Shown in pieces: positions 1-63,183 of a DNA stretch of 63,183 nt (positions within the stretch are counted from its first letter, which is position 1; every line of letters starts with the position of its first letter). The notes beneath the pieces are model-generated. The model saw only the letters and a list, made by a program, of their open reading frames with translations, made no database searches and was not told the DNA's origin. A program made the position numbers and the translations under genes. Origin of the DNA: Mesorhizobium sp. M7A.T.Ca.US.000.02.2.1 (GTDB lineage: Bacteria; Pseudomonadota; Alphaproteobacteria; Rhizobiales; Rhizobiaceae); assembly GCF_003996995.1 (NCBI RefSeq), contig NZ_RZTT01000003.1, positions 1 through 63,183 on the forward strand, given 5' to 3'.

Positions 1-233
1 AATTTCATGTATGATTAAGAACATACGCTAACCCCCGCGATGCTCGAAGTTCCAGCATCAGCTATGATGATTTGGACATCAACTGATACATCCAGCATGC
101 TGACTGGCTCGTCGGCGACTACCAATTCGGGCTCCATAGCGAGTGGATGAAAACTCTGCGGTTTATGGATATGCTCGTTATTTGTTCTCCCTCATTGTTC
201 CGGCAACTAGACTGGATGGGTTTTGCACAGCCT

Positions 234-1439
234 TCACGCCGCCAGCATCGACGTCTCGACCAGCTTTACCCAGTAGCCGATGCCGTAAGGTATGGCTTCA
301 TCGTTGAAGTCAAAGGCAGGGTTATGCACGTCGGCAGTTGAGCCATTCCCAATATAAATGTAAGCTCCGGGCCGCGCCTCCAGCATATACGCGAAATCTT
401 CCGCTCCCATTGTAGGTTTGAGCCGGTCGGTCACTGCATCGTGGCCCACAATGTCGCGCGCGGCCTTAATCGCCAGATTAGTTTCTTCCGGGTGATTGAC
501 GGTGACGGGCTCCAGACGGTGGTACTTGAAGTCGATACTGCCGCCAAAGGCGCGCGCAATTCCGTTCGCGGACTCGGAGATCTGTCGTTGGGCAAAATCG
601 CGCAATGTGGGTGAGAGAGCTCTAACAGTCCCAGATATCTGAGCGTGTTCTGGAATGCTGTTATAGCCCTCCCCAGCCCGCAACTGGGTAACGGAGACGA
701 CGAGCGACTCGAGCGGGTCCGTGTTGCGCGAAACGACACTTTGCAGCCCAACGATGATCTGCGCTGCAATAACGATGGGATCGATAACCCTTTGGGGATA
801 CGCCGCATGGCCGCCGCGGCCCTTCACAAAAATGTCGAACTCGTCAACCGAGGCCAACGCGAGGCCGGGGCAAATCCCGAATTTGCCTATCTCCATTCCT
901 GGCGTGCAGTGCATGCCATAAACCTTTGAGATGCTGAACCGGTCCATGATACCTTCCTGGACCATTCTGTGGCCGCCTATGCCCGCTTCTTCCGCGGGCT
1001 GAAAGATCAAGGCAACGGACCCCTTGAAGTTGCGAGTCTTCGCAAGGTATTTGGCGGCGCCCAGCAGCATCGCCGTATGACCATCGTGGCCGCATCCGTG
1101 CATCTTGCCGGGTATGGTCGACGACCAGGGCTTGTTCGAGTTTTCAAGTATTGGCAGGGCGTCCATGTCCGCCCTCAACCCAATCGTAGGTCCGTCTCCG
1201 CCTTCGCCCTGGATTAGCGCAACAATACCGGTCTCAGCGATCCCCGTCTCGATATGGTTGATACCGAAAGAGGCCAGCTTCTCGGCCACGAACCTAGCCG
1301 TGTTGTGTTCCTCATAGCCGAGTTCGGGGTTTTCGTGCAGGTAACGACGCCACTCGGTTACTTCATTCTGCAGTTCCCGGAAGGCCTTAATGCTGCTCAT
1401 GTGAACCTGTTCTCTGTTGGGATCTTTGTACTGTTTCAT
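234..1439 (-). CDS. M20D family amidohydrolase (hippurate / N-acyl amino acid hydrolase type)
   Basis: A 401-residue metallopeptidase-fold hydrolase expected to cleave an amide bond in an N-acyl amino acid or similar conjugate in the cytoplasm. The metal-binding motif HGCGHDGH lies at about residues 114-121, with Cys116 and His118 as expected ligands. The acidic pair in QPAEE follows at about 148-151 and the C-terminal MGAEDFAYM motif binds the second metal in this family. Length is normal for the family and there is no signal peptide. The start has AGGAA about 9 bases upstream; a second ATG 13 codons in is possible. It is a single-gene unit preceded by an AraC-type promoter element at 1542-1578. 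The true substrate cannot be told from sequence; homologues act on hippurate, indole-acetyl amino acids and N-acetyl amino acids. Confidence 0.88.
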   Translation of the reverse strand: MKQYKDPNREQVHMSSIKAFRELQNEVTEWRRYLHENPELGYEEHNTARFVAEKLASFGINHIETGIAETGIVALIQGEGGDGPTIGLRADMDALPILENSNKPWSSTIPGKMHGCGHDGHTAMLLGAAKYLAKTRNFKGSVALIFQPAEEAGIGGHRMVQEGIMDRFSISKVYGMHCTPGMEIGKFGICPGLALASVDEFDIFVKGRGGHAAYPQRVIDPIVIAAQIIVGLQSVVSRNTDPLESLVVSVTQLRAGEGYNSIPEHAQISGTVRALSPTLRDFAQRQISESANGIARAFGGSIDFKYHRLEPVTVNHPEETNLAIKAARDIVGHDAVTDRLKPTMGAEDFAYMLEARPGAYIYIGNGSTADVHNPAFDFNDEAIPYGIGYWVKLVETSMLAA

Positions 1440-1541
1440 TGGCCGATGTTCCTAAAAAGCGACCTGCCAAAGGCGGCGCTCGCGAAGCAAATTTACGCGA
1501 ACTCCATTCAGGTGAGACTAGCTTGCGCGATTAGGCTTGTA

Positions 1542-1578
1542 TTGACACGTTCGGTCAGTTTCTTGACATATGCCGCCA
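1542..1578 (-). promoter_or_regulatory. AraC-type direct-repeat operator, copy B (M20 hydrolase promoter)
   Basis: On the plus strand TTGACA (1542-1547) and TTGACA (1563-1568) are exactly 21 bp apart. Each is followed after 6 bases by a GCCA-type tetramer (GTCA at 1554, GCCA at 1575). In the sense of the downstream gene a -10-like GCTAGT lies at 1522-1517, 19 bp past the proximal half-site. The element ends 103 bp before the hydrolase start. Confidence 0.75.
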
Positions 1579-2814
1579 TATCGGCACTGAATTGGGTGAA
1601 GACGACCACAGTTTCGCTTAATTCACTTCCGCGAAAGCCGTGGCAAGCGCTCAGGCAACGTCTGCCGAGAACATCTCGCTCGAGCAATGCGCGCCGCCGT
1701 CATCTCATTGCCATGCAGCCGCTCGGCGGCAAGCACTTGGGCCTCGATCAGCGCACAAGCGAGCACCAACGTGCAGGCCCGCCTGGTCGGCCAGCGTCGA
1801 CACCCCAGCTAAGGGCGGGCGGCGAAACCCCGCTCCCCCACTGACTAACTAGGGTCCCCAGAGGTAGTCCGTTCTCCCCTCCCCAGCACTTGGCCTAACA
1901 GCCTGGACCCAAGCCTCGTGACTTGCTGCTCCGGACTTGCAGCTGCGAACTTCTTCCGCGGCTACTACGGTCATCATCACGAACAGCTTGCCGCACGTCG
2001 TCGTACTGATGATGTCTGTCGCCATCTTTCCTTCGACGGACGTTTCATGGATCCCCCGTTCTGTCGTCGACCATCGTCGCGATTTGACCGCCAAATCACC
2101 TTCGCACAGGCCTGCTCGGCTGCGATACTCGTTGGGCGCCGGATCACTGCAAACTTTCGGCCCTTTTTGCAGGAATAGGGACTAGCTCCCGCGCTACGCT
2201 CTCCAATGCGGAATCGGCGAACAGCGAAGGCATGACCGAAGTACCTGATGGCTGGAGGCCGCGGGGTGCACGGCCAAGTTGTTTGCAGCACAAACCAATA
2301 CGGAACTCGTGGCTCGACATGCCCGAAGCGCAAACCCAGGGAAAGATCATCATGGTACCGGAGCTCACTTCACCGGCCGCGGGGTTAAGAGCAACGCTTT
2401 GCATACATCCTAGCCAAATAGAGGCTTTGCGCCGCTGAAGCGCAACTCGAGTGTGCAAGACAGGCCTGTCAGGGCGGCTGAAGCTGCTCATCAGAATGGG
2501 ACTGCGGTAGTCTGTTCAGATGGAAGATGATCGGCGCTCCAGCGTTACGTCGTGCCGAGGATATGCTTAGGGCGCACGGCCGTAAGCCGAAGGGATTGGC
2601 GATTGCGGGGCCTCTTTCAATTCCTTGAGGTCACTTTGCGTGGCAGGACTGGTCGAGCACTCAATCTCATAGATAAAAGCGCAAGGCTAAGAGAAAATGA
2701 AAAAGACGGCAGGCGCAGATGCGGATTTAAGTTCGCCGCCAGCGACACTTGCGCCCCTCAGAAACCGGACCTTTCGTTCGATTTGGCTAGCCACGCAGGT
2801 CTCCAGCCTTGGTT
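1579..2814. other. no recognisable gene
   Basis: About 1.2 kb with only short, overlapping frames on both strands. None resembles a known family convincingly and none has a ribosome-binding site with codon use like the neighbours. A short plus-strand stretch near 2370-2430 faintly resembles the C-terminal CIHP motif of HpcH/CitE lyases, too weak to call. Probably eroded sequence between the regulated unit and the IS110 fragment. Confidence 0.6.
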
Positions 2815-3342
2815 GGCTGGGTCTTCCACAGTTCCTGCGCGTCGTTGATGCCGGCGCGCAGCGGATCATGGTAGACCTGCGTCGCCTGGATCCTGAGCAT
2901 GTGCAGCATCACCTGGGCATCCTTTGGATCGTTCTTGTCCCAGCTGTTGTGCAACGCTTCTCGTGTTCGGGCCAGCGCAAGCGACACCAGCCGCACCTCA
3001 AAACCCGCTTCAGCCAGGCGCCATGCTATCGGCCGGTGATAGTTCCCGGTCGCCTCAAAGGCGCACCACAGGGCGGCCGTACGCCTGCAGCACTTCGATC
3101 AGATGGTCGTGCTCAACACGGGTGTTGAGCACCAAAAGGCGACGCCGACGCTTGTGGCCCGGTGCTTCGATCAGAACTTCATTGCGCACCTTGGCAATGT
3201 CGATCGCTACCAGCACCGCGGCGGCGGGTGTAGACTCTGAAGGGGTCATGGTCGGTCTCTCCGGAATGGTGTGAACATTCACATTCTAGAGAAACTTTGA
3301 CTGGCCATGGCCGCCTCGACAGCGGTGCGCGCCTGCAGCGAA
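2815..3342 (-). mobile_element. truncated IS110-family element with frameshifted transposase
   Basis: The N-terminal DEDD part of an IS110 transposase starts at 3282 on the minus strand (ATDIAK-like start, HKRRRRLLVLNTRVEHD) and continues into the DKNDPKDA motif. Against the copy at 62448-62831 it lacks two bases in the codons around 3060, which breaks the frame, and three bases further on. Homology with that copy runs from about 2818 to 3342 and stops abruptly on both sides, so the C-terminal half of the transposase is missing here. It does show the uninterrupted frame where the right-hand copy is broken. Confidence 0.8.
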
Positions 3343-3692
3343 AAGCTGCGCGCACCGCTCTCTCGGTCGCCGCGGCTCCTTCATTCCGCAGCGACTACGG
3401 CTCGTGCTACCGGTCAAAAGCTTTTCAGGCAGCAAACGCTCAGGTCTACGTCAGATATTCACAAGACCGTACACGCCCAAGGCCAACGGAAAGGCTGAGC
3501 GCTTCATCCAGACGAGCTTGCGCGAATGGGCTTAATGCCCGAGCCTACAACACTTCTCATGAACGCACCGCTGAGCTGCCACGCTTTCGTCGCTGCAATT
3601 GGCACAGGCCACATGGCAGCTTACAATCAAAACCACCTATCAGCCGTCTCGGCTTGATGATCAGGGACAACCTGTTGAGACTCCACAGCTAG
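3343..3692 (+). pseudogene. IS481-family transposase, C-terminal remnant
   Basis: Two frames together give the C-terminal part of an IS481 integrase-core transposase: SDYGSCYRSKAF, then TPKANGKAERFIQ and SLREWA, and finally NWHRPHGS, ISRLGL and a terminal NLLRLHS. At least one frameshift and an in-frame stop separate the blocks, so it cannot be functional. It directly abuts the IS110 fragment. Its end overlaps the stop of the CapA-like gene on the other strand. Confidence 0.75.
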
Positions 3693-5008
3693 CGCGACCA
3701 ACCCTGCCCTAAAACCAGATCGCAATAATCTTTCATCTTTATTAGGTCACCACCGGTAACGTTGCCGACCTCGTCAAGACGCTCGTCCAATTTTTCGAGC
3801 CGCATCGTCCTCTTGCCTTTGTCTAAGGATATGTTGCGAATAATGGGGATTGGTTGAGCGTTCTTTAAATAAGTTCGCTGTTCACCAGCAATTGTCCTGC
3901 CCTTTGAAATATTTAAGTTCAATACAAGGCTTAATATGAGGTGCGGTGCCGTAAACCAGTCCCATGTGAGGCTGCCAAGGGAATAGGCTATAATCGCGGT
4001 ACGGTGCGGATCCCTCTTGGGGCGATAATACTCAACAGGTTGGATGACGTGCGGATGAGTGCCTAAAATCAGATCAACACCCTCTTCTACCAGGGCGTGA
4101 GCGGCTTCGATCTGTCTAAGCAGAGGAAAAAACTCGAATTCCACACCCCAATGGATGGAGGCGATGATAAAATCACAATCCTGTTCTTTACAATCCGCGA
4201 TCTGAGCTCGCAGCAAATCTAACTCTGTAGGTACATTCCGAGACATGAGTCTAGACACATGAATTCGGAACTCATGCCCTGGAGGCAATGCAAACCCGTT
4301 AAGACTGTATGTAGCGGAAACAAAACCGATTTTGATCCCGTTTCTTGTGATGGTCTTGCATTTGCCATACTCGTCTTTCTTCCGTGGCGCGCCAATGGTA
4401 AGTATTCCATCGCTTTCTGCGATGTCCTGCGTGCGAGTAAGCACGTCAACCCCAAGGTCATTTGCGTGATTATTTGCCATATTAAGGACGTCGAAACGCG
4501 AAGTGTTATGAGACGTCAATGTGCGGTACTGCTCAATTGTGCAGCACATGCGAAACGAAGTTATATCAGGCATTACTTCATTGACTATGTGGGCATCAGC
4601 AACCACGGATTCATAGTTTGCAAAAGTCACGTCTTTATCGAAGACGACATCTTTAATTTGCGAGAAAAGCTGATTGTTTGAGGCTTCCAGGCCCGCAGCC
4701 TGAATAAGATCGCCACACGCAGCTAGACTGAGGGCGTCCTCTTCAACCCAGCCAGCCGGCAATGATATGTCGCTAGATTTCAACGACGATAAGGCCTCTG
4801 AGACCTCTCGCGAGTTTTTCGTGATGGGATGCCTACTGGTGTAAAACCAGTACTCAAGGCCGTTGCCCGTCCCTTCGGACATGCCGTTTGCCCTCTGGTG
4901 TAAAGGAAACTCCCACGATCCGTGGACTTCGGCTCTACGGATAGCTTCGAGCGCCTGTTCGTTGGGCTGGAAGACCTCAGTTGGATCAATTGGAAGCCGG
5001 ATTGTCAT
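3689..5008 (-). CDS. CapA-family (PGA_cap) metallophosphatase-like protein 1
   Basis: A 439-residue protein of the CapA/YwtB poly-gamma-glutamate-associated calcineurin-like family. The family's metal-site signatures are in order: CGDLI, then NYESVV, NMANNHANDLG, SIHWGVEF and LGTHPHVIQPVEYY. No signal peptide or membrane segment is visible, unlike Gram-positive CapA, so a cytoplasmic role is likely. The start at 5008 has GGAG 8 bases upstream and fits better than the longer open frame to 5065. A regulatory element sits 435 bp upstream, with decayed permease and aminotransferase pieces in between. A second CapA protein is encoded at 13454-14836, next to a peptide transporter. Biochemical function is unknown; a phosphatase or amide-ligase-associated role on a peptide-like compound is inference. 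Confidence 0.8.
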   Translation of the reverse strand: MTIRLPIDPTEVFQPNEQALEAIRRAEVHGSWEFPLHQRANGMSEGTGNGLEYWFYTSRHPITKNSREVSEALSSLKSSDISLPAGWVEEDALSLAACGDLIQAAGLEASNNQLFSQIKDVVFDKDVTFANYESVVADAHIVNEVMPDITSFRMCCTIEQYRTLTSHNTSRFDVLNMANNHANDLGVDVLTRTQDIAESDGILTIGAPRKKDEYGKCKTITRNGIKIGFVSATYSLNGFALPPGHEFRIHVSRLMSRNVPTELDLLRAQIADCKEQDCDFIIASIHWGVEFEFFPLLRQIEAAHALVEEGVDLILGTHPHVIQPVEYYRPKRDPHRTAIIAYSLGSLTWDWFTAPHLILSLVLNLNISKGRTIAGEQRTYLKNAQPIPIIRNISLDKGKRTMRLEKLDERLDEVGNVTGGDLIKMKDYCDLVLGQGWSR

Positions 5009-5045
5009 GGTGGTCGCTCCGATTTGCGGGTTGTAGTGATCGATC

Positions 5046-5345
5046 TCAGAGATTGGCAAACACACTCCTGACCGCGTACGCTGACTTCGAAAAGACGATG
5101 TCGGCTTGCTCGCGGGTCAGACAGAGCGTCGGGGCAAGACCAAAAATGTCGCCCTGCGGCATGGCGCGGAGTAAGGATCGCGAGGGGCCACGATCCCCGT
5201 CCTGCGCCGCTAACACGTCGCCCGGTCGTCTGCGCAAAGCCACAATCGAAAGGGCAAGCATGTTGTCTTATTAGAGCCAGTCATTACGCCAAAACTTCCA
5301 ATAATTGCTCGGAACGCACGAGCGGCTTCATCGGCGCTCAACACA
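5046..5345 (-). pseudogene. fused remnants of a ProW-like permease and a class III aminotransferase
   Basis: Reading leftward, 5345-5280 encodes AARAF followed by a shortened GVMTG stretch, matching the EAA loop of the ProW permease at 42161-43093. A large internal deletion follows, then FAQTTGRRV and WPLAIL, which match that protein's C-terminus ([15 protein letters not shown]). From about 5190 to 5046 another frame gives GDIFGLAPTLCLTREQAD and a short tail, typical of the end of class III aminotransferases. Several frame changes make it non-functional. It shows that the regulatory element at 5443 once drove a betaine-type transporter or aminotransferase unit. Confidence 0.6.
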
Positions 5346-5442
5346 AAAGACTCTCAAAGGAAGCGATCTGCGCAGGGCGCGCCGCTCGCCAAGCCATTTC
5401 ATGCGAACTCCGCCCATACTAGATCGCTCAATCAGGATCGCA

Positions 5443-5479
5443 TTGACGCGTTAGGCCATTTTTTTGACATCTGCCGCCA
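5443..5479 (-). promoter_or_regulatory. AraC-type direct-repeat operator, copy C
   Basis: TTGACG (5443-5448) and TTGACA (5464-5469) are 21 bp apart, each followed after six bases by GCCA (5455 and 5476). In the gene sense the -10-like TCTAGT comes 19 bp after the proximal half-site. It faces the permease/aminotransferase remnant and then the CapA-like gene. Confidence 0.72.
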
Positions 5480-6262
5480 TATCAGCACCTTGATGATCCT
5501 GAGTTCCCCTGGCGGTTGCCTTGCGTTGTGGGGCAAAGCTCCGTCGCTTTCCAGCTCGCAAGCGCGGCTCGATCGGCCCGCTTCATCCGGGAGAAAACAA
5601 GATAGCCGCACAATCTCGGCGCAATGGCGCGGCCCTGAAAAATCATACTGGCAGAAATCAACCTGCTGACGCCAAGCTCGTCGGCCAGATACTAAACCAC
5701 CTCGTCGGGAGCCTCAGCCGCCGCGGTCGCAAAATATCCATACGCGAACGAAAAACTTCAGTCGAACTGCCAGTCCAAGCCTCGACCCGGCCGGCCTTGC
5801 GTAAAAATTCGATGTCGGGAAAAGGGAGGCTCCATTGCTGTCGACGCCTCAAGCGAAACACGCAACTACATCCACTCCGTCTGCGAAGAGTGAATTCTCA
5901 AGCGACGCCGCCATACGGGTCATCCGTGCCGCCAACGTTCCACAACTTGACCAAATCGCAGTTCGATCCGATCAGGCCTACCTAGCCGCCGTCAAAATCC
6001 GCGAACTTTAAGCGATTGCGTTCGGTAGGCGCGTGGCTCAGGAGACGACGCGGCGCTAGCAGTATCTTTCGACGCGGAAACGCCCATGTGCGTGCTTATC
6101 TATGACGCCGCGGTAGTAATCCTAACCCGCCGCCGGCAAACAGCGACTGGCGCAATTGGGATATAACACTACGCGACAAGATCGGCTTCAAACGCTCCGC
6201 TTTCGGTCATCCGCAAGCTCGCCCTTACCAGGCATGCGATGCTCCGCTTCGGTGGGCCGATA
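5480..6262. other. divergent intergenic region without recognisable gene
   Basis: About 0.8 kb between two regulatory elements that face away from each other. Several frames are open for 60-150 codons but none has a family resemblance or start signal I can support. Probably decayed sequence. Confidence 0.55.
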
Positions 6263-6299
6263 TGGCGGCAAGTGTCAAAAAAGTGGCCGAATATGTCAA
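6263..6299 (+). promoter_or_regulatory. AraC-type direct-repeat operator, copy H (peptide transporter 1 promoter)
   Basis: The plus strand reads TGGC (6263), TGTCAA (6273), TGGC (6284) and TGTCAA (6294), a perfect match to the 21-bp-phased consensus. A good -10, TATAGT, lies at 6319-6324, 19 bp downstream. The binding-protein gene starts at 6500. This is the only copy facing right, and its gene is on the plus strand. Confidence 0.78.
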
Positions 6300-6499
6300 T
6301 GCGATCCCCATTGTGCGATATAGTATCGTTCCCAATGGAACTCGCGTGAAACTGGCTACTGCATTCGTACTCTCAATGCGATTGAGAGCAGTCTGCGCAT
6401 GGCTAGGAGAGATACGGTGTGGGATGCCGTCTGGCGCTGCTCGCGCGAAAACAGGCCCACTCCATCTGCAAGCTGTTCGGGTAATTAAGGGGAACAACT

Positions 6500-8083
6500 A
6501 TGAACTATTATCAAGGTAGTGTTAGCCGCAGAAACTTCCTTAAGACTACTTCAGTGATCGGAGGGGGGATCGTCGCGGCTGGAATGCCCTTGTCCAGCGC
6601 GATCTGGGCTGCGGAAGGAAAGGTCCTCACAGCTGCTTCAACCAACGATATTACCAAGATGGATCCCCAATTCTACACTGCCGTCTCTGAAGTGAGCGTG
6701 ATGGAGTGTCTCTATTCGAAGCTCACGCGATTCAAGCCGGGCTCCGAATGGGGCTGGGAGTTGGAAGCGGCCGAAAAACTGGAGCAGGTCGATCCAACCC
6801 ATGTCCGCTTTCGCCTAAAAAAAGGGATCAAATTCACTGGCGATTACGGCGAACTTACCGCCAAAGACGTAAAATTTTCCTTTGAGCGGGGGATCAAGCA
6901 CAATTCGCCGGTCAAAGATAATTGGGGTTCACTCGATCATGTCGAGATTGAAGATGACTATACTGGCGTAATCGTACTCAAGACCCCGTTCATGCCACTC
7001 TTTAACATCGCATTCCCCTACGCGGTAGGCCATATCGTATCCGAAGCTGCGGTGATGAAGGCAACCAAGGACGGCGGCGATTTCGGCATGAAGCCGCCAG
7101 CGTTCTCGGGGCCGTATGTGCTTGCCGAATATAAGCCAAACCAGCATTTGCTGTTGACCCGCAATCCGGAATGGGCGGGTTCGAAGCCAGGCTTTGACGA
7201 AATCCGCGTGGTCCTGATCGGCGACACCAAGACGGCAGAACGCGCCTATCAGGCAGGCGACATTGACTTCACTGGTATCACTCTGGATTCCCTCGCAAAG
7301 TTCAAGAGCAATCCGCCGGCCGACACCAAGATTGAGGGACATCCCTCACTGAACTACCACTGGATTGGCATGAATGTGGATCATCCAAAACTGAAGGACA
7401 TCAACGTCCGCAAGGCGATCCAGTGGGCGATCAATGTGCCGCAGATCCTGGAAGCCGCATTTGCGGGACAGGCGGAGGTCGCAACAGGGACAATTCCTCC
7501 TGGCCTTCTAGGGCATCGTGAGAAAGCGCTTGTCCCGCCGGAAGGCGATCTCGAGAAGGCCAAGGAGTTCCTAGAAACGGCTGGTGTGAGCGATCTGAAC
7601 CTGACCATCGATTGCCTGAACGAGAGCCTTTTTTTGACTATAGCCCAGACTGTGCAAGCTCAATTGTCGCAGATCGGCATCACGGTCGAGATCAATGCTC
7701 AGGATGCCGGCTCGTTCTGGACGCTCGGCATGGAATCCGAAGGCGATCGCTGGAAGGACATGCAGCTCACTGTCATGTGGTTCAGCAATTTGCCAGACCC
7801 CTTCTATGCGACAGGATCCTTCCTACAAAGCCGAGTGGGGATCTGGAACTGGGAGCGCTTCCGCAGCGAACGCTTTGACGAACTCAGCGCCAAGGGAGTC
7901 ACTATTAGCGATCCGAACGAGCGGGCGAAGATCTACCAAGAGATGCAGGATCTCATGGAAGAATCCGGTGCCTACCGGTTCCTTACTCATGGGGGCAATC
8001 CGGTCATGTATCGCACCACGCATACGCAGGCCGTAACCCGTCCTGACGGTTACCCGCTGTACGTAGATTTCAAGGCAGTTTAG
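6500..8083 (+). CDS. dipeptide/oligopeptide ABC transporter substrate-binding protein (SBP_bac_5), Tat-exported
   Basis: A 527-residue periplasmic binding protein of the DppA/OppA family, first gene of a five-gene transporter operon. Residues 9-15 (SRRNFLK) form a twin-arginine motif, followed by a hydrophobic stretch and cleavage probably after AIWAA near residue 38, so export is by Tat. The body carries typical family blocks (LTAKDVKFSFERG near residue 115, VRKAIQWAIN near 305). AAGGGG lies 8 bases before the ATG. The promoter element at 6263-6299 is about 200 bp upstream. Ligand specificity is unknown; members of this family bind peptides, opines, glutathione and other amino-acid conjugates. 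Confidence 0.9.
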   Translation: MNYYQGSVSRRNFLKTTSVIGGGIVAAGMPLSSAIWAAEGKVLTAASTNDITKMDPQFYTAVSEVSVMECLYSKLTRFKPGSEWGWELEAAEKLEQVDPTHVRFRLKKGIKFTGDYGELTAKDVKFSFERGIKHNSPVKDNWGSLDHVEIEDDYTGVIVLKTPFMPLFNIAFPYAVGHIVSEAAVMKATKDGGDFGMKPPAFSGPYVLAEYKPNQHLLLTRNPEWAGSKPGFDEIRVVLIGDTKTAERAYQAGDIDFTGITLDSLAKFKSNPPADTKIEGHPSLNYHWIGMNVDHPKLKDINVRKAIQWAINVPQILEAAFAGQAEVATGTIPPGLLGHREKALVPPEGDLEKAKEFLETAGVSDLNLTIDCLNESLFLTIAQTVQAQLSQIGITVEINAQDAGSFWTLGMESEGDRWKDMQLTVMWFSNLPDPFYATGSFLQSRVGIWNWERFRSERFDELSAKGVTISDPNERAKIYQEMQDLMEESGAYRFLTHGGNPVMYRTTHTQAVTRPDGYPLYVDFKAV

Positions 8084-8102
8084 CTCTAGGCACCGTAAGA
8101 AT

Positions 8103-9041
8103 ATGTGGCTGTATTTTGCCAAACGTACCATCCTCGCGGTCGCAATTATTGCGGTCGCGGTGACGCTATTGTTCCTGATGATCATGGCAGTACCCGGCGA
8201 TCCTGCCGTGGTTATGCTCGGCCCGCGAGCGACGCCCGAGATGAAGGCGCTGCTGCACCAGCAGATGGGACTAGACAAGCCGCTCGTTGTGCAGATTGTC
8301 ACGTTCTTCGGCGGGCTGCTCCATGGCAATCTCGGCTTTGACGTGTTCAGTCAGAGACCTGTTGCAGACATTGTCTTCGAGCAACTGCCTTTTACATTAG
8401 AACTGATTTTGATCTCCATCTTATGGGCGGTCGTGATAGCCGTGCCGCTCGGCTGTTACTCCGCGGTGCGGCGTAACTCGTTGGTGGACCAGGTGGCCGG
8501 CGTCGTGACGGTGGCCACGATCGCAATCCCCTCCTTCGTCATGGCGGTCTATGCGCTGCTGATTTTTGCCGTGACCCTACGCTGGTTGCCAGCGATCGGA
8601 GCCGGCAATGGCCTCTGGGATGGACTTATCCATCTCATCCTCCCAGCTTTCGCCATAGGGATTGGTTGGGTCGGTTACATATCCCGACTGGTACGGGCAT
8701 CCATGCTTGAGGTTCTGGGCGAAAACCACATACGCATGGCTAGCTCCTTCGGGATCTCGGAATGGCGCATCGTTGCGCGCTACGCGCTGCCGCTCGCGAT
8801 CCTGCCGACCGTGACCATACTCGGGGTAGGCATCGCTTGGCTGCTTTCGTCCGCGGTCTTTATCGAAGTGGTCTTTGCGAGACCTGGCATCGGCGCGTTG
8901 ATCGTGAATGCGGTCAATACGCGCAACTATCCGATTGTGATGGGCGTCGTGCTCGTCACCACGTTCCTTATCGTTGCCGCTACGACGCTCTCCGATGTGG
9001 TCAACGCATTACTCGATCCGCGAACTCGGGAAAAGCTCTGA
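8103..9041 (+). CDS. peptide ABC transporter permease (DppB type)
   Basis: A 312-residue inner-membrane permease of the BPD_transp_1 family. Six hydrophobic segments are visible, beginning with an N-terminal helix at about residues 9-30. The coupling motif around residues 200-220 (RASMLEVLGENHIRMASSFG) is of the EAA type. The gene starts 19 bases after the binding-protein stop and is followed by the second permease with one intervening base, as expected for a co-transcribed DppB/DppC pair. Confidence 0.9.
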   Translation: MWLYFAKRTILAVAIIAVAVTLLFLMIMAVPGDPAVVMLGPRATPEMKALLHQQMGLDKPLVVQIVTFFGGLLHGNLGFDVFSQRPVADIVFEQLPFTLELILISILWAVVIAVPLGCYSAVRRNSLVDQVAGVVTVATIAIPSFVMAVYALLIFAVTLRWLPAIGAGNGLWDGLIHLILPAFAIGIGWVGYISRLVRASMLEVLGENHIRMASSFGISEWRIVARYALPLAILPTVTILGVGIAWLLSSAVFIEVVFARPGIGALIVNAVNTRNYPIVMGVVLVTTFLIVAATTLSDVVNALLDPRTREKL

Positions 9042-9042
9042 C

Positions 9043-9936
9043 ATGATGAGCGTTGAAGCCATCCGTCCGGAAGCCAACGATGCCACGGCTGTCGGCGCCT
9101 TTCGCACCTTTTGGGGGCAATTTCGCAAGAACCGTCTGGGCATGCTCGGAGCAGTGCTTGTCGTGCTCATAGCAGCAATTGCGATCTTCGCTCCGCTGAT
9201 TGTCACGCATGATCCGATCCGGATCATGGTCGGACCGCGTCTGGCCGCACCTTCACTGGATTTTCTGCTGGGCACGGACCAACTGGGCCGCGACACGTTT
9301 TCTCGCACTATCCTGGGCAGCCGCATTCCCCTCTTCGTGGCTTTCGCCTCTCTCGGCAGTTCACTGGCAGTCGGGCTAGTCCTTGGCTTGATCGCGGGCT
9401 TCGGTCCGCGCTGGCTTGACAATTTGCTTCTGCTGTTCTTCGATACGATCCGCTCCTTCCCAAGTATCATTTTCGCGCTGGCCCTGATCGCACTTCTGGG
9501 ACCAAGCCTGGCGAGTGTCATTCTCGTCATTGCAATAACGTCCATGCCCATTTACGCGCGTGTCGTGCGTACGCAGACAGAAGGGCTGCGTAACAGTGAG
9601 TATATCGCCGCAGAGCGTAGCATGGGGGCTGGCACAACACGTATCCTGGCCGTGCACATATTGCCAAATGTCCTCGGCCCGCTTGTCATTCTGGTGAGCA
9701 TGGACGTGCCCGCCGTGATTGCCGTGGAGGCGGGTCTCAGCTTCCTCGGCATGGGCGTGCGACCGCCGACCCCTGATTGGGGAGCTATCCTCAACGATGG
9801 CTACAGCTACATCGATCAGACGCCCTGGCTTGTATTTGCAGGCGGCGTTCCGATCGTCCTCGCAACGCTTGGCTTCACATTCCTGGGCGAGGCGCTACGC
9901 GAAATCTTCGATCCCAAGCTGCGGAAAGACCTATGA
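9043..9936 (+). CDS. peptide ABC transporter permease (DppC type)
   Basis: A 297-residue permease with the N-terminal OppC_N region (FRKNRLGMLGAVLVVL near residue 26) followed by the BPD_transp_1 domain. The DppC hallmark LLGTDQLGRDTFSR is near residue 77 and the EAA loop (SEYIAAERSMGAG) near 185. Its ATG follows the upstream stop after one base; an adjacent ATG one codon later is equally possible. It overlaps the next gene by four bases (ATGA), so translation is probably coupled. Confidence 0.9.
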   Translation: MMSVEAIRPEANDATAVGAFRTFWGQFRKNRLGMLGAVLVVLIAAIAIFAPLIVTHDPIRIMVGPRLAAPSLDFLLGTDQLGRDTFSRTILGSRIPLFVAFASLGSSLAVGLVLGLIAGFGPRWLDNLLLLFFDTIRSFPSIIFALALIALLGPSLASVILVIAITSMPIYARVVRTQTEGLRNSEYIAAERSMGAGTTRILAVHILPNVLGPLVILVSMDVPAVIAVEAGLSFLGMGVRPPTPDWGAILNDGYSYIDQTPWLVFAGGVPIVLATLGFTFLGEALREIFDPKLRKDL

Positions 9937-10952
9937 GACACGACGATTCGATACCGCCGCTCTCATTCAGTCGCCCGCTTCTTGAGGTCCGTGACCTGAG
10001 TCTCGATTTTGGTACGCCGCGTGGGCGCATCCAGGCCCTGCGTAAGGTTTCTATCGACGTTCCGGCCGCACAAGTGGTTGGCATTGTCGGCGAGAGTGGA
10101 TCTGGAAAATCGACGCTCGCATACACGGTAATGGGCCTCCTTTCTGAAAATGCAGATGTGACCGCCGGCAGTATCCTGTTTGAAGGTAAAGACCTGCTCA
10201 AAATGCCCGCTCAGGCGCGTAGGAACTTGCTCGGCGATCGTCTCTCCATGATCTTTCAGGATCCGATGACCGCACTCAATCCGGTGCGGACCATCGAGAG
10301 CCAGATGATCGATATTCAGCACCACGAACAAGGAAGCCGCAGCGAAAAGCGCGCTCGTGCGCTCGATATGCTTCACCGGGTCGGAATTCCCGATCCCCAA
10401 AGCCGTATCGGCGCCTACCCGCATCACTTCTCTGGCGGCATGCGCCAGCGCGTTTGCATCGCCATGGCGCTTCTAGTGAAACCGGCGCTCCTCGTGGCCG
10501 ACGAGCCAACCACCGCGCTTGATGCGACCTTGGAAGTGCAGATCATTCATTTGCTCAAGGATCTGCAGAAAGAGATCGGCTGCTCGATTCTGTTCGTCTC
10601 CCACCACCTCGGAGCGGTGGCTGAGTTGTGTGACCGGGTCGCCGTCATGTATGCGGGCGAAGTGGTGGAGCAGGGCGCCGTTCGGGACATCTTCCACAAT
10701 CCTGCTCACCCCTACACGCGCGCGCTACTTGAGTGCGATCCCGGGCGGATCAAGAAAAGCACGCGCACTTTGCCGACCATTCCGGGCGAGGTGCCGGGTC
10801 TCCTGGGCACCAAGGTAGGGTGTATCTTTCGGACACGTTGCCGGCAAGCGTTCGATCGCTGTGGGCAAGAGAACCCGGTCGAGTACCGCATCGGCGTAGA
10901 CCAAGTCGCCCGATGCCATCTCCTCGACAAAGAACTGTTGGTTTCGGTATGA
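9933..10952 (+). CDS. peptide ABC transporter ATP-binding protein (DppD type)
   Basis: A 339-residue ATPase that powers the transporter from the cytoplasmic face. Walker [10 protein letters not shown] is at about 53-61, the signature FSGGMRQRV near 167 and Walker [10 protein letters not shown] just after. The C-terminal oligopeptide-transporter extension (GCIFRTRC, with further Cys) is present. The ATGA overlap with the upstream permease and another with the downstream ATPase fix the start and show tight coupling. Confidence 0.9.
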
Positions 10953-11995
10953 GCGCGCTGCTCCGGGTTGAGGACCTGCTGGTACGTTTCCGCACTATGG
11001 GTCCGCTTAAGGCGCTCGCAACCGGGACGAGAGCCCCTTTCATTGACGCGGTATGTGGTGTGTCCTTTGAAATCCGCAAGGGCGAGACACTGGCCCTTGT
11101 CGGTGAAAGTGGCTCAGGCAAATCCACCATCGCGCGTACGATAATCGGCTTGCAGCGGGCTGTGAGCGGCAGCATCAGCTTCGACGGACAGGAAATTGAG
11201 GAGCTCACCGGGGCCGAACGCAAGCCTTATTTGCGGCGCATGGCGATGATGTTCCAGGATCCCGTCGGCTCGCTCTCGCCGAGGCTGACGGTGCGATCGC
11301 TTCTCACAGAGCCCTTTCGCATCCATGGGCTAAAGGATCGCGATGCCGAAGGCGAAGCGGAGCGACTGCTTCGAATGGTCGGCTTGTCGGCGGAATTTGC
11401 TCGTCGCTACCCCCATCAGCTTTCCGGTGGTCAGGCCAGGCGCGTTGGTATCGCGCGTGCTCTTGCGCTAAGTCCGGACTTGCTTATTGCCGATGAGCCG
11501 ACCGCAGGCCTCGATGTTTCGGTGCAGGGCGAGGTGCTTAATCTTCTCGCGCGGCTTCAAAACGAACTCGGCATGGCGATCTTGATCATCACACACAATC
11601 TTAACGTTGTGCGCCACATGACCGATCGGATGGCGATCATGTATCTCGGCCGCTTTATTGAGGTAGGCTCGACCGAGCGTATTTTCGATCAACCGCGCCA
11701 CCCCTATACAGAGGCGCTGCTTGCGGCCAATCCCGAGCCTGACCCAGATGCGGTGCTCAACAGGATCGAGCTCAAGGGTGAGGTGCCGAGCCTGATGAGG
11801 CGGCCATCCGGTTGCGAGTTCCACACCCGCTGCCGTTACGCGCAGGATATCTGCAGCCGCATTTTCCCCGAACCTTCAACCAGCCCGGATGACCCGGAGC
11901 ACAGCTTCAGATGCCATTTCCCGATCCAGCGTGAAGTCATCTCTGGCTTCGGGCGGCCACACCATACCTCATTCGGAACAAGTGATGGTGACTAA
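10949..11995 (+). CDS. peptide ABC transporter ATP-binding protein (DppF type)
   Basis: A 348-residue ATPase, partner of the preceding one and last gene of the operon. Walker [10 protein letters not shown] is at about residues 53-61, the signature LSGGQARRV near 160 and Walker [13 protein letters not shown] near 180. The C-terminal Cys-containing extension (GCEFHTRCRYAQDIC) is typical of DppF/OppF. Translation starts in an ATGA overlap with the upstream stop. Downstream the operon runs into IS5 debris. Confidence 0.9.
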   Translation: MSALLRVEDLLVRFRTMGPLKALATGTRAPFIDAVCGVSFEIRKGETLALVGESGSGKSTIARTIIGLQRAVSGSISFDGQEIEELTGAERKPYLRRMAMMFQDPVGSLSPRLTVRSLLTEPFRIHGLKDRDAEGEAERLLRMVGLSAEFARRYPHQLSGGQARRVGIARALALSPDLLIADEPTAGLDVSVQGEVLNLLARLQNELGMAILIITHNLNVVRHMTDRMAIMYLGRFIEVGSTERIFDQPRHPYTEALLAANPEPDPDAVLNRIELKGEVPSLMRRPSGCEFHTRCRYAQDICSRIFPEPSTSPDDPEHSFRCHFPIQREVISGFGRPHHTSFGTSDGD

Positions 11996-12009
11996 GGAAG
12001 GTCTCGGCT

Positions 12010-12740
12010 CAGGACCCATTGATCAGAGCCACAAGTGACGGTGGCCTGCGATGCAGATCCCGCGACGAAGGTGTGGGCGCATGTGTCGGAGCGGGTGGCG
12101 ATGCGCCGGCAGTCCTTTAGCTTGGCGAACAGGTCGCGACCTTGTGGCGTTGATGATAAAAGCGTTGTCGTAGGGTTGCGAGCCGGGACAAGCCGTTTCG
12201 CTCCGAGATCCGCGCGCATCCGAAGCGCCCGCACGGAAGCGCTCGAAGACCTGGCGGTGGAATTTTCGGCACACGGTCTTTCGGCGCGCGACATTGAGGG
12301 TGAGCGGTGCCGGAGATCGATCGAGGCATGTACTTGCAGCCGAAGGCGGGATCGCAATGTCGCGCTGCTTCGTGTTTCCCTCCCGTCGTCCGTGGCCTTG
12401 GTGACTTCACAGTTCAGCGCGTCCCGGTCCTTCTGGCGCAGCTTGGCTGGCTTCTTCTGCCGCTGGTGCGGCACCTTTCCTGTCTTGATTTGGGCCTTTT
12501 CAGTATCGCTACTGCGCTGCTTCGCCGCCGCCACGATCGTGGCATCCACGATCTGGCGACCCCTCGCCAGATTGCCGGCCTGCCGAGGTGCTTGTCGAAC
12601 CGGGCAACCGGTCCTCCACCGCCCGGCCCTGCGTGTGGTACTCCCTAAACAACCAGATCGTTTTGGCGTCGGGAACCTTTGTCGCCGAGCCCCAGCCCGA
12701 GAACCGCAAGAAGCAAAGCCGGTCCTGAATCCTCAATCTG
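12010..12740 (-). pseudogene. degenerate IS5-family transposase sequence, apparently two fused remnants
   Basis: From 12740 leftward, frames give LCFLRFSG, KVPDAKTIWLFRE, VDATIVAA and KPAKLRQKDRDA, the N-terminal half of an IS5-type transposase, then a worn AIPAFGYKNH-like block near 12350. From about 12180 to 12010 the text switches to KDCRRIATRSDTCAHTF, the C-terminal signature of the IS427 subgroup. Frames change several times. The two halves belong to different IS5 subgroups, suggesting fused or nested insertions. Confidence 0.65.
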
Positions 12741-12828
12741 AAACTGGGCTTGATCGTCCGAGAGGCTGAAGCGATGGCTGACTACCGCGGCGCCATGGAA
12801 ATGGGCAACCTGTCGCCTTGGACGACAA

Positions 12829-13326
12829 TCACTTCCCCGGTGTTTGCGCTAGGTGCTGAGTCACCTCGAGAGGCACGGCGAAGCTGGCCTTGACGCGATC
12901 CATAACTACCATGGTCTTGAATCCCTTGATGTCATGGTTTTCGTAAAAGAAGCGACGCGTGAACTCTTCATAGTCCTCCATGTCCTTGGCGGTTACGATA
13001 AGAATGAAGTCCGCATCCCCCGTAACATAGAAGCCAATCATTACCTCATGTGTGTTGCGAATTGCCGCTTTGAATCGATCGACGATGTCCGCCCTTTCCC
13101 TTTCGAGGGATACCAGGACGATCATGGTGATATGGCGGCCCACTGCCTTGGGTGAGACAATGGCAACATCCGCTTCTATCACCCTTTCAGCGCGTAGCCG
13201 TTTCAAGCGCCGTTGGCATGCCGTTGGGGACAGATTCACGATTTCAGCTAATTCTTCTGACGTAAGCCGGTTGTTCTTCTGGACAGCTCCAAGAAGTGCG
13301 ACATCTATACGATCCAACTCGGTCAT
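12829..13326 (-). CDS. Lrp/AsnC family transcriptional regulator
   Basis: A 165-residue regulator. The first 60 residues hold the AsnC winged-helix domain (MTELDRIDVALLGAVQ, SPTACQRRLKRLRAERVI), followed by the RAM/AsnC ligand-binding domain with TGDADFILIV near residue 103. The start at 13326 is chosen because AGGA lies 8 bases upstream and members begin at this point; the open frame extends back to 13446. It is the last gene of the peptide-transporter-2/CapA unit, 127 bp after the CapA stop. It may sense an amino acid released from the imported compound; this is inference from context. Confidence 0.87.
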   Translation of the reverse strand: MTELDRIDVALLGAVQKNNRLTSEELAEIVNLSPTACQRRLKRLRAERVIEADVAIVSPKAVGRHITMIVLVSLERERADIVDRFKAAIRNTHEVMIGFYVTGDADFILIVTAKDMEDYEEFTRRFFYENHDIKGFKTMVVMDRVKASFAVPLEVTQHLAQTPGK

Positions 13327-13453
13327 TCCGCGATCCTGCGCAATCCAGCAAACGGTCGCCGGAAGCTTTGCATTGACATCAAGTATAGCTCCGCCATTTA
13401 AGAGGGCTTTCTTCGGGAGCGCGGTTCTTTTATTGATCCGCGTCATCCGCAGC

Positions 13454-14836
13454 CTAGCTGGACCGAAGTCTGATCACACCAATATTGTTTTCGACGGCAA
13501 TTTCGGTACCGAAAGGGTTCGAAAGCTCCTGGAGACGCTCTAGAATTCTGTTTGCTTGCTGGCCGAGCGCGAGTCGAGGGATGCCCCGGTTGGCAAACCT
13601 CTTCGAGTGACCAAGTTCAATTGGATAGATGCGCAATTCGGTAAGTTGATTGTGCTCAAATCGGCTGACTGCGATAATGCTTTCGTAGAAGACCGGGTCC
13701 GCGAATCCCGGGTCTGTCTTATAACCTCTCGCCATCTCATCGACTGTCACCTCGGCATCAGTGTCGCTCCGCGGATCCTTGCCATGAGCGGTGAACATGT
13801 CGGCGCCTACGGGCGTCCGCAAGTCGTCCATGATGAAGTTCCCAACGCTGTAGAGAATCGGCCTGCCCTTGTAGATCTCAATGCCTCTAAGCTGGTGCGG
13901 TCCATGCACGATATACGCATCGGCCCCGGCATCGATCATTTTGTGCGCAAAGGATTGTTCGTAGTCGGGCAACTGCTGGCTCCAATTCCCGGGCTCATGC
14001 CCATGGTTGGTGACGATGCAGAAGTCAGCAAACTGCTTGCCTCGGCGAACGTTTCGTAGGATGTCCGCGACATCGCTCTCATCGGGTTCGTAGCTGAAAC
14101 CGACCTGGTCGCCCGCCTTGTACCTCGCTCCAGCGAGTGCGAGGCCGTTTGGATCGTTACGGCCGGGCCTGTAATTGGGCAGCGCATCGCGGACTTGCCT
14201 CAAGTTCTCGAGCATCGCCCGAGGGACTACTATGCTTTCTTCCAGACGAAGGGCAGAGAGGCCGGGTCTGCCCGGCGCCTCGCCGGCAGGATCGCACGCG
14301 CGAGACATAGGAGTAAACGTCGTGGCAAATGAAATGAGCGCCACCCGAGCGCGTGGAGTCTCCAGGAACCGGGCGGCGCCGGCTTGTGCAAGATTTTCGC
14401 CAACACCTGCGTAAACGATTCCGTTCTGATCCAGTGCTCGGCACGTCTCCCGCATGCCTTCAACACCCCAGTCGAGGGTATGGTTGTTGGCGTAGCTGAC
14501 CAGGTTGAAGCCCATGGCCTTCAGATCAGGCCCGAGTTCTGGCAGGCTGACGTGATATGCGCCCCCGTACTCGGCCTGCGGACTTCCGTTGAACGATCGG
14601 ATGTCAAAGATGTTGGTTTCCATATTGCCGAACGTGACATCGGCATCTCGAAGGATCTTTACGATGTCGTCAAAGCCGGGATGCTGACCCTTCGTCAGTG
14701 GCCGGGTCACGATCAGATCGCCCACCGCGACCATCGTGAAACCGTCCGCAACATTCGTTGCAATTGAACCGGTCGGATCATAGCTCCCGGTCTGCTGGGC
14801 GAGAGAAGAACCCTTCTCGTGTCGATCTTTTTCCAT
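13454..14836 (-). CDS. CapA-family (PGA_cap) metallophosphatase-like protein 2
   Basis: A 460-residue CapA/YwtB family protein, distinct from but related to the one at 3689-5008. Family signatures run in order: VGDLIVTR near residue 38, GNMETNIFD, SYANNHTLDWG, VTNHGHEPGN, then VHGPHQLRGIEIYKG and ILYSVGNFIMDD. No signal peptide is visible. It lies 111 bp after the DppF-type ATPase and before the Lrp gene, on the same strand as the five transporter genes, so it probably shares their transcript. Association with peptide importers rather than capsule genes argues against a capsule role; processing of an imported peptide-like molecule is inference. Confidence 0.82.
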   Translation of the reverse strand: MEKDRHEKGSSLAQQTGSYDPTGSIATNVADGFTMVAVGDLIVTRPLTKGQHPGFDDIVKILRDADVTFGNMETNIFDIRSFNGSPQAEYGGAYHVSLPELGPDLKAMGFNLVSYANNHTLDWGVEGMRETCRALDQNGIVYAGVGENLAQAGAARFLETPRARVALISFATTFTPMSRACDPAGEAPGRPGLSALRLEESIVVPRAMLENLRQVRDALPNYRPGRNDPNGLALAGARYKAGDQVGFSYEPDESDVADILRNVRRGKQFADFCIVTNHGHEPGNWSQQLPDYEQSFAHKMIDAGADAYIVHGPHQLRGIEIYKGRPILYSVGNFIMDDLRTPVGADMFTAHGKDPRSDTDAEVTVDEMARGYKTDPGFADPVFYESIIAVSRFEHNQLTELRIYPIELGHSKRFANRGIPRLALGQQANRILERLQELSNPFGTEIAVENNIGVIRLRSS

Positions 14837-14947
14837 AAGCTTCGCTTTAATTGTTTTCTTGCTGCACTTGGCGTGATGTTCACGTCAGCACCGCACTCGA
14901 GATCTTCGATCGGGTGAGAGGGGCTGGGGCTATGCCACAGCGATGAG

Positions 14948-15964
14948 CTAAGGAGGATTGGCCGCCGCAGCCGGTTGGGCCGGGATGTCGGTGGCCGGAG
15001 CGCGAACATGACAGGCGACGACCCGTCCGTCTGCCATTGGGACCAAAGGCGGCACTTCGATGCGGCAACGCTCGATCGCGAGCGGGCAACGCGGATGAAA
15101 CGCGCACCCGCTCGGCGGGTTGATCGGACTTGGCACCTCGCCCTCGACGGGCGACTCCAGCCGAACCCGCGTCGGATCCGGAACCGGAGCTGCCGCGATC
15201 AGCGCCTCGGTGTAGGGATGGACCGGTTTCGCGAAGAGCGCCTCGCTCGGGGCGAGCTCCACGATCCGCCCCAAATACATGACCGCAACGCGATGTGCGA
15301 TATGCTCCACGACGCCGAGGTCATGCGAAATGAAGACGAAGGCGATGCCCATCTGCTGCTGGAGATCCAGAAGCAGATTCAGGATCTGCGCCTGCACGGA
15401 GACGTCGAGGGCTGACACCGCTTCGTCTGCGATGATGAGAGAGGGGTTGAGCGACAGGGCGCGGGCAATACCGAGCCGCTGGCGCTGACCGCCCGACAAT
15501 TCGGACGGCAGCCTGTGCATCATTTCGGGCGACATTCCGACTTTTCGCAGAAGGTCCGTGGCGAGTGCCTGGCGCTGCTTGCGGCTAAGACGTTCAAAAT
15601 TCTCGACGGGTTCGGTGATAATTTGCCCGGCCGTGAGGCGGGGATTCAGGGACGAGTAAGGATCCTGAAACACCATCTGCATCCGACGGCGCCACGCGTG
15701 AAGCGCGTCCTTCTTGAGGCCCGCAATGTCGGTCCCGTCGATCAGTACGCGGCCACCCGTCGGCTCGACGAGCCGCATCAGGAGCCGCGCGACGGTGGAC
15801 TTGCCGCAGCCGGACTCGCCGACGATGCAAAGCGTCCCGCCCGCCTCAACGGTGAAGGATACATCCTCCACCGCTCGGATCACCGGAATGCTTTTCTTGA
15901 AGAGGCCCGAGCCAAGCGGATAGTGCTTGGTCAGCTTCTCGACTTTTAGCAGAGGTCCGTTCAT
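14948..15964 (-). CDS. peptide ABC transporter 2, ATP-binding protein (DppF type)
   Basis: A 338-residue ATPase. Walker [10 protein letters not shown] is near residue 58, the signature LSGGQRQRL near 160 and Walker [13 protein letters not shown] near 182. The Cys-containing oligopeptide extension ([15 protein letters not shown]) is near the end. The ATG at 15964 overlaps the upstream stop by ATGA, which fixes the start. The Walker B region has ADEAVSALD in place of the more usual ADEPTSALD, seen in other DppF proteins. Confidence 0.9.
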
Positions 15965-16968
15965 GCGCCCATCACCTCTTCGGCGCGCCAGCAAGCTGCG
16001 GCGTGGCTCAACCCGACATCACGCATGGCGGGCGTCTTGTCGCGGCAAATGTCGATAGCGAACGGGCAGCGAGGAGCAAAGCTGCAGCCCACAATGGGCT
16101 CGCGTAGGCTTGGCACAATGCCGGGAATTTCTGGAAGGCGGCGCTGACGGCCACGCCGCGGATCAGGCACCGACCGCATCAGCCCCTGGGTGTAAGGATG
16201 CGCGGGACGCGCAAACAAATCTATCACGTTCGCTTGTTCTACGATCCGACCAGCATACATCACGATCACGCGTTGGCATGTCTCTGCGACAACGCCCAGG
16301 TCATGCGTGATGAAAATGACGGCCGTTCCCGTGCGCTCTTTCAGCTCGACGATGAGCCGCAGGATCTGCGCCTGGATAGTAACGTCGAGCGCAGTGGTCG
16401 GCTCGTCGGCGATCAACAGTTCCGGCGAGCAGGCAAGAGCCATGGCGATCATGGCGCGCTGGCGCATGCCGCCTGACATTTCGTGAGGATAGTTGTTGAC
16501 GCGACGCTCGGGATCCGCGATCCGCACGAGACGCAGCATCTCTTCGGCTTTCTTCATGGCCGCCGGGCGGGAAGCCTTGGTGTGGATCTGCACCGCCTCG
16601 GCGATCTGGTGGCCGACCGTGTAGACCGGGTTCAGGCTCGTCATCGGCTCCTGAAAGATCATGGCGATCCGGTCGCCGCGGGTCTTTCGCATCTCCCGAT
16701 CGGACAGCTGAAGCAGGTCGCGTCCCTGGAAACGGACCTCGCCGCCGACGGTCCTGGCGGTCTGCTTCGGCAGCAGGCGAAGGATCGACAGGGCGGTGAC
16801 GCTCTTCCCGCATCCGGATTCGCCAACGACGCCGAGCGTCTCGCCTTTCTTGACCTGGAAGCTGATGCCGCCCAGGGCACGAGTGACGCTTTCTTCGCCA
16901 AAGAAATGCGTTTCGAGGTTTCGCACGTCGAGCAGCAAGTCGTTCCCTAACCTTTGATGCATCTGCAT
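15961..16968 (-). CDS. peptide ABC transporter 2, ATP-binding protein (DppD type)
   Basis: A 335-residue ATPase with Walker A GESGCGKS near residue 49, signature MSGGMRQRA near 160, Walker [13 protein letters not shown] near 180, and the C-terminal [15 protein letters not shown] block. The chosen ATG at 16968 follows the upstream permease stop after one base; a second ATG two codons on is possible. The stop overlaps the DppF start. Confidence 0.9.
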
Positions 16969-16969
16969 G

Positions 16970-17851
16970 TCAGCGCCTCTGCTTGGCGCGGGGATCGAAC
17001 AGGTCGCGCAGGCCGTCCCCGAGCAGGTTGACGGCAAGGACGGTGACGGCAAGACAGATACCGGGGGCGAAGATCGTCAATGGGGCGATGGCGAGATACA
17101 GGCGCGAACTGGCGATCATGTTGCCCCAGCTCGGAATCTCGGGCGGCACGCCCACGCCGAGGAAGCTCAGCCCCGCCTCCGTCAGGATCGCGCTGGCGCA
17201 GACGGTAGCGCCCTGGAGCATTAGCGCCGGAATGGTGCTCGGCAGGATATGTCGCCACAGCACTTTCGGCAGGCGCGCCCCGCCGCAGAGCGCGGCCTCC
17301 ACATAGGGACGCTCGCGAACACCCAGAACCACAGAACGAACCAGCCGCGCGACGGCTGGCGTCTCAGGGATGGCGATGGCGACGATGAGGATGCCGATCC
17401 CCGGTCCTATCAGAGAAATGAGCGCAATCGCCAGCAGAATCGTCGGGATCGACATCAGGCCGTCCATGACCCGCATGACGACATTGTCGAAGCTGCGGCT
17501 GTAACCTGCGATGACACCGATCAGGAGCCCGACCACGGCCGCGCTCGCTGCCGACAGCAGCCCGACCAGGAGGGAGATGCGGGCACCGAAGATCGTTCGC
17601 GCAAACACATCCCGGCCCAGATTGTCGCTCCCAAACCACATTTCGGCGGAAGGCGGCTGAAGGCGTTTGAACGGATCCATGTTCCCCGGATCGCCAGCGT
17701 AAAGTGGGGCAGCCAGCGCCAGGATGATCAGAAGCCCCAGCAGGCCGCCGCCTATCAAGACCAACGGATGGCGTCTTGCCAGACGCGGAAGGTCAGACAG
17801 GCGAAGTCGCCCCGCCGGAACATATTCAACTGGTGCCGACAAATTCGTCAT
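16970..17851 (-). CDS. peptide ABC transporter 2, permease (DppC type)
   Basis: A 293-residue inner-membrane permease. After a hydrophilic N-terminus a first helix spans about residues 31-50, followed by the DppC motif [20 protein letters not shown] near 72 and the transport domain. The EAA-type loop ([19 protein letters not shown]) is near 187. It starts one base after the preceding permease stop. Confidence 0.9.
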
Positions 17852-17852
17852 T

Positions 17853-18794
17853 TCAGTACCGGATGCGCGGATCGATCAGGGTGTACGCCAGATCGACCGT
17901 GAGGTTGATCAGTACGTACAAACCCGAAGTCAGGATGAGCACGCTCTGAATGATCGGATAGTCACGGTTGTTGATTGCATCGACGACCAGACGGCCAATG
18001 CCGGGTATGTTGAACACGGTTTCCGTGAGGACGACGCCGCCGATCAGATAGGCGAAGCTGATGCCGATGACGGTCAGGATCGGGACCCCGGCATTCTTCA
18101 GAGCATGATGAAAAAGCATGGCATAGGACGAAGCGCCCTTGGCCGCGGCTGTTCGCATATAGTCTTCTGACAGAACTTCGACCATGCTTGCCCGGGTAAC
18201 TCGGGCGATGAATGCAATGTAGCCAAGACTTAACGCCACGGTGGGCAGGACCAGATGCACGAACCATCGGCCCAGATCAACCTCGATCGGCACGTATCCC
18301 TGTACCGGCAGCCAGCGGGTCCTGATAGCGAAGAAGTAGATGAGGAAAAAGCCGATCACAAAGACGGGGATGGAATACCCAAAAGCTGAAAAGGCCGTGA
18401 GGAGCCGATCGACCGGACGCCCGGTTCGCCACGCTGCAAGGATACCGAAGGAGACCCCCACCGTCACCGAAAGGATCATTGTTAGGATCGACAACGAAAT
18501 GGTTGGTTCCAGCCGCTGCGCGACGAGTTCAAGGACCGGCCACCCACTGAAAATCGATGTCCCGAAGTCTCCCTGGAGAATGCTGAACGCCCAGCGCATA
18601 AACTGAACGGACAGCGGCGCGTTGAGCCCCAACTGTTCGCGGATAGCGGCGACTGCTTCGGGTGGAGCATTCCTACCGGCGATCATGGCCGCCGGATCGC
18701 CGGGCGCCAGCCTGAGAAGCAGGAACACAAAAACTCCGACCATCGCCATGACGGCGATGGCCGAAACTATCCTGCGAAGGATGTAATTACCCAT
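17853..18794 (-). CDS. peptide ABC transporter 2, permease (DppB type)
   Basis: A 313-residue BPD_transp_1 permease beginning MGNYILRRIVSA with a first helix at about residues 9-29. The EAA loop (SEDYMRTAAAKGAS) is near 205. Its ATG shares one base with the TGA stop of the binding-protein gene (TGATG), which supports this start over the longer open frame to 18926 and implies translational coupling. Confidence 0.9.
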   Translation of the reverse strand: MGNYILRRIVSAIAVMAMVGVFVFLLLRLAPGDPAAMIAGRNAPPEAVAAIREQLGLNAPLSVQFMRWAFSILQGDFGTSIFSGWPVLELVAQRLEPTISLSILTMILSVTVGVSFGILAAWRTGRPVDRLLTAFSAFGYSIPVFVIGFFLIYFFAIRTRWLPVQGYVPIEVDLGRWFVHLVLPTVALSLGYIAFIARVTRASMVEVLSEDYMRTAAAKGASSYAMLFHHALKNAGVPILTVIGISFAYLIGGVVLTETVFNIPGIGRLVVDAINNRDYPIIQSVLILTSGLYVLINLTVDLAYTLIDPRIRY

Positions 18795-20401
18795 CAGGCT
18801 GAGGTCTTCTGCATATTCCACATCGGCACGATTTGAGGCATGCCAATAACGCCAGTCAGCGTCTTGCGTCGCGTGATTGGCGAGACATATTTTCCCAACC
18901 TCACATCGCCGACGAAGTCCCACCATAATTTTTGCATCTTGCGGGCCACTGCCTTGCGCTCTTCAAGCGATTCGACATCCGCCCACTTGACCCGCAGCGC
19001 CTCATATTCGTCGTTCGTCGGCCAGCCGTACCAAGCCTTGTCACCATTCGCGAGGAGGAATGGTGAGGCGAGCGGATTGCCGAGCGAATAGTCAGGTTCC
19101 GACGTAATGAACACGCTCCAGCCGCCGTTCTCGACAGGGTCTTTGCTTGCCCGGCGCGTGGAAAGCTCACCCCAGGTCATTGACGCGAGCTCGGCATTGA
19201 CTCCAATCTTCCGCAGCGAGGCCGCCAAAAGCTGCGAGGCATTGTCGCCCTCGCGCCAGTCCGTCGCAGTCAGAATGACTACCTTCTCGCCGGCGTATCC
19301 GGCCTCCGCGAGGAGCTGCTTAGCCTTTTCGGGATCGCCATCCTCCTTGTACCATCCTGTGTTCTCGTCGTTGGAAACCGGCGTAGTGTCTCCAAAGATC
19401 GAAGTGACCGTTTTGAAGTATTTTGGGTTGCCGAAGGCGGCGCGCAACATCGCCTTCTGATCGATTAGGTGGAGCACCGCCTGGCGCACCTTGACGTTGT
19501 TGAACGGCGGCTGCAGGAAATTCATTCGCAGGACCATGTCCCACCCTCCCTTGTCCAGAACCTGGAGTTCAAGGTTGGGATCGCTTTCGATCACTGGGTA
19601 AAGATCGGCGGGCGGGTCCTGCAGGTAATCAATCTCACCAGCTTGCAAGGCCGCGAGAGCGGTCTGCTGATCGGCGACATTCTCCCAAATGACTCGATCG
19701 ACGTTGACGATCTTCCCGCCGGCCAATCCATCGGATGGCTCTTTGCGCGGCACGTATTTGTCGTTACGGTCGTAGGTGAAGCTCGCACCCGGCTTGGCGA
19801 GGGCTTCATTGAACCTGAACGGCCCCGAGCCGATATTTGTGGTCACCTGTTCGGTTGCGGGGCGATTGGCGTCCTTTTCGCGCATTATGAACAGGCACGG
19901 AGGAGTCAGGTCCGCTAGGATATCGATCAGCACCCCAAGCGGATCCTTGAGCGAGATCGTGAACGTCTTGTCGTCTTTCGTCGAAATGTCGCTGGCCCTG
20001 GCCAGGATAATTTGCCCGCCGGGATGAACCTGTCCCCAGCGGCGGATCGAAGCCACACAGTCCGCCGCGGTGACCGGAGTGCCGTCATGCCAGCCCAGAC
20101 CGTCCCGGAGCTCGAATGTATAGGTCTTCTTGTCGTTGGAAACGCCCCACTTCCCCACCATTTGCGCCCGCGGCATCAACTTGGAGTCGAGCGTGAACAG
20201 GGTATCGTAAATCGCCGCGCCGTGATCAGCGGTAATGTTAGTTGCCGTCCAGATCGGATCGAACACGCGGAGATCACCCTTCACCATCCGAACGGTCTGC
20301 CCCGCAGTCGGTGTCGTCTGCGCCCGCAGAACCGACGGGATCGACACAGCCAAGCCGGCGGCAATGCCGGCCTTAAAGAGGTGGCGCCGGGAGATCGTCA
20401 T
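18794..20401 (-). CDS. peptide ABC transporter 2, substrate-binding protein (SBP_bac_5), Tat-exported
   Basis: A 535-residue periplasmic binding protein. SRRHLFKAGIAAGLAVSIP at residues 4-22 is a compact Tat signal with cleavage probably after VLRA near 27. Family blocks such as VTAADCVASIRRWGQV near 115 are present. AAGGGG precedes the ATG by about 8 bases. It heads a seven-gene unit (SBP, two permeases, two ATPases, CapA, Lrp). The regulatory element at 20752-20788 is 350 bp upstream. It is only distantly similar to the first binding protein, so the two transporters probably take different ligands. Confidence 0.9.
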   Translation of the reverse strand: MTISRRHLFKAGIAAGLAVSIPSVLRAQTTPTAGQTVRMVKGDLRVFDPIWTATNITADHGAAIYDTLFTLDSKLMPRAQMVGKWGVSNDKKTYTFELRDGLGWHDGTPVTAADCVASIRRWGQVHPGGQIILARASDISTKDDKTFTISLKDPLGVLIDILADLTPPCLFIMREKDANRPATEQVTTNIGSGPFRFNEALAKPGASFTYDRNDKYVPRKEPSDGLAGGKIVNVDRVIWENVADQQTALAALQAGEIDYLQDPPADLYPVIESDPNLELQVLDKGGWDMVLRMNFLQPPFNNVKVRQAVLHLIDQKAMLRAAFGNPKYFKTVTSIFGDTTPVSNDENTGWYKEDGDPEKAKQLLAEAGYAGEKVVILTATDWREGDNASQLLAASLRKIGVNAELASMTWGELSTRRASKDPVENGGWSVFITSEPDYSLGNPLASPFLLANGDKAWYGWPTNDEYEALRVKWADVESLEERKAVARKMQKLWWDFVGDVRLGKYVSPITRRKTLTGVIGMPQIVPMWNMQKTSA

Positions 20402-20751
20402 TTTTTATTCCCCTTTTGATTTTGTGCATTGTAATTTCGTCATGCGCCCGATGGCCCTTGTGCCAAGCGCTATTAGTTAGAGAGTACAGCCAGTAGGTAC
20501 TTCCCTTGTGCTTCAATTCGCTGACGCCACCTTGGCGGGCCACCAACTCGCACATGTCCGCGCTACCCAGTGCCACGATCAATCAAAAGCTGCCGTACGT
20601 GCAGAACTTCACACAGGGAGAGTTGGCGCATCCCTGCCGATCAGCAGTTGCACTATTCGCTCCGCTCACCCAGATTTCACGAGATCAGGTACCATTTTGC
20701 CGCTCTCATCGGCTCCATTGGGTGAGAATAGCTCGCGCTAGCAGAATCACG

Positions 20752-20788
20752 TTGACACGTTCGGCCATTTTTTTGACATCTGCCGCCA
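20752..20788 (-). promoter_or_regulatory. AraC-type direct-repeat operator, copy D (peptide transporter 2 promoter)
   Basis: Two perfect half-sites on the plus strand: TTGACA (20752) with GCCA (20764), and TTGACA (20773) with GCCA (20785), 21 bp apart. In the gene sense the -10-like GCTATT is at 20732-20727, 19 bp on. The seven-gene peptide/CapA/Lrp unit follows. Confidence 0.78.
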
Positions 20789-21089
20789 TATCAATACTTG
20801 ATGCTAGGTCCCTGACCTGCTAGTTGGTCGACACTGCATCATGGTGACGTGGGCGGCCATGGGGCTTTGACCCATGTTCGCAGGTCGCTATCAGCCAACT
20901 GCGTTATAGAACCACGGTCGCCAGTTTCGTAGAGATGCCGTCGTAAATGACGATTGCCACGTCGGGATATCCGGCCATCATAGTCGACCTCTCCCTATTG
21001 CCAACGTCGGGTCACCAAGCGCGTCCATTTCGAAGCCGACATCGCACAGCAGCGACGGGTCGCCAGGGGAGGCAAAATGCAGACCTGTG

Positions 21090-21573
21090 GCGCGGAGGCT
21101 TAGCCGTGAACGCCGGCTGCGTGCGAGCGCGAACGCGAACAACGGCTCGGCGATCAGCCAGGTGGGATGCCGAGTTGAATCTCTATCGTGTCAGGCAGGG
21201 CGCGCGAGATTGCCAATGCCGAGCAGCAAACCGCCGCCGATCAGCGCCGACACGGGCAGCACTGCGGAGACAACCATGTGCACGGCTAGTCTAGAAATCA
21301 GTGGCCCACGCAGCCAACGATGCCGTAACGCTGACGCGCGCAGCAGTCATCAACATCGCGGCCACGATCAGCAGCAGGCGCACGCGGGATACGTCGCCGC
21401 CCATGGCGCGTGCCTTGTCCTCGCCGGCAGCCAGTATGTTCACCTGCTACGTAGCGTAGAGCAAAAGCCCTGCCCCGGCGATCCGGGAGGAGCGCCGCCG
21501 TGCCCATGCGATGCAGGCCGCCAAGCAACCAGAAAGTGACGGTGGGCAGCTGGGTTCCTCGTTTCCCAGTCAA
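21090..21573 (-). pseudogene. decayed FecCD-type siderophore/haem ABC permease
   Basis: Reading leftward from 21570, successive frames give LPTVTFWLLGGL (a FecCD signature), then VGLVVPHIA-like remnants, then VVSAVLPVSALIGGGLLLG and EIQLGIPTWLIAEPLFAFAL, the conserved order of the C-terminal third of this family. Frames change repeatedly, so the gene is dead. No partner ATPase or binding protein remains. The IS630 element lies about 135 bp away. Confidence 0.55.
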
Positions 21574-21787
21574 TTAGCAATCGGCCCACTTTTCCTCGTC
21601 CGGCCCTTCTGAGGGCGGCGCCGGACCGTCACGGTCGACGGGGCTTTCATGATCTGAAGAAGCGGCGGGGGCTCTATCCTAGGCCGTACGCCGGATGCGC
21701 TCAACCCTAAAGCGTGTCGCGATTTAAGGGATTCAGGATTCCCCTTGATTTGAGTTCGTGATTCATTGCGGTTGAAGGGAGACCGTG

Positions 21788-22180
21788 ATGGGCAAGCCGC
21801 TACCACTTGAGTTGCGTCGGCGTGTTGTTGCGTATGTCGATGAGGGACATGGTCACCGCGAGGCTGCGCGCCATTTCCGCGTTTCGCCTCGCTTTGTGAA
21901 CAATCTGATCAACCTGCGCCGGCAGACTGGTTCGCTCGAAGCGCGCCGGCAGGGCCATGTGGGCGGCGGGAAGCTTGAGCGGCATGCCGAGTTTGTCCGC
22001 TTGCGATTGGCCGAGACCGGCGAACTGACGCTGGATGAGCTTTGCGTCGAGTTGGAGGTGCGTGGTGTAAGCGTGCACCGCTCCAATGTCGGTCGCCTGC
22101 TCAATCGCCTTGGGCTCAGTCATAAAAAAAACTCTACTGGCCAGCGAGCAGCGGCGGGCCGACGTGCGCCAGGCACGTGA
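21788..22180 (+). CDS. IS630 transposase, N-terminal frame (helix-turn-helix part)
   Basis: About 130 residues. The opening ([20 protein letters not shown], then [16 protein letters not shown]) is the helix-turn-helix DNA-binding region of IS630 transposases. The useful product of this frame ends at an A8 run (22124-22131), where the sequence continues in the frame of the next entry. Without a shift the frame adds a short unrelated tail and stops at 22180. GTG at 21785 is an alternative start. Confidence 0.85.
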
Positions 22181-22739
22181 GCTGTGGACCGGGCGGCGAA
22201 AGCGCTTCTTCAACAAGGCTTTGGCGCGGCTGATCTTCATCGATGAGACGTCGACCAACACCAAACTGACCAAACGCACCGGCTGGGCGCCGAAGGGCGA
22301 GCGCTTCAGGACACATGCGCCCTTCGGCAAATGGCAGACGCAGACCTTCATCGCCGGGCTACGATGCCACGGTCTTGTCGCGCCGTGGATCGTCAACGCG
22401 CCGATGAATGGCACCATCTTCGAGCACTATGTCGAAACGCAGCTCGCTCCCGAACTGTCGCCCGGCGATATCGTCATTCTCGACAATGTCGGCTTCCACA
22501 AGAACGAGCGCGCCGCACAACTGGTTCGCCAAAGGGGCGCCTGGCTCCTGTTCCTGCCGCCATACTCACCCGATCTCAATCCGATCGAGATGGCCTACTC
22601 AAAACTCAAGGCGCTGTTGCGAAAGAAGGCGGCCAGAACCTTCGACGCACTCTGCCAGGCTCTCGGCGATATCTGCCACCTGTTCGAGCCAGCTGAATGC
22701 AGAAACTTCTTCAAGGCTGCCGGATATGAGGCTAATTAA
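22086..22739 (+). CDS. IS630 transposase, C-terminal DDE frame
   Basis: The catalytic part of the transposase, meaningful from about 22125 on. The DDE residues are in place: LIFIDETST (first Asp), [12 protein letters not shown] (second Asp) and [15 protein letters not shown] (Glu). It is joined to the upstream frame by frameshifting on the A8 run (22124-22131), common in this family, so full-length transposase could be made and the element may be mobile. The ATG at the start of this frame is not needed for that. Confidence 0.85.
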
Positions 22740-22768
22740 TCGCGACACGCTTTAGCCCAACTAAAAGA

Positions 22769-22918
22769 CTAGCGGCGCCGCGCTGCCGCGCGTCTGCGGA
22801 GCCAACTGCGGGCGATCACCATCGCTAGGACGGCAAGCACGGCCGCGATATAGAGTATCTCGGTCGTGCCGTCGCCCCCGTCAGGAGCCACGCCGAATAT
22901 TCGCTCGATAAAATTCAT
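22769..22918 (-). CDS. small single-pass membrane protein, 49 residues
   Basis: A short gene with a strong ribosome-binding site (AAGGAGA about 7 bases before the ATG). The product begins MNFIERIFGVAPDGGDG, has one hydrophobic segment at about residues 21-36 (ILYIAAVLAVLAMVIA) and ends in a very basic tail of seven Arg in the last eleven residues, so the C-terminus is expected inside. It begins 58 bp after the stop of the large Asp-box protein and is probably co-transcribed with it. I do not know a function; a role as membrane anchor or partner of the large protein is inference. Confidence 0.75.
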   Translation of the reverse strand: MNFIERIFGVAPDGGDGTTEILYIAAVLAVLAMVIARSWLRRRAAARRR

Positions 22919-22976
22919 CTCTGTCTTCTCCTTGGCATGAAGGCTCACTCAGCTATATGTGTTTCCTCGCGGGCAC

Positions 22977-25900
22977 CTAGGCGTCCCCGGTCCCGAGCAG
23001 CTCGAAGCCAGCGCTCTTGAGCGCGGCGTTGAGCGCAGTGACCTCGTCCTTGACGAGCCCATTCAGTTTTTTGATCTCGCTGTCGACCTTCGACATGATC
23101 TCATCGGAAACATGACGGGCCTGCACGGTTGGCGCAGCATCGCCGATTTCGACTACGGTGACGAGGTCGATCAGCTTATCATGCCAGCCAGCAGGATTAC
23201 GGTCGTCGCTGTCGCGCGGCGTCTCCCGCTTGATGTCGACCAGCGTTCCCTCGATCGCCTCGAGCCGCCCGAACAGTGCCTGCGTGCGCTCCCCGAGCGA
23301 TTTGTCACTGCCGCCGAGCCGCTTCTGGAGATCCGCGAGTTGACGCTTTAGGAGCCGGATCCGATTGACCGCCTGATTGAGCGATGAGACCTTGCCGAAC
23401 AGCTCTTCTAAGAGCGCGAACTGCTCGACGAAGTCCTTGTCAGTCGTCGCTATGCGGGGATCCTTAACGACGGTGAGACCGGCCGTCTGACTCTTTCCGT
23501 CCGCCTGCAGCACAACCTTATAGCTGCCGGGTACCACCGCCGGGCCGCTCGGATCCTCGTCCTCCACCGCGAGAGGCTCGTACTTCCGAGTTATCAGCGA
23601 TTTGTCGAGCTTGGACGGTCCGCGATGCCTGAGGTCCCAAACGAAACGGTTGAGGCCGGCCTTCGTGCCTGGCTTCTTATCGAAGGACGCTTCTTGGTCG
23701 TCGCTCGAGAAATCGACGATGGTCTTGCCCGTGGCGTCCTGGAAAGTGAGCTTGACCGGACCCTCCGCATCCTCAAGCAGCCAATAATAGACGATCGCTC
23801 CGATCGGCGGGTTTTCGCCGCAGTCGAGATAGTGGCGATGGCTGCGTCCACCCTCCAGCTCCACGTCCTCTGTGCCGGCACCGATGCCGAAAGACGGACT
23901 GTAGCTCATGCCGGCATTGGAGCCTTTCCGGGCTCCGTACCGGAGCCTGGTCCGGACTGTGGGGCGCGGGCTCATCAGCCTCGCAGCTTTCTGATCGACG
24001 GCCAGCTCGCGCAAAGGCGTAATGTCGTCGAGGATCCAGAAGGATCGGCCATGGGTGCCGGCGACCAGATCGCTTCCCTTAATCTTGAGATCGTAGACCG
24101 GGACCACGGGCAAGCCCCCGGCCAGACGCGACCAGTGCGCGCCGTCGTCGAGACTGAAGAAGACTCCGGTTTCCGTGCCGACGAAGAGCAGGCCCGACCG
24201 CACCGGGTCGGCGCGCACCACACGGGTGATCTCGCCCTTGGGGAAGTCGCCGACGATCGACCGCCAACTCTGGCCGCCGTCCCTGGTGCGGAAGAGATAG
24301 GGTTGATAGTCGGCGAGCTTGTAGCGCGTGGCCGCTACATAGACGGTGTTAGCGTCATGCGACGATAGCTCGACGCAGCCGACATAGGCGAGTTCGGGCA
24401 TGGCGTCAGGCGTGACGTTCCTCCACTCGATCCCGTCGTTCCGCGTCACATGGACGAGGCCATCATCGGTAGACGCCCAGATCTCCCCCTTGCGATGCCG
24501 GGATTCGACGACCGATGCGCACGTCGCATGCACCTCCGCGCCGGAGTTGTCGTGGGTCAAGACGCCGCCCGAGTAATCCTGTCTAGCCGGATCGTTAAGG
24601 CTGAGATCGGGCGAGATCGCCGTCCAGCTCGATCCTTCGTCGCGGCTGCGGAAGACGTGATTGCCTCCGGTATACAGCGTCTTCGGATCATGCGGCGAGA
24701 AGGTGATCGGAAAGGTCCAGGCGAAGCGGTACCGCATGTTCTTCGGCGCCATGCCACTCGTTTTTTCTGGCCAGACACTGACGACGCGAATCTGCCGGGT
24801 ACGGTGGTCGTAGCGTTGCAGAGCTCCACAGCCGCCTGGGCTCGAGCCGGTCGCGCCGCAATAGACGATGTCGGGGTCCTCAGGATCGACAGCGATGAAG
24901 CCGCTCTCGCCGGTCCCCGGATAGGCGCAGTCGCCCAGGGTGATGACGCCCGTTTCCGCGGCGCTCGGGACTGAGATCGCGGTGTTGTCCTGCTGGGTAG
25001 CGTAGACCCGATAGGGGTGCCGATCGTCAACATCGATGCGATAGAACTGTGCCGTCATCTGATTGTAGATCGACGACCAGGTCCTGCCACCGTTGAAGGT
25101 GATGCAGGCGCCGCCGTCGTTGCCTTGGATTATCCGCTTGGGATTGGCTGGGTCGATCCAGAGAGCGTGGTTGTCGCTGTAAGGCGTCGTCAAGTTGGTG
25201 AAGTTCGCCCCGCCATCGGTCGACTTCCACATTTGCAAGTTGTTCACATAGACCGTATCGGCATGTCCGGTGTCGGCGAAGACGTGGGTGTAGTACCAAG
25301 GGCGATGGATCAGATCGCGGTTTTGCGAGACATGGATCCAGCGGTCTCCGTAGTCGTCAGTGCGGTAGAGCCCGATCTTGTCGCCCTCCGCCTCGATGAG
25401 CGCGTAGACGCGCCCGCGCTGCGCCTGCGAGACGGAGACCCCAAGCTTGCCGAGCACCCCGCCCGGTAGGCCATTGCGACCGGACAGTTCCTCCCAGGTG
25501 TCGCCGCCGTCAAGCGACCGGAAGAGTCCGCTCCCCGGCCCACCGCTGTTCAGGTTCCAGAAACTGCGCCGCGTCTCCCAAGTCGTGGCAAAGAGGATGC
25601 GCGGATTGCTGGGATCCATCGAAATATCGACGGCGCCGGCGTCAGGATTGCGGTAGAGGACCTTCTGCCAGGTCTTGCCGCCGTCCTTGGAGCGGAACAC
25701 GCCTCTTTCCTCATTTGACCCGAACGCGTCGCCCAGCGCCGCGACAAAGACGATGTCCGGGTCGAGCGGATGTATGCAGATCTTGCCGATATGGCGGGTC
25801 TTTTTCAGCCCCAGATGAACCCAACTGCGGCCGGCATCGGTCGATCTATAGACGCCATCGCCGTAAGAGACGTCGACGCGGATCGTTGTCTCGCCCGTAC

Positions 25901-26168
25901 CGGCATAGATGACATTCGAGTCGGAGGGGGCAACCGCGAGCGCGCCGACGCTGGCACTCGTGAAGAAACCGTCGGACACGCAACGCCAATAAACGCCGCC
26001 GTCGGTTGTCTTCCACACCCCGCCCGCACAGGCGCCAAAGTAGAACACCATTGGATCGGTAGGATCGCCTGCGACCGCCACAACGCGGCCGCCTCTGGCG
26101 GGTCCGATGCAGCGCCATTTCAGGGCTTCGAGGCTCTTCGGGTCACTGACAAGGATCTGCGTCGACAT
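22977..26168 (-). CDS. VPS10/sortilin-like Asp-box beta-propeller protein, 1063 residues
   Basis: A large repeat protein. At least nine Asp-box motifs (S/T-x-D-x-G-x-x-W) are spread over the first 700 residues, for example KTTDGGVYW, RSTDAGRSW, RSKDGGKTW, RSLDGGDTW, RSRDEGSSW and RTRDGGQSW. They indicate one or two beta-propellers like those of VPS10 proteins and sialidase/xyloglucanase-type hydrolases. After about residue 800 there is a beta-rich region, and a charged, coiled-coil-prone tail lies at about 930-1055. No signal peptide or membrane segment is seen, so export would need another route. CAGGTAG lies about 5 bases before the ATG. The 49-residue membrane protein follows. Whether it is enzyme, binding protein or scaffold cannot be said. 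Confidence 0.85.
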   Translation of the reverse strand: MSTQILVSDPKSLEALKWRCIGPARGGRVVAVAGDPTDPMVFYFGACAGGVWKTTDGGVYWRCVSDGFFTSASVGALAVAPSDSNVIYAGTGETTIRVDVSYGDGVYRSTDAGRSWVHLGLKKTRHIGKICIHPLDPDIVFVAALGDAFGSNEERGVFRSKDGGKTWQKVLYRNPDAGAVDISMDPSNPRILFATTWETRRSFWNLNSGGPGSGLFRSLDGGDTWEELSGRNGLPGGVLGKLGVSVSQAQRGRVYALIEAEGDKIGLYRTDDYGDRWIHVSQNRDLIHRPWYYTHVFADTGHADTVYVNNLQMWKSTDGGANFTNLTTPYSDNHALWIDPANPKRIIQGNDGGACITFNGGRTWSSIYNQMTAQFYRIDVDDRHPYRVYATQQDNTAISVPSAAETGVITLGDCAYPGTGESGFIAVDPEDPDIVYCGATGSSPGGCGALQRYDHRTRQIRVVSVWPEKTSGMAPKNMRYRFAWTFPITFSPHDPKTLYTGGNHVFRSRDEGSSWTAISPDLSLNDPARQDYSGGVLTHDNSGAEVHATCASVVESRHRKGEIWASTDDGLVHVTRNDGIEWRNVTPDAMPELAYVGCVELSSHDANTVYVAATRYKLADYQPYLFRTRDGGQSWRSIVGDFPKGEITRVVRADPVRSGLLFVGTETGVFFSLDDGAHWSRLAGGLPVVPVYDLKIKGSDLVAGTHGRSFWILDDITPLRELAVDQKAARLMSPRPTVRTRLRYGARKGSNAGMSYSPSFGIGAGTEDVELEGGRSHRHYLDCGENPPIGAIVYYWLLEDAEGPVKLTFQDATGKTIVDFSSDDQEASFDKKPGTKAGLNRFVWDLRHRGPSKLDKSLITRKYEPLAVEDEDPSGPAVVPGSYKVVLQADGKSQTAGLTVVKDPRIATTDKDFVEQFALLEELFGKVSSLNQAVNRIRLLKRQLADLQKRLGGSDKSLGERTQALFGRLEAIEGTLVDIKRETPRDSDDRNPAGWHDKLIDLVTVVEIGDAAPTVQARHVSDEIMSKVDSEIKKLNGLVKDEVTALNAALKSAGFELLGTGDA

Positions 26169-27166
26169 CGCACTACCTGCTCATAATGATGTTATTTGTG
26201 CTGAGACTCTGGAAACTTTCGCGAGAGCGCGCCAGACCCTGGTTAAATGCCGCTGTCAATTCACCTTGGGTCACCGAAATTGAGCGTCGGCCGCTTGCGC
26301 CAAATTCAGCTCGCATATGCCAAGTTCTAATGAACGGCTGCGATCCATTCTTCGATGGCGCTGCTGGTTCATCAAAGATACTTACGCAATTCGGGCAGCC
26401 TTCGCTTGGCCGATGGCATATGCTCGGTAATCATAGCGCGACTCCAGATGATACGTGGCGTTCTTGATAATGCGGTTGCGCTACATGCAATCCCATCGCC
26501 GCCTTGTCGAGGCTGCCGCCCCCCGCCACATCGACGAAACTTTTTCAGGCGCATGAATTCCACAACTGTATGCCTCTTGGTGGAGTCGCTTCGATGGCTG
26601 CCGCTCTCAATAAGCTGTGCGGCCGGAATGACTCATGTACCTCCACTGGAATTATGCCGCCTTCAGTTGCTTATTTTCCGCAATTTCGTCGAGAACGGTA
26701 TCGGATTCCTGCGTTCTCTTTGCGTCTTTAGGGGGAACCTGCGTTTGGTTGATTGCCTGCGCGAGGTCGTGCAGAGATGGAAACGCGTAATCGGAAGATT
26801 CCGCAGCCGAGCGGCGGCCTGTCTGCGCAAACGATGGCGCCATGGAGATCGGCGAAGAACCCAACTGCAACCTCTGAGCACCCGCGCGCCATCCTTAGCG
26901 CGGGCGCGGTGTGGAAACAGTATCGGATGGGCTTCGTCATCGCTCGCGAAACGCTCGCGAGCTCTTTCGCTCGGCGACCCGGAGAGAAGCCGGATTGAGC
27001 TGATGGGCAGCAAAGGGTCATTGCTGCCCTGCAACCCAGAGATCGCTGGCAACCGCCATTCTGTTCGAGCTGCGAAAGCGAGACGGTCCGTCAAGTGCGA
27101 AAAATGCAGCGGCCAAGGTCGAATGGTTGGTCCGAAGCACTTCCGCTAACGCCGGGCGCCGCTGCA
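26169..27166. other. 1 kb without recognisable gene
   Basis: The region between the Asp-box protein and purU holds frames of up to 264 codons on the plus strand and 143 on the minus strand. They overlap one another, lack start signals and resemble nothing I know. No copy of the direct-repeat operator is present here. Confidence 0.5.
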
Positions 27167-28126
27167 TCATCCCATTCGTTCTGAGGCATAGGAGCCAGGC
27201 GAAGCGGGGAAGACCACCGTCTTATTCCCGTTGAGGAAGACACGGCGATGGATGTGCGCGTGAATGGCACGTGCGAGAACCTGGCTTTCGACGTCGCGCC
27301 CGAGCGAGACGTAGTCTGACGGGCTCTGGGCGTGGGTGACGCGAACCGTGTCCTGTTCGATGATCGGCCCCTCGTCGAGATCGGCGGTCACATAATGCGA
27401 GGTCGCGCCGATCAGCTTCACCCCGCGTTCAAAAGCCTGCTTGTAGGGGTTCGCTCCTTTGAATGACGGCAGGAAGGAGTGATGGATGTTGATGATGCGG
27501 CCGGACATCTTCTCGGACATCTCATTCGATAGCACCTGCATGTACCGGGCGAGCACGACCAGCTCCGCGCCGGTCTCCTCGAGGATGCGCATCTGCTGCG
27601 CTTCGGCTCCCCTCTTATTCTCCTTCGTAACTTTGACGTAGTGGAACGGAATGTCATGGTTCACGACCAGCTTTTGGTAGTCCAAATGGTTCGAGATCAC
27701 CGCCACGATATTGACCGGCAACGCTCCGATACGCCAGCGATACAGAAGGTCATTGAGACAATGGCCGAAGCGCGAGACCATGATTATCACCCTCATCTTC
27801 TGGCTCTCGTCATGGAAGGCGAAGTCCATTGCGAACGTCTCGGCGGTGTCAGCAAAGCCGTTGCGCAGCGCGTCGAGGCCAGCGCCTTCTTCAGAGATAA
27901 AGCTCACACGCATGAAGAAGTTGCCGGTCTGCGTATCGTCGAACTGCGAGCTGTCCGTGATGTTGCAGCCGCTGCCGGCGAGGTAGCCGGCGATGGCAGC
28001 GACGATCCCGCGCTTGGACCTGCAGGTGACGGTCAGGTAGTATTTGTCCATAGGGAGCTTGCTCGTGTGTGCGGAAGAGATCCATTCGGGCCTGTCAGGG
28101 AGAGTGCCGGATTGCACGCGGCTCAT
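27167..28126 (-). CDS. purU: formyltetrahydrofolate deformylase
   Basis: A 319-residue enzyme hydrolysing 10-formyl-THF to formate and THF. An N-terminal ACT domain (about residues 28-110, [22 protein letters not shown]-like) is followed by the formyltransferase domain with the catalytic region [16 protein letters not shown] and the Asp in [13 protein letters not shown]. The ATG at 28126 overlaps the folD stop (ATGA), but family members usually begin at the MDKYY methionine (28051), so the first 25 residues may not be made. As the last gene of the sox unit, it releases one-carbon units produced by sarcosine oxidation as formate. Confidence 0.93.
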
Positions 28127-29013
28127 AAGGTGAGGCCCTCGGGCTCGGACAGCCTATAAGCACGGCAGCAGGCGGTAACCGTGTTGGCGAGAAGACAGGC
28201 GATGGTCATGGGACCGACACCTCCCGGCACTGGCGTTATCGCTCCCGCTACCTCCGCCGCGCTTCCAAAATCCACGTCGCCCACCAGTTGTTGCTTGCCA
28301 TCCCGCGCGATCCGATTGATGCCCACATCGATCACTGTAGCGCCCGGCTTGATCCAGTCGCCGGGGATCATCTCGGGGCGGCCGACGGCAGCGACAAGAA
28401 TGTCGGCTCGACGGCAGAATGATGCCAGATCGCGTGTACGCGAATGAGCAATGGTTACGGTGCAGCTGTCATTGAGCAGGAGTTGCGCCATCGGTTTTCC
28501 GACGATGTTCGAGCGCCCCACGACCACGGCTTCAAGCCCAGAGAGATCGCCGAGATGGCTTCGCAGCAACATCAGGCAACCCAATGGGGTACATGGCACC
28601 ATCGCATTTTGTCCCGTGCCCAGAAGCCCGACATTCGAAATGTGAAACCCGTCGACATCTTTTGCTGGATCGATCGCATTGATCACCAGATCGGCGTTCA
28701 GATGACTGGGTAGAGGGAGCTGGACAAGGACACCATGAATATCCGGATCGGAATTCAGCTGCTCGATTAGAGCAAGCAGATCGGCCTGAGATGTTTCGGT
28801 GGGCAGCTTGTGTTCAACGCTGCTCATGCCAGCTTCGATAGTCTGCCGTCCTTTGTTGCGCACATAGACTTCCGACGCCGGATCGCCGCCTACCAGAACC
28901 ACTGCCAGGCCCGGCGTAATGCCGTGTTCCTCCTTGAGCCAGGCCACATCCCCAGCAACGCTCGACCGTAGCTGCGCCGCGGACTCTTTGCCGTCGATGA
29001 TCTGAGCGGTCAT
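28123..29013 (-). CDS. folD: methylenetetrahydrofolate dehydrogenase / cyclohydrolase
   Basis: A 296-residue bifunctional enzyme converting 5,10-methylene-THF to 10-formyl-THF. Signatures include YVRNKGR with the catalytic Lys near residue 54, [16 protein letters not shown], the nucleotide-binding [12 protein letters not shown] and [10 protein letters not shown] near the C-terminus. The stop overlaps purU by four bases and the start is one base from the soxG stop. Placement between soxG and purU shows dedicated handling of methylene-THF from sarcosine oxidase; a housekeeping folD probably exists elsewhere. Confidence 0.93.
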
Positions 29014-29014
29014 G

Positions 29015-29602
29015 TTACCTTTCCTCTAGCCGCTTCGCCGCCGTTTCCAGTGCGTGCCAGAGCGATCCGGCCGACGAGCGCGCGCCCAGCACGGCGATAT
29101 GAGCCTCGCTGCGGCGGATGACGAAACAGCTCATATGCTCAAGCCCGGTGCGCGTCGCGCAGCCCGGGCCAAAATCCGCGAGATCGACGTTAACGAGCTT
29201 CGACAGCAGTGCATCGATAGGCCCTGTGCCGGCTCGCGAAACGATCTCGAACGCGACCCAGCCATCGGTCTGCTCGGTCACCGAGCAGCCAGGGGCGAGT
29301 TGCTTGAGCTCGGCGGCAAAATCCAGCTCGGCGCGGCCTTCCGCCTCGATCATCCACTGATCCAGCCCGGTCCACAGCGCGGCAACCCCCTGCCCTGCAA
29401 TCCAGCGGCCTGGTCCGGGAAGAGCGAGGCCGAACGGCGTGGGCTCAACGGTTCCGCGGCGCAGCGCCATGGAGGCAAGCGCCAGACCCCCGTTCTCACG
29501 GATCTCCAACGCCCCGAACGATGCGAGGCGTGGTAGTGCGGCACCGAGCGCGGTGATGGGTCTCAGGTCACTCACGAAGACGTGCTCCTTCAGGATCGAC
29601 AA
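29015..29602 (-). CDS. soxG: sarcosine oxidase gamma subunit
   Basis: A 195-residue GcvT-like subunit of heterotetrameric sarcosine oxidase, recognised mainly by position after soxA and by the conserved TDGWVAFEI and [15 protein letters not shown]-type blocks. It overlaps the soxA end by 35 bases, implying coupled translation. The protein is structural in characterised enzymes. Confidence 0.85.
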
Positions 29603-32510
29603 AATGCGCCGGCACGACGCGCAGGCGCGAGCTTTCGCCTTCGAGCGGGTTCGCAGCCACGATCACCTCGCCCAGCCGTTCATCGCCGTTCTCTAGGAAA
29701 CCGAGCCCGATCATCGAGCCGACATGCGGACTGTAACAAGCCGACGTGGTCCAACCCTGATCGGTGTCGAATTTCCTCGGTGCGCCTTCCGCAAAAAGAT
29801 GCGAGCCGCTGACCACATTCCCGGCAGGATCGACGGGCCGCAGCCCGACCAGGCGTCGCCTGTCGCCGGCAAGGCCCTCGCGCCGCGACATCACGGCGCC
29901 GACGGAATCCTTCTTCTGCGATACCATACTGCCAAGCCCGACCATGAGGGCCGTCGCCTGTCCGTTCAACTCAGGGCCGGCGGCGTGTCCCTTCTCGATC
30001 CGCAGGACCCCCAATGCCTCGGTGCCGTAGGGCGTCGCTCCGAGATCGGCTCCCAGTTCCATCAGCCGCTCGATCAATGCGTGGCCGTAGCGTGCGGGAA
30101 CCGCAATTTCGTAGGCAAGTTCGCCCGAGAAGGAGATGCGGAAGAGCCGCGCGCGCAGGCCGTCGCAGACGGTGAGCTCCGTGCAGGCCATAAAGGGGAA
30201 AGCCTCGTTCGACAGGTCGAACCGGTCAACGATGCGGGCGAGCAGAGCGCGCGACTTCGGCCCGGCGACGGCAATCTGCGCCCAGGCATCGGTCGTGGAG
30301 ATGAGCTGGACGTCGAGTTCCGGCCACAGGCATTGCCGCGCGAATTCCATGTTGCGATAGACCAGACCGGCGTTTGCGGTCGTCGTGGTGACCACACAAT
30401 GATCCTCGGCCAGCCGCGCGCAGGTGCCGTCGTCATAGGCAAATCCGTCTTCGCGCAGCATAAGCCCGTAGCGGACCCGGCCGACTTTCAGTGTGGCCAT
30501 CATGTTGCAGTAGAGCCGGTTGAGAAACTCGCCCGCGTCGGCACCCTGGACATCGATCTTGCCGAGCGTCGTCACATCGCACAGGCCCACTGCGCCGCGC
30601 ACGGCCCTGGCCTCGCGGTCCACGCTGTGGCGCCAATGCGTTTCGCCCGGACGCGGGAAATATTGCGCGCGCATCCACTGCCCGACCTCGACGAACACCG
30701 CACCCTGCGCCTCGGCCCAGTGATGGGTGGGTGTGAGGCGGCGCGGTCGGAAATGCCGCCCTGTATCGCCGCCGCCCAGGACCGAGAGCGTCACTGGAGT
30801 GTAAGGTGGGCGGAAAATCGTTGTTCCAATTTTTGGGATCGACCTCCCGGTCAGCTCCGCCATCACGGCAAGACCGGTCACATTTGACGTTTTGCCTTGG
30901 TCCGTCGCCATGCCCAGAGTCGTGTAGCGTTTCAAATGCTCTACCGGCCGCATGTTCTCGGCATGGGCCAGCTTGATGTCCTTCACCGTCACGTCATTCT
31001 GGAAATCGACCCAGGCGCGCTTCTTGCCCGGTACATGGAAGACGGGCGCAACCGTGTAGTCTGCCTCCTCGGCGCGCGGCAAATCGGGCAACGATGCCGC
31101 GATTCCAAGTTCGTCCATCGCACGCTGTGCGGCTCGCGCGCCGGAACGCAAGGCGTCGGCGGTGGAAAAATGGCCCGCCGCCGCACCTGCCGGAATTAAC
31201 CCTACAGGCCCATCCTCTCCAGGCAGGAACGCCTGCAGCGGTTCATTCCAAACAGGCCGACCGCGATGATGCGAAAAGAGATGCACATTCGGGTTCCAGC
31301 CGCCAGAGACCCCAAGCGCGCCGCACTCGATTGATTCGGACCTCCCGTTTGCCTGAACCTCGATCGACTTCAGGCCAAGCCGGCCGCGTGAGCCAGTCAC
31401 CATGCCCCCCGCGATCAGTCGGTAGTCACCGCGAGCCTTCGCCTCGGGGCGCGCGTCGATGACGGCGGCGATCTGGACACCCTTGGCGGCCAGATCGCGC
31501 GCGGTGTGATGACCGTCATCGTTATTGGTAAAGACGGCGACCGTCTCGGACGGGCATGCCGCCCAGCGATTGGCGTAAGCCCGCATCGCGCCGGCCAGCA
31601 TGATTCCCGGACGGTCATTGTCGGCAAAAGCGATCGGGCGCTCTGTCGCGCCCGCCGCCAGGACCGCGCGTTTCGCCGTAATACGCCAGAGTGTCTGGCG
31701 CACACGCCCGCTCACCTCCGGGAGATGATCGGAAACGCTTTCCACAGCGCCATAGATGCCGTGATCATAGACCCCGAAAACCGTGGTGCGACGCATCACG
31801 CGAATGTTCGGCAGGCTCTCAAATTCAGCCTCCAACGCTGAGATCCAGTCGCTGGCTTGCGCTCCGTCCAACGTTCTCGTCTCGGACAGAAGCCGCCCGC
31901 CCAGGCGGAAATCCTCGTCGGCCAAAATCACACGTGCGCCGGAGCGCGCCGCCGTCAGCGCCGCAGCAAGCCCGGCCGCCCCCCCGCCGATGACCAAGAG
32001 ATCGCAATGCAGGAAGCCCTTGTCATAGACATCGGGATCGGCCTGCATTGAAAGGCGCCCGAGGCCTGCCGCCCTGCGGATCACCGGTTCGTAGAGCTTT
32101 TCCCAGAAGGCTTTCGGCCACATGAAGGTCTTGTAGTAGAAGCCGGCTGTGAAGAAAGGCGACAGCAGGTCGTTCACCGCCAACGCGTCAAAGCCGAGCG
32201 AGGGCCAGCGGTTCTGGCTTCGAGCCTCCAGACCGTCGAACAATTCCACCGTCGTCGCGCGCGTGTTGGGCTCCCGCCGCGCCCCCGTTCGCAGTTCGAC
32301 TAAAGCGTTCGGTTCCTCCGAACCGGCCGAGAGAACCCCGCGCGGGCGGTGATACTTGAAGCTGCGGCCCATCAGACGAACGCCATTGGCCAGCAGCGCA
32401 GAGGCGAGCGTGTCGCCGGCATGGCCATGATACCGTTGCCCGTCGAAGGTGAAGTTCAGGGTCTGCGAGCGATCAATCAGCCCTCCGGCTAGCCGTGTCA
32501 TTTGCTGCAC
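29568..32510 (-). CDS. soxA: sarcosine oxidase alpha subunit
   Basis: A 980-residue subunit. The N-terminal Fer2_4-like domain (about 20-95) precedes a dinucleotide-binding domain with VIGGGAAGLAAALTAARSGA near residue 170. The C-terminal third is a GcvT-type folate-binding domain, where the methylene group is passed to THF. Length is typical. In characterised enzymes this subunit binds NAD and THF. It overlaps soxD by 13 bases and soxG by 35. Confidence 0.93.
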   Translation of the reverse strand: MQQMTRLAGGLIDRSQTLNFTFDGQRYHGHAGDTLASALLANGVRLMGRSFKYHRPRGVLSAGSEEPNALVELRTGARREPNTRATTVELFDGLEARSQNRWPSLGFDALAVNDLLSPFFTAGFYYKTFMWPKAFWEKLYEPVIRRAAGLGRLSMQADPDVYDKGFLHCDLLVIGGGAAGLAAALTAARSGARVILADEDFRLGGRLLSETRTLDGAQASDWISALEAEFESLPNIRVMRRTTVFGVYDHGIYGAVESVSDHLPEVSGRVRQTLWRITAKRAVLAAGATERPIAFADNDRPGIMLAGAMRAYANRWAACPSETVAVFTNNDDGHHTARDLAAKGVQIAAVIDARPEAKARGDYRLIAGGMVTGSRGRLGLKSIEVQANGRSESIECGALGVSGGWNPNVHLFSHHRGRPVWNEPLQAFLPGEDGPVGLIPAGAAAGHFSTADALRSGARAAQRAMDELGIAASLPDLPRAEEADYTVAPVFHVPGKKRAWVDFQNDVTVKDIKLAHAENMRPVEHLKRYTTLGMATDQGKTSNVTGLAVMAELTGRSIPKIGTTIFRPPYTPVTLSVLGGGDTGRHFRPRRLTPTHHWAEAQGAVFVEVGQWMRAQYFPRPGETHWRHSVDREARAVRGAVGLCDVTTLGKIDVQGADAGEFLNRLYCNMMATLKVGRVRYGLMLREDGFAYDDGTCARLAEDHCVVTTTTANAGLVYRNMEFARQCLWPELDVQLISTTDAWAQIAVAGPKSRALLARIVDRFDLSNEAFPFMACTELTVCDGLRARLFRISFSGELAYEIAVPARYGHALIERLMELGADLGATPYGTEALGVLRIEKGHAAGPELNGQATALMVGLGSMVSQKKDSVGAVMSRREGLAGDRRRLVGLRPVDPAGNVVSGSHLFAEGAPRKFDTDQGWTTSACYSPHVGSMIGLGFLENGDERLGEVIVAANPLEGESSRLRVVPAHFVDPEGARLRE

Positions 32511-32788
32511 CTCGTCCGCGCAAGGGCCACATTGCGGGCCAGTTCCGCACCGAGGACTTCATGGGTGACCGTGTCGCGCGTCACCACCAGCCATGACCGG
32601 TCGCCGTGCTCGTGGTACCACAGTTCGCGGTGCACGCCCGCCGGGTTGTCGCGCAGGAAGACGTAATCGCAAAAAGCCGCCTCGGCATCGGGCGCGGAGG
32701 GGGCTGGACGGTCGATGAGCCGCGCGTCGCCCAGATAGGTGAATTCCTGCGCATCGCGCAGGCCCAGAAGTGGATGGGTGATCAGCAT
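32498..32788 (-). CDS. soxD: sarcosine oxidase delta subunit, variant lacking the zinc cysteines
   Basis: A 96-residue SoxD-family protein (LRDAQEFTYLGDARL, REL-WYHEHGDRSWLVV, TRDTVTHEV). In the structurally known enzyme zinc is held by two Cys of an N-terminal CPxCG motif, one His and one Cys of a GC-R-W motif. Here the N-terminus reads ITHPLLG, with no Cys, and the later motif reads HGDRSW, with Asp in place of Cys. All three cysteine ligands are therefore missing, although the fold-defining residues remain. This suggests a zinc-free variant subfamily or a weakened subunit. Confidence 0.88.
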   Translation of the reverse strand: MLITHPLLGLRDAQEFTYLGDARLIDRPAPSAPDAEAAFCDYVFLRDNPAGVHRELWYHEHGDRSWLVVTRDTVTHEVLGAELARNVALARTRCSK

Positions 32789-32797
32789 TGAACCGCC

Positions 32798-34048
32798 TCA
32801 GTGGAGATTGGGCTGGGCACCGGCGCCGCGCTCGTCAACCACATGGCCGCGTGCGAACCGCTCGATACGATAGGCGCGCGCGGTCTCGTGCGATGCGCCG
32901 GTGGCAAGAAGATGGGCGAAGGCGTAACCGCTGGCAGGCGTCGCCTTGAAGCCGCCATAGCACCAGCCGCCGTTGAGATAGAGGCCCTCAATTTGCGTGC
33001 GGTCGATGATCGGCGAGCCGTCCATCGACATGTCCACCACACCCCCCCACATGCGCAGGAGCCTCGCCCGCCCGATCATGGGCATCAGCGCCATACCGCC
33101 TTCGACGACGTCCTCCACCACCGGCAGGTTTCCGCGTTGGGCATAGGAATTGTAGCCGTCAATATCGCCGCCGAAGACAAGCCCGCCCTTGTCGGACTGG
33201 CTGATGTAGAAATGGCCTGCCCCGAACGTGATCACACCGGGAATGGTGGGTTTGAGCCCCTCCGTGACGAAGGCCTGCAAGACGTGGCTTTCGATCGGAA
33301 GCCGCATTCCAGCCATTGCCATGACCCGGCTCGAGGAGCCCGCCACCGCCACCCCGACCTTGTCGGCGGCGATATAGCCACGCGATGTCTCCACGCCACG
33401 CACCTTGCCGCGATCGAGCCGGAAACCGGTCACCTCGCAATTCTGGATCAGGTCCACGCCGTGGCTGTCGGCGCCGCGGGCATAGCCCCAGGCCACGCCG
33501 TCGTGCCGCGCGGTGCCGGCACGCGCCTGCATCAGGCCGCCTTTGATCGGGAAGCGCGCGTTGTCGTAATTCAGGAACGGAACCATGGCGCGCAGTTCCT
33601 CCCGACCCAGCAGCCGTGCGCCCGCCCCCGCCAGCATCATGGCATTGCCGCGGCGGCGAAAGGCATCGCGCTGCGCATCCGTATGAAAAAGGTTGATGAT
33701 GCCGCGCTGGGAAACCATTGCGTTGAAGTTGAGCTCCTGCTCCAGTCCTTCCCAGAGCTTCATCGAGAACTCATAGAAGGGCTCATTGCCGGCAAGCAGG
33801 TAGTTCGAGCGGATGATCGTCGTGTTCCGCCCGACATTCCCGGATCCGAGCCAACCTTTCTCCAGCACGGCGATACGCGATCGTCCGAAGGTCTTGGCCA
33901 GATAATACGCTGTGGCCAAGCCGTGGCCGCCTCCGCCGACAATCAAATAGTCGTAGGAAGGCTTTGGATCGGGATTGCGCCAGAGCGGCCGCCACCCGGT
34001 GTGACCCTTGAGCGCTTCAGCAAAGACGCGGAAGCCGGAAAACTTCAT
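32798..34048 (-). CDS. soxB: sarcosine oxidase beta subunit
   Basis: A 416-residue FAD-dependent subunit carrying the demethylation site. FAD-binding LIVGGGGHGLATAYYLAK is near residue 32. TARHDGVAWGYARGA contains the His to which FMN is covalently attached in characterised enzymes, and the C-terminal GGWCYGGFKATPASG matches the family. The chosen start at 34048 has GGAG 8 bases upstream and matches soxB N-termini; the open frame runs back to 34138 into the divergent promoter. It is the first gene of soxBDAG-folD-purU. Confidence 0.93.
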   Translation of the reverse strand: MKFSGFRVFAEALKGHTGWRPLWRNPDPKPSYDYLIVGGGGHGLATAYYLAKTFGRSRIAVLEKGWLGSGNVGRNTTIIRSNYLLAGNEPFYEFSMKLWEGLEQELNFNAMVSQRGIINLFHTDAQRDAFRRRGNAMMLAGAGARLLGREELRAMVPFLNYDNARFPIKGGLMQARAGTARHDGVAWGYARGADSHGVDLIQNCEVTGFRLDRGKVRGVETSRGYIAADKVGVAVAGSSSRVMAMAGMRLPIESHVLQAFVTEGLKPTIPGVITFGAGHFYISQSDKGGLVFGGDIDGYNSYAQRGNLPVVEDVVEGGMALMPMIGRARLLRMWGGVVDMSMDGSPIIDRTQIEGLYLNGGWCYGGFKATPASGYAFAHLLATGASHETARAYRIERFARGHVVDERGAGAQPNLH

Positions 34049-34110
34049 ATCAAGGACTCCTTGGACTGCCGAGACTATGTCACGGCAAGGGCAGCGAGGT
34101 GTTTTCAAAA

Positions 34111-34150
34111 TTGACACATGTGTGCTTTTGCCGGACATGTGCGAACGATG
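34111..34150. promoter_or_regulatory. possible GlxA/AraC regulator site in the sox divergent promoter
   Basis: TTGACA followed by CATGTG (34111-34122) and CGGACA followed by TGTGCG (34132-34143) form a direct repeat at 21-bp spacing between soxB and the divergent regulator gene. It shares the GACA core and the phase of the ten-member operator family but lacks the GCCA boxes, so it is probably a site for the adjacent GlxA-type regulator. Confidence 0.45.
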
Positions 34151-34173
34151 TGGACGATAGGATTTTCAACAGG

Positions 34174-35205
34174 ATGATTGACGGGAATCACGGCAGCGCG
34201 CAGCGATACGGTTTCCTGCTGATCGAAGGCTATGCCCTGATGTCCGCGGCCGCCGCGGTCGAGCCGCTGCGCGCCGCCAACCTGCTTAGCGGGCGGACCC
34301 TTTACGATCTGAACTTCATCTCGGCCAAAGGCGGGTGGATGCGCAGTTCCGTCTCGGGCGCGTTCGAAACCGAACCTGTTTCAGAAGCAGGCACTGATTT
34401 CGATATTCTCTTCGTCGTCGCCGGCGGCAACCCGCTCACCTATCGGGACGACAGGATCCTGGCGTGGCTACGCCGTCTCGCCCGGTCGGGAGTGCCTTTG
34501 GGCGGAATCTCAGGCGGGGCGGCAATCCTGGCCGCGGCGGGTGTTATGTCGTCACGCCGGTTTACCATCCACTGGCAACACATCGATGCAATGCGCGAGG
34601 TCTATCCTGAGGCGCTGATCGAACGCCGCCTCTTCGTCATCGATCGCGACCGCTTTACCTGCGCCGGCGGCATGGCTCCCCTGGACATGGCCCACGCCCT
34701 GATCGCTTCAGATCACGGTGTGGAATTGGCCCGCGCGGTCAGCGATTGGTTCATCCATACCGGCATCCGGCAGGCAGAGGCGCCGCAGCAATTGGACCCG
34801 GTGCGCAGGTATGATCTGCACCATCCCGCTCTGGTCGCCATGGTACAATTGATGACGAGCCATATCGCGGACCCGCTAAAGCTGGAAGATCTGGCTCATC
34901 TGAGCGGTATCGGGGCGCGGCAATTGGAGCGGCTGACAAAAAACCAGCTTGGACAGAGCGTGATGCAGTTCTATCGGTCTCTGCGGTTGGAGAAGGCCGA
35001 CGAGATTCTGCAGCAGTCCAACCTTCCGCTCGTCGAGGTGGCGCTTGCCACTGGCTTTTCCAACCGTAGTCATTTCTCACGCGCTTTCCAGGCCCACTTT
35101 GGCATAGGCCCCGCCACTCGACGAAAACGGCGCGGCCGCGAAGAGGCTCCGGATCAGTCTGACCGAAGAATCCTGGGGGAGAAACTAAGCAGCTTGGCCC
35201 AGTAG
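34174..35205 (+). CDS. GlxA-type AraC family regulator (DJ-1/PfpI + HTH_18)
   Basis: A 343-residue regulator. An N-terminal DJ-1/PfpI-like domain (about 10-180, YGFLLIEGYALMSAAAAVEP) is followed by a double helix-turn-helix AraC domain (about 225-325, LEDLAHLSGIGARQLERL, and LVEVALATGFSNRSHFSRAF). The ATG at 34174 is chosen because the open frame upstream crosses the divergent promoter; its ribosome site is weak. It is divergent from soxB. Related GlxA-type proteins (GbdR, SouR) control betaine, dimethylglycine and sarcosine catabolism in Pseudomonas, so activation of the sox operon by a methylated glycine is likely. Confidence 0.88.
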   Translation: MIDGNHGSAQRYGFLLIEGYALMSAAAAVEPLRAANLLSGRTLYDLNFISAKGGWMRSSVSGAFETEPVSEAGTDFDILFVVAGGNPLTYRDDRILAWLRRLARSGVPLGGISGGAAILAAAGVMSSRRFTIHWQHIDAMREVYPEALIERRLFVIDRDRFTCAGGMAPLDMAHALIASDHGVELARAVSDWFIHTGIRQAEAPQQLDPVRRYDLHHPALVAMVQLMTSHIADPLKLEDLAHLSGIGARQLERLTKNQLGQSVMQFYRSLRLEKADEILQQSNLPLVEVALATGFSNRSHFSRAFQAHFGIGPATRRKRRGREEAPDQSDRRILGEKLSSLAQ

Positions 35206-35223
35206 AGCGTTCCAAGCAGGCTC

Positions 35224-35652
35224 TTAGCCTTCGGCACACACCGGTCCCAGTGATCTCAACTTATGGAGGAAGGGTTCGGGAAGCGGCGTGCTGCGACCAT
35301 TTTTGCGATCGACCAGCACGTGAGTGACTTCAGCTGTAGCCATTGGCTTACCTTCGATCCATAAACCTTGGCCCACAAGAAATGATGATCTGCCAGTCTG
35401 GAGTAACAATGATCCCACAACGATCTTGTTTGGATACTTTATCTCTGCTCGCAGGTCCATGGCGATCCGCGCTATCGGCAGTATGTAGTCGTCGGAAGCC
35501 AGCATCGTATCGAATATTGCCCTGCCAGCGGCAAAATAGGACGAGTATACACCGACGTTCACATGACCGAGAGCGTCGGTATCACAGAACCGGACATGCT
35601 CGTCAGCAAAATGCTGGAAAAGCTCAATATCTAGGAGTCGTGCGTCGTTCAT
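35224..35652 (-). CDS. acyl-CoA thioesterase (4HBT hot-dog family)
   Basis: A 142-residue hot-dog protein with the family motif RFCDTDALGHVNVGVYSSYF near residue 21, including the catalytic-type Asp. It lies 147 bp after the CaiD-like gene on the same strand and converges with the regulator gene 34174-35205. With the synthetase and hydratase upstream it probably hydrolyses a CoA ester of this pathway, such as betainyl-CoA or carnitinyl-CoA (inference). Confidence 0.85.
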   Translation of the reverse strand: MNDARLLDIELFQHFADEHVRFCDTDALGHVNVGVYSSYFAAGRAIFDTMLASDDYILPIARIAMDLRAEIKYPNKIVVGSLLLQTGRSSFLVGQGLWIEGKPMATAEVTHVLVDRKNGRSTPLPEPFLHKLRSLGPVCAEG

Positions 35653-35799
35653 CTTGTCACCAACAAAGTCAGTTGGATATGCAAGCTGCGCCCGTCATAT
35701 CGAGAAGCGTCCATCGGCTGTGTCCCCACTCACCAACCCGCATTCAAACGCCAGTCACTGTACCTAGGAGGTTGTGCCGCTGAATATATCTCTAGTGAT

Positions 35800-36609
35800 T
35801 TACCTGCCCCTCCACTGGGGCTTACGCTTTTCCATGAAGGCCCGGGGTCCTTCGAGGCTATCTTCAGAGTTCGCTATAGCTTTGTACTTTTTCAATTCAC
35901 CTGGCGGGTTTCTCACCGCTGCGAACCCGTCCCTTGCAGAGAGGTGCGATGTATAGCGCATAACTTCTTTGAGACCTTCAATGGCGAGCGGGGCAGATTC
36001 GCAGATCTTCTCGGCATGGCGCATCGCCGCTGCCAGAGCCTCTCCCCGGGGAACAACCTCGTTCACAAGGCCCAATCGAGCAGCCTCAGACGCCGAGATC
36101 GGCTCGCCGGTCATCATGAGGTGCATTGCAATATTGTACGGTATCCGGCGATGCAGGTTCTGAATGCCGCCCGCCATCGGCAAAAGCCCGATCCGCGTCT
36201 CGGGGAGAAGGAAGCGCGCATGCTCGGCCGCTACGATCATATCGCACGCGAGCGTGATTTCGAAGCCTCCTCCCGCCGCGGCGCCGTTGACAGCGGCTAT
36301 TACTGGCTTTGTCAGGCCCCAGAACTCCGCAATGCCACCGAACCCCCCAGGGCCGTTGCCGACCTGCGTGTCGTAATAGAGGTCAGCGGTTAGGCTTTCA
36401 TCGGACTCCTTCAAGTCCCAACCGCCGCTGAAGATGCGGTCCCCGGCGCCTGTGAGGATTGCCACTCGTAGGTCTTCGTCTTCCTGAAACGCCGCGAACG
36501 CAGCATAAATTTCTCGGCTCGTACGGCGAGAGATGGCATTCGCCGGCGGGTTGTCGATCGTGACAACAAGTATCTGTCCGTGGCGCTGAGTGCTAACTAG
36601 TGCGGTCAT
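35800..36609 (-). CDS. enoyl-CoA hydratase/isomerase, CaiD (crotonobetainyl-CoA hydratase)-like
   Basis: A 269-residue crotonase. The oxyanion-hole/catalytic block AAAGGGFEITLACDMIV gives Glu117, and LLPETRIGLLPMAGG gives Glu137, so both catalytic glutamates are present. KPVIAAVNG and the region around GGGFE resemble E. coli CaiD more than ordinary FadB-type hydratases. It starts 16 bases after the acyl-CoA synthetase stop. Expected role: hydration of an unsaturated CoA ester; crotonobetainyl-CoA is a reasonable guess from the betaine transporter and sarcosine genes nearby. Confidence 0.85.
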   Translation of the reverse strand: MTALVSTQRHGQILVVTIDNPPANAISRRTSREIYAAFAAFQEDEDLRVAILTGAGDRIFSGGWDLKESDESLTADLYYDTQVGNGPGGFGGIAEFWGLTKPVIAAVNGAAAGGGFEITLACDMIVAAEHARFLLPETRIGLLPMAGGIQNLHRRIPYNIAMHLMMTGEPISASEAARLGLVNEVVPRGEALAAAMRHAEKICESAPLAIEGLKEVMRYTSHLSARDGFAAVRNPPGELKKYKAIANSEDSLEGPRAFMEKRKPQWRGR

Positions 36610-36625
36610 AGCGGCAGCCTTCTGA

Positions 36626-38722
36626 TCAGTGCTTCGTATGTAGATTCTTGATGGCGGCTCTAACCGGCAGCGCGTCTACCGCAATCACCTCAGCGTCAGT
36701 AATAATCACAGGATTCACATCGAACTCAGCAAGCTCGTCTTTCAGCGCATCAGCCATATTAGAGAATTTCGAGAATGCTCGGGCCAGTGCATGGACATCA
36801 TACGGTTTCTCGCCACGACGGCCGTCGAATATTGGTCGAATCTTGAGGCGGTCGATCAGCTCTAGTGCGCGCTCCTCGCCAAAGGGCGCCAGCGCAATCT
36901 GCCGGTCGGCAAACAACTCGATCCATTTCCCTCCCGGAGAGACGGTTACCAGCGCGCCGAACTGAGGATCGACAACCATGCCAAAGCTCATCTCAACGCC
37001 GGAGGGGCTCATCCTCTGGACCATCACCTTTGGTCCCAGACGCTGCGCTAAATCCTTGTAGGCTTCAGTCACCCGAGTAACGCTGTCCAGATTCAGCGAA
37101 ACGCCACCGACGTCGGACTTATGATAGATACCCGGCATCGCAGTCTTCAACACCACAGGAAAACCCGTCATGTCGACTGCGGTCAGCACTTCCTGCAGAT
37201 TCTCGCACTCGTGGTTTGCCACCACCGGAATATCAAAAGCCTGCAATACCGACAGGCCAATCTTCTCACCATCGGAACCCGGCTGCGCGAGCAGGGCTTT
37301 AGCATTTTCAAGAGCTGATTGTGGGACCGAGAAGCCGACCTCCCTCGCGGCATTTTCTAGTCGCGCTTTAAAGGTGTCGACGGCCTTCACCGCCGTCATC
37401 GCGCAATCGACCCCGCTGATGAGAGGAACGTCGCAATCCAACAATCGCGTAGCTATCTTAGAGTTTGCAATCCCCGAAAAGCTGCTCATCATAAACATCG
37501 GTTTTCCGGTCAACCGCTGCGTCTCAGCCACGATCTCGGCATAGACGGTCCCAAATTGAAAGGCGTCCCCTGCCTCGGTTGCAATAGCGCCAAATGCGCT
37601 GTTGGGATCACGCATCATCAACTCTAAACAACGCGCAAAATGTGCTTTGGCGTCGGTACGGCTACCCCATGCATCCAGTGGGTTCTCCGCGATCATACCG
37701 TCGTCCAACTGGTCCTGCAGTTGGGCCAGCGTGGACTTACTAAGTTCAGCGAAAGTGGCGCCCTTGTCTTCTGCGATATCAACCATGAGTTCGCGCAGCC
37801 CGCCAGAATCCATCGCCACGCAGAGCCCACCTGAATTGGCGTCCTTGACGTGCGCGAGTAACTGGGCTGTCGCCGCCAACTCATCGAGTGTCTTGACCGA
37901 GATCACATTGTAACGGTCGAAGAGCGCTTCATAGGTCGACGCGTCGCCGACGACCGCTCCACTATGACTGATGGCCATAGCGGCGCTCTTTGCCGTCCGG
38001 CCGACCTTGAGCGCGACAATCGGTATGCGCTTGCTAGCGGCCTTTTCTAGCGCTTCCACGAAGCGTGCGGGGTCACGGACCGTCTCGATAAACAATGCAA
38101 CTGCTTTGGTCGATGGCAACTCCAGCGCATAATCTAAGTAGTCCGCCAATGTGGTATTGAGTTCCTGGCCGGACGACACGGTTAAATTGTACCTAAGACG
38201 CGTTAGATCAGTGGCTAGCGCTTGAATGACAGACCCGGAATGGGCGATCAATGAAACATTTCCAGGCGCGGCCTTGGTAACAGGACAGGAGCTAAACGTT
38301 GCATGCGTGCTGTTGGTGAAGTTCTGAAACCCCATCCCGTTACCGCCGCAGATCGGCATTCTCGCTTCCGCGGCGATACGGGCCAGACGATCGCGTTGCT
38401 CCTGATTACCACAGTCCGCGAATATGACGGCAGCTCGCACGCCAAGCGTTACACATTCCGAGAGAACTTGCTCCAACAGTCTCTGATTGACCGCAACTAC
38501 CGCCAGGTCTGGCGCCTCTGGCAGTTCAGATACCGCGCTGAAGCAGTCGACATTTCCGATCTTCTTATACTTGCTGTTTACGGCGTAGAGTCGCCCGCGG
38601 TACCCACGCTCAACCATGTGGTCAACTGCGCTTCTGCCTAGGCTTCCTTCAGTTGCCGAAGCGCCGATAATCACGGCGGAACGAGGTTCAAGCAATGGCT
38701 TTAGCCAGTGGTTGGAGGGCAC
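36626..38722 (-). CDS. ADP-forming acyl-CoA synthetase (acetate-CoA ligase, fused alpha/beta type)
   Basis: A 698-residue ligase activating an organic acid as its CoA ester with ATP to ADP. An N-terminal CoA-binding domain (PRSAVIIGASATEGSLGRSAVDH near residue 13) is followed by succinyl-CoA-synthetase-like domains with the phosphohistidine segment AISHSGAVVGD. A C-terminal ATP-grasp domain (about 480-690, FPVVLKTAMPGIYHKSDVGGV) completes it. The start is GTG at 38722 with AAGGAG 9 bases upstream; the open frame to 38785 enters the operator and begins at an unsupported GTG. First gene of a three-gene unit with the CaiD-like hydratase and a thioesterase. Confidence 0.88.
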   Translation of the reverse strand: MPSNHWLKPLLEPRSAVIIGASATEGSLGRSAVDHMVERGYRGRLYAVNSKYKKIGNVDCFSAVSELPEAPDLAVVAVNQRLLEQVLSECVTLGVRAAVIFADCGNQEQRDRLARIAAEARMPICGGNGMGFQNFTNSTHATFSSCPVTKAAPGNVSLIAHSGSVIQALATDLTRLRYNLTVSSGQELNTTLADYLDYALELPSTKAVALFIETVRDPARFVEALEKAASKRIPIVALKVGRTAKSAAMAISHSGAVVGDASTYEALFDRYNVISVKTLDELAATAQLLAHVKDANSGGLCVAMDSGGLRELMVDIAEDKGATFAELSKSTLAQLQDQLDDGMIAENPLDAWGSRTDAKAHFARCLELMMRDPNSAFGAIATEAGDAFQFGTVYAEIVAETQRLTGKPMFMMSSFSGIANSKIATRLLDCDVPLISGVDCAMTAVKAVDTFKARLENAAREVGFSVPQSALENAKALLAQPGSDGEKIGLSVLQAFDIPVVANHECENLQEVLTAVDMTGFPVVLKTAMPGIYHKSDVGGVSLNLDSVTRVTEAYKDLAQRLGPKVMVQRMSPSGVEMSFGMVVDPQFGALVTVSPGGKWIELFADRQIALAPFGEERALELIDRLKIRPIFDGRRGEKPYDVHALARAFSKFSNMADALKDELAEFDVNPVIITDAEVIAVDALPVRAAIKNLHTKH

Positions 38723-38786
38723 TTCGGAATTCTCCTTGAGGGGCAATTTCTTATAGCCAACATAGCCATGCTGAGCCACACGCACA

Positions 38787-38823
38787 TTGACATTTCATGC
38801 CACATTTTCGATAGTGCCCGCCA
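38787..38823 (-). promoter_or_regulatory. AraC-type direct-repeat operator, copy J (acyl-CoA synthetase / AraC gene)
   Basis: TTGACA (38787) with GCCA (38799), and TCGATA (38808) with GCCA (38820), at 21-bp spacing. The second half-site differs from the TTGACA type and matches copy I (CGATA). It lies in the divergent region, in the same relative orientation to the synthetase gene as all other copies, and 33 bp before the AraC gene at 38857. Confidence 0.7.
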
Positions 38824-38856
38824 ACAGGGGTCGTTGTCGACACCTAGGAGTACATC

Positions 38857-39906
38857 ATGACGACCGCGGTTCTGAAGCTGCCCACTATTCCAATGCGCGT
38901 CTGCAAACCGGTCTTGGCCCATATGCGCGATCACGGCGTTGCGATCCCAGCACGTGATGCGCGTACTGGCTTTGACCTTTCGAAATTTCAAGTTGACGGT
39001 AAGCGTGTATTCCTTTGCGAGTGTATCGCTCTTATGGAGTTTGCTGCGCGAGAAATTTCCGAGCCGGCGTTTGGCCTTAACCTCGGCCGCACCTATAGTA
39101 TTTATGACCTTGAGATCATCGGCTACATGATGCTGAACTCGAAGGATGTGGGAGACGCTCTACGGACATTTGTGCGGTATTTCAAACTTCGTGCCGACGG
39201 TTGTCGATTCGACCTCATTAGAGGACCCGACGGGACTGCGGAGTTGACTTATGCAGTGATCGCCCCCGGCGTCGCCGAATGCAGACAGGATGTTGAACTG
39301 GCGCTCGCCTGGGGCATGCAGATAATACGCACGCTATCAAGCCGTACCTGGCGCCCGATTCGCGTGCAGTTCAAGCATAGTCCCTTGGCCGCTATCGAGG
39401 ATTACAGGGAGGTTTTTCAATCGCCAGTTCATTTCGAACAGGGCTCCAGTTCGATTGTTTTCGACAGCAGGGTGTTGGAACATCCTGTTGCCAACGCAGA
39501 CCCGCGGTTGTTGGGCATTCTGCGGGACCAGGCTGAGAGCCTTATATCACGAGATGCCTACTCTGCTGATCTGGGTTCGCTGGTAGGCGCGCAGATTGAC
39601 CAAGCTGTGCTACTGGGTAGGGCTCCCCGAATCGACTGGATTGCTAAGCAGCTGGGCATGACCACACGAACGCTTCAACGTCGCCTGGACGAACAGGGAC
39701 TAATGCTGCGTGATTTAGTCGACGCCAAGCGGAAAGCCGTCTCGACCGATCTACTGGAGAAATCTGATTACGGTCTTGCCGACATCGCCATGATCTTGGG
39801 CTACTCGGAGGTCAGCGCATTTGTTCGAGCTTTCACACGCTGGACGGGTATGCCCCCAAAGGCATACCGAGTGCATTGGCGAGAACAGGCGGTCGCCAAT
39901 GCCTGA
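38857..39906 (+). CDS. AraC family regulator with arabinose_bd-type N-terminal domain (OruR-like)
   Basis: A 349-residue regulator. Residues about 15-200 form the effector domain of the PF12625 type (SEPAFGLNLGRTYSIYDLEIIGYMML is characteristic). The AraC double HTH occupies about 245-345 (IDWIAKQLGMTTRTLQRRL, GLADIAMILGYSEVSAFVRAF, WTGMPPKAYR). TAGGAG lies 7 bases before the ATG. Divergent from the acyl-CoA synthetase with operator copy J between them, it is the best candidate for the regulator of the direct-repeat promoters in this window. The effector is unknown. Confidence 0.9.
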   Translation: MTTAVLKLPTIPMRVCKPVLAHMRDHGVAIPARDARTGFDLSKFQVDGKRVFLCECIALMEFAAREISEPAFGLNLGRTYSIYDLEIIGYMMLNSKDVGDALRTFVRYFKLRADGCRFDLIRGPDGTAELTYAVIAPGVAECRQDVELALAWGMQIIRTLSSRTWRPIRVQFKHSPLAAIEDYREVFQSPVHFEQGSSSIVFDSRVLEHPVANADPRLLGILRDQAESLISRDAYSADLGSLVGAQIDQAVLLGRAPRIDWIAKQLGMTTRTLQRRLDEQGLMLRDLVDAKRKAVSTDLLEKSDYGLADIAMILGYSEVSAFVRAFTRWTGMPPKAYRVHWREQAVANA

Positions 39907-40023
39907 GGTCGCACAGGTCGGCTCTCGTCGGCGTGATTAATTAACTCTTAGCGAACGCCTTTTGATGCGATGGCTCACAGCTAGCTAAGCTAGGAGGCCA
40001 TGCAAACCACATCCAGTGACCGC

Positions 40024-41067
40024 TTAACGGTCCCTGTCTGGACGCATTGTGAGAAATGTCAGGATATCCTCACGAGCAATCATGCCGACGTTCGTACCGC
40101 CTCTCGAAACGAGAAGCGTTCCAGTTCCAGAGATACCCCTCCGTATGACCTCCGCCACTGGCGTTTGGGCGTCGATAGAACCGCCGTCACAGGCGACATT
40201 TAAGGAATCGACGGTCTCCGAGGTTGATTGCATGATGTCACCGGCAACCAACTTATCCAAGAGGGTGACATGGCTTACGAATTCTCGAACGTAAGGTGTC
40301 GCAGGTCTCAGTAGAATGTCCTGCGGCGTGCCGATCTGTTCCACCTTTCCTTTGTTCATGATCGCAATGCGATCACCTAATCGCGCGGCTTCCTCGATGT
40401 CGTGAGTTATGAATACGGTCGTTTTTGTCGCTTTTGCCGAGATCTCTATGAACTGATCCTGTAGCTGCCTTCTGATAATGGGATCCAACGCGCTGAACGG
40501 TTCGTCCATCAGCAGAATTTCCGGATCTGTTACCAAGGCGCGCGCTAGACCCACCCGCTGCTGCATCCCACCGGACAACTCGTCGGGATAAAAAGTCCCC
40601 CACTCTGGCAGTTGGACTCTTTCTAGCGCCTCTTGGGCCAGCTGACGTCGCTCAGTCTTCTTGACCCCCCGAATTTCTAGTCCCAGCGCCACGTTCTCCG
40701 TCACAGTTCGGTTTGGTAGTAGTGCAACATGCTGGAACACCATGCCTATCTTTCTCGAGCGCAACTGCAGCAAACGTGCCTCGCTCAAATCGTTAATTGA
40801 CGCCCCATCGATAACGATTTCTCCGGCGGTAGGCTTGATCAGGCCATTGATATGGCGCAGCAGAGTGGACTTCCCACTTCCGGATAGGCCGATTATACAA
40901 AATATCTCACCTTGATTTATGTCGAAGCTAACGTCTTCGACGCCCACGACATATGGGGGTGCCGGGGCACCGGAAAGACGTGATCGTTTTATCTCCTCCA
41001 GCGCATCGCCTTCGCGCGCCGCGTAGATCTTCCAGACATTTTTGAACTCAATCTTCTTGACTGACAA
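40024..41067 (-). CDS. proV: glycine betaine/proline-type ABC transporter ATP-binding protein
   Basis: A 347-residue ATPase of the ProV/OpuAA/ChoV family. It begins KKIEFKNVWKIY, has Walker A GLSGSGKST near residue 65, signature LSGGMQQRV and Walker B ILLMDEPFSALDP. A CBS-type regulatory region follows (about 275-345, VAEVIRRGISGTGTLLVSRGG). The start is assigned to TTG at 41067 with AGGA 8 bases upstream; another TTG at 41109 with AAGGG is possible, and no ATG fits. Third transporter gene of a five-gene unit. Confidence 0.87.
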   Translation of the reverse strand: MSVKKIEFKNVWKIYAAREGDALEEIKRSRLSGAPAPPYVVGVEDVSFDINQGEIFCIIGLSGSGKSTLLRHINGLIKPTAGEIVIDGASINDLSEARLLQLRSRKIGMVFQHVALLPNRTVTENVALGLEIRGVKKTERRQLAQEALERVQLPEWGTFYPDELSGGMQQRVGLARALVTDPEILLMDEPFSALDPIIRRQLQDQFIEISAKATKTTVFITHDIEEAARLGDRIAIMNKGKVEQIGTPQDILLRPATPYVREFVSHVTLLDKLVAGDIMQSTSETVDSLNVACDGGSIDAQTPVAEVIRRGISGTGTLLVSRGGTNVGMIAREDILTFLTMRPDRDR

Positions 41068-41118
41068 TTTCGAAATCCTGATCCAGGCGTGAAGATGAAG
41101 CGTTCGCAATATACCCTT

Positions 41119-42129
41119 CTACGGCTTAGCCGCTTTCAAGGCCTCGTTTACCCAACCGTCAAATGTGGCACGGTGCGCCTTGATCCAGTCTTGAGTGTGG
41201 CGCTCAATATCTTCGGGTGACTTTTCGCCCTCTTCGATCAAGCTGTTCTCAGCTTCAATGTCCGCCACTGGCACCGTGGCCAGTTCGAAAAACTTGTTGG
41301 CCGCGGGATTTTTTTCCAAAAACTTATTGTTCGCGAGCACTCGGATAGTATTAGGAGCAAACCCAGTGTTCGTTCCGTCTGGAGATTCCGTGTTCGCGTT
41401 CGGGTCATCAGGGCTTGCCGAGAAGGGCACGTTTAGCCAAACGACATCGGTTCCAGGCTTCAGGCGATTATTGAGCCAATTTGGCGACCACGTATAATAC
41501 AAAATTGATTGACCATTCTTGTACCGTTCCAGCATATCAGCCACCAAGGCAAAGTACTCGCCCTGATCATGATGAATTGTATCCCGCAATTTATAGGTCG
41601 TCAGATGGTGTTCAATTATCCGCTCGCATCCCCAACCGGGGTTGCATCCCACGAGATTGGCCTTCCCGTCACCGTCACTATCGAAAAGTGCTGCAAGCTT
41701 CGGGTCAGAGAGCTGCCCGAAGTTCGATATGCTGTATTTGTCAGCTGTGCGTTTGTCGATAAGATAACCCTGTTTCACGTTGGGCGTGAAGTTTCCTATT
41801 CGCGTCATCACCTTCTTGCCACCAGCATTCTCGAAGAACGCGTCATGAAGGGGCTGCCAATGGTGCACCGTGTAATCGACATCGCCGTTAGCTACAGCGA
41901 TGTGAATTGTGGGATAGTTCGCGATCTGAGGCTCCTCAACCGTATAGCCGAGTGCTTCTAGCCCATGCTGAACGATCAGGTGTTGGAACACCGAGGTGTA
42001 ATCTTCGCCTTTAATCTGTCGAACTACTATCCCTTTTCCTGGGAGATCTCGAGCCAAGACGCCAGGTGCGAGCGCGACGGTGAACACCGCAACGGCGGTT
42101 GCCAATTTTTTCAAAACTGACGTGATCAT
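41119..42129 (-). CDS. proX: glycine betaine-type periplasmic binding protein
   Basis: A 336-residue binding protein, close to E. coli ProX along its length. The signal peptide is residues 1-26 with cleavage after GVLA, leaving RDLPGKGI. After removal the three tryptophans Trp65, Trp140 and Trp188 (HHWQPLHD, CNPGWGCE, YYTWSPNW) fall exactly where the aromatic cage of E. coli ProX binds the quaternary ammonium group. This is strong evidence that the ligand is a betaine. The gene lies between ProW and ProV. Confidence 0.93.
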   Translation of the reverse strand: MITSVLKKLATAVAVFTVALAPGVLARDLPGKGIVVRQIKGEDYTSVFQHLIVQHGLEALGYTVEEPQIANYPTIHIAVANGDVDYTVHHWQPLHDAFFENAGGKKVMTRIGNFTPNVKQGYLIDKRTADKYSISNFGQLSDPKLAALFDSDGDGKANLVGCNPGWGCERIIEHHLTTYKLRDTIHHDQGEYFALVADMLERYKNGQSILYYTWSPNWLNNRLKPGTDVVWLNVPFSASPDDPNANTESPDGTNTGFAPNTIRVLANNKFLEKNPAANKFFELATVPVADIEAENSLIEEGEKSPEDIERHTQDWIKAHRATFDGWVNEALKAAKP

Positions 42130-42160
42130 TTCATCCTCCTTGAGATCTGCTTATTGTTGT

Positions 42161-43093
42161 TCATTTTCTTCCACGAAACAGGAAGCTCAGGATCGCCAGA
42201 GGCCGCGATCCTGGCCCTGTGGCGCCAACACGCTGTCTGGTAGTCTGCGCAAACGACTGTGATAGGCGGTCGATCGCAATCGCCAGCATCACAATTCCAA
42301 AACCCCCAACGGTTGCTTGGCCGAGATCTAAGCGGCCTATACCGCTCAACACGAGTTGCCCCAGCCCTGGAACAGAGATCATCGAAGAAACAACCACCAT
42401 CGACAGGGCAAGCATGATTGTCTGATTGACGCCAGTCATTATGGCCGGCCGCGCCTGGGGCAACTGAACCTTAAACAGGACCTGCCAATCATTCGCTCCG
42501 AACGCACGAGCGGCTTCAACCAGATCGTGACTGACCTCACGAATGCCAAAGTTGGTCAGTCTGATCACCGGGGGCAGCGCATATATCATCGTAACGATCG
42601 CACCCGGGACCTTGCCAATGCCAAACAGCATCACAACTGGCACCAGATAAACGAATGAAGGGATCGTTTGCATGAGATCCAAAACAGGCCTCATGCCGGC
42701 TTGGACCTTTTCACTACGCGACATGAGGATTCCGAGAGGAATGCCGATGATAAGACATGCGAGAACGCAACTTACGACGAGTGATAGCGTCGTCATCGCC
42801 TCTATCCACGCGCCGATGAGGCCGATCACAATCAACGGCATAACCACCGCTACCGCCACGCCAGCCCCACCTGTCTGCCACGCGACTAACCCGACAACCA
42901 CGAGCAAAACAGTTGGCGGACAGCTATGCAATGCTTGTTCCACGGCGTTGAGAAGAAGCTGAAACGGAACCTTGATAGACTGGAACATCTCACGATAGTG
43001 TGAGGTGACCCAGGCCATTCCGTTGTTCACCCATTCCCTGACCGGAATGTCGATTGAGGCAAATGGGTCAAGAAGGTCAATTCTTTCAGGCAT
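42161..43093 (-). CDS. proW: glycine betaine-type ABC transporter permease
   Basis: A 310-residue permease. It begins [21 protein letters not shown], the start typical of ProW, then has about seven hydrophobic segments and the EAA loop [21 protein letters not shown] near 208. The ATG at 43093 overlaps the thiolase stop by 8 bases, supporting it over the open frame to 43192. Remnants of a related permease are at 5161-5345. Confidence 0.9.
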
Positions 43094-44264
43094 CGCGACC
43101 ACTCCCTGCTTCAAACAGTGCGCCCGCCCCCATACCGCCACCCACACACATTGTGACGACAAGGTATTTGCCAGCTCTTCGGGACAACTCAATAAGTCCG
43201 TGGCCAGTCAGACGGGCGCCCGTCATCCCGTATGGATGTCCAAGGGCAATCGCGCCACCATTCACGTTTAATCGTTCAGAGGGAATCTCCAATCGATGCT
43301 GACAGGGGAGTACCTGGGCAGCGAAGGCCTCGTTAAGCTCCCATAGGTCGATATCGCTGGTTGCAACTCCCGCCTTCCTAAGCAGTGGCGGCACTGCCAA
43401 TGTCGGTCCTAATCCCATCTCGTCCGGCTCGCATCCCACGACCGAGTATCCCCGAAAAATGCCCAGAATAGGCAGCCCCGATCGCACCGCGTAATCTGCG
43501 TCAGCTAGAACGCATGCTGATGCGCCATCGGACATCTGGCAGGCGTTTCCGGCCGTAATCGTGTACTCACTTCCGAGGATCGGCTTAAGTCCGCTCAAGG
43601 TTTGCTCGGTTGTGCCAGGCCGGATGCCTTCATCTCTCTCGATGATTGCCGAACCTGCAGGGTCCAGTTCGTCATCTATGGTGATCGGCGCGATCTCGCT
43701 GCTGAATAGACCCCCTTCCCGCGCGGCCGAAGCTCGACGTTGGCTTTGCGCCGCATACGCGTCCTGATCTTCTCGTTTGATCCCGTATCGCTGAGCGACG
43801 ACTTCAGCGGTCTGGAGCATGGGCATGTAGATTTCGGGCTTGTGGGTTTTGAGCCATGGCTCGGGAATCCAGCCTTTGCGTATCTGCTCGTTATCCACAA
43901 TGCTAACTGAGTCCACCCCCCCTGCAATACCGACGTCAATCTCGCCACATGCGATGCGATGAGCAACCTGAGCGATTGCCTGCAGCCCGGAGGCACACTC
44001 TCGGTTTACAGTTGCAGCTGCAACCGACGTCGGCAGGCCTGCGCGAAGTGACGACAGGCGCGCAATATTTCGTCCTGCGGCGGCTTCAGGCAGTGCGCAT
44101 CCAATGATCGCGTCTTCGACTCGACCGGGTTCAATTCCAGCACGCGCTACAGCGTGAAAAATAGCGTGCGCAGCCAGCGAAACGGGATGAACCGCGCGCA
44201 GCGCTCCTTTGTAAGCTCTGCCTACAGGAGTCCGAGCTGTTGAAACGATAGCTACAGTTCGCAT
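43086..44264 (-). CDS. acetyl-CoA acyltransferase (thiolase)
   Basis: A 392-residue thiolase. Cys90 in RECASGLQA is the acyl-carrying cysteine, [15 protein letters not shown] holds the catalytic His, and [13 protein letters not shown] near the C-terminus holds the second Cys, so it should be active. It begins 3 bp after the dehydrogenase stop and overlaps proW. In context it would cleave a 3-oxoacyl-CoA; a 3-dehydrocarnitinyl-CoA to betainyl-CoA plus acetyl-CoA reaction is inferred from the betaine transporter in the same transcript. Confidence 0.92.
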
Positions 44265-44267
44265 CTT

Positions 44268-46337
44268 TCACCTGACATCCGCAAATCTCATGCCGCTCTT
44301 GGCAAGGAATGCCAGTAGAGGGGCAGGTTCCCATACCACCGGGCCGTGTTCTTCTCTAAGTTCGATGACCTGGTCGTAGACTCGTTTTGGGCCCAAATGA
44401 TCGGCCCAGAACATCGGACCTCCCTTGCGACGTGGAAAGCCCAGCCCATTCATCCAAACTACATCGATATCGCCGGAACTCCTCGCAATGCCGTCACCGA
44501 GCAGCCAGGCGGCGTCGTTGACCACAGGCAGCAGGCATCTTTGCAGTATCTCGTCATCGGAGATGTTCCGTCTCTTGAACCTTAGTTCGGAGGAAGTCGA
44601 CTCGATCAACGCGGCGACCTCGATGTCCGGATGCGCCTCGCGCTGTCCCGGCTCATATCGGTACCAACCCTTGTTTGTTTTCTGACCATAGCGGCCAGCT
44701 TCGTAGATCCGGTCCGCGACGTGCGGATAACGCATTCCGGCCGGGTATGACGCCGCCTGCCTTACATGATAGCTGATATCATTTCCGGCCATGTCGTTCA
44801 TCACGAATGGCCCCATCGCGAACCCGAACTCTTGAAGCACTCTGTCGACCTGTTCCGGAAGGGCGCCCTCTTCCAACAAAAAGAGTGCTTCGCGTTGGTA
44901 CCCGGCAAGTAGCTTGTTGGCTACGAAAGCGAACTGGTTGCCGACGACCACCCCGATCTTACCAATGTGCTTGGCGACAGCTCTCAACTGCTCGATAGTC
45001 CCTTCCGCTGTCTCCCTGCCTGGAATTATTTCAACCAGCTTCAGGAGATGAGCAGGACTGAAGAAATGCATCCCTGCAATCTTTTTTGACCGCCCTGTTG
45101 CAGCTGCAATCTCGTCAATATCGAGCGATGACGTGTTGGTGACCAAAACGGCGTGGTCTGGACATATACTGTCTAGCTTGGCGAAGATCGTTTTCTTTAG
45201 TTCAAGGTCTTCGGACACCGCTTCGACAACCAGATCGGCCTCTTCTAGCGCCTTCATATCGCCAATTGCTATGATATTGTTGCGTGCCGTGTCGCCCTGC
45301 TCCTGGGATATGCGACCACGCCTAACCATGGATTTCAACGACGCACCAACGGCCTCAAGGCCCCCAGCTAGCCGATCTCCAGCTTGATCGTGAACCAACA
45401 CCTTCACGCCGCCTGTCGCAAAGCTGATTGCAATTCCGCGACCCATGAAGCCGAAGCCAACCACTGCAACGCATCTCGGAAGACTTAAGGTCTCGGCACC
45501 AGACCGGAAATGAGGCAGATCAGTTGCAAGCTCGACCCTGCTTGCATGTAATAGTGCTATTGTCTCGGCTTCCGCGAGCAGCTTTTCGTTGTGTCCGTTT
45601 TCAATGGCGATGTTTTCTTCAAGGGAAGCTGACTGGGCTCCTAGAACGCATTCCATAGCCAGTTTCCCAGCCGGTGCCTTCAAGGAAGCTGGAAACGATT
45701 GCTTGAAATCCTCAATGATTTCCTGCCGGCTTTTCTCAGTTGGGCTTTTTGAACGCCTCGGACTGCGATCCGTCCCGACCCGAATTGCCTCATCCACCAA
45801 CGCTTCACGGCTGCTGACCAGTTCATCAACCACTCCGAGCGCGTGCGCGGCATTTCCGGTAATGTTCTTCCCCCCGACGATCATTTCAAGGGCGCATTGC
45901 AATCCTGCCAATTCACTCAGATGAAGAGCGGCGGCACCTAAAGGAACAAGCCCCCATGTCGCCTCGGGAAACGCAAGCTGTACGCTCGGTGTGGCAACGC
46001 GCGCGTGGCAGGCGAGCGCTATGGACAGAGCCTCCCCAATGGCGCGCCCCTCAAGAGCCGCGACAACGGGGACCGCGGACGTCTTGATCGTGGTAATCAG
46101 TTCCTGCAAGCCGCCAAAATCTACCTTCTCTGAGGATCTTGAAATGTCGGTTCCAGAAGAGAATTCCGGTCCTGCGCCCCTCAGAATGATCGCATCGATG
46201 TCTTTGCGCGTCGCAAACTGGTCGATCAAAACTTTCAATCGAGCACGAGCAATGGCAGTGATCGCATTCAGCGGAGGATTGTCTAGATAGATGACCGCAA
46301 CCCGACCAAACAGTTTGTAGTGAGGGGCACCCAACAT
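44268..46337 (-). CDS. enoyl-CoA hydratase-like / 3-hydroxyacyl-CoA dehydrogenase fusion (FadB/FadJ family)
   Basis: A 689-residue fusion: a crotonase domain at about 1-190, an NAD-binding dehydrogenase domain with GFGFMGRG at 294-301, and C-terminal helical domains from about 470. The dehydrogenase His lies in MHFFSPAH. In the crotonase domain the usual GGG-x-E segment reads AIGEALS (99-105), so the first catalytic Glu is replaced; the second (FPE, Glu125) is kept. Hydratase activity is therefore doubtful, and the separate CaiD-like hydratase may supply it. The start at 46337 has GGAGA 7 bases upstream; the open frame to 46712 only reads through the operator. First gene of a unit with thiolase, ProW, ProX and ProV. 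Confidence 0.9.
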   Translation of the reverse strand: MLGAPHYKLFGRVAVIYLDNPPLNAITAIARARLKVLIDQFATRKDIDAIILRGAGPEFSSGTDISRSSEKVDFGGLQELITTIKTSAVPVVAALEGRAIGEALSIALACHARVATPSVQLAFPEATWGLVPLGAAALHLSELAGLQCALEMIVGGKNITGNAAHALGVVDELVSSREALVDEAIRVGTDRSPRRSKSPTEKSRQEIIEDFKQSFPASLKAPAGKLAMECVLGAQSASLEENIAIENGHNEKLLAEAETIALLHASRVELATDLPHFRSGAETLSLPRCVAVVGFGFMGRGIAISFATGGVKVLVHDQAGDRLAGGLEAVGASLKSMVRRGRISQEQGDTARNNIIAIGDMKALEEADLVVEAVSEDLELKKTIFAKLDSICPDHAVLVTNTSSLDIDEIAAATGRSKKIAGMHFFSPAHLLKLVEIIPGRETAEGTIEQLRAVAKHIGKIGVVVGNQFAFVANKLLAGYQREALFLLEEGALPEQVDRVLQEFGFAMGPFVMNDMAGNDISYHVRQAASYPAGMRYPHVADRIYEAGRYGQKTNKGWYRYEPGQREAHPDIEVAALIESTSSELRFKRRNISDDEILQRCLLPVVNDAAWLLGDGIARSSGDIDVVWMNGLGFPRRKGGPMFWADHLGPKRVYDQVIELREEHGPVVWEPAPLLAFLAKSGMRFADVR

Positions 46338-46437
46338 CAAGCATTCTCCAGCAAAGCGATCTAAAAAACGACGGCGCTCGCAAACCAGTTTACACGAGCT
46401 CCATCGGCTCAGCTTAGACCGCGCGATTAGGATCGCG

Positions 46438-46474
46438 TTGACACGTTCAGCCACTTTTTTGACATCCGCCGCCA
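46438..46474 (-). promoter_or_regulatory. AraC-type direct-repeat operator, copy A (dehydrogenase/thiolase/ProWXV promoter)
   Basis: TTGACA (46438) with GCCA (46450), and TTGACA (46459) with GCCA (46471), 21 bp apart. The -10-like TCTAAG is at 46418-46413, 19 bp past the proximal half-site. Just downstream is a possible leaderless four-codon frame (ATG GAG CTC GTG TAA, 46404-46390). The dehydrogenase begins at 46337. Confidence 0.78.
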
Positions 46475-46836
46475 TCGATGATTTGCGGTTTGCCCGCGAA
46501 TGCGAGGAGAGGCGGGTGCGAAGGCGGGCGATTTGGCCCGCAATCCAGGGGATAACCGAGGCGACGCAGTCCTCCAGCGCCTTCACCCAACTCGAAGTCG
46601 GCAAGGCAACGCGAAGAACGGACGAATGGCTCGTTCCGGTCGCGACGAGCTCCCAGGCAGATCGCCCGCTCGATGCCATTGAGAAGGAAAGCGGACGAGT
46701 TGCGCCACCCATGCCTCGGGCGCGGTTACGGCTGATCGCCTCAGGCCAACGCTGCCACGGGTCTCACCAGTCCGGCAAGTCTAATGACGGCAGTGCTTGG
46801 AAAGCCCATGGTGGGACGAGCTATAGCACGACGTCC
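46475..46836. other. intergenic region without recognisable gene
   Basis: About 360 bp between the operator and the stop of the MmgE/PrpD gene. The minus strand is open in frame with the dehydrogenase, but this stretch resembles no family, has no start signal and lies upstream of the promoter. Confidence 0.6.
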
Positions 46837-48207
46837 CTAGCTTAGCTGTGGTTGGCAGTCTGGTGGACGAAAAAGCTCCTGGAGTAGCTCGCACAATCCA
46901 CTTGTCCCGTCGGCGAGCCTGAACACAGCATCTTCGATACGTGTCATTCTGCCGGTCTCAAGCGAAGTGCTAGCCAGGGCGCGATACTTCGAACGTAACT
47001 CATCGGTCCGGAGCGGACATTCCGGGTCGCCGCGTGGTGTCGCTGGACCTGAAGCTAGCCGGCGTCCGTCCGTCGTGCTGATGACGACCTCAGCCCATCG
47101 CTCCGCCGGAAACACGTTGCTGTAGGGTCCGTGTTCTACCAGTACAATGCGCTTTTGCAGGGCGGCGGTGAGCGGGTCGCTCAAACCACGTCCGGTGATT
47201 TCTTCGGTGCCCACCTGCCCGTGGGCCAGCGCTGCGGCGACGGGGAAGGCTGTGGAATACTGTGCGGCATCGGTCTCGGTCGGCACCCGCGAGCCGAGGG
47301 CGACGGCCGCGGCAAATGTTCGGATCTCAACCCGCTCGATCTGTTGTGGCGTAAGCGCGTGCCGGCGCTTCAGATCGAGCGCGGCATCGATCGCCGGATG
47401 CGCCCAACGGCAGACGGGATATGGCTTGAAATACTGCTCCTCGATGCGCCAGCGCACGCCCAGATCATCCCAAAGCGCTGCCGCCTCCTCGCTCTCGATG
47501 ATGGTCGCCGGGGCGCCAGAAAATCCCTGCCGCGCAAGGTACGCGGCAGAGACACCAACCATTGCGCCCCAGCCGGAACCGTCCTTCACCATGGTCGGAT
47601 GAGCCACCATGCGCATCATGGGACTGCGCGGACCGTAGTACTCAGCAATCCCAAGTGCATGCCGAAGCTTCTCATGGCCCAGATGCATCAGGCGCGCTCC
47701 CAGGGCGGCGCAGGCTATGGAGTTCCAGGATCCCGATGAATGGAAATCGCAGGTGCTCGCATGCTGTACAATCCCCGCGCGGGTGCCGATCTCGTAGCCT
47801 TGCACCAACAGCGTGAGAAACTCGCGGCCGGTGGGCGTCACGACCAGGTCCTGAATCAGCGCGAGAAGCGCCGGAAGCACGGCGCACCCGACATGCCCTT
47901 TCACCAGACGATGACCATCATGTGCGTCAATGGCATCGATTGTGATGCCGCCAGCCAGCGATGCACCGACCGCGCTGCAACGACGCCCGTCGAATAAGAG
48001 ACTTGCACCTGAGGTTCCAGCACCGGCGGCGAGAAACGCGGCCGAGAAGTCACGAGCAATTTGGGATGCAGGAGTAAGCACGCCGGCGGCAGCCGTACCA
48101 AGCAAGTCGATAAGACAGCGCTCGGCCTGCGCGACGACAGGTTTCGGTAGGTCTTCGAACCGAAGTTCGGACAGAAACGCTGTCAAGCGTTCAAGCGCCG
48201 CGGTCAT
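46837..48207 (-). CDS. MmgE/PrpD family protein
   Basis: A 456-residue protein of the 2-methylcitrate dehydratase/cis-aconitate decarboxylase-like family. Conserved stretches include the N-terminal LIDLLGTAAAG, GITIDAIDAHDGH near residue 82, KDGSGWGAMVG and the PYPVCRWAHPAIDAAL block with the active-site-type Cys and His. The ATG at 48207 has GGAGG 7 bases upstream; the frame open to 48369 is not needed. Family members act on 2-methylcitrate, iminodisuccinate and related hydroxyacids; the substrate here is unknown. It probably follows the thioesterase gene on the same transcript. Confidence 0.87.
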   Translation of the reverse strand: MTAALERLTAFLSELRFEDLPKPVVAQAERCLIDLLGTAAAGVLTPASQIARDFSAAFLAAGAGTSGASLLFDGRRCSAVGASLAGGITIDAIDAHDGHRLVKGHVGCAVLPALLALIQDLVVTPTGREFLTLLVQGYEIGTRAGIVQHASTCDFHSSGSWNSIACAALGARLMHLGHEKLRHALGIAEYYGPRSPMMRMVAHPTMVKDGSGWGAMVGVSAAYLARQGFSGAPATIIESEEAAALWDDLGVRWRIEEQYFKPYPVCRWAHPAIDAALDLKRRHALTPQQIERVEIRTFAAAVALGSRVPTETDAAQYSTAFPVAAALAHGQVGTEEITGRGLSDPLTAALQKRIVLVEHGPYSNVFPAERWAEVVISTTDGRRLASGPATPRGDPECPLRTDELRSKYRALASTSLETGRMTRIEDAVFRLADGTSGLCELLQELFRPPDCQPQLS

Positions 48208-48669
48208 CGCCCCCTCCACGTGAGTTTGCACTCGCAGTGATTGTGATGCGGCGACGGTAGCAGGGCTGTCTCTTGGATTTTTGGGCCAGAAAACGTTCGC
48301 ACTTTTTCTCCGGGCGAGGGCTGCGGTCTGCTCCTCATAGAGCGGATCATGGATTTTCGGGCGGACCATTGGCTGCCTGCGATGTGCCTGCTCGCCGTCC
48401 AGCTGATCCGTTTCAGGCTGCTCTGGCCGTCCGGGAAGGTTCCCACGGCCCGAGCGCGGCTTGTTGGTCCAAATCTCGAGCCAACACTGCTGTCGGAGAA
48501 GCTGTAGTAGCTAAGCGTCTCCACGCGCGTCTCGGCCGTCCTGTTGCCTAGCACTCCGAGCATCACGGCGCGAAAGTCGACAGAAAGAAGGTTCAGGCAC
48601 GAGCCGTCGAGCGTGATTAGCTCGAGCCCCGCTTGCATCGCCATCCGGCAATTCCCCTTCATGACTCCT
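48208..48669. other. no firm gene between thioesterase and MmgE/PrpD gene
   Basis: A minus-strand frame is open across this 460-bp stretch with possible starts near 48630 (MQAGLELITLDGSC), but it has no family resemblance and no clear ribosome site. It may be a decayed gene of the unit. Confidence 0.45.
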
Positions 48670-49170
48670 CTAATCCCTCGGCACGAAAGGCTTGACCCGC
48701 ATGTGCTCCCCTTCTCTACCGCGCAACAAATCAACCAAAGCTTGGGGGACAGGTGCCGGCCGATAATTGGTACGGTCGAAACTCACCCAAACGATCTCGC
48801 CCGAGCTGTGCATCGTCTCACCGTCCCTAGGGTAGATCTCGAGGGCGAAGGTAAGACTCGTCCGTCCGATGCAGGATGCGCGGGCGAAAATCTCCACTTC
48901 GTCATCAAAATGGAGGGGGACCTTTAGCTCAACACTGATCTTGACGGTATGGAAATCGATATGATCTTCACGATCCACGAGACGGAATCTCAGCGCCCGC
49001 ATGTACTCCCACAATGCGAGACTGAAATAGTTGACGTAGTTTGCGTTGAAGACGACCCGCTGTGCATCAACCTCCGCCCAGCGGACGCGAAGCGGCATTG
49101 AGAACGTGAAATCCGTCTTAGCCATTTCAGACCGCTGCATGACTGATGATCGGCTCGGCGGGGCACTCAT
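48670..49170 (-). CDS. acyl-CoA thioesterase-like hot-dog protein
   Basis: A 166-residue 4HBT-type protein with the family block RVRWAEVDAQRVVFNANYVNYF near residue 29, where the Asp aligns with the catalytic position. Alternative starts exist at codons 11 and 16; no ribosome site decides between them. It resembles the thioesterases found in carnitine operons (CdhB-like). The operator copy G is 135 bp upstream, and the MmgE/PrpD gene follows after 460 bp. Confidence 0.85.
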   Translation of the reverse strand: MSAPPSRSSVMQRSEMAKTDFTFSMPLRVRWAEVDAQRVVFNANYVNYFSLALWEYMRALRFRLVDREDHIDFHTVKISVELKVPLHFDDEVEIFARASCIGRTSLTFALEIYPRDGETMHSSGEIVWVSFDRTNYRPAPVPQALVDLLRGREGEHMRVKPFVPRD

Positions 49171-49304
49171 TGAACATACACTTGCTTAACATGCGATGCT
49201 GTCGCGTCGCTGGAGCTGGGCTCAAGTGCCCGGGCGGTGCTCGCGCGCAATGGCAATTCACGCGCGCTCATCGAGCATAGTTAAATCGTGCTACTGGAAT
49301 CGAA

Positions 49305-49341
49305 TTGACACTTTCGGTCATATCGTTGACTTTTGCCGCCA
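49305..49341 (-). promoter_or_regulatory. AraC-type direct-repeat operator, copy G (thioesterase promoter)
   Basis: TTGACA (49305) with GTCA (49317), and TTGACT (49326) with GCCA (49338), at 21-bp spacing. It is the most divergent of the TTGACA-type copies. A -10-like TTTAAC follows after 19 bp in the gene sense. Confidence 0.68.
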
Positions 49342-50384
49342 TTTCGCGCTGGCATGTGCTGAAATTAGCGCGCGATCTCTGCTTTAACGATAGTCGGCAG
49401 TCCGAGCCACCGCGAAACTCTTCATCGAACACCTTGCCGTCGCACCCCGTCAATTGCCCCTCGCCATGCGTGACGACTCGCTTCACGGTGCAGTTCTCCA
49501 AGAACGCATGGCGATGGTGCGCCTGGGTGGTTTTGCCGTCTCAACGTTCGGACAAGAGTCATGCCGTTGACCGTTCGGCTGCTTTATGGACTGGAGGATC
49601 ACCATGCCTGGCAAGTTTCTAGACCGCGGCAACACTGCTGGATCCACCCGGTGTTATGAGTTCCGTCCTCTCTAGGCCTCGTTGTTCGGGAATCCGACCG
49701 CAAATGCGGATGGTCTGGAGCAGACCAAAGCCGTTATCCGGGGCTTGAATCGGTCTCTGCTATTCCACAGCGGAGTGGCAGCGGCGATGGTCACCGATTT
49801 GCAGCCGCGTAGCCGCGTCTTACTGAGGAGGGTTGCTCCCCGGTCGAGTGGGCTTGCATGCGCAGCGCGTGATCGCATGGAGGCTTAGCGATCGCTAGCT
49901 TAAATCTGCTCCCGAAGACTTCCCTTAGCTCGTTCACTCCGCGGACGTGTTCGGAGGACATTGCGCGCGAGATGGAGGCAGCGGGCTCCGGGAGGTCAGT
50001 CACTTCCAAGTTTGAAGGATGCACCAAGCTTGCTGCAAACTCGAAGCTGATGTCGCGTCCAGTTCCTGTGGATTCGGGGCAAGCAAGGCTTTTGACGGCA
50101 ATCGCGATGAGGAGTTTGTTCGTTGGCCCCTGGAGGGCTTCCTTCACGTCGCATAGCACCCGCCAGTCGAACGTGCCTGTCGTCGCAGAAAAAAGAATGG
50201 CCAGCAGATCTTTTGGCTGGATGAATGATCCTAGCGAGGTTTCAGCTATGCCCTTAGCAGACGTTGAAGGCCCTCTCGTACGGGTGGCGTCTTGTTAGGC
50301 CGTCGAACCCATCGTTCTGATAAATCCGCCTCTAGTCCTTTCGTGAGCAAAATTCCTGCATGGCGCACCGGAAGGCCCTAGAGA
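49342..50384. other. 1 kb of probably decayed sequence
   Basis: No gene can be supported. A minus-strand frame at 49791-50159 (starting MLCDVKEALQGPTNK) and an overlapping plus-strand frame at 49972-50298 are open, but neither has a recognisable family or start signal. Confidence 0.5.
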
Positions 50385-52205
50385 CTAGCTCTCGATTATC
50401 GGCAGGTCGATGTAACAACCCGCCGCGCCACGATGAAATTTGAGCAACGGCGGCGCGCCGTCGGCGGGCACATCGGCAAACGTAGTCTTGTCGCTGCCAG
50501 CAAGACACACCCGCAGACGGTATCCCGCCGGGAGGCGGGCGGAGATCGGATGCAACGTGAAGGTCAGGATGGCGGGCTCGCCCGGAATGAGCGGTTCGGC
50601 GTCGCGCTTCAAATAGCTATGCTGGGGTCCAAGCGCGCTGAACGGTGAGTCGGTCCACACCTTCCGGTGCAGGGCGCGCAGTTGGCCCTCGGTGAGATAA
50701 CAGGATACGCCATCCGGCTTAACGGCTTCGAGATATACGAAAAAGGCGCCGTCCTCGCGGGTGGAGGTGATGTTCAGGTGCACGACAGGATGTCCGGTGA
50801 TCGTGAGTTCGCTGATCAACGGATCGCTGGTATAGCCGAGGCGCACTCCGTCAAGCTGTCGCCGATCTCCGTAATCGACTTTCAGCGCGCCGCCAGTACT
50901 GGTGGCCCACCGGTTTGAGGGAACCTCTGCCAGCGCAGGATCGACCTGGAACGAGTCGAACCCCGGCCCGCCGGGCGACGAACTCAGCCGCGAATCACTT
51001 GCCATGTACCACCGTTGGCGGGTAGCCGGGAGCGGCCAAAAGCGGGTCGATTTCCAGCCCTCTCCAAGAGTGTAATAATGGAGGATCTTCCCTTGCTCGC
51101 GGGCGGCATGACCGTTGAAGCACAAGTCCGCGAAGCGGACGTCGTTTGCGTCCTGGGTCGGCGGCGTTGGCGGGATCGCGTCGCCATCGGCACGGAGGGG
51201 ATCCCAAGGGTAATCACCGCCGTGGTTCCACGGACCGATGATCACGTTCATCGGATTTGACTGCCCCACGAAACGGCGAACGGCTCCCTGCGCGGTACCG
51301 GCGTCAAACCAACTCGCCCAGTTTTGGATTGGCGCGCCTGAGCGAGAGACGCGGTCCGCTGCTTCCATGACGCTCCAGTCGAGCATCGACGCTCCGCCCC
51401 AAGCCGCGAGGCGATCGTCCTTGAACGTCACCTGCTCGAGACCCTCCCAGACCGGTGGCACGGACTCATGATCGCGCAGGGCCGCGGCAAGGTCCGCCTC
51501 CCCGCCCGGCCCGACGGAACGAACTCCTGGCGACGGTCGGCGCTCGCCATCCCCGCTGACGACCATATTTAGGTCCTGGTTCTTGCTGCGGCTGCCCCAG
51601 AGCCGCGCGCCGGAGACGGCGGGAATTCCACTTGGAAGCCAGACATATTCATAGGGGTCGTAGGAAGCAAACCGCGGTATGATGCCCTTCAGCGCCGGAT
51701 GGTTTCGCTCTGCCATCCATTCCGCAGTGTTGGCGGTATAAGATGAGCCATAGCCGACGACACGACCCGTTGACCAGGGCTGTGCAACGATCCAGTCGAG
51801 CACCTCCGTGAAATCCAGTGTCTCCTCGCGCCAGCAGGGATATGGCCACACGCCGAAGGAAGCACCGGTCCCGCGAACATCACCAACGACCACGGCATAG
51901 CCATGCGGCACAAACCGGCCGGCATCGCGGTGGGGCGGGTCTCCCTTGATGCCGCGCCAGTAGCGCGTCATCACCAAAATGGTGTCGCGCCTTGTGCTGG
52001 CGTCGTCGCCCAGGGGACGGACGATGTCCAACGCAAGCCTTACGCCGTCGCGCATGGTCACGTACACAGATTCCAGCGGACCGAGCTTGTATTGCCCCGC
52101 GGCCGTGCCATTGAGATCTAGGCGAAAGTGCGTCTGCTCACGATCGGAGCCCGTTTCCGAGCGGCTATCGAGCTGGGTTGCGCCACATTCCTTCGATACA
52201 CTCAT
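50385..52205 (-). CDS. CocE/NonD-type hydrolase (X-Pro dipeptidyl-peptidase family), copy 2
   Basis: A 606-residue serine hydrolase. The alpha/beta-hydrolase domain carries GYGSSYTANTA with the nucleophilic Ser near residue 166, followed by the helical cap and IIGPWNHGGDYPWDP, typical of the family. A C-terminal jelly-roll domain (from about 420) ends PILHFHRGA-like, CYIDLPIIES. The ATG at 52205 is chosen because GGAG lies 7 bases upstream and it gives the same length as the paralogue at 52479-54299; the open frame reaches 52244. No signal peptide. Substrates in the family are X-Pro peptides, esters such as cocaine, and acylated amino acids. Confidence 0.87.
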   Translation of the reverse strand: MSVSKECGATQLDSRSETGSDREQTHFRLDLNGTAAGQYKLGPLESVYVTMRDGVRLALDIVRPLGDDASTRRDTILVMTRYWRGIKGDPPHRDAGRFVPHGYAVVVGDVRGTGASFGVWPYPCWREETLDFTEVLDWIVAQPWSTGRVVGYGSSYTANTAEWMAERNHPALKGIIPRFASYDPYEYVWLPSGIPAVSGARLWGSRSKNQDLNMVVSGDGERRPSPGVRSVGPGGEADLAAALRDHESVPPVWEGLEQVTFKDDRLAAWGGASMLDWSVMEAADRVSRSGAPIQNWASWFDAGTAQGAVRRFVGQSNPMNVIIGPWNHGGDYPWDPLRADGDAIPPTPPTQDANDVRFADLCFNGHAAREQGKILHYYTLGEGWKSTRFWPLPATRQRWYMASDSRLSSSPGGPGFDSFQVDPALAEVPSNRWATSTGGALKVDYGDRRQLDGVRLGYTSDPLISELTITGHPVVHLNITSTREDGAFFVYLEAVKPDGVSCYLTEGQLRALHRKVWTDSPFSALGPQHSYLKRDAEPLIPGEPAILTFTLHPISARLPAGYRLRVCLAGSDKTTFADVPADGAPPLLKFHRGAAGCYIDLPIIES

Positions 52206-52478
52206 CAGTTTGCTCCGGTCGAGCGCGAATGGCACAACGCCCACATTGATTTTGCCCGTAAATATTCTGGCTCCGACCGGTCAAATGTCAGTTGCCAAAT
52301 GGCAGGATTGTTTTGTCAGTCTTAGACCTACAGGCCGCCTTCTGGTGCTCACGTCCTAACGGCTCCTGGTGGCCGTGGCGTCATACCGGAATCCGGGAAG
52401 ACCTTCTACACGCACCCAGGGTCCAGTTAGCTGTTATCGGCCTCCATTGTCGTTCGTAATGGGCTGATTGGCTTTCGC

Positions 52479-54299
52479 TCAGCTTTCGATGATCGGCAGG
52501 TCGATGTAACAACCCGCCGCGCCCCGATGAAATTTGAGCAACGGGGGCGCGCCATCGGCGGGCATATTGGCAAAATTCGGCTTGTCGCTGCAAGCAAGGC
52601 ACACCCTGAGGCGGTAACCTGAGGGAAGACGGGCGGAGATCGGGAACAGGGTAAAGATCAAAATGGCGGGCTCGCCAGGAATGAGCGGTTCGGCGTCGCG
52701 TTTCAAATAGCTATGCTGAGGTCCAAGCGCGCTGAGCGGTGAGTCGGTCCACACCTTCCGGTGCAGCGCTCGCAGCTGACCTTCCGTGAGGAGATAGGAC
52801 TCCCCGTCCGGCTTTACGGCTTCGAGATAGACGAAAACGGCGCTGTCCTCGCAGGTCGAGGTGACGTTCAGGTAGACTACGGGATGTCCGGTGATCTCGA
52901 GGTCGCGCGTCAACGGCTCGCTCGTATAGGCGAGGCGCCCATCGAGGAACGTTCGGCGATTTCCAAACCCCAGGCGGTCGGTATCCCACCGCATCGACGT
53001 GTCGTCCTCCTGCGCCGCAGGGTTGACCTGAAGCGAGTCTAAGCCGGCACGATCAGGCGATGCTGTAAGTCGGAAGCCAGTTGAAATGTACCAACGTTGG
53101 CGGGTGGCCGGGACTGGCCAAACCGCGGTCGATTTCCAACCCTCTCCTAGCGTGTAGTAGTGGAGGACTTTCCCTTGCTCCCGGGCAGCCCGGCCAGAAA
53201 AGCACAAGTTCGCAAAGCGGAGGTTATTCGCGTGTTGCATCGAGGGCGTGGGCAGGATCGGCGCGCCATCTGCCTGGAGCGGATCGTAGGTGCCGCTGCC
53301 GTCGTGGTTCCACGGGCCTATGATTACGTTCATCGGATTTGACTGGAGCAGGAAGCGGCAAACGGCTCCGTGCGCCATCCCGAGGTCGAACCAACTCGCC
53401 CAGTTTTGGTATGGGGTGCCCGAGCGAGAGACCCGGTCCGCCGCTTCCCTGTTGCTCCAATCGAGCATGGACGCTCCGCCCCAAATCGCGAGGCGATCAT
53501 CCTTGAACGTCACTTGCCGAAGACCCTCAGATAAGGATCGTCCCGGCTGGTGATCTCGTAGGGCCGCGGCAAGGTCGGCCTCGCCGCTAGGCCCGACGGG
53601 ACGAACGCCCGGCGAGGGCAAATTGAGGTCCAGGTTTCTGACCATGTCAGCCCATGCCGTTCCGTAGGCGGTGGACACTCCACCGGGAAAGTAAACCTCT
53701 TCGTAGGGGTCGTAGGAGGCAGCCATCGGTATGATGCCCTTCAGCGCCGGATGGTTGCGCTCCGCCATCCATTCCGCGGTGTTGGCGGTATAGGACAAGC
53801 CATAGCCGACGACACGGCCCGTGGACCAAGGCTGTGCAACGATCCAGTCGAGCACGTCCGAGAAGTCCAGGGTCTCGTCGCGCGAGCGGGAATACAGCGA
53901 AACCCCGAAAGATGCACCGGTGCCGCGAACGTCTCCGACGACCACGGCATAACCATGCGGCACAAAGAGGCTCGAAAAGTTCTTGTGCAGCACGAGCTGG
54001 TCGCCATCACCGGCAGAGAGGTCTGCCTTCTGGCCACGCCAGTAGCGTGTCATCACCAGAATTGTGTCGCGCTTGGTGTTGCGGTCGTCGCCCAGTGGAC
54101 GGAAGATATCCAAAGCAAGCCTCACGCCGTCGCGCGGAATGGTCACATAGACCGATTCCAGCGGGCCGGGCTTTGCTCGCCCCGCAGCAGTCCTATGGAG
54201 ATCAAGGTGGAAAATTGAGTCTTGCGTCTGCTCAAGAGCGAAGCCCGTTGCCGAGCACCTCTCGAGCTGAGTTTCACGAGGTTCGTTCGATCCTCTCAC
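52479..54299 (-). CDS. CocE/NonD-type hydrolase (X-Pro dipeptidyl-peptidase family), copy 1
   Basis: A 606-residue paralogue of the next gene downstream, similar along its whole length and with an identical C-terminus (CYIDLPIIES). The nucleophile is Ser169 in GYGLSYTANTA; GPWNHDG follows. It starts at GTG 54299 with GGAGGA about 8 bases before it. It lies 94 bp after the FAD oxidoreductase on the same strand, so all three probably form one unit controlled from operator copy I. The pair is a tandem duplication that has begun to diverge; which peptide or ester each cleaves is unknown. Confidence 0.87.
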   Translation of the reverse strand: MRGSNEPRETQLERCSATGFALEQTQDSIFHLDLHRTAAGRAKPGPLESVYVTIPRDGVRLALDIFRPLGDDRNTKRDTILVMTRYWRGQKADLSAGDGDQLVLHKNFSSLFVPHGYAVVVGDVRGTGASFGVSLYSRSRDETLDFSDVLDWIVAQPWSTGRVVGYGLSYTANTAEWMAERNHPALKGIIPMAASYDPYEEVYFPGGVSTAYGTAWADMVRNLDLNLPSPGVRPVGPSGEADLAAALRDHQPGRSLSEGLRQVTFKDDRLAIWGGASMLDWSNREAADRVSRSGTPYQNWASWFDLGMAHGAVCRFLLQSNPMNVIIGPWNHDGSGTYDPLQADGAPILPTPSMQHANNLRFANLCFSGRAAREQGKVLHYYTLGEGWKSTAVWPVPATRQRWYISTGFRLTASPDRAGLDSLQVNPAAQEDDTSMRWDTDRLGFGNRRTFLDGRLAYTSEPLTRDLEITGHPVVYLNVTSTCEDSAVFVYLEAVKPDGESYLLTEGQLRALHRKVWTDSPLSALGPQHSYLKRDAEPLIPGEPAILIFTLFPISARLPSGYRLRVCLACSDKPNFANMPADGAPPLLKFHRGAAGCYIDLPIIES

Positions 54300-54392
54300 G
54301 AGTTATTTCCTCCGGTCAAGCAAGAGAGCTCAGGCGCAATGCCTTCATTGGGTCCACCCGATCCCGTCCCAAGTCTGGCTGTGACTGCCAGG

Positions 54393-55733
54393 TCAACTCC
54401 AGGGGAATGGCGAGTGCGAGGTCGGATGCAGCTTGCCTTCGGCGAAGCGCGAGAAGCGGAACGGCCGCAGCAGGTCGCTCTCGTTACCGCAGATGTCGTC
54501 GGCCACCAGCTTGCCGACGCCGATCATCTTGTAGCCGTGGTTGCTGTCGGCGATCACGTATACGTTCTCGCAGAAGCGGTCGAACACCGGAAACGAATCC
54601 GCTGTAAAGCTGCCGATGCCGCCGGACGGCTCCTTCTTGTATTTCGGCATGGTGCCTTCGAAGCGCTTCTGGCAGAAGGCCAGCGCCGATACCCACATGT
54701 GGGCAAAGTCGTCGCCGACAATGAAGTCCGGGCTCTCCGGGCCGTAGGGATCAATCTTCACCTGCTCTGGCGCAGTCGGCACCTTGAACGGCATGGCGCC
54801 GCCCTGCACGCCCCCGAAGTGGAAATCAGGCTTGTAGTAGATGCCCCACAGCTTGTCCGTGATCACCGTGCCGTCGACATCGGAATGGAGCGGCGCATCG
54901 GTGTCCACATGGATCACTGGCGGCATCTTGCCGTCATTGGTGCGCTGCAGCTCCGGGTTCACGCCGAGCGTGCCTTCCTGCAGCGACCAGAAGGTCCACA
55001 TTGGCACGTCCTGGTGCATCTTGCCGTCCCGGCCCTTGATCGAGATCGCCTTGGGCAGTTCGAGCATGTCCCAGATCTGCTTGACCCACGGGCCGGCGCC
55101 GATGATGACCTGGTCGCAGCCAATCTTGCCCTTGTCGGTGACGACGGCCTTGACCGCGCCATTGGCGTCCTTCTCGAAACCGAGGACCTTCACGCCGGTC
55201 GCGATCCGCACGTCCTCGTTCTCCGCTTTCTTGGCGAGGCCGTAGATCGAGCGCGTGTTGTTGGCATAGCCCCCCTTCTCCTCGTGCAGCACCGACGTGA
55301 TGCCTTTGGCCTGCCAGTCGGAGAAGATGCCCTGCATGTACTTCATGCAGTCCTTCTCGCCTTCGATGAAGACCGACGGATAGCCAATCTCCTTCTGCTG
55401 CTGGTAAATGCTGGCAACGTCCGCGTGCATCACCTCGGGGCTGATCTGCATATAGCCGACCGGGTGGTAGGAGAAGGCCTCCGGGTCGCCTTCCCAGACC
55501 GAGACGCTGTGCGCCATCAGGCGGCGCATGGCGGGCTGGAAGTAGTTGTTGCGCACCACACCGCAGGCAATACCGGAGGCGCCCGCCGCGATGGCGGTCT
55601 TGTCGACGACCAGGATGTCCTTGCCGCTGCCCTTGCCGCTCTTGCGCAAATTCTCGCCCAGATGCCAAGCGGCCGACAGGCCGTGGATGCCGGCGCCTAC
55701 GATGACGTATTTGACGTGACTCGGAAGTCCCAT
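54393..55733 (-). CDS. FAD-dependent oxidoreductase of the DAO / sarcosine oxidase beta-like family
   Basis: A 446-residue flavoenzyme. The FAD-binding Rossmann motif VIVGAGIHGLSAAWHLG begins near residue 10. Other family features are IAAGASGIACGVVRNNYFQP near 56 and the C-terminal IADSNHGYKMIGVGK, close to sarcosine oxidase beta and dimethylglycine dehydrogenase-like proteins. The ATG at 55733 is preferred: earlier ATGs at 55769 and upstream overlap the predicted -10. It is the first gene before the two CocE-like hydrolases. It may oxidise a secondary or tertiary amine; dimethylglycine would fill a gap in the betaine pathway of this window (inference). Confidence 0.85.
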   Translation of the reverse strand: MGLPSHVKYVIVGAGIHGLSAAWHLGENLRKSGKGSGKDILVVDKTAIAAGASGIACGVVRNNYFQPAMRRLMAHSVSVWEGDPEAFSYHPVGYMQISPEVMHADVASIYQQQKEIGYPSVFIEGEKDCMKYMQGIFSDWQAKGITSVLHEEKGGYANNTRSIYGLAKKAENEDVRIATGVKVLGFEKDANGAVKAVVTDKGKIGCDQVIIGAGPWVKQIWDMLELPKAISIKGRDGKMHQDVPMWTFWSLQEGTLGVNPELQRTNDGKMPPVIHVDTDAPLHSDVDGTVITDKLWGIYYKPDFHFGGVQGGAMPFKVPTAPEQVKIDPYGPESPDFIVGDDFAHMWVSALAFCQKRFEGTMPKYKKEPSGGIGSFTADSFPVFDRFCENVYVIADSNHGYKMIGVGKLVADDICGNESDLLRPFRFSRFAEGKLHPTSHSPFPWS

Positions 55734-55792
55734 AAGAGCAATGTCCTGTTGAATTTCGAGGCTGAACATAGTTGGGGATCCGCGACAACCAT

Positions 55793-55829
55793 TTGACATA
55801 TGGCGCCACATTACCGATAGTATCCGCCA
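55793..55829 (-). promoter_or_regulatory. AraC-type direct-repeat operator, copy I (FAD oxidoreductase promoter)
   Basis: TTGACA (55793) with GCCA (55805), and CCGATA (55814) with GCCA (55826), 21 bp apart. The distal half-site is of the CGATA type, as in copy J. AACTAT follows 19 bp past the proximal half-site as a possible -10, about 35 bp before the ATG at 55733. Confidence 0.72.
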
Positions 55830-56015
55830 TATCGTCGATGTTGGAAGCGCACCTATCGGATCGTGGCAGGCTAGTGCTGCTGGTTGAGCTGGTTAGCACC
55901 GATCCAAATCGCGTCAGCGCCGCGATCCCGCTGCTGATGCGGTGCGATAATGTCTCCAGGAATTCGTCTGTCGCCCTCTTTGAATGCAATCTGATGTGCG
56001 CCGCGATTTCCGCGC

Positions 56016-56690
56016 TTACAGGGATTCGTACAAGGAATCGATTGTTTCGGTCCGGTACGGCATCGAGAACGGCTTTTCGAAGCGCCATGCGCGATAGTCA
56101 TTCCCATCCGCCTTAGCCAATTCCTCCGCCCCAAAGATCATCCCGCCCCTCAGCCAATTAGCCATGTCAAGCATGGCAGTCTTGTGAATTGTCCCGGTCG
56201 CGCTCCCGCACGCATCTTTCACCAGCGTGATCCGAAAATCGCGCCAAAGAGCATCCCATACCGTCGTCTCCAGGCAGGCCTCCGTCCAAACCCCGAAGAT
56301 GATCAGGTGCTCGATATCCATGCGGTTCAGAACAAGATCGAGCTTCGTGCCGTAAAAGGCGGTGAAGCGCTGCTTGTCGATGACGGTGTCCCCGTCCTGC
56401 GGGGCGACCTCGGGACAGATCTCGCCGCGCGTTGAACCGGCGACGCTGTGCGGCGGCCGGCCGCGGTCATCCAGTGACTCATATCGCGGCGCGTCGATAC
56501 CCCTCGGGTCGAGCCAATGGCGCGTGTAAATGATCGGAAAACCAGTTCGTCGACAAGAGTCCAACACCTTGTGAGCCTTGCTCAGAACGTCTGGATAATT
56601 CTCCACCGCGCAAGCGCCCTCAGGGAGGTTCTCGCCTTGCAGATCAACGGCTAGTACTACGGTTCGCTCCAGCCGGAACCAATCAGTCAT
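56016..56690 (-). CDS. isochorismatase-family cysteine hydrolase
   Basis: A 224-residue hydrolase. The family triad is complete: Asp16 in LAVDLQGE, Lys106 in VIDKQRF and Cys139 in VWTEACLET, so amidase, nicotinamidase or related activity is expected. The ATG at 56690 has GAGGAG 6 bases upstream; the open frame to 56738 is not needed. It stands alone behind operator copy E, separated from it by a fragment of a duplicated dehydrogenase gene. Relatives include carbamoylsarcosine amidase and ureidoacrylate hydrolase; the substrate is unknown. Confidence 0.88.
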   Translation of the reverse strand: MTDWFRLERTVVLAVDLQGENLPEGACAVENYPDVLSKAHKVLDSCRRTGFPIIYTRHWLDPRGIDAPRYESLDDRGRPPHSVAGSTRGEICPEVAPQDGDTVIDKQRFTAFYGTKLDLVLNRMDIEHLIIFGVWTEACLETTVWDALWRDFRITLVKDACGSATGTIHKTAMLDMANWLRGGMIFGAEELAKADGNDYRAWRFEKPFSMPYRTETIDSLYESL

Positions 56691-56779
56691 TTCAGCTCCT
56701 CTCACACAATGGGTAAACTGAGTTGCAAGCTCGGCCAATTACTTGCATGTGTTCGGGCACGGCAAGCAGCCAAAGGTCT

Positions 56780-56945
56780 ATACTAGCGATATTTTGTTCA
56801 CGCGAAGGCCCCTACGGCCCAATCCATAGCCAGTTTCACAACCGGTCTCTTCAAGGAACCTGGAGACCTTGCTTGAAATCTCCGATCGTATCGTGTCGTC
56901 TCTTCTCAGTTGGGCTCTTTTGGGCGCCTCGAGCTTCAATCCCTA
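56780..56945 (-). pseudogene. fragment of a duplicated hydratase/dehydrogenase gene (internal part)
   Basis: Nucleotides here align without large gaps to 45605-45770, inside the gene 44268-46337 (residues about 190-245). Shared runs include ATCCATAGCCAGTTTC-like and CTTCTCAGTTGGGCT words. It lies downstream of operator copy E just as the intact gene lies downstream of copy A, so operator and gene were duplicated together and the gene then eroded. Confidence 0.7.
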
Positions 56946-57023
56946 CCGGCAAATGACGGCGCTCACGAAGCCAAATTCACGCGAGCTCCATCGGCTAAGG
57001 TTAGATGCGCAATTGGGACCGCC

Positions 57024-57060
57024 TTGACGCGCTCTGCCACAGTTTTGACATCTGCCGCCA
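57024..57060 (-). promoter_or_regulatory. AraC-type direct-repeat operator, copy E (isochorismatase-like gene promoter)
   Basis: TTGACG (57024) with GCCA (57036), and TTGACA (57045) with GCCA (57057), at 21-bp spacing. A -10-like TCTAAC lies 18 bp beyond in the gene sense, followed by a four-codon ATG GAG CTC GCG TGA frame. The isochorismatase-like gene starts 334 bp downstream. Confidence 0.74.
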
Positions 57061-57659
57061 TCGAACGCTTAGTTTGGCGACTCCGCCGACATCGGCGGTT
57101 CTGGCAGCACGGCACCCGCTTCGGCCCGAACCGAAATCCCGCGCGGGGTCGATGCGACGTTGCCGGCGTGAGTGAAGGAGACATCGCTAACGCCGCCATC
57201 AGAACCAATGCCTCCGGGCACGGCCGAGCACGATGGCGAAGGCCAGCACCACCGCCGAGAGCAGCAGCATGAAAAGAACAAGGTAGAGCGGCCACAACGT
57301 TGTCGCCGCCCCTCGTCATAGTTGCGGGGCCGTTTCTCCCGATGGCGAGCTCAAAGTAGCCTCGGACATTGGCAGGTATTGTCATCCATGATCGACCTTA
57401 TGCAGCTAGCGCAGTTGATTAACGTGATGCTTGTCGACGGTTGGAGGTCGCAGGCAGGAGCTGAGCATAGATACATTTAGCTGCGTGCATTCTGGTTGCG
57501 CTAAAGCAGAAAACAATCTGAAGGTGGGTTACCTCCAAAACAGCCCCCGTTTGACCCAAGCCCGCGCCCCCCGATCCAAGGTCGTTCAGATCTGGCCGCA
57601 TCAGTTCGGGCACGGCGGACGCTCCGAACTCTTTTTCTGGGATTTATCCCATTGCCCAA
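57061..57659. other. decayed sequence with a membrane-protein scrap
   Basis: No gene is supported. On the minus strand around 57320-57200 one frame reads TLWPLYLVLFMLLLSAVVLA and a basic tail, like the last helix of a membrane protein, but nothing before it is coherent. The rest is unassigned. Confidence 0.4.
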
Positions 57660-57770
57660 GCTGAGCGGCTCGCTCCTCTTGCATATCGCATGCCGCCATT
57701 GGCACGGAAATGCCAATCGAGGAGGACAAGTCCGCATAGCACCGAACCATGCTTCTCGAAACTCGCCTAA
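57660..57770 (-). pseudogene. fragment of a duplicated hydratase/dehydrogenase gene (3' end)
   Basis: This stretch aligns with 44280-44385, the last 35 or so codons of the gene 44268-46337 (GPVVWEP, LAFLAKSGMRFA). It lies downstream of operator copy F. It is a second eroded copy of the operator-plus-dehydrogenase module. Confidence 0.6.
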
Positions 57771-57857
57771 CCGCTCGGTCTCCAAATGGCGGCGTTCGTG
57801 ACGCCGATTCACGCGAGATCACCGGGTGATGATTAGATCGCGCAAATTAGAAACGCA

Positions 57858-57894
57858 TGGACATTTGCGGCCATTCTTTTGACATCTGCCGCCA
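57858..57894 (-). promoter_or_regulatory. AraC-type direct-repeat operator, copy F (orphan)
   Basis: TGGACA (57858) with GCCA (57870), and TTGACA (57879) with GCCA (57891), at 21-bp spacing. TCTAAT follows 20 bp beyond in the gene sense. Only a remnant of the dehydrogenase gene remains downstream, so this copy appears to drive nothing intact. Confidence 0.68.
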
Positions 57895-57939
57895 TATTCC
57901 CACTTGACGATGATGAACCCCACATGCGGGTTCATCGCC

Positions 57940-58365
57940 GGCATCGCCGCGCGCATGGAAGGCGCCCCTTTTCATCACAGGCTTCCAATTCGAAATTAGC
58001 GCTTTCGCCAGCCCGGGTGGGGATCAACTCGACCGGCCAGCTGGCTCGGCTCATACCGGGAACCTGCCTTGACGTGGAGGGCAGCACCGACACCCGCCAG
58101 CGCGTGGGGCGGCGGGCTGCCCGAAATCGGTCACGTCGGTCTCGCCGCCAGCCGTAGCGCGAGACCGATGGTTCCGGTCCCCTCCGCGGCGAGCATGAGG
58201 CGTCGCGAGGCCTTCATTGAGACCTGGGCGACATCCCCGACAGCGGCCTCTTAAGCCGCCATGCCGCGGCCCTCCTCCATGCAGGCAAGGACACTGGCCT
58301 AGCCGCCGGCCTCCAGGTAACCCGATCGGGCGGCAGGCCCGCATGGGCGACGGCGGGCGCAAAAT
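57940..58365 (-). pseudogene. imuA remnant (SOS mutagenesis cassette)
   Basis: Reading leftward, pieces in changing frames give APAVAHAGLPPDRV, LACMEEG, KASRRLMLAAEGTGTIGLALR, then TRWRVSVLPS and PVELIPTRAGESANFE. This is the order of the C-terminal half of ImuA, the RecA-like partner of ImuB and DnaE2 in damage-induced mutagenesis. In-frame stops and shifts show it is dead. Confidence 0.65.
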
Positions 58366-58374
58366 ATCGGCTGG

Positions 58375-58600
58375 GTGATGCACCAGAGCACGAGGCTCGT
58401 CGTGCTGTACCTGCCGAGCTGGTCCACCGACCGTCTGCAGCGGATGACCGGCGTAGCGGCGCCGCGCGCTGGCGCGCCATTCGTGGTCGACGGCCGTGAC
58501 GGGAGCAGACGGATCGTGACGGCCACCGATGCCGCAGGCGCTGCCCTCGGGTGCGCGTCAGTATGCCCGCTGCAAACTGGACCACGTTAGCGCCTGCGGC
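58375..58600 (+). pseudogene. imuB remnant, N-terminal part
   Basis: The plus strand encodes RLVVLYLPSWSTDRLQRM near the start and RIVTATDAAGAALG further on, matching the beginning of ImuB (Y-family polymerase-like). The frame then shifts (LRVSMPAA) and fades. imuA and imuB are normally co-directional; here the two remnants point away from each other, so an inversion or independent insertions occurred. Confidence 0.6.
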
Positions 58601-59793
58601 TCTCAGCTGTGGCAAAAAGGTTTCAACACGCTGGGTGATTGCAGCGGTTAGCTTGCCCCATATCGTTGAGGTGATCGAGAAGGGTAGCACGACGGTTTTT
58701 CACTGCAGCCTTTCTGGCCCAGTCAATGGACCGGGGCTGAGTGGGTCTTCAGCACGAGCTGGCGCATCACGACTGCTCCGCGGGACCACCTTGCAGTGCT
58801 TGATCGCTGGCGAGACTTCTTCATAACACAGGGATAGGCGCAGCATTGTCTCACGATCCGAAATCGGAATATGTCCATGCCGCGGCAGCTGACGACACCC
58901 CAGTTCGATCTGTTCTCGATCAGCCCGCCACGAAGACGACTGCGGTGACGCGTGGCACGCGACTCCCGGAAGACCGTGCCCGGCGGCTCCGCGCCCATCA
59001 GGTTCTGCACAATCGCGAGAGCAGTATGCTTCAACATGCAATGCACGACCGCCTGATGGCGCTCGGCTGGTCCCCTATGGAGACGATCGATGACTCGGTC
59101 ACTCTGCCGCTGGCGGCATCGCACGCGCCGGTTTGACCCGACGGTCGCCGAGCTCTGCCTTGGCCGGGTGAGTGCGGTTTGCGGCACAGGAAGAGATCTC
59201 GCGCTTTGCCCGCAACAGCCGCGACCGGCAGCAACTCATCTAGTGTGCCACGTCGACACCGTGCTAATCGATCAGGAGACAATCTATGCGCCACGCCAGG
59301 GCAATGACCGATTGCTGCCGGGATTGAAAGGGGAACCTCAAACGAGTATGAGCTCGACCTTCTGCTCCTGCGCTCACTCTCGTCTCTACGATGAGGCTCC
59401 TCGCGCTCGCGGTTGCAGCCCCGTCTTCTTCGCGAAGGTCGGTGACCAGTTTCCTGATCGCCGCGTGCAGGAGGCCATCACTTGGTGTTTGAAAGGTCGC
59501 GGTACTTGGCAGCGCCCGGCAGTCGCTGATGTGCTTCCTCGAGCAAGGACTGGACTTGCTCGCCAAGCGCAACAACTGCGACGTCGTCTGGAGAGGCCGA
59601 ACTATGCGACCATGCACTGAATGAACTAGAACGCGATCTCCGGCGGCTCCTACAATAAGTTCGGCGTCGCGGTAGGATTCATGGTCGAGAAAACACAACA
59701 GGGGCAGAAGATTGCTGAAGCCGGAAAAGAGCATCCCGAGAAGCTCGCGAGTGGTGAGCCATGCGCTTGGGCGATTGCTGAGGAGAGTCGGCG
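58601..59793. other. 1.2 kb of unassigned, probably decayed sequence
   Basis: Many short frames on both strands, none assignable. On the plus strand 59634-59796 one frame reads SYNKFGVAVGFMVEKTQQG and ends at the start of the next gene, and KVAVLGSARQ-SLMCFLEQGLDLL occurs near 59490. These look like pieces of one lost gene, but I cannot name it. Confidence 0.45.
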
Positions 59794-60762
59794 ATGAATG
59801 ATCAGTTGCTTTACCTGAGCGGGGCTGAAATCGCGGCCCTTAGGCCCAATCCAGCCGATCTACGCCTGAGCCTCGCGCGAGCGTTTCGTTTGCACGCGCA
59901 ACACCGAGTTCAAGTGCGTCCGAAACAGACCCTTGCAATCGCTCCTGGACATTTCTTTCAAGCGATGTGCGCAGCCTCGCCCGAGCCTCCTTATGCTGCA
60001 GCCAAATGGGTCGGCATCGCAGAAAATTCCGGACGAGGGCTGTCGAACGTAAACGGTCTTGTTATCCTCAGTGATTTTAATACTGGACGACCTCTGGCTA
60101 TCATGGATGGCAACAGCCTCACAGTTTTACGAACCGCCGCCATGTCGGCACTTGCTGCGGAATATCTTGCTCGCCCGGACAGTACCTCCATTGGATTTGT
60201 AGGCTGCGGTCAACAGGCGCTTGGGCACCTTGAAGCAATGTACGATCTTTTCCCAGGGTTGGCCGAAGCAGTTTGCTTCGACCGGAACGCAACCTCTGCG
60301 CGCCGGTTGGCAGTCATCGCACGAGAGAAGGGTCTGCAAAGCCGCGAAACTACGGCGGCCGATGACGCGCTCGCCTGTGACATCGTCATAACGACAGTGC
60401 CCGGGACCACTACGCTCACTCCCTTCCTCGATGCGAGCCTACTGCGTCCAGGCAGCTTCGTCAGCGCGGTCGACCTCGGTCGGTCGTGGCGCGTGGAAAC
60501 TTTCAACGTATTCGATCTTCGCGTCGTGGACGATCGCGCGCAGGCGGAGGATCCAGAAAACCGATCCAAGCTCGCCTATCCCGGCCCCTTTGATTCGGAT
60601 TTGGCAATGCTGGCGAGTGGAGTTGAGCGCGGTCGCTCTTCGGATCCAAGCCAGCGCACACTCTTTCTATTTCCGGGCTTTGCCCTTGCCGACCTTGCAG
60701 TCGCCAGCGCGGTGTTCGAGACAGCTCTGCGCACCGGTGGAGGCGTCGGGCTGCAGCGTTAG
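59794..60762 (+). CDS. ornithine cyclodeaminase / mu-crystallin family protein
   Basis: A 322-residue NAD(P)-dependent protein. Lys71 in AAAKWVG and Arg113 in TVLRTAAMSA occupy family active-site positions. The Rossmann motif GFVGCGQQALGHLEAM begins near residue 134 and the late Asp-containing VSAVDLGRSW is present. GAGGAG precedes the ATG by about 9 bases. The family covers ornithine cyclodeaminase, alanine dehydrogenase, ketimine reductases and opine-type enzymes, so the reaction is open. It stands alone between decayed regions and lacks the direct-repeat operator. Confidence 0.87.
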   Translation: MNDQLLYLSGAEIAALRPNPADLRLSLARAFRLHAQHRVQVRPKQTLAIAPGHFFQAMCAASPEPPYAAAKWVGIAENSGRGLSNVNGLVILSDFNTGRPLAIMDGNSLTVLRTAAMSALAAEYLARPDSTSIGFVGCGQQALGHLEAMYDLFPGLAEAVCFDRNATSARRLAVIAREKGLQSRETTAADDALACDIVITTVPGTTTLTPFLDASLLRPGSFVSAVDLGRSWRVETFNVFDLRVVDDRAQAEDPENRSKLAYPGPFDSDLAMLASGVERGRSSDPSQRTLFLFPGFALADLAVASAVFETALRTGGGVGLQR

Positions 60763-61029
60763 GAATCTCGAGGCGCCGACGAAGAGAGTTTCAGGGTGCC
60801 GATGGATTTGGGCATTCGCCCAAAGCCGGTCATAACACGCAACTCGGCTGGCTTTCGGGCGCTCCAGCACCGGTGCGCCAGTTGCGGCGCCTGCTCGGCA
60901 AAAAGAAGCGGCGGCGGCGGTCGCTTTGGGAGCGTTCCCAATGGAGGCGGTATGCGAGACAAGCGTCGCCGCGCTCCAATACTGCTGGGCGTTCAGGGCC
61001 ATGGACACGGCCGAATTGGCCGCCCAATG

Positions 61030-61345
61030 GCGAACTGGTCTCCCGGATCGATGGGATCATTGAGACGCCGCCGAGATATGCTACCGCCGCAAGAAACCCG
61101 TCCTGACGGGCGGATCGCCGCCGCTGACGACGGGCCGAGATCGGCTGCGACAATGGCGAGGGGGTTCGCGTCGCTTTCGCGCTCGACTGCTGCCACCGCG
61201 AGGCCATCGCCCATATTGCCACTAAATTGGGCATCAGGGGGTAAGGAGGTGCCCGACCTCATCATCATCGCTGTCGAAGGCCGCTTCGGCTAGGTCAACC
61301 GGTTGACCCGACACGATCGAGCGGCTGAGCGACACCGTCCTAATC
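61030..61345 (+). pseudogene. IS3-family OrfB remnant, part 1
   Basis: Frames in succession give ELVSRIDGIIETPPRY, CDNGEGVRVAFALDCCHREA, HIATKLGIRG, IIIAVEGRFG and TIERLSD. This is the order of the integrase core of an IS3-family OrfB. Several frameshifts and stops are present. The next conserved blocks of the same protein appear at 62926, beyond the IS110 element. Confidence 0.65.
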
Positions 61346-61594
61346 GCGGAACGAAATGGAGCCTGCAGTCAGGTCTCTCTGTTCGTCAGCATGCCCTTGC
61401 TGCGTGACGTTGGTCAAGTCGTCGAGCCAGGCGGCTTCCACCGGCAAGGGAAAAGGTCTCGTCCATAGCAAACACAGGATCCGCACGCAGGCGGCCCTCA
61501 CCGTCCTCAACACGAGCTTCTGATCCAGGCGGAAGACCCGAACATTATCTACAGGGTCATCGAATCGATGCCCTCACGGCCCTAGCTGACACCT

Positions 61595-61627
61595 GACTAC
61601 CGGCCCTTCAACGAAGGGCCGGTAGTC
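61595..61627. repeat. perfect 15-bp inverted repeat at the IS110 transposase 3' end
   Basis: GACTACCGGCCCTTC at 61595-61609 and its exact complement at 61613-61627 are separated by three bases. It overlaps the last codons of the transposase frame and could act as a terminator-like hairpin or part of the element's end, although no T-run follows. Confidence 0.6.
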
Positions 61628-62925
61628 GGAACCACCTTTGACGACAGCGTGCACGACGCGGGCCATCTGGCGGTAATAGCGGTCACTGCCTTGCGGCGTA
61701 GATCGGGATTGTCGCGATCCCGCGCAATGTAGCGTTCGAACTTATGACGGAAGCCATTCTCCCGCTGGCGGATGGCGACTTGTCCGGCGATCCACAGGGT
61801 GCGGCGCAGCCGAGCATTGCCGAATTTGGAAAGGCGGGTCTGGCCCCGATATTGGCCTGACTGCTGTGTCGAGAGGTCCAGCCCGCAGAACTTTAGAAAC
61901 TGGCGATGATGAGCGAAACGGCGAAGATCGCCGGCTTCGGCAATGATGGTCAATGCGTTGATCGGTCCAATGCCCGGGATTTGTCGCAGGAGCTGATAAT
62001 CCTGGCTGTGCCGCAACAGCTCGTCGGCCTGCGCTTCGATCTCATTGCGCTGCCGGATCAGGCTGCGTGCTTCGTCAATGACCATCCGGAACATGCGAAT
62101 GGCAGGGGCATCAAGCGGCAGCGGCAGTCCGATCGATGAGCGCGCCGTCTCGTAAATATCCATCAGAATCTGTGTCTTGCTGACCTTGCGGCCGACGACA
62201 TCCCAAGCTGCTGTCACAAACTCCTCCTTTGTCAGCGCCGTGATGCTTGCTGGCGTCGGAAAGGTATGGAGGAAGGCGAAGAACCAATCGCTGCGGCTGT
62301 TCCCCCGGAATCGATCGATCTCGGGAAAACACAGTGGCAGGTAGTGCGTCAGGATACGGTGCTGGATCTCGGTCTTGGCCCTGGCGATCGCTTCATGGGT
62401 CTTCGACAGTTCCCGCACGTCGTTGATGCCGGCGCGCAGCGGATCATTTAGACCTGCGTCGCCTGGATCCTGAGCATGTGCAGCGTCACCTGGGCATCCT
62501 TTGGATCGTTCTTGTCCCAGCTGTTGTGCAACGCTTCTCGTGTTCGGGCCAGCGCCAGCGACGACACCAGCCGCACCTCAAAACCCGCATTAGCCAGGCG
62601 CCATGCTATCGGCCGGTGATAGTTCCCGGTCGCCTCAAAGGCGCAGACCACAGGGCGGCCGTACGCCTGCAGCACTTCGATCTGATGGTCGTGCTCAACA
62701 CGGGTGTTGAGGACCAAAAGGCGACGCCGGCGCTTGTGGCCCGGTGCTTCGATCAGAACTTCATTGCGCACCTTGGCAATGTCGATCGCTACCAGCACCG
62801 CGGCGGCGGGTGTAGAATCTGAAGTGGTCATGGTCGGTCTCTCTGGAATGGGTTGTGAACATTCACATTCTAGAGAAACTTTGACTGGCCATGGCCGCCT
62901 CGACAGCGTTGCGCGCCTGCAGCGA
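61597..62925 (-). mobile_element. IS110-family element with frameshifted transposase
   Basis: The transposase reads leftward from 62831 (DEDD domain, VAIDIAKVRNEV, then DKNDPKDA) and from 62418 to 61597 (transposase_20 domain, RQIPGIGPINALTIIAEAGD and FCGLDLSTQQSGQY). The two frames are separated by a one-base loss near 62450, where the left copy at 2870 is intact. The normal ARVVHAVVKGG-type C-terminus lies in another frame from about 61668, so there is a second frameshift. The element is inactive as it stands. Its right edge at about 62925 is set by where similarity with the left copy ends; the left edge is not resolved. Confidence 0.82.
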
Positions 62926-63070
62926 AACTACATCGCCAACGAGATCAGGTCCGCGACATTGGACTGGAGCCGAGGGCGACTCCAGTTTCAGAGCCCGCAA
63001 GCGAGACCTTTCGTCAGGACGATGAAACGAGATCATGTCCAAGTCTCGCAGGGCGCCCGCTGGCATGGAA
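62926..63070 (+). pseudogene. IS3-family OrfB remnant, part 2
   Basis: Immediately beyond the IS110 edge the plus strand reads YIANEIR, then DIGLEPRATPV in one frame and FVRTMKRDHVQVS in another, the blocks that follow TIEWLSDNGS in IS3-family OrfB proteins. With part 1 at 61030-61345 it shows that IS110 landed in an IS3-type element, with OrfB on the plus strand. The last 110 bases of the window are unassigned. Confidence 0.62.
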
Positions 63071-63183
63071 ACATTGCAACAGATCGTTCAAATAACTTTA
63101 CAGAATCTTTTGCAACCGCGGACCGCTGACGATGCTAGGTTCATCCGCAAGGTCTGAAGGCACGCGTGAATATGAGCCACGCC

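Follow-up and report, generated by a model that had tools for sequence, protein, structure and literature searches.

How does a bacterial regulator acquire new target genes? The question is raised by a 63,183-nt stretch of DNA from Mesorhizobium sp. M7A.T.Ca.US.000.02.2.1 (the window), in which we find eight operators, each made of a pair of 16-nt direct repeats, 21 bp apart and reading TTGACAnnnnCnGCCA. The original prediction on this DNA was that the element had spread at least partly by duplication of a whole promoter-gene module, the duplicated genes being subsequently lost or replaced. The remnants of one source operon, which we find in operon order and sense behind operators at four other loci, bear out this proposal.

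Operators, promoter module and candidate regulator

The window strain is represented by a 939-contig draft assembly of a 6.65-Mb genome, in which no further operator site was detected outside the window at up to three mismatches. Two relatives were used for comparison: Mesorhizobium wenxiniae (G145, contigs C37 and C41), which has nine operator sites, and a third Mesorhizobium (G051, contig C179), which has one site with two mismatches and half of the module of locus F. This half module (L062:3747-3835) is found with a FecCD operon. When 99 genomes of the genus, including that of the window strain and excluding M. wenxiniae, were scanned at up to three mismatches, six other genomes gave a match; of these, the one in G051 was judged real from its flanks, the five others having three mismatches each.

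A profile search extended the similarity beyond the 38-nt operator: about 110 nt are common to all eight operator loci, consisting of the operator and some 75 nt downstream. The reference is operator A (46438-46475, minus strand; TTGACAnnnnCnGCCA appears twice on the plus strand). Operators E (57024-57061) and F (57858-57895, with TGGACA instead of TTGACA in the first repeat), both on the minus strand, align with it, including the ~75 nt downstream of A. Over the aligned module, A and E are 76% identical, the promoter and leader part of the E module lying at 56949-57023 (minus strand). In M. wenxiniae, a module with half an operator (L061:13450-13542, that is, C41:73450-73542) is apparently another decayed copy; its leader resembles that of the SBP_bac_5 operator, which corresponds to operator 20752 of the window.

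Operators of the AraC/XylS type typically pair two direct repeats at a distance of about two helical turns, a layout that the 21 bp between the repeats here fits. The candidate binder of all operators is an AraC-type regulator (Arabinose_bd and HTH_18 domains) encoded on the plus strand at 38857-39906. Adjacency, together with the joint presence of regulator and operators in the window strain and in M. wenxiniae, where the protein is 97% identical, suggests that this one protein acts at all of them. Among 397 genomes sampled from the order, one, its own, contained it at E≤1e-50 (M. wenxiniae and G051 were tested apart). No match was obtained in G051 at E≤1e-20, and this genome thus keeps operator remains without a detectable regulator gene. 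Two weaker operator-like sites, at 38787-38824 and 55793-55830, agree with each other in a second half that differs from that of the eight operators (TTGACAT..GCCACATT..CGATAGT..CCGCCA), and one of them separates the AraC gene from an acyl-CoA synthetase-like gene that diverges from it. Their apparent counterparts in M. wenxiniae are weak matches at C41:14973 and C37:13976.

A phylogeny of the operator flanks, which had been put forward as a second line of evidence, turned out to be too weak to show parentage. Orthologous groups are recovered for all eight window operator loci in the module tree, and its deep order is weak: A groups with E in the best tree at a support of 60/72, the grouping of F with the dpp module of M. 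wenxiniae is neither shown nor rejected (p 0.18), and A with F and A with P yield p values of 0.088 and 0.24, respectively. Given this weak deep order, the derivation of E and F from A is argued from the relics described below, not from the tree.

A probable intact operon behind operator A

Operator A precedes, as predicted, an intact dehydrogenase gene (44268-46337, minus strand), from which the relics at E and F derive. Its Pfam domains (3HCDH_N, 3HCDH, and ECH_1) refine the prediction: it encodes a bifunctional enoyl-CoA hydratase/3-hydroxyacyl-CoA dehydrogenase. Downstream on the same strand (40024-44264), Pfam identifies genes for a thiolase (44264-43086), an ABC permease (43192-42161), an OpuAC-type binding protein (42129-41119), and an ATPase (41109-40024). 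Judging from their spacing and strand, these five genes probably form one operon (hereafter, the A operon).

The larger region 22977-46337 carries genes for a sarcosine-oxidase-like alpha subunit, a DAO oxidase, FolD- and PurU-like C1 enzymes, beta-oxidation enzymes, and OpuAC transport. This gene set suggests the breakdown of an N-methylated betaine-like compound, the substrate being deduced from gene content. Elsewhere in the window, two tandem S15-family peptidase genes (50385-54299; Pfam assignment on the first only) are 74-87% identical in DNA blocks. An IS110-like element (61328-62927) is 97% identical to a stretch of an M. mediterraneum plasmid record, its window ORF scoring just below the NCBIfam cut-off (134.4 vs 140). 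Among the best 20 of 27 records in a plasmid DNA search, the matches concern the IS110 element alone, and a plasmid protein search gave no match of at least 60% identity for the regulator or the dehydrogenase.

Operon fragments behind other operators

The A operon (46337-40024) was searched at the DNA level (BLAST, E≤1e-3) against 172 kb of DNA, made up of the window, two M. wenxiniae stretches of 80 kb and 14 kb, and 14.7 kb from G051. The 14 matches are the operon itself, its orthologue, and 12 others, all of which lie directly behind an operator module, in the same sense, and start 67-215 nt from the operator edge (the F module of G051 was entered at its homology edge, 3835, as only half an operator is present). 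These 12 matches belong to four loci, namely E, F, P, and M. wenxiniae C41:28405, and operon order and sense are kept at all four. At the protein level (E≤1), the E and F relics match weakly (E 0.003-0.49) because their reading frames are broken; distant paralogues, such as another enoyl-CoA hydratase and other ABC proteins, match too, as expected. The shared module now precedes an isochorismatase gene at E, a PGA_cap gene at P, a FecCD gene at F in the two relatives, and dpp genes at C41:28405.

The two fragments of the original prediction were both identified as it had proposed. Behind E, 56708-56948 (minus strand) aligns, in gene sense, with a central segment of the dehydrogenase gene, 45777-45509 of A. 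The F fragment, 57681-57765 (minus strand), aligns with 44364-44281, the 3' end of that gene. The pairwise alignments, specified in advance, were controlled by 200 dinucleotide shuffles under each of two scoring schemes, and no shuffle equalled either fragment: the E relic scored 87 under loose scoring and 120 under strict scoring (best shuffles 17.5 and 32), and the F relic 36 and 57 (best shuffles 18 and 32).

At E, about 0.59 kb of A is missing between the module and the relic, which is frameshifted and contains stop codons in all three frames. It is followed by the predicted isochorismatase-like gene (56016-56690, minus strand; Pfam PF00857), the ATG of which, at 56690, is preceded by GAGAGGAG. 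This gene is 92.9% identical to its M. wenxiniae counterpart at the amino acid level, with 16.7% divergence at fourfold sites, and is under purifying selection. G051 also retains E (C179, L062:1-130), its leader turning to unrelated sequence at about 55.

Layered leaders at loci F and P

The F leader contains scraps of two other transporter operons that the original prediction had not included. Its first layer, the dehydrogenase remnant, is also present on C37 of M. wenxiniae and C179 of G051; it is 64-76% identical to the dehydrogenase gene, and 83.3% identical between the window strain and M. wenxiniae. In the second layer (57489-57624, minus strand), a gene for a DppD-type ABC ATPase is represented by its 5' end; in M. 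wenxiniae, this gene is intact (C41:28611-29693) behind its own operator. The third layer (57105-57385, minus strand) consists of scraps of a FecCD permease gene and the next ATPase gene, which are intact in M. wenxiniae (C37:5009-8017) and on C179 of G051. Thus, the order at the M. wenxiniae F locus is promoter, dehydrogenase scrap, DppD-type ABC ATPase scrap, and intact FecCD-type operon. In M. wenxiniae, the reading frames of the FecCD, ATPase, and binding-protein genes are open; in G051, searches likewise identified a FecCD gene and a binding-protein gene. Between these two relatives, the FecCD gene shows 92.6% amino acid identity and 13.6% fourfold-site divergence, and it is under purifying selection in both. 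F precedes nothing recognisable in the window strain, where the FecCD operon is reduced to scraps.

The fourth relic-bearing locus is M. wenxiniae C41:28405, where the operator is followed by a dehydrogenase scrap shorter than that of F and then by dpp genes; the gene behind this operator is absent from the window strain.

Locus P, with operator 5443-5480 and leader 5480-5049 (both on the minus strand), provides a third relic-bearing leader in the window, also beyond the original prediction. Its homology with A reaches the dehydrogenase start codon plus 5-11 nt (by local alignment, the last bases being ambiguous) and then skips to the permease gene, the third of the A operon, of which fragments from the 3' part (5174-5333, minus strand) match A 42518-42189. 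As the homology runs a few bases past the start codon, the copy included more than the operator itself. These statements are based on BLAST pieces (78-90%), the window row of the P multiple alignment being poor (54-57%, with large gaps). In M. wenxiniae, the relic continues into the first 99 OpuAC codons (C41:54639-54929; 73% amino acid identity, E 1.8e-38), followed by codons 308-471 of a class-III aminotransferase gene (C41:54939-55430; 51% amino acid identity to the gene at C41:68857) and then by the PGA_cap gene. In the window strain, the OpuAC piece is missing, and the next layer is the aminotransferase 3' end (codons 452-497; 5049-5195, minus strand), which overlaps the start of the PGA_cap-family gene (3689-5065, minus strand; 90.8% amino acid identity in M. 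wenxiniae).

Age of the remnants and alternative origins

On the sequence of A, the 5' breakpoints of the window relics fall within about 40 nt of each other, near A 46366 for E and F and near A 46326-46332 for P, and the 3' breakpoints lie about 0.6 (E), 2.0 (F), and 3.8 kb (P) further into the operon. The operators at 1542, 6262, 20752, and 49305 show no A-operon relic; module duplication is thus documented for part of the spread only, as these are four of the seven window operators besides A. At 20752, a leader of about 350 nt (20401-20751) separates the operator from its binding-protein gene, and no match to any A-operon gene was found in it.

These four relic-free operators could also mean that the ~110-nt module inserted on its own, as a mobile or propagating repeat, the gene fragments having arrived separately. 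Homology between A and the other modules indeed ends within a few nucleotides of the upstream edge of the operator, and E has almost no sequence in common with A upstream of it. However, independent arrival does not readily account for relics that keep operon order and sense at all four relic-bearing loci and are detected at the DNA level nowhere else in the 172 kb, nor for homology at P that reaches the dehydrogenase start codon. In addition, the F and dpp modules have an upstream flank in common as well (C37 4340-4583 vs C41 28283-28510, 78%), and none of the three inverted-repeat pairs of at least 20 nt reported for 40000-63183 lies at a module edge. We consider this explanation unlikely.

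Another possibility is that the E and F relics go back to distinct, related dehydrogenase genes that were gained by transfer and not copied within the cluster. The relics are indeed distant from the dehydrogenase gene (64-77% identity for E and F together) and old. At E, relic-to-gene identity (73.9-76.5%) is lower than the identity between the relics of the window strain and M. wenxiniae (81.1%), indicating that the E copy is older than the split between them. However, homologues outside the cluster are far more distant: next to the M. wenxiniae orthologue (92.6% amino acid identity), the best match is only 40% identical (genus scan, 146 genomes, E≤1e-120). In a GTDB pattern scan, the reach of which is limited to close relatives, identity does not exceed 40% over long stretches, two short segments reaching 54% and 47% (18 loci). 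As promoter and relic are moreover collinear with A, separate transfer appears to be a still poorer explanation, with little probability.

Leaders may alternatively be functional RNA or regulatory elements, recruited and conserved, that merely resemble gene remnants. In favour of such a role, none of 200 shuffles folds as well as the F relic segment 57640-57789 (z -2.71), the one such case among four window segments; yet three homologous leaders do not retain this fold strength (z -0.99, 1.08, and -0.91), the folds of the two E segments are no stronger than those of shuffles (z 0.98 and 0.99), and no Rfam match was found in 55500-58500 at E≤1. The mode of decay of the E relic also argues against conservation. 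Between the window strain and M. wenxiniae, it differs 10, 14, and 17 times at the three codon positions and shows 42 gap columns, against 4, 1, and 6 differences and no gap for the intact gene pair, and the corresponding segment of the intact gene is 96.0% identical. Relic divergence is about that of fourfold sites, which ranges from 5.6 to 22.6% in five intact genes; the relic thus changes at roughly the pace of weakly constrained sites. An RNA-structure role was rejected, and the explanation as a whole is highly improbable.

Finally, it is scarcely conceivable that the scrappy F region is an artefact of the draft assembly, fragmented as this genome is, since the E dehydrogenase relic recurs in the independent assembly of M. 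wenxiniae, the F dehydrogenase and DppD relics recur in those of M. wenxiniae and G051, and the window strain's assembly contains no close FecCD or DppD copy elsewhere (best matches 36% and 53%).

A proposed model of repeated promoter capture

We regard it as probable that the A promoter was duplicated, together with parts of its operon, several times before the window strain and M. wenxiniae split (the scars being common to both, they predate it), and that deletions then brought new genes under the same control. Under this model, the operator-promoter of A would have been copied along with various parts of the A operon, an origin by duplication being suggested by the collinearity of the copies. 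Each relic-bearing copy would have retained the ~110-nt module, that is, a two-repeat AraC-type operator with core promoter and leader. Deletions would start just past the module and stop at varied points of the operon, each bringing the promoter to a different downstream gene, which would thereby come under the same control (promoter capture). At F, the process would have gone through repeated rounds: the dehydrogenase remnant would have given way to a dpp gene, itself eroded in favour of the FecCD operon, which was then lost in the window strain.

Such deletions may have occurred through short-homology (illegitimate) recombination: two junctions specific to the window strain at F share about 4-5 nt, older junctions being too decayed for exact placing. 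The clustered 5' and spread 3' breakpoints are consistent with selection keeping the promoter while coding DNA was deleted, although three events are few. The captured genes would be transcribed from the module promoters, with one AraC protein probably activating all copies. More tentatively, and with slightly less than even confidence, one AraC-controlled promoter may have served repeatedly as a docking point for cargo genes, of which many encode transporters. Leaders would then be stratified records of former cargos, and selection would maintain the promoter, which would outlast its cargo as the latter turns over.

Relation to known systems and implications

Promoter capture by deletion or tandem duplication is described in PMC11111574 from laboratory cases in Salmonella and E. 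coli, and the same article cites promoter propagation and regulatory rewiring. In the laboratory cases presented there, a promoter reaches a silent or foreign gene without long homology, leaving a fusion junction; here, too, copies of a promoter stand before unrelated genes, with scars of its former genes at the junction. Unlike those cases, a single regulated promoter is involved, several times, in a natural cluster, with decayed scars that form two or three layers in some leaders. Among the titles and abstract openings listed from the open-licence literature, we found no natural regulon built by repeated capture with gene remnants, which is weak evidence of novelty. Promoter capture itself is known; a regulon repeatedly built in this way, with stratified leftovers, looks like a new form of it.

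Two related phenomena deserve comparison. In promoter propagation, reportedly documented by Matus-Garcia et al. in 2012, homologous promoters precede non-homologous genes in one genome; here, unlike in that process, some copies still hold remnants of the source operon, which point to source and direction. In rewiring by transfer of noncoding DNA, which Oren et al. are said to have described in 2014, regulatory DNA swaps partner genes between strains, whereas the copies described here spread within one cluster.

The gain of targets by a regulator is usually inferred from its end state. Here, the intermediate steps (source operon, copies, deletions, earlier passengers, and present genes) can be read in the DNA of two genomes, and partly of a third, and the order of events is testable. 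They provide a concrete route by which the regulon of a catabolic cluster may grow, other than the creation of binding sites by point mutation. On the more tentative reading given above, this cluster would be a natural, datable record of regulon growth, in which the promoter, and not the gene, is the lasting unit.
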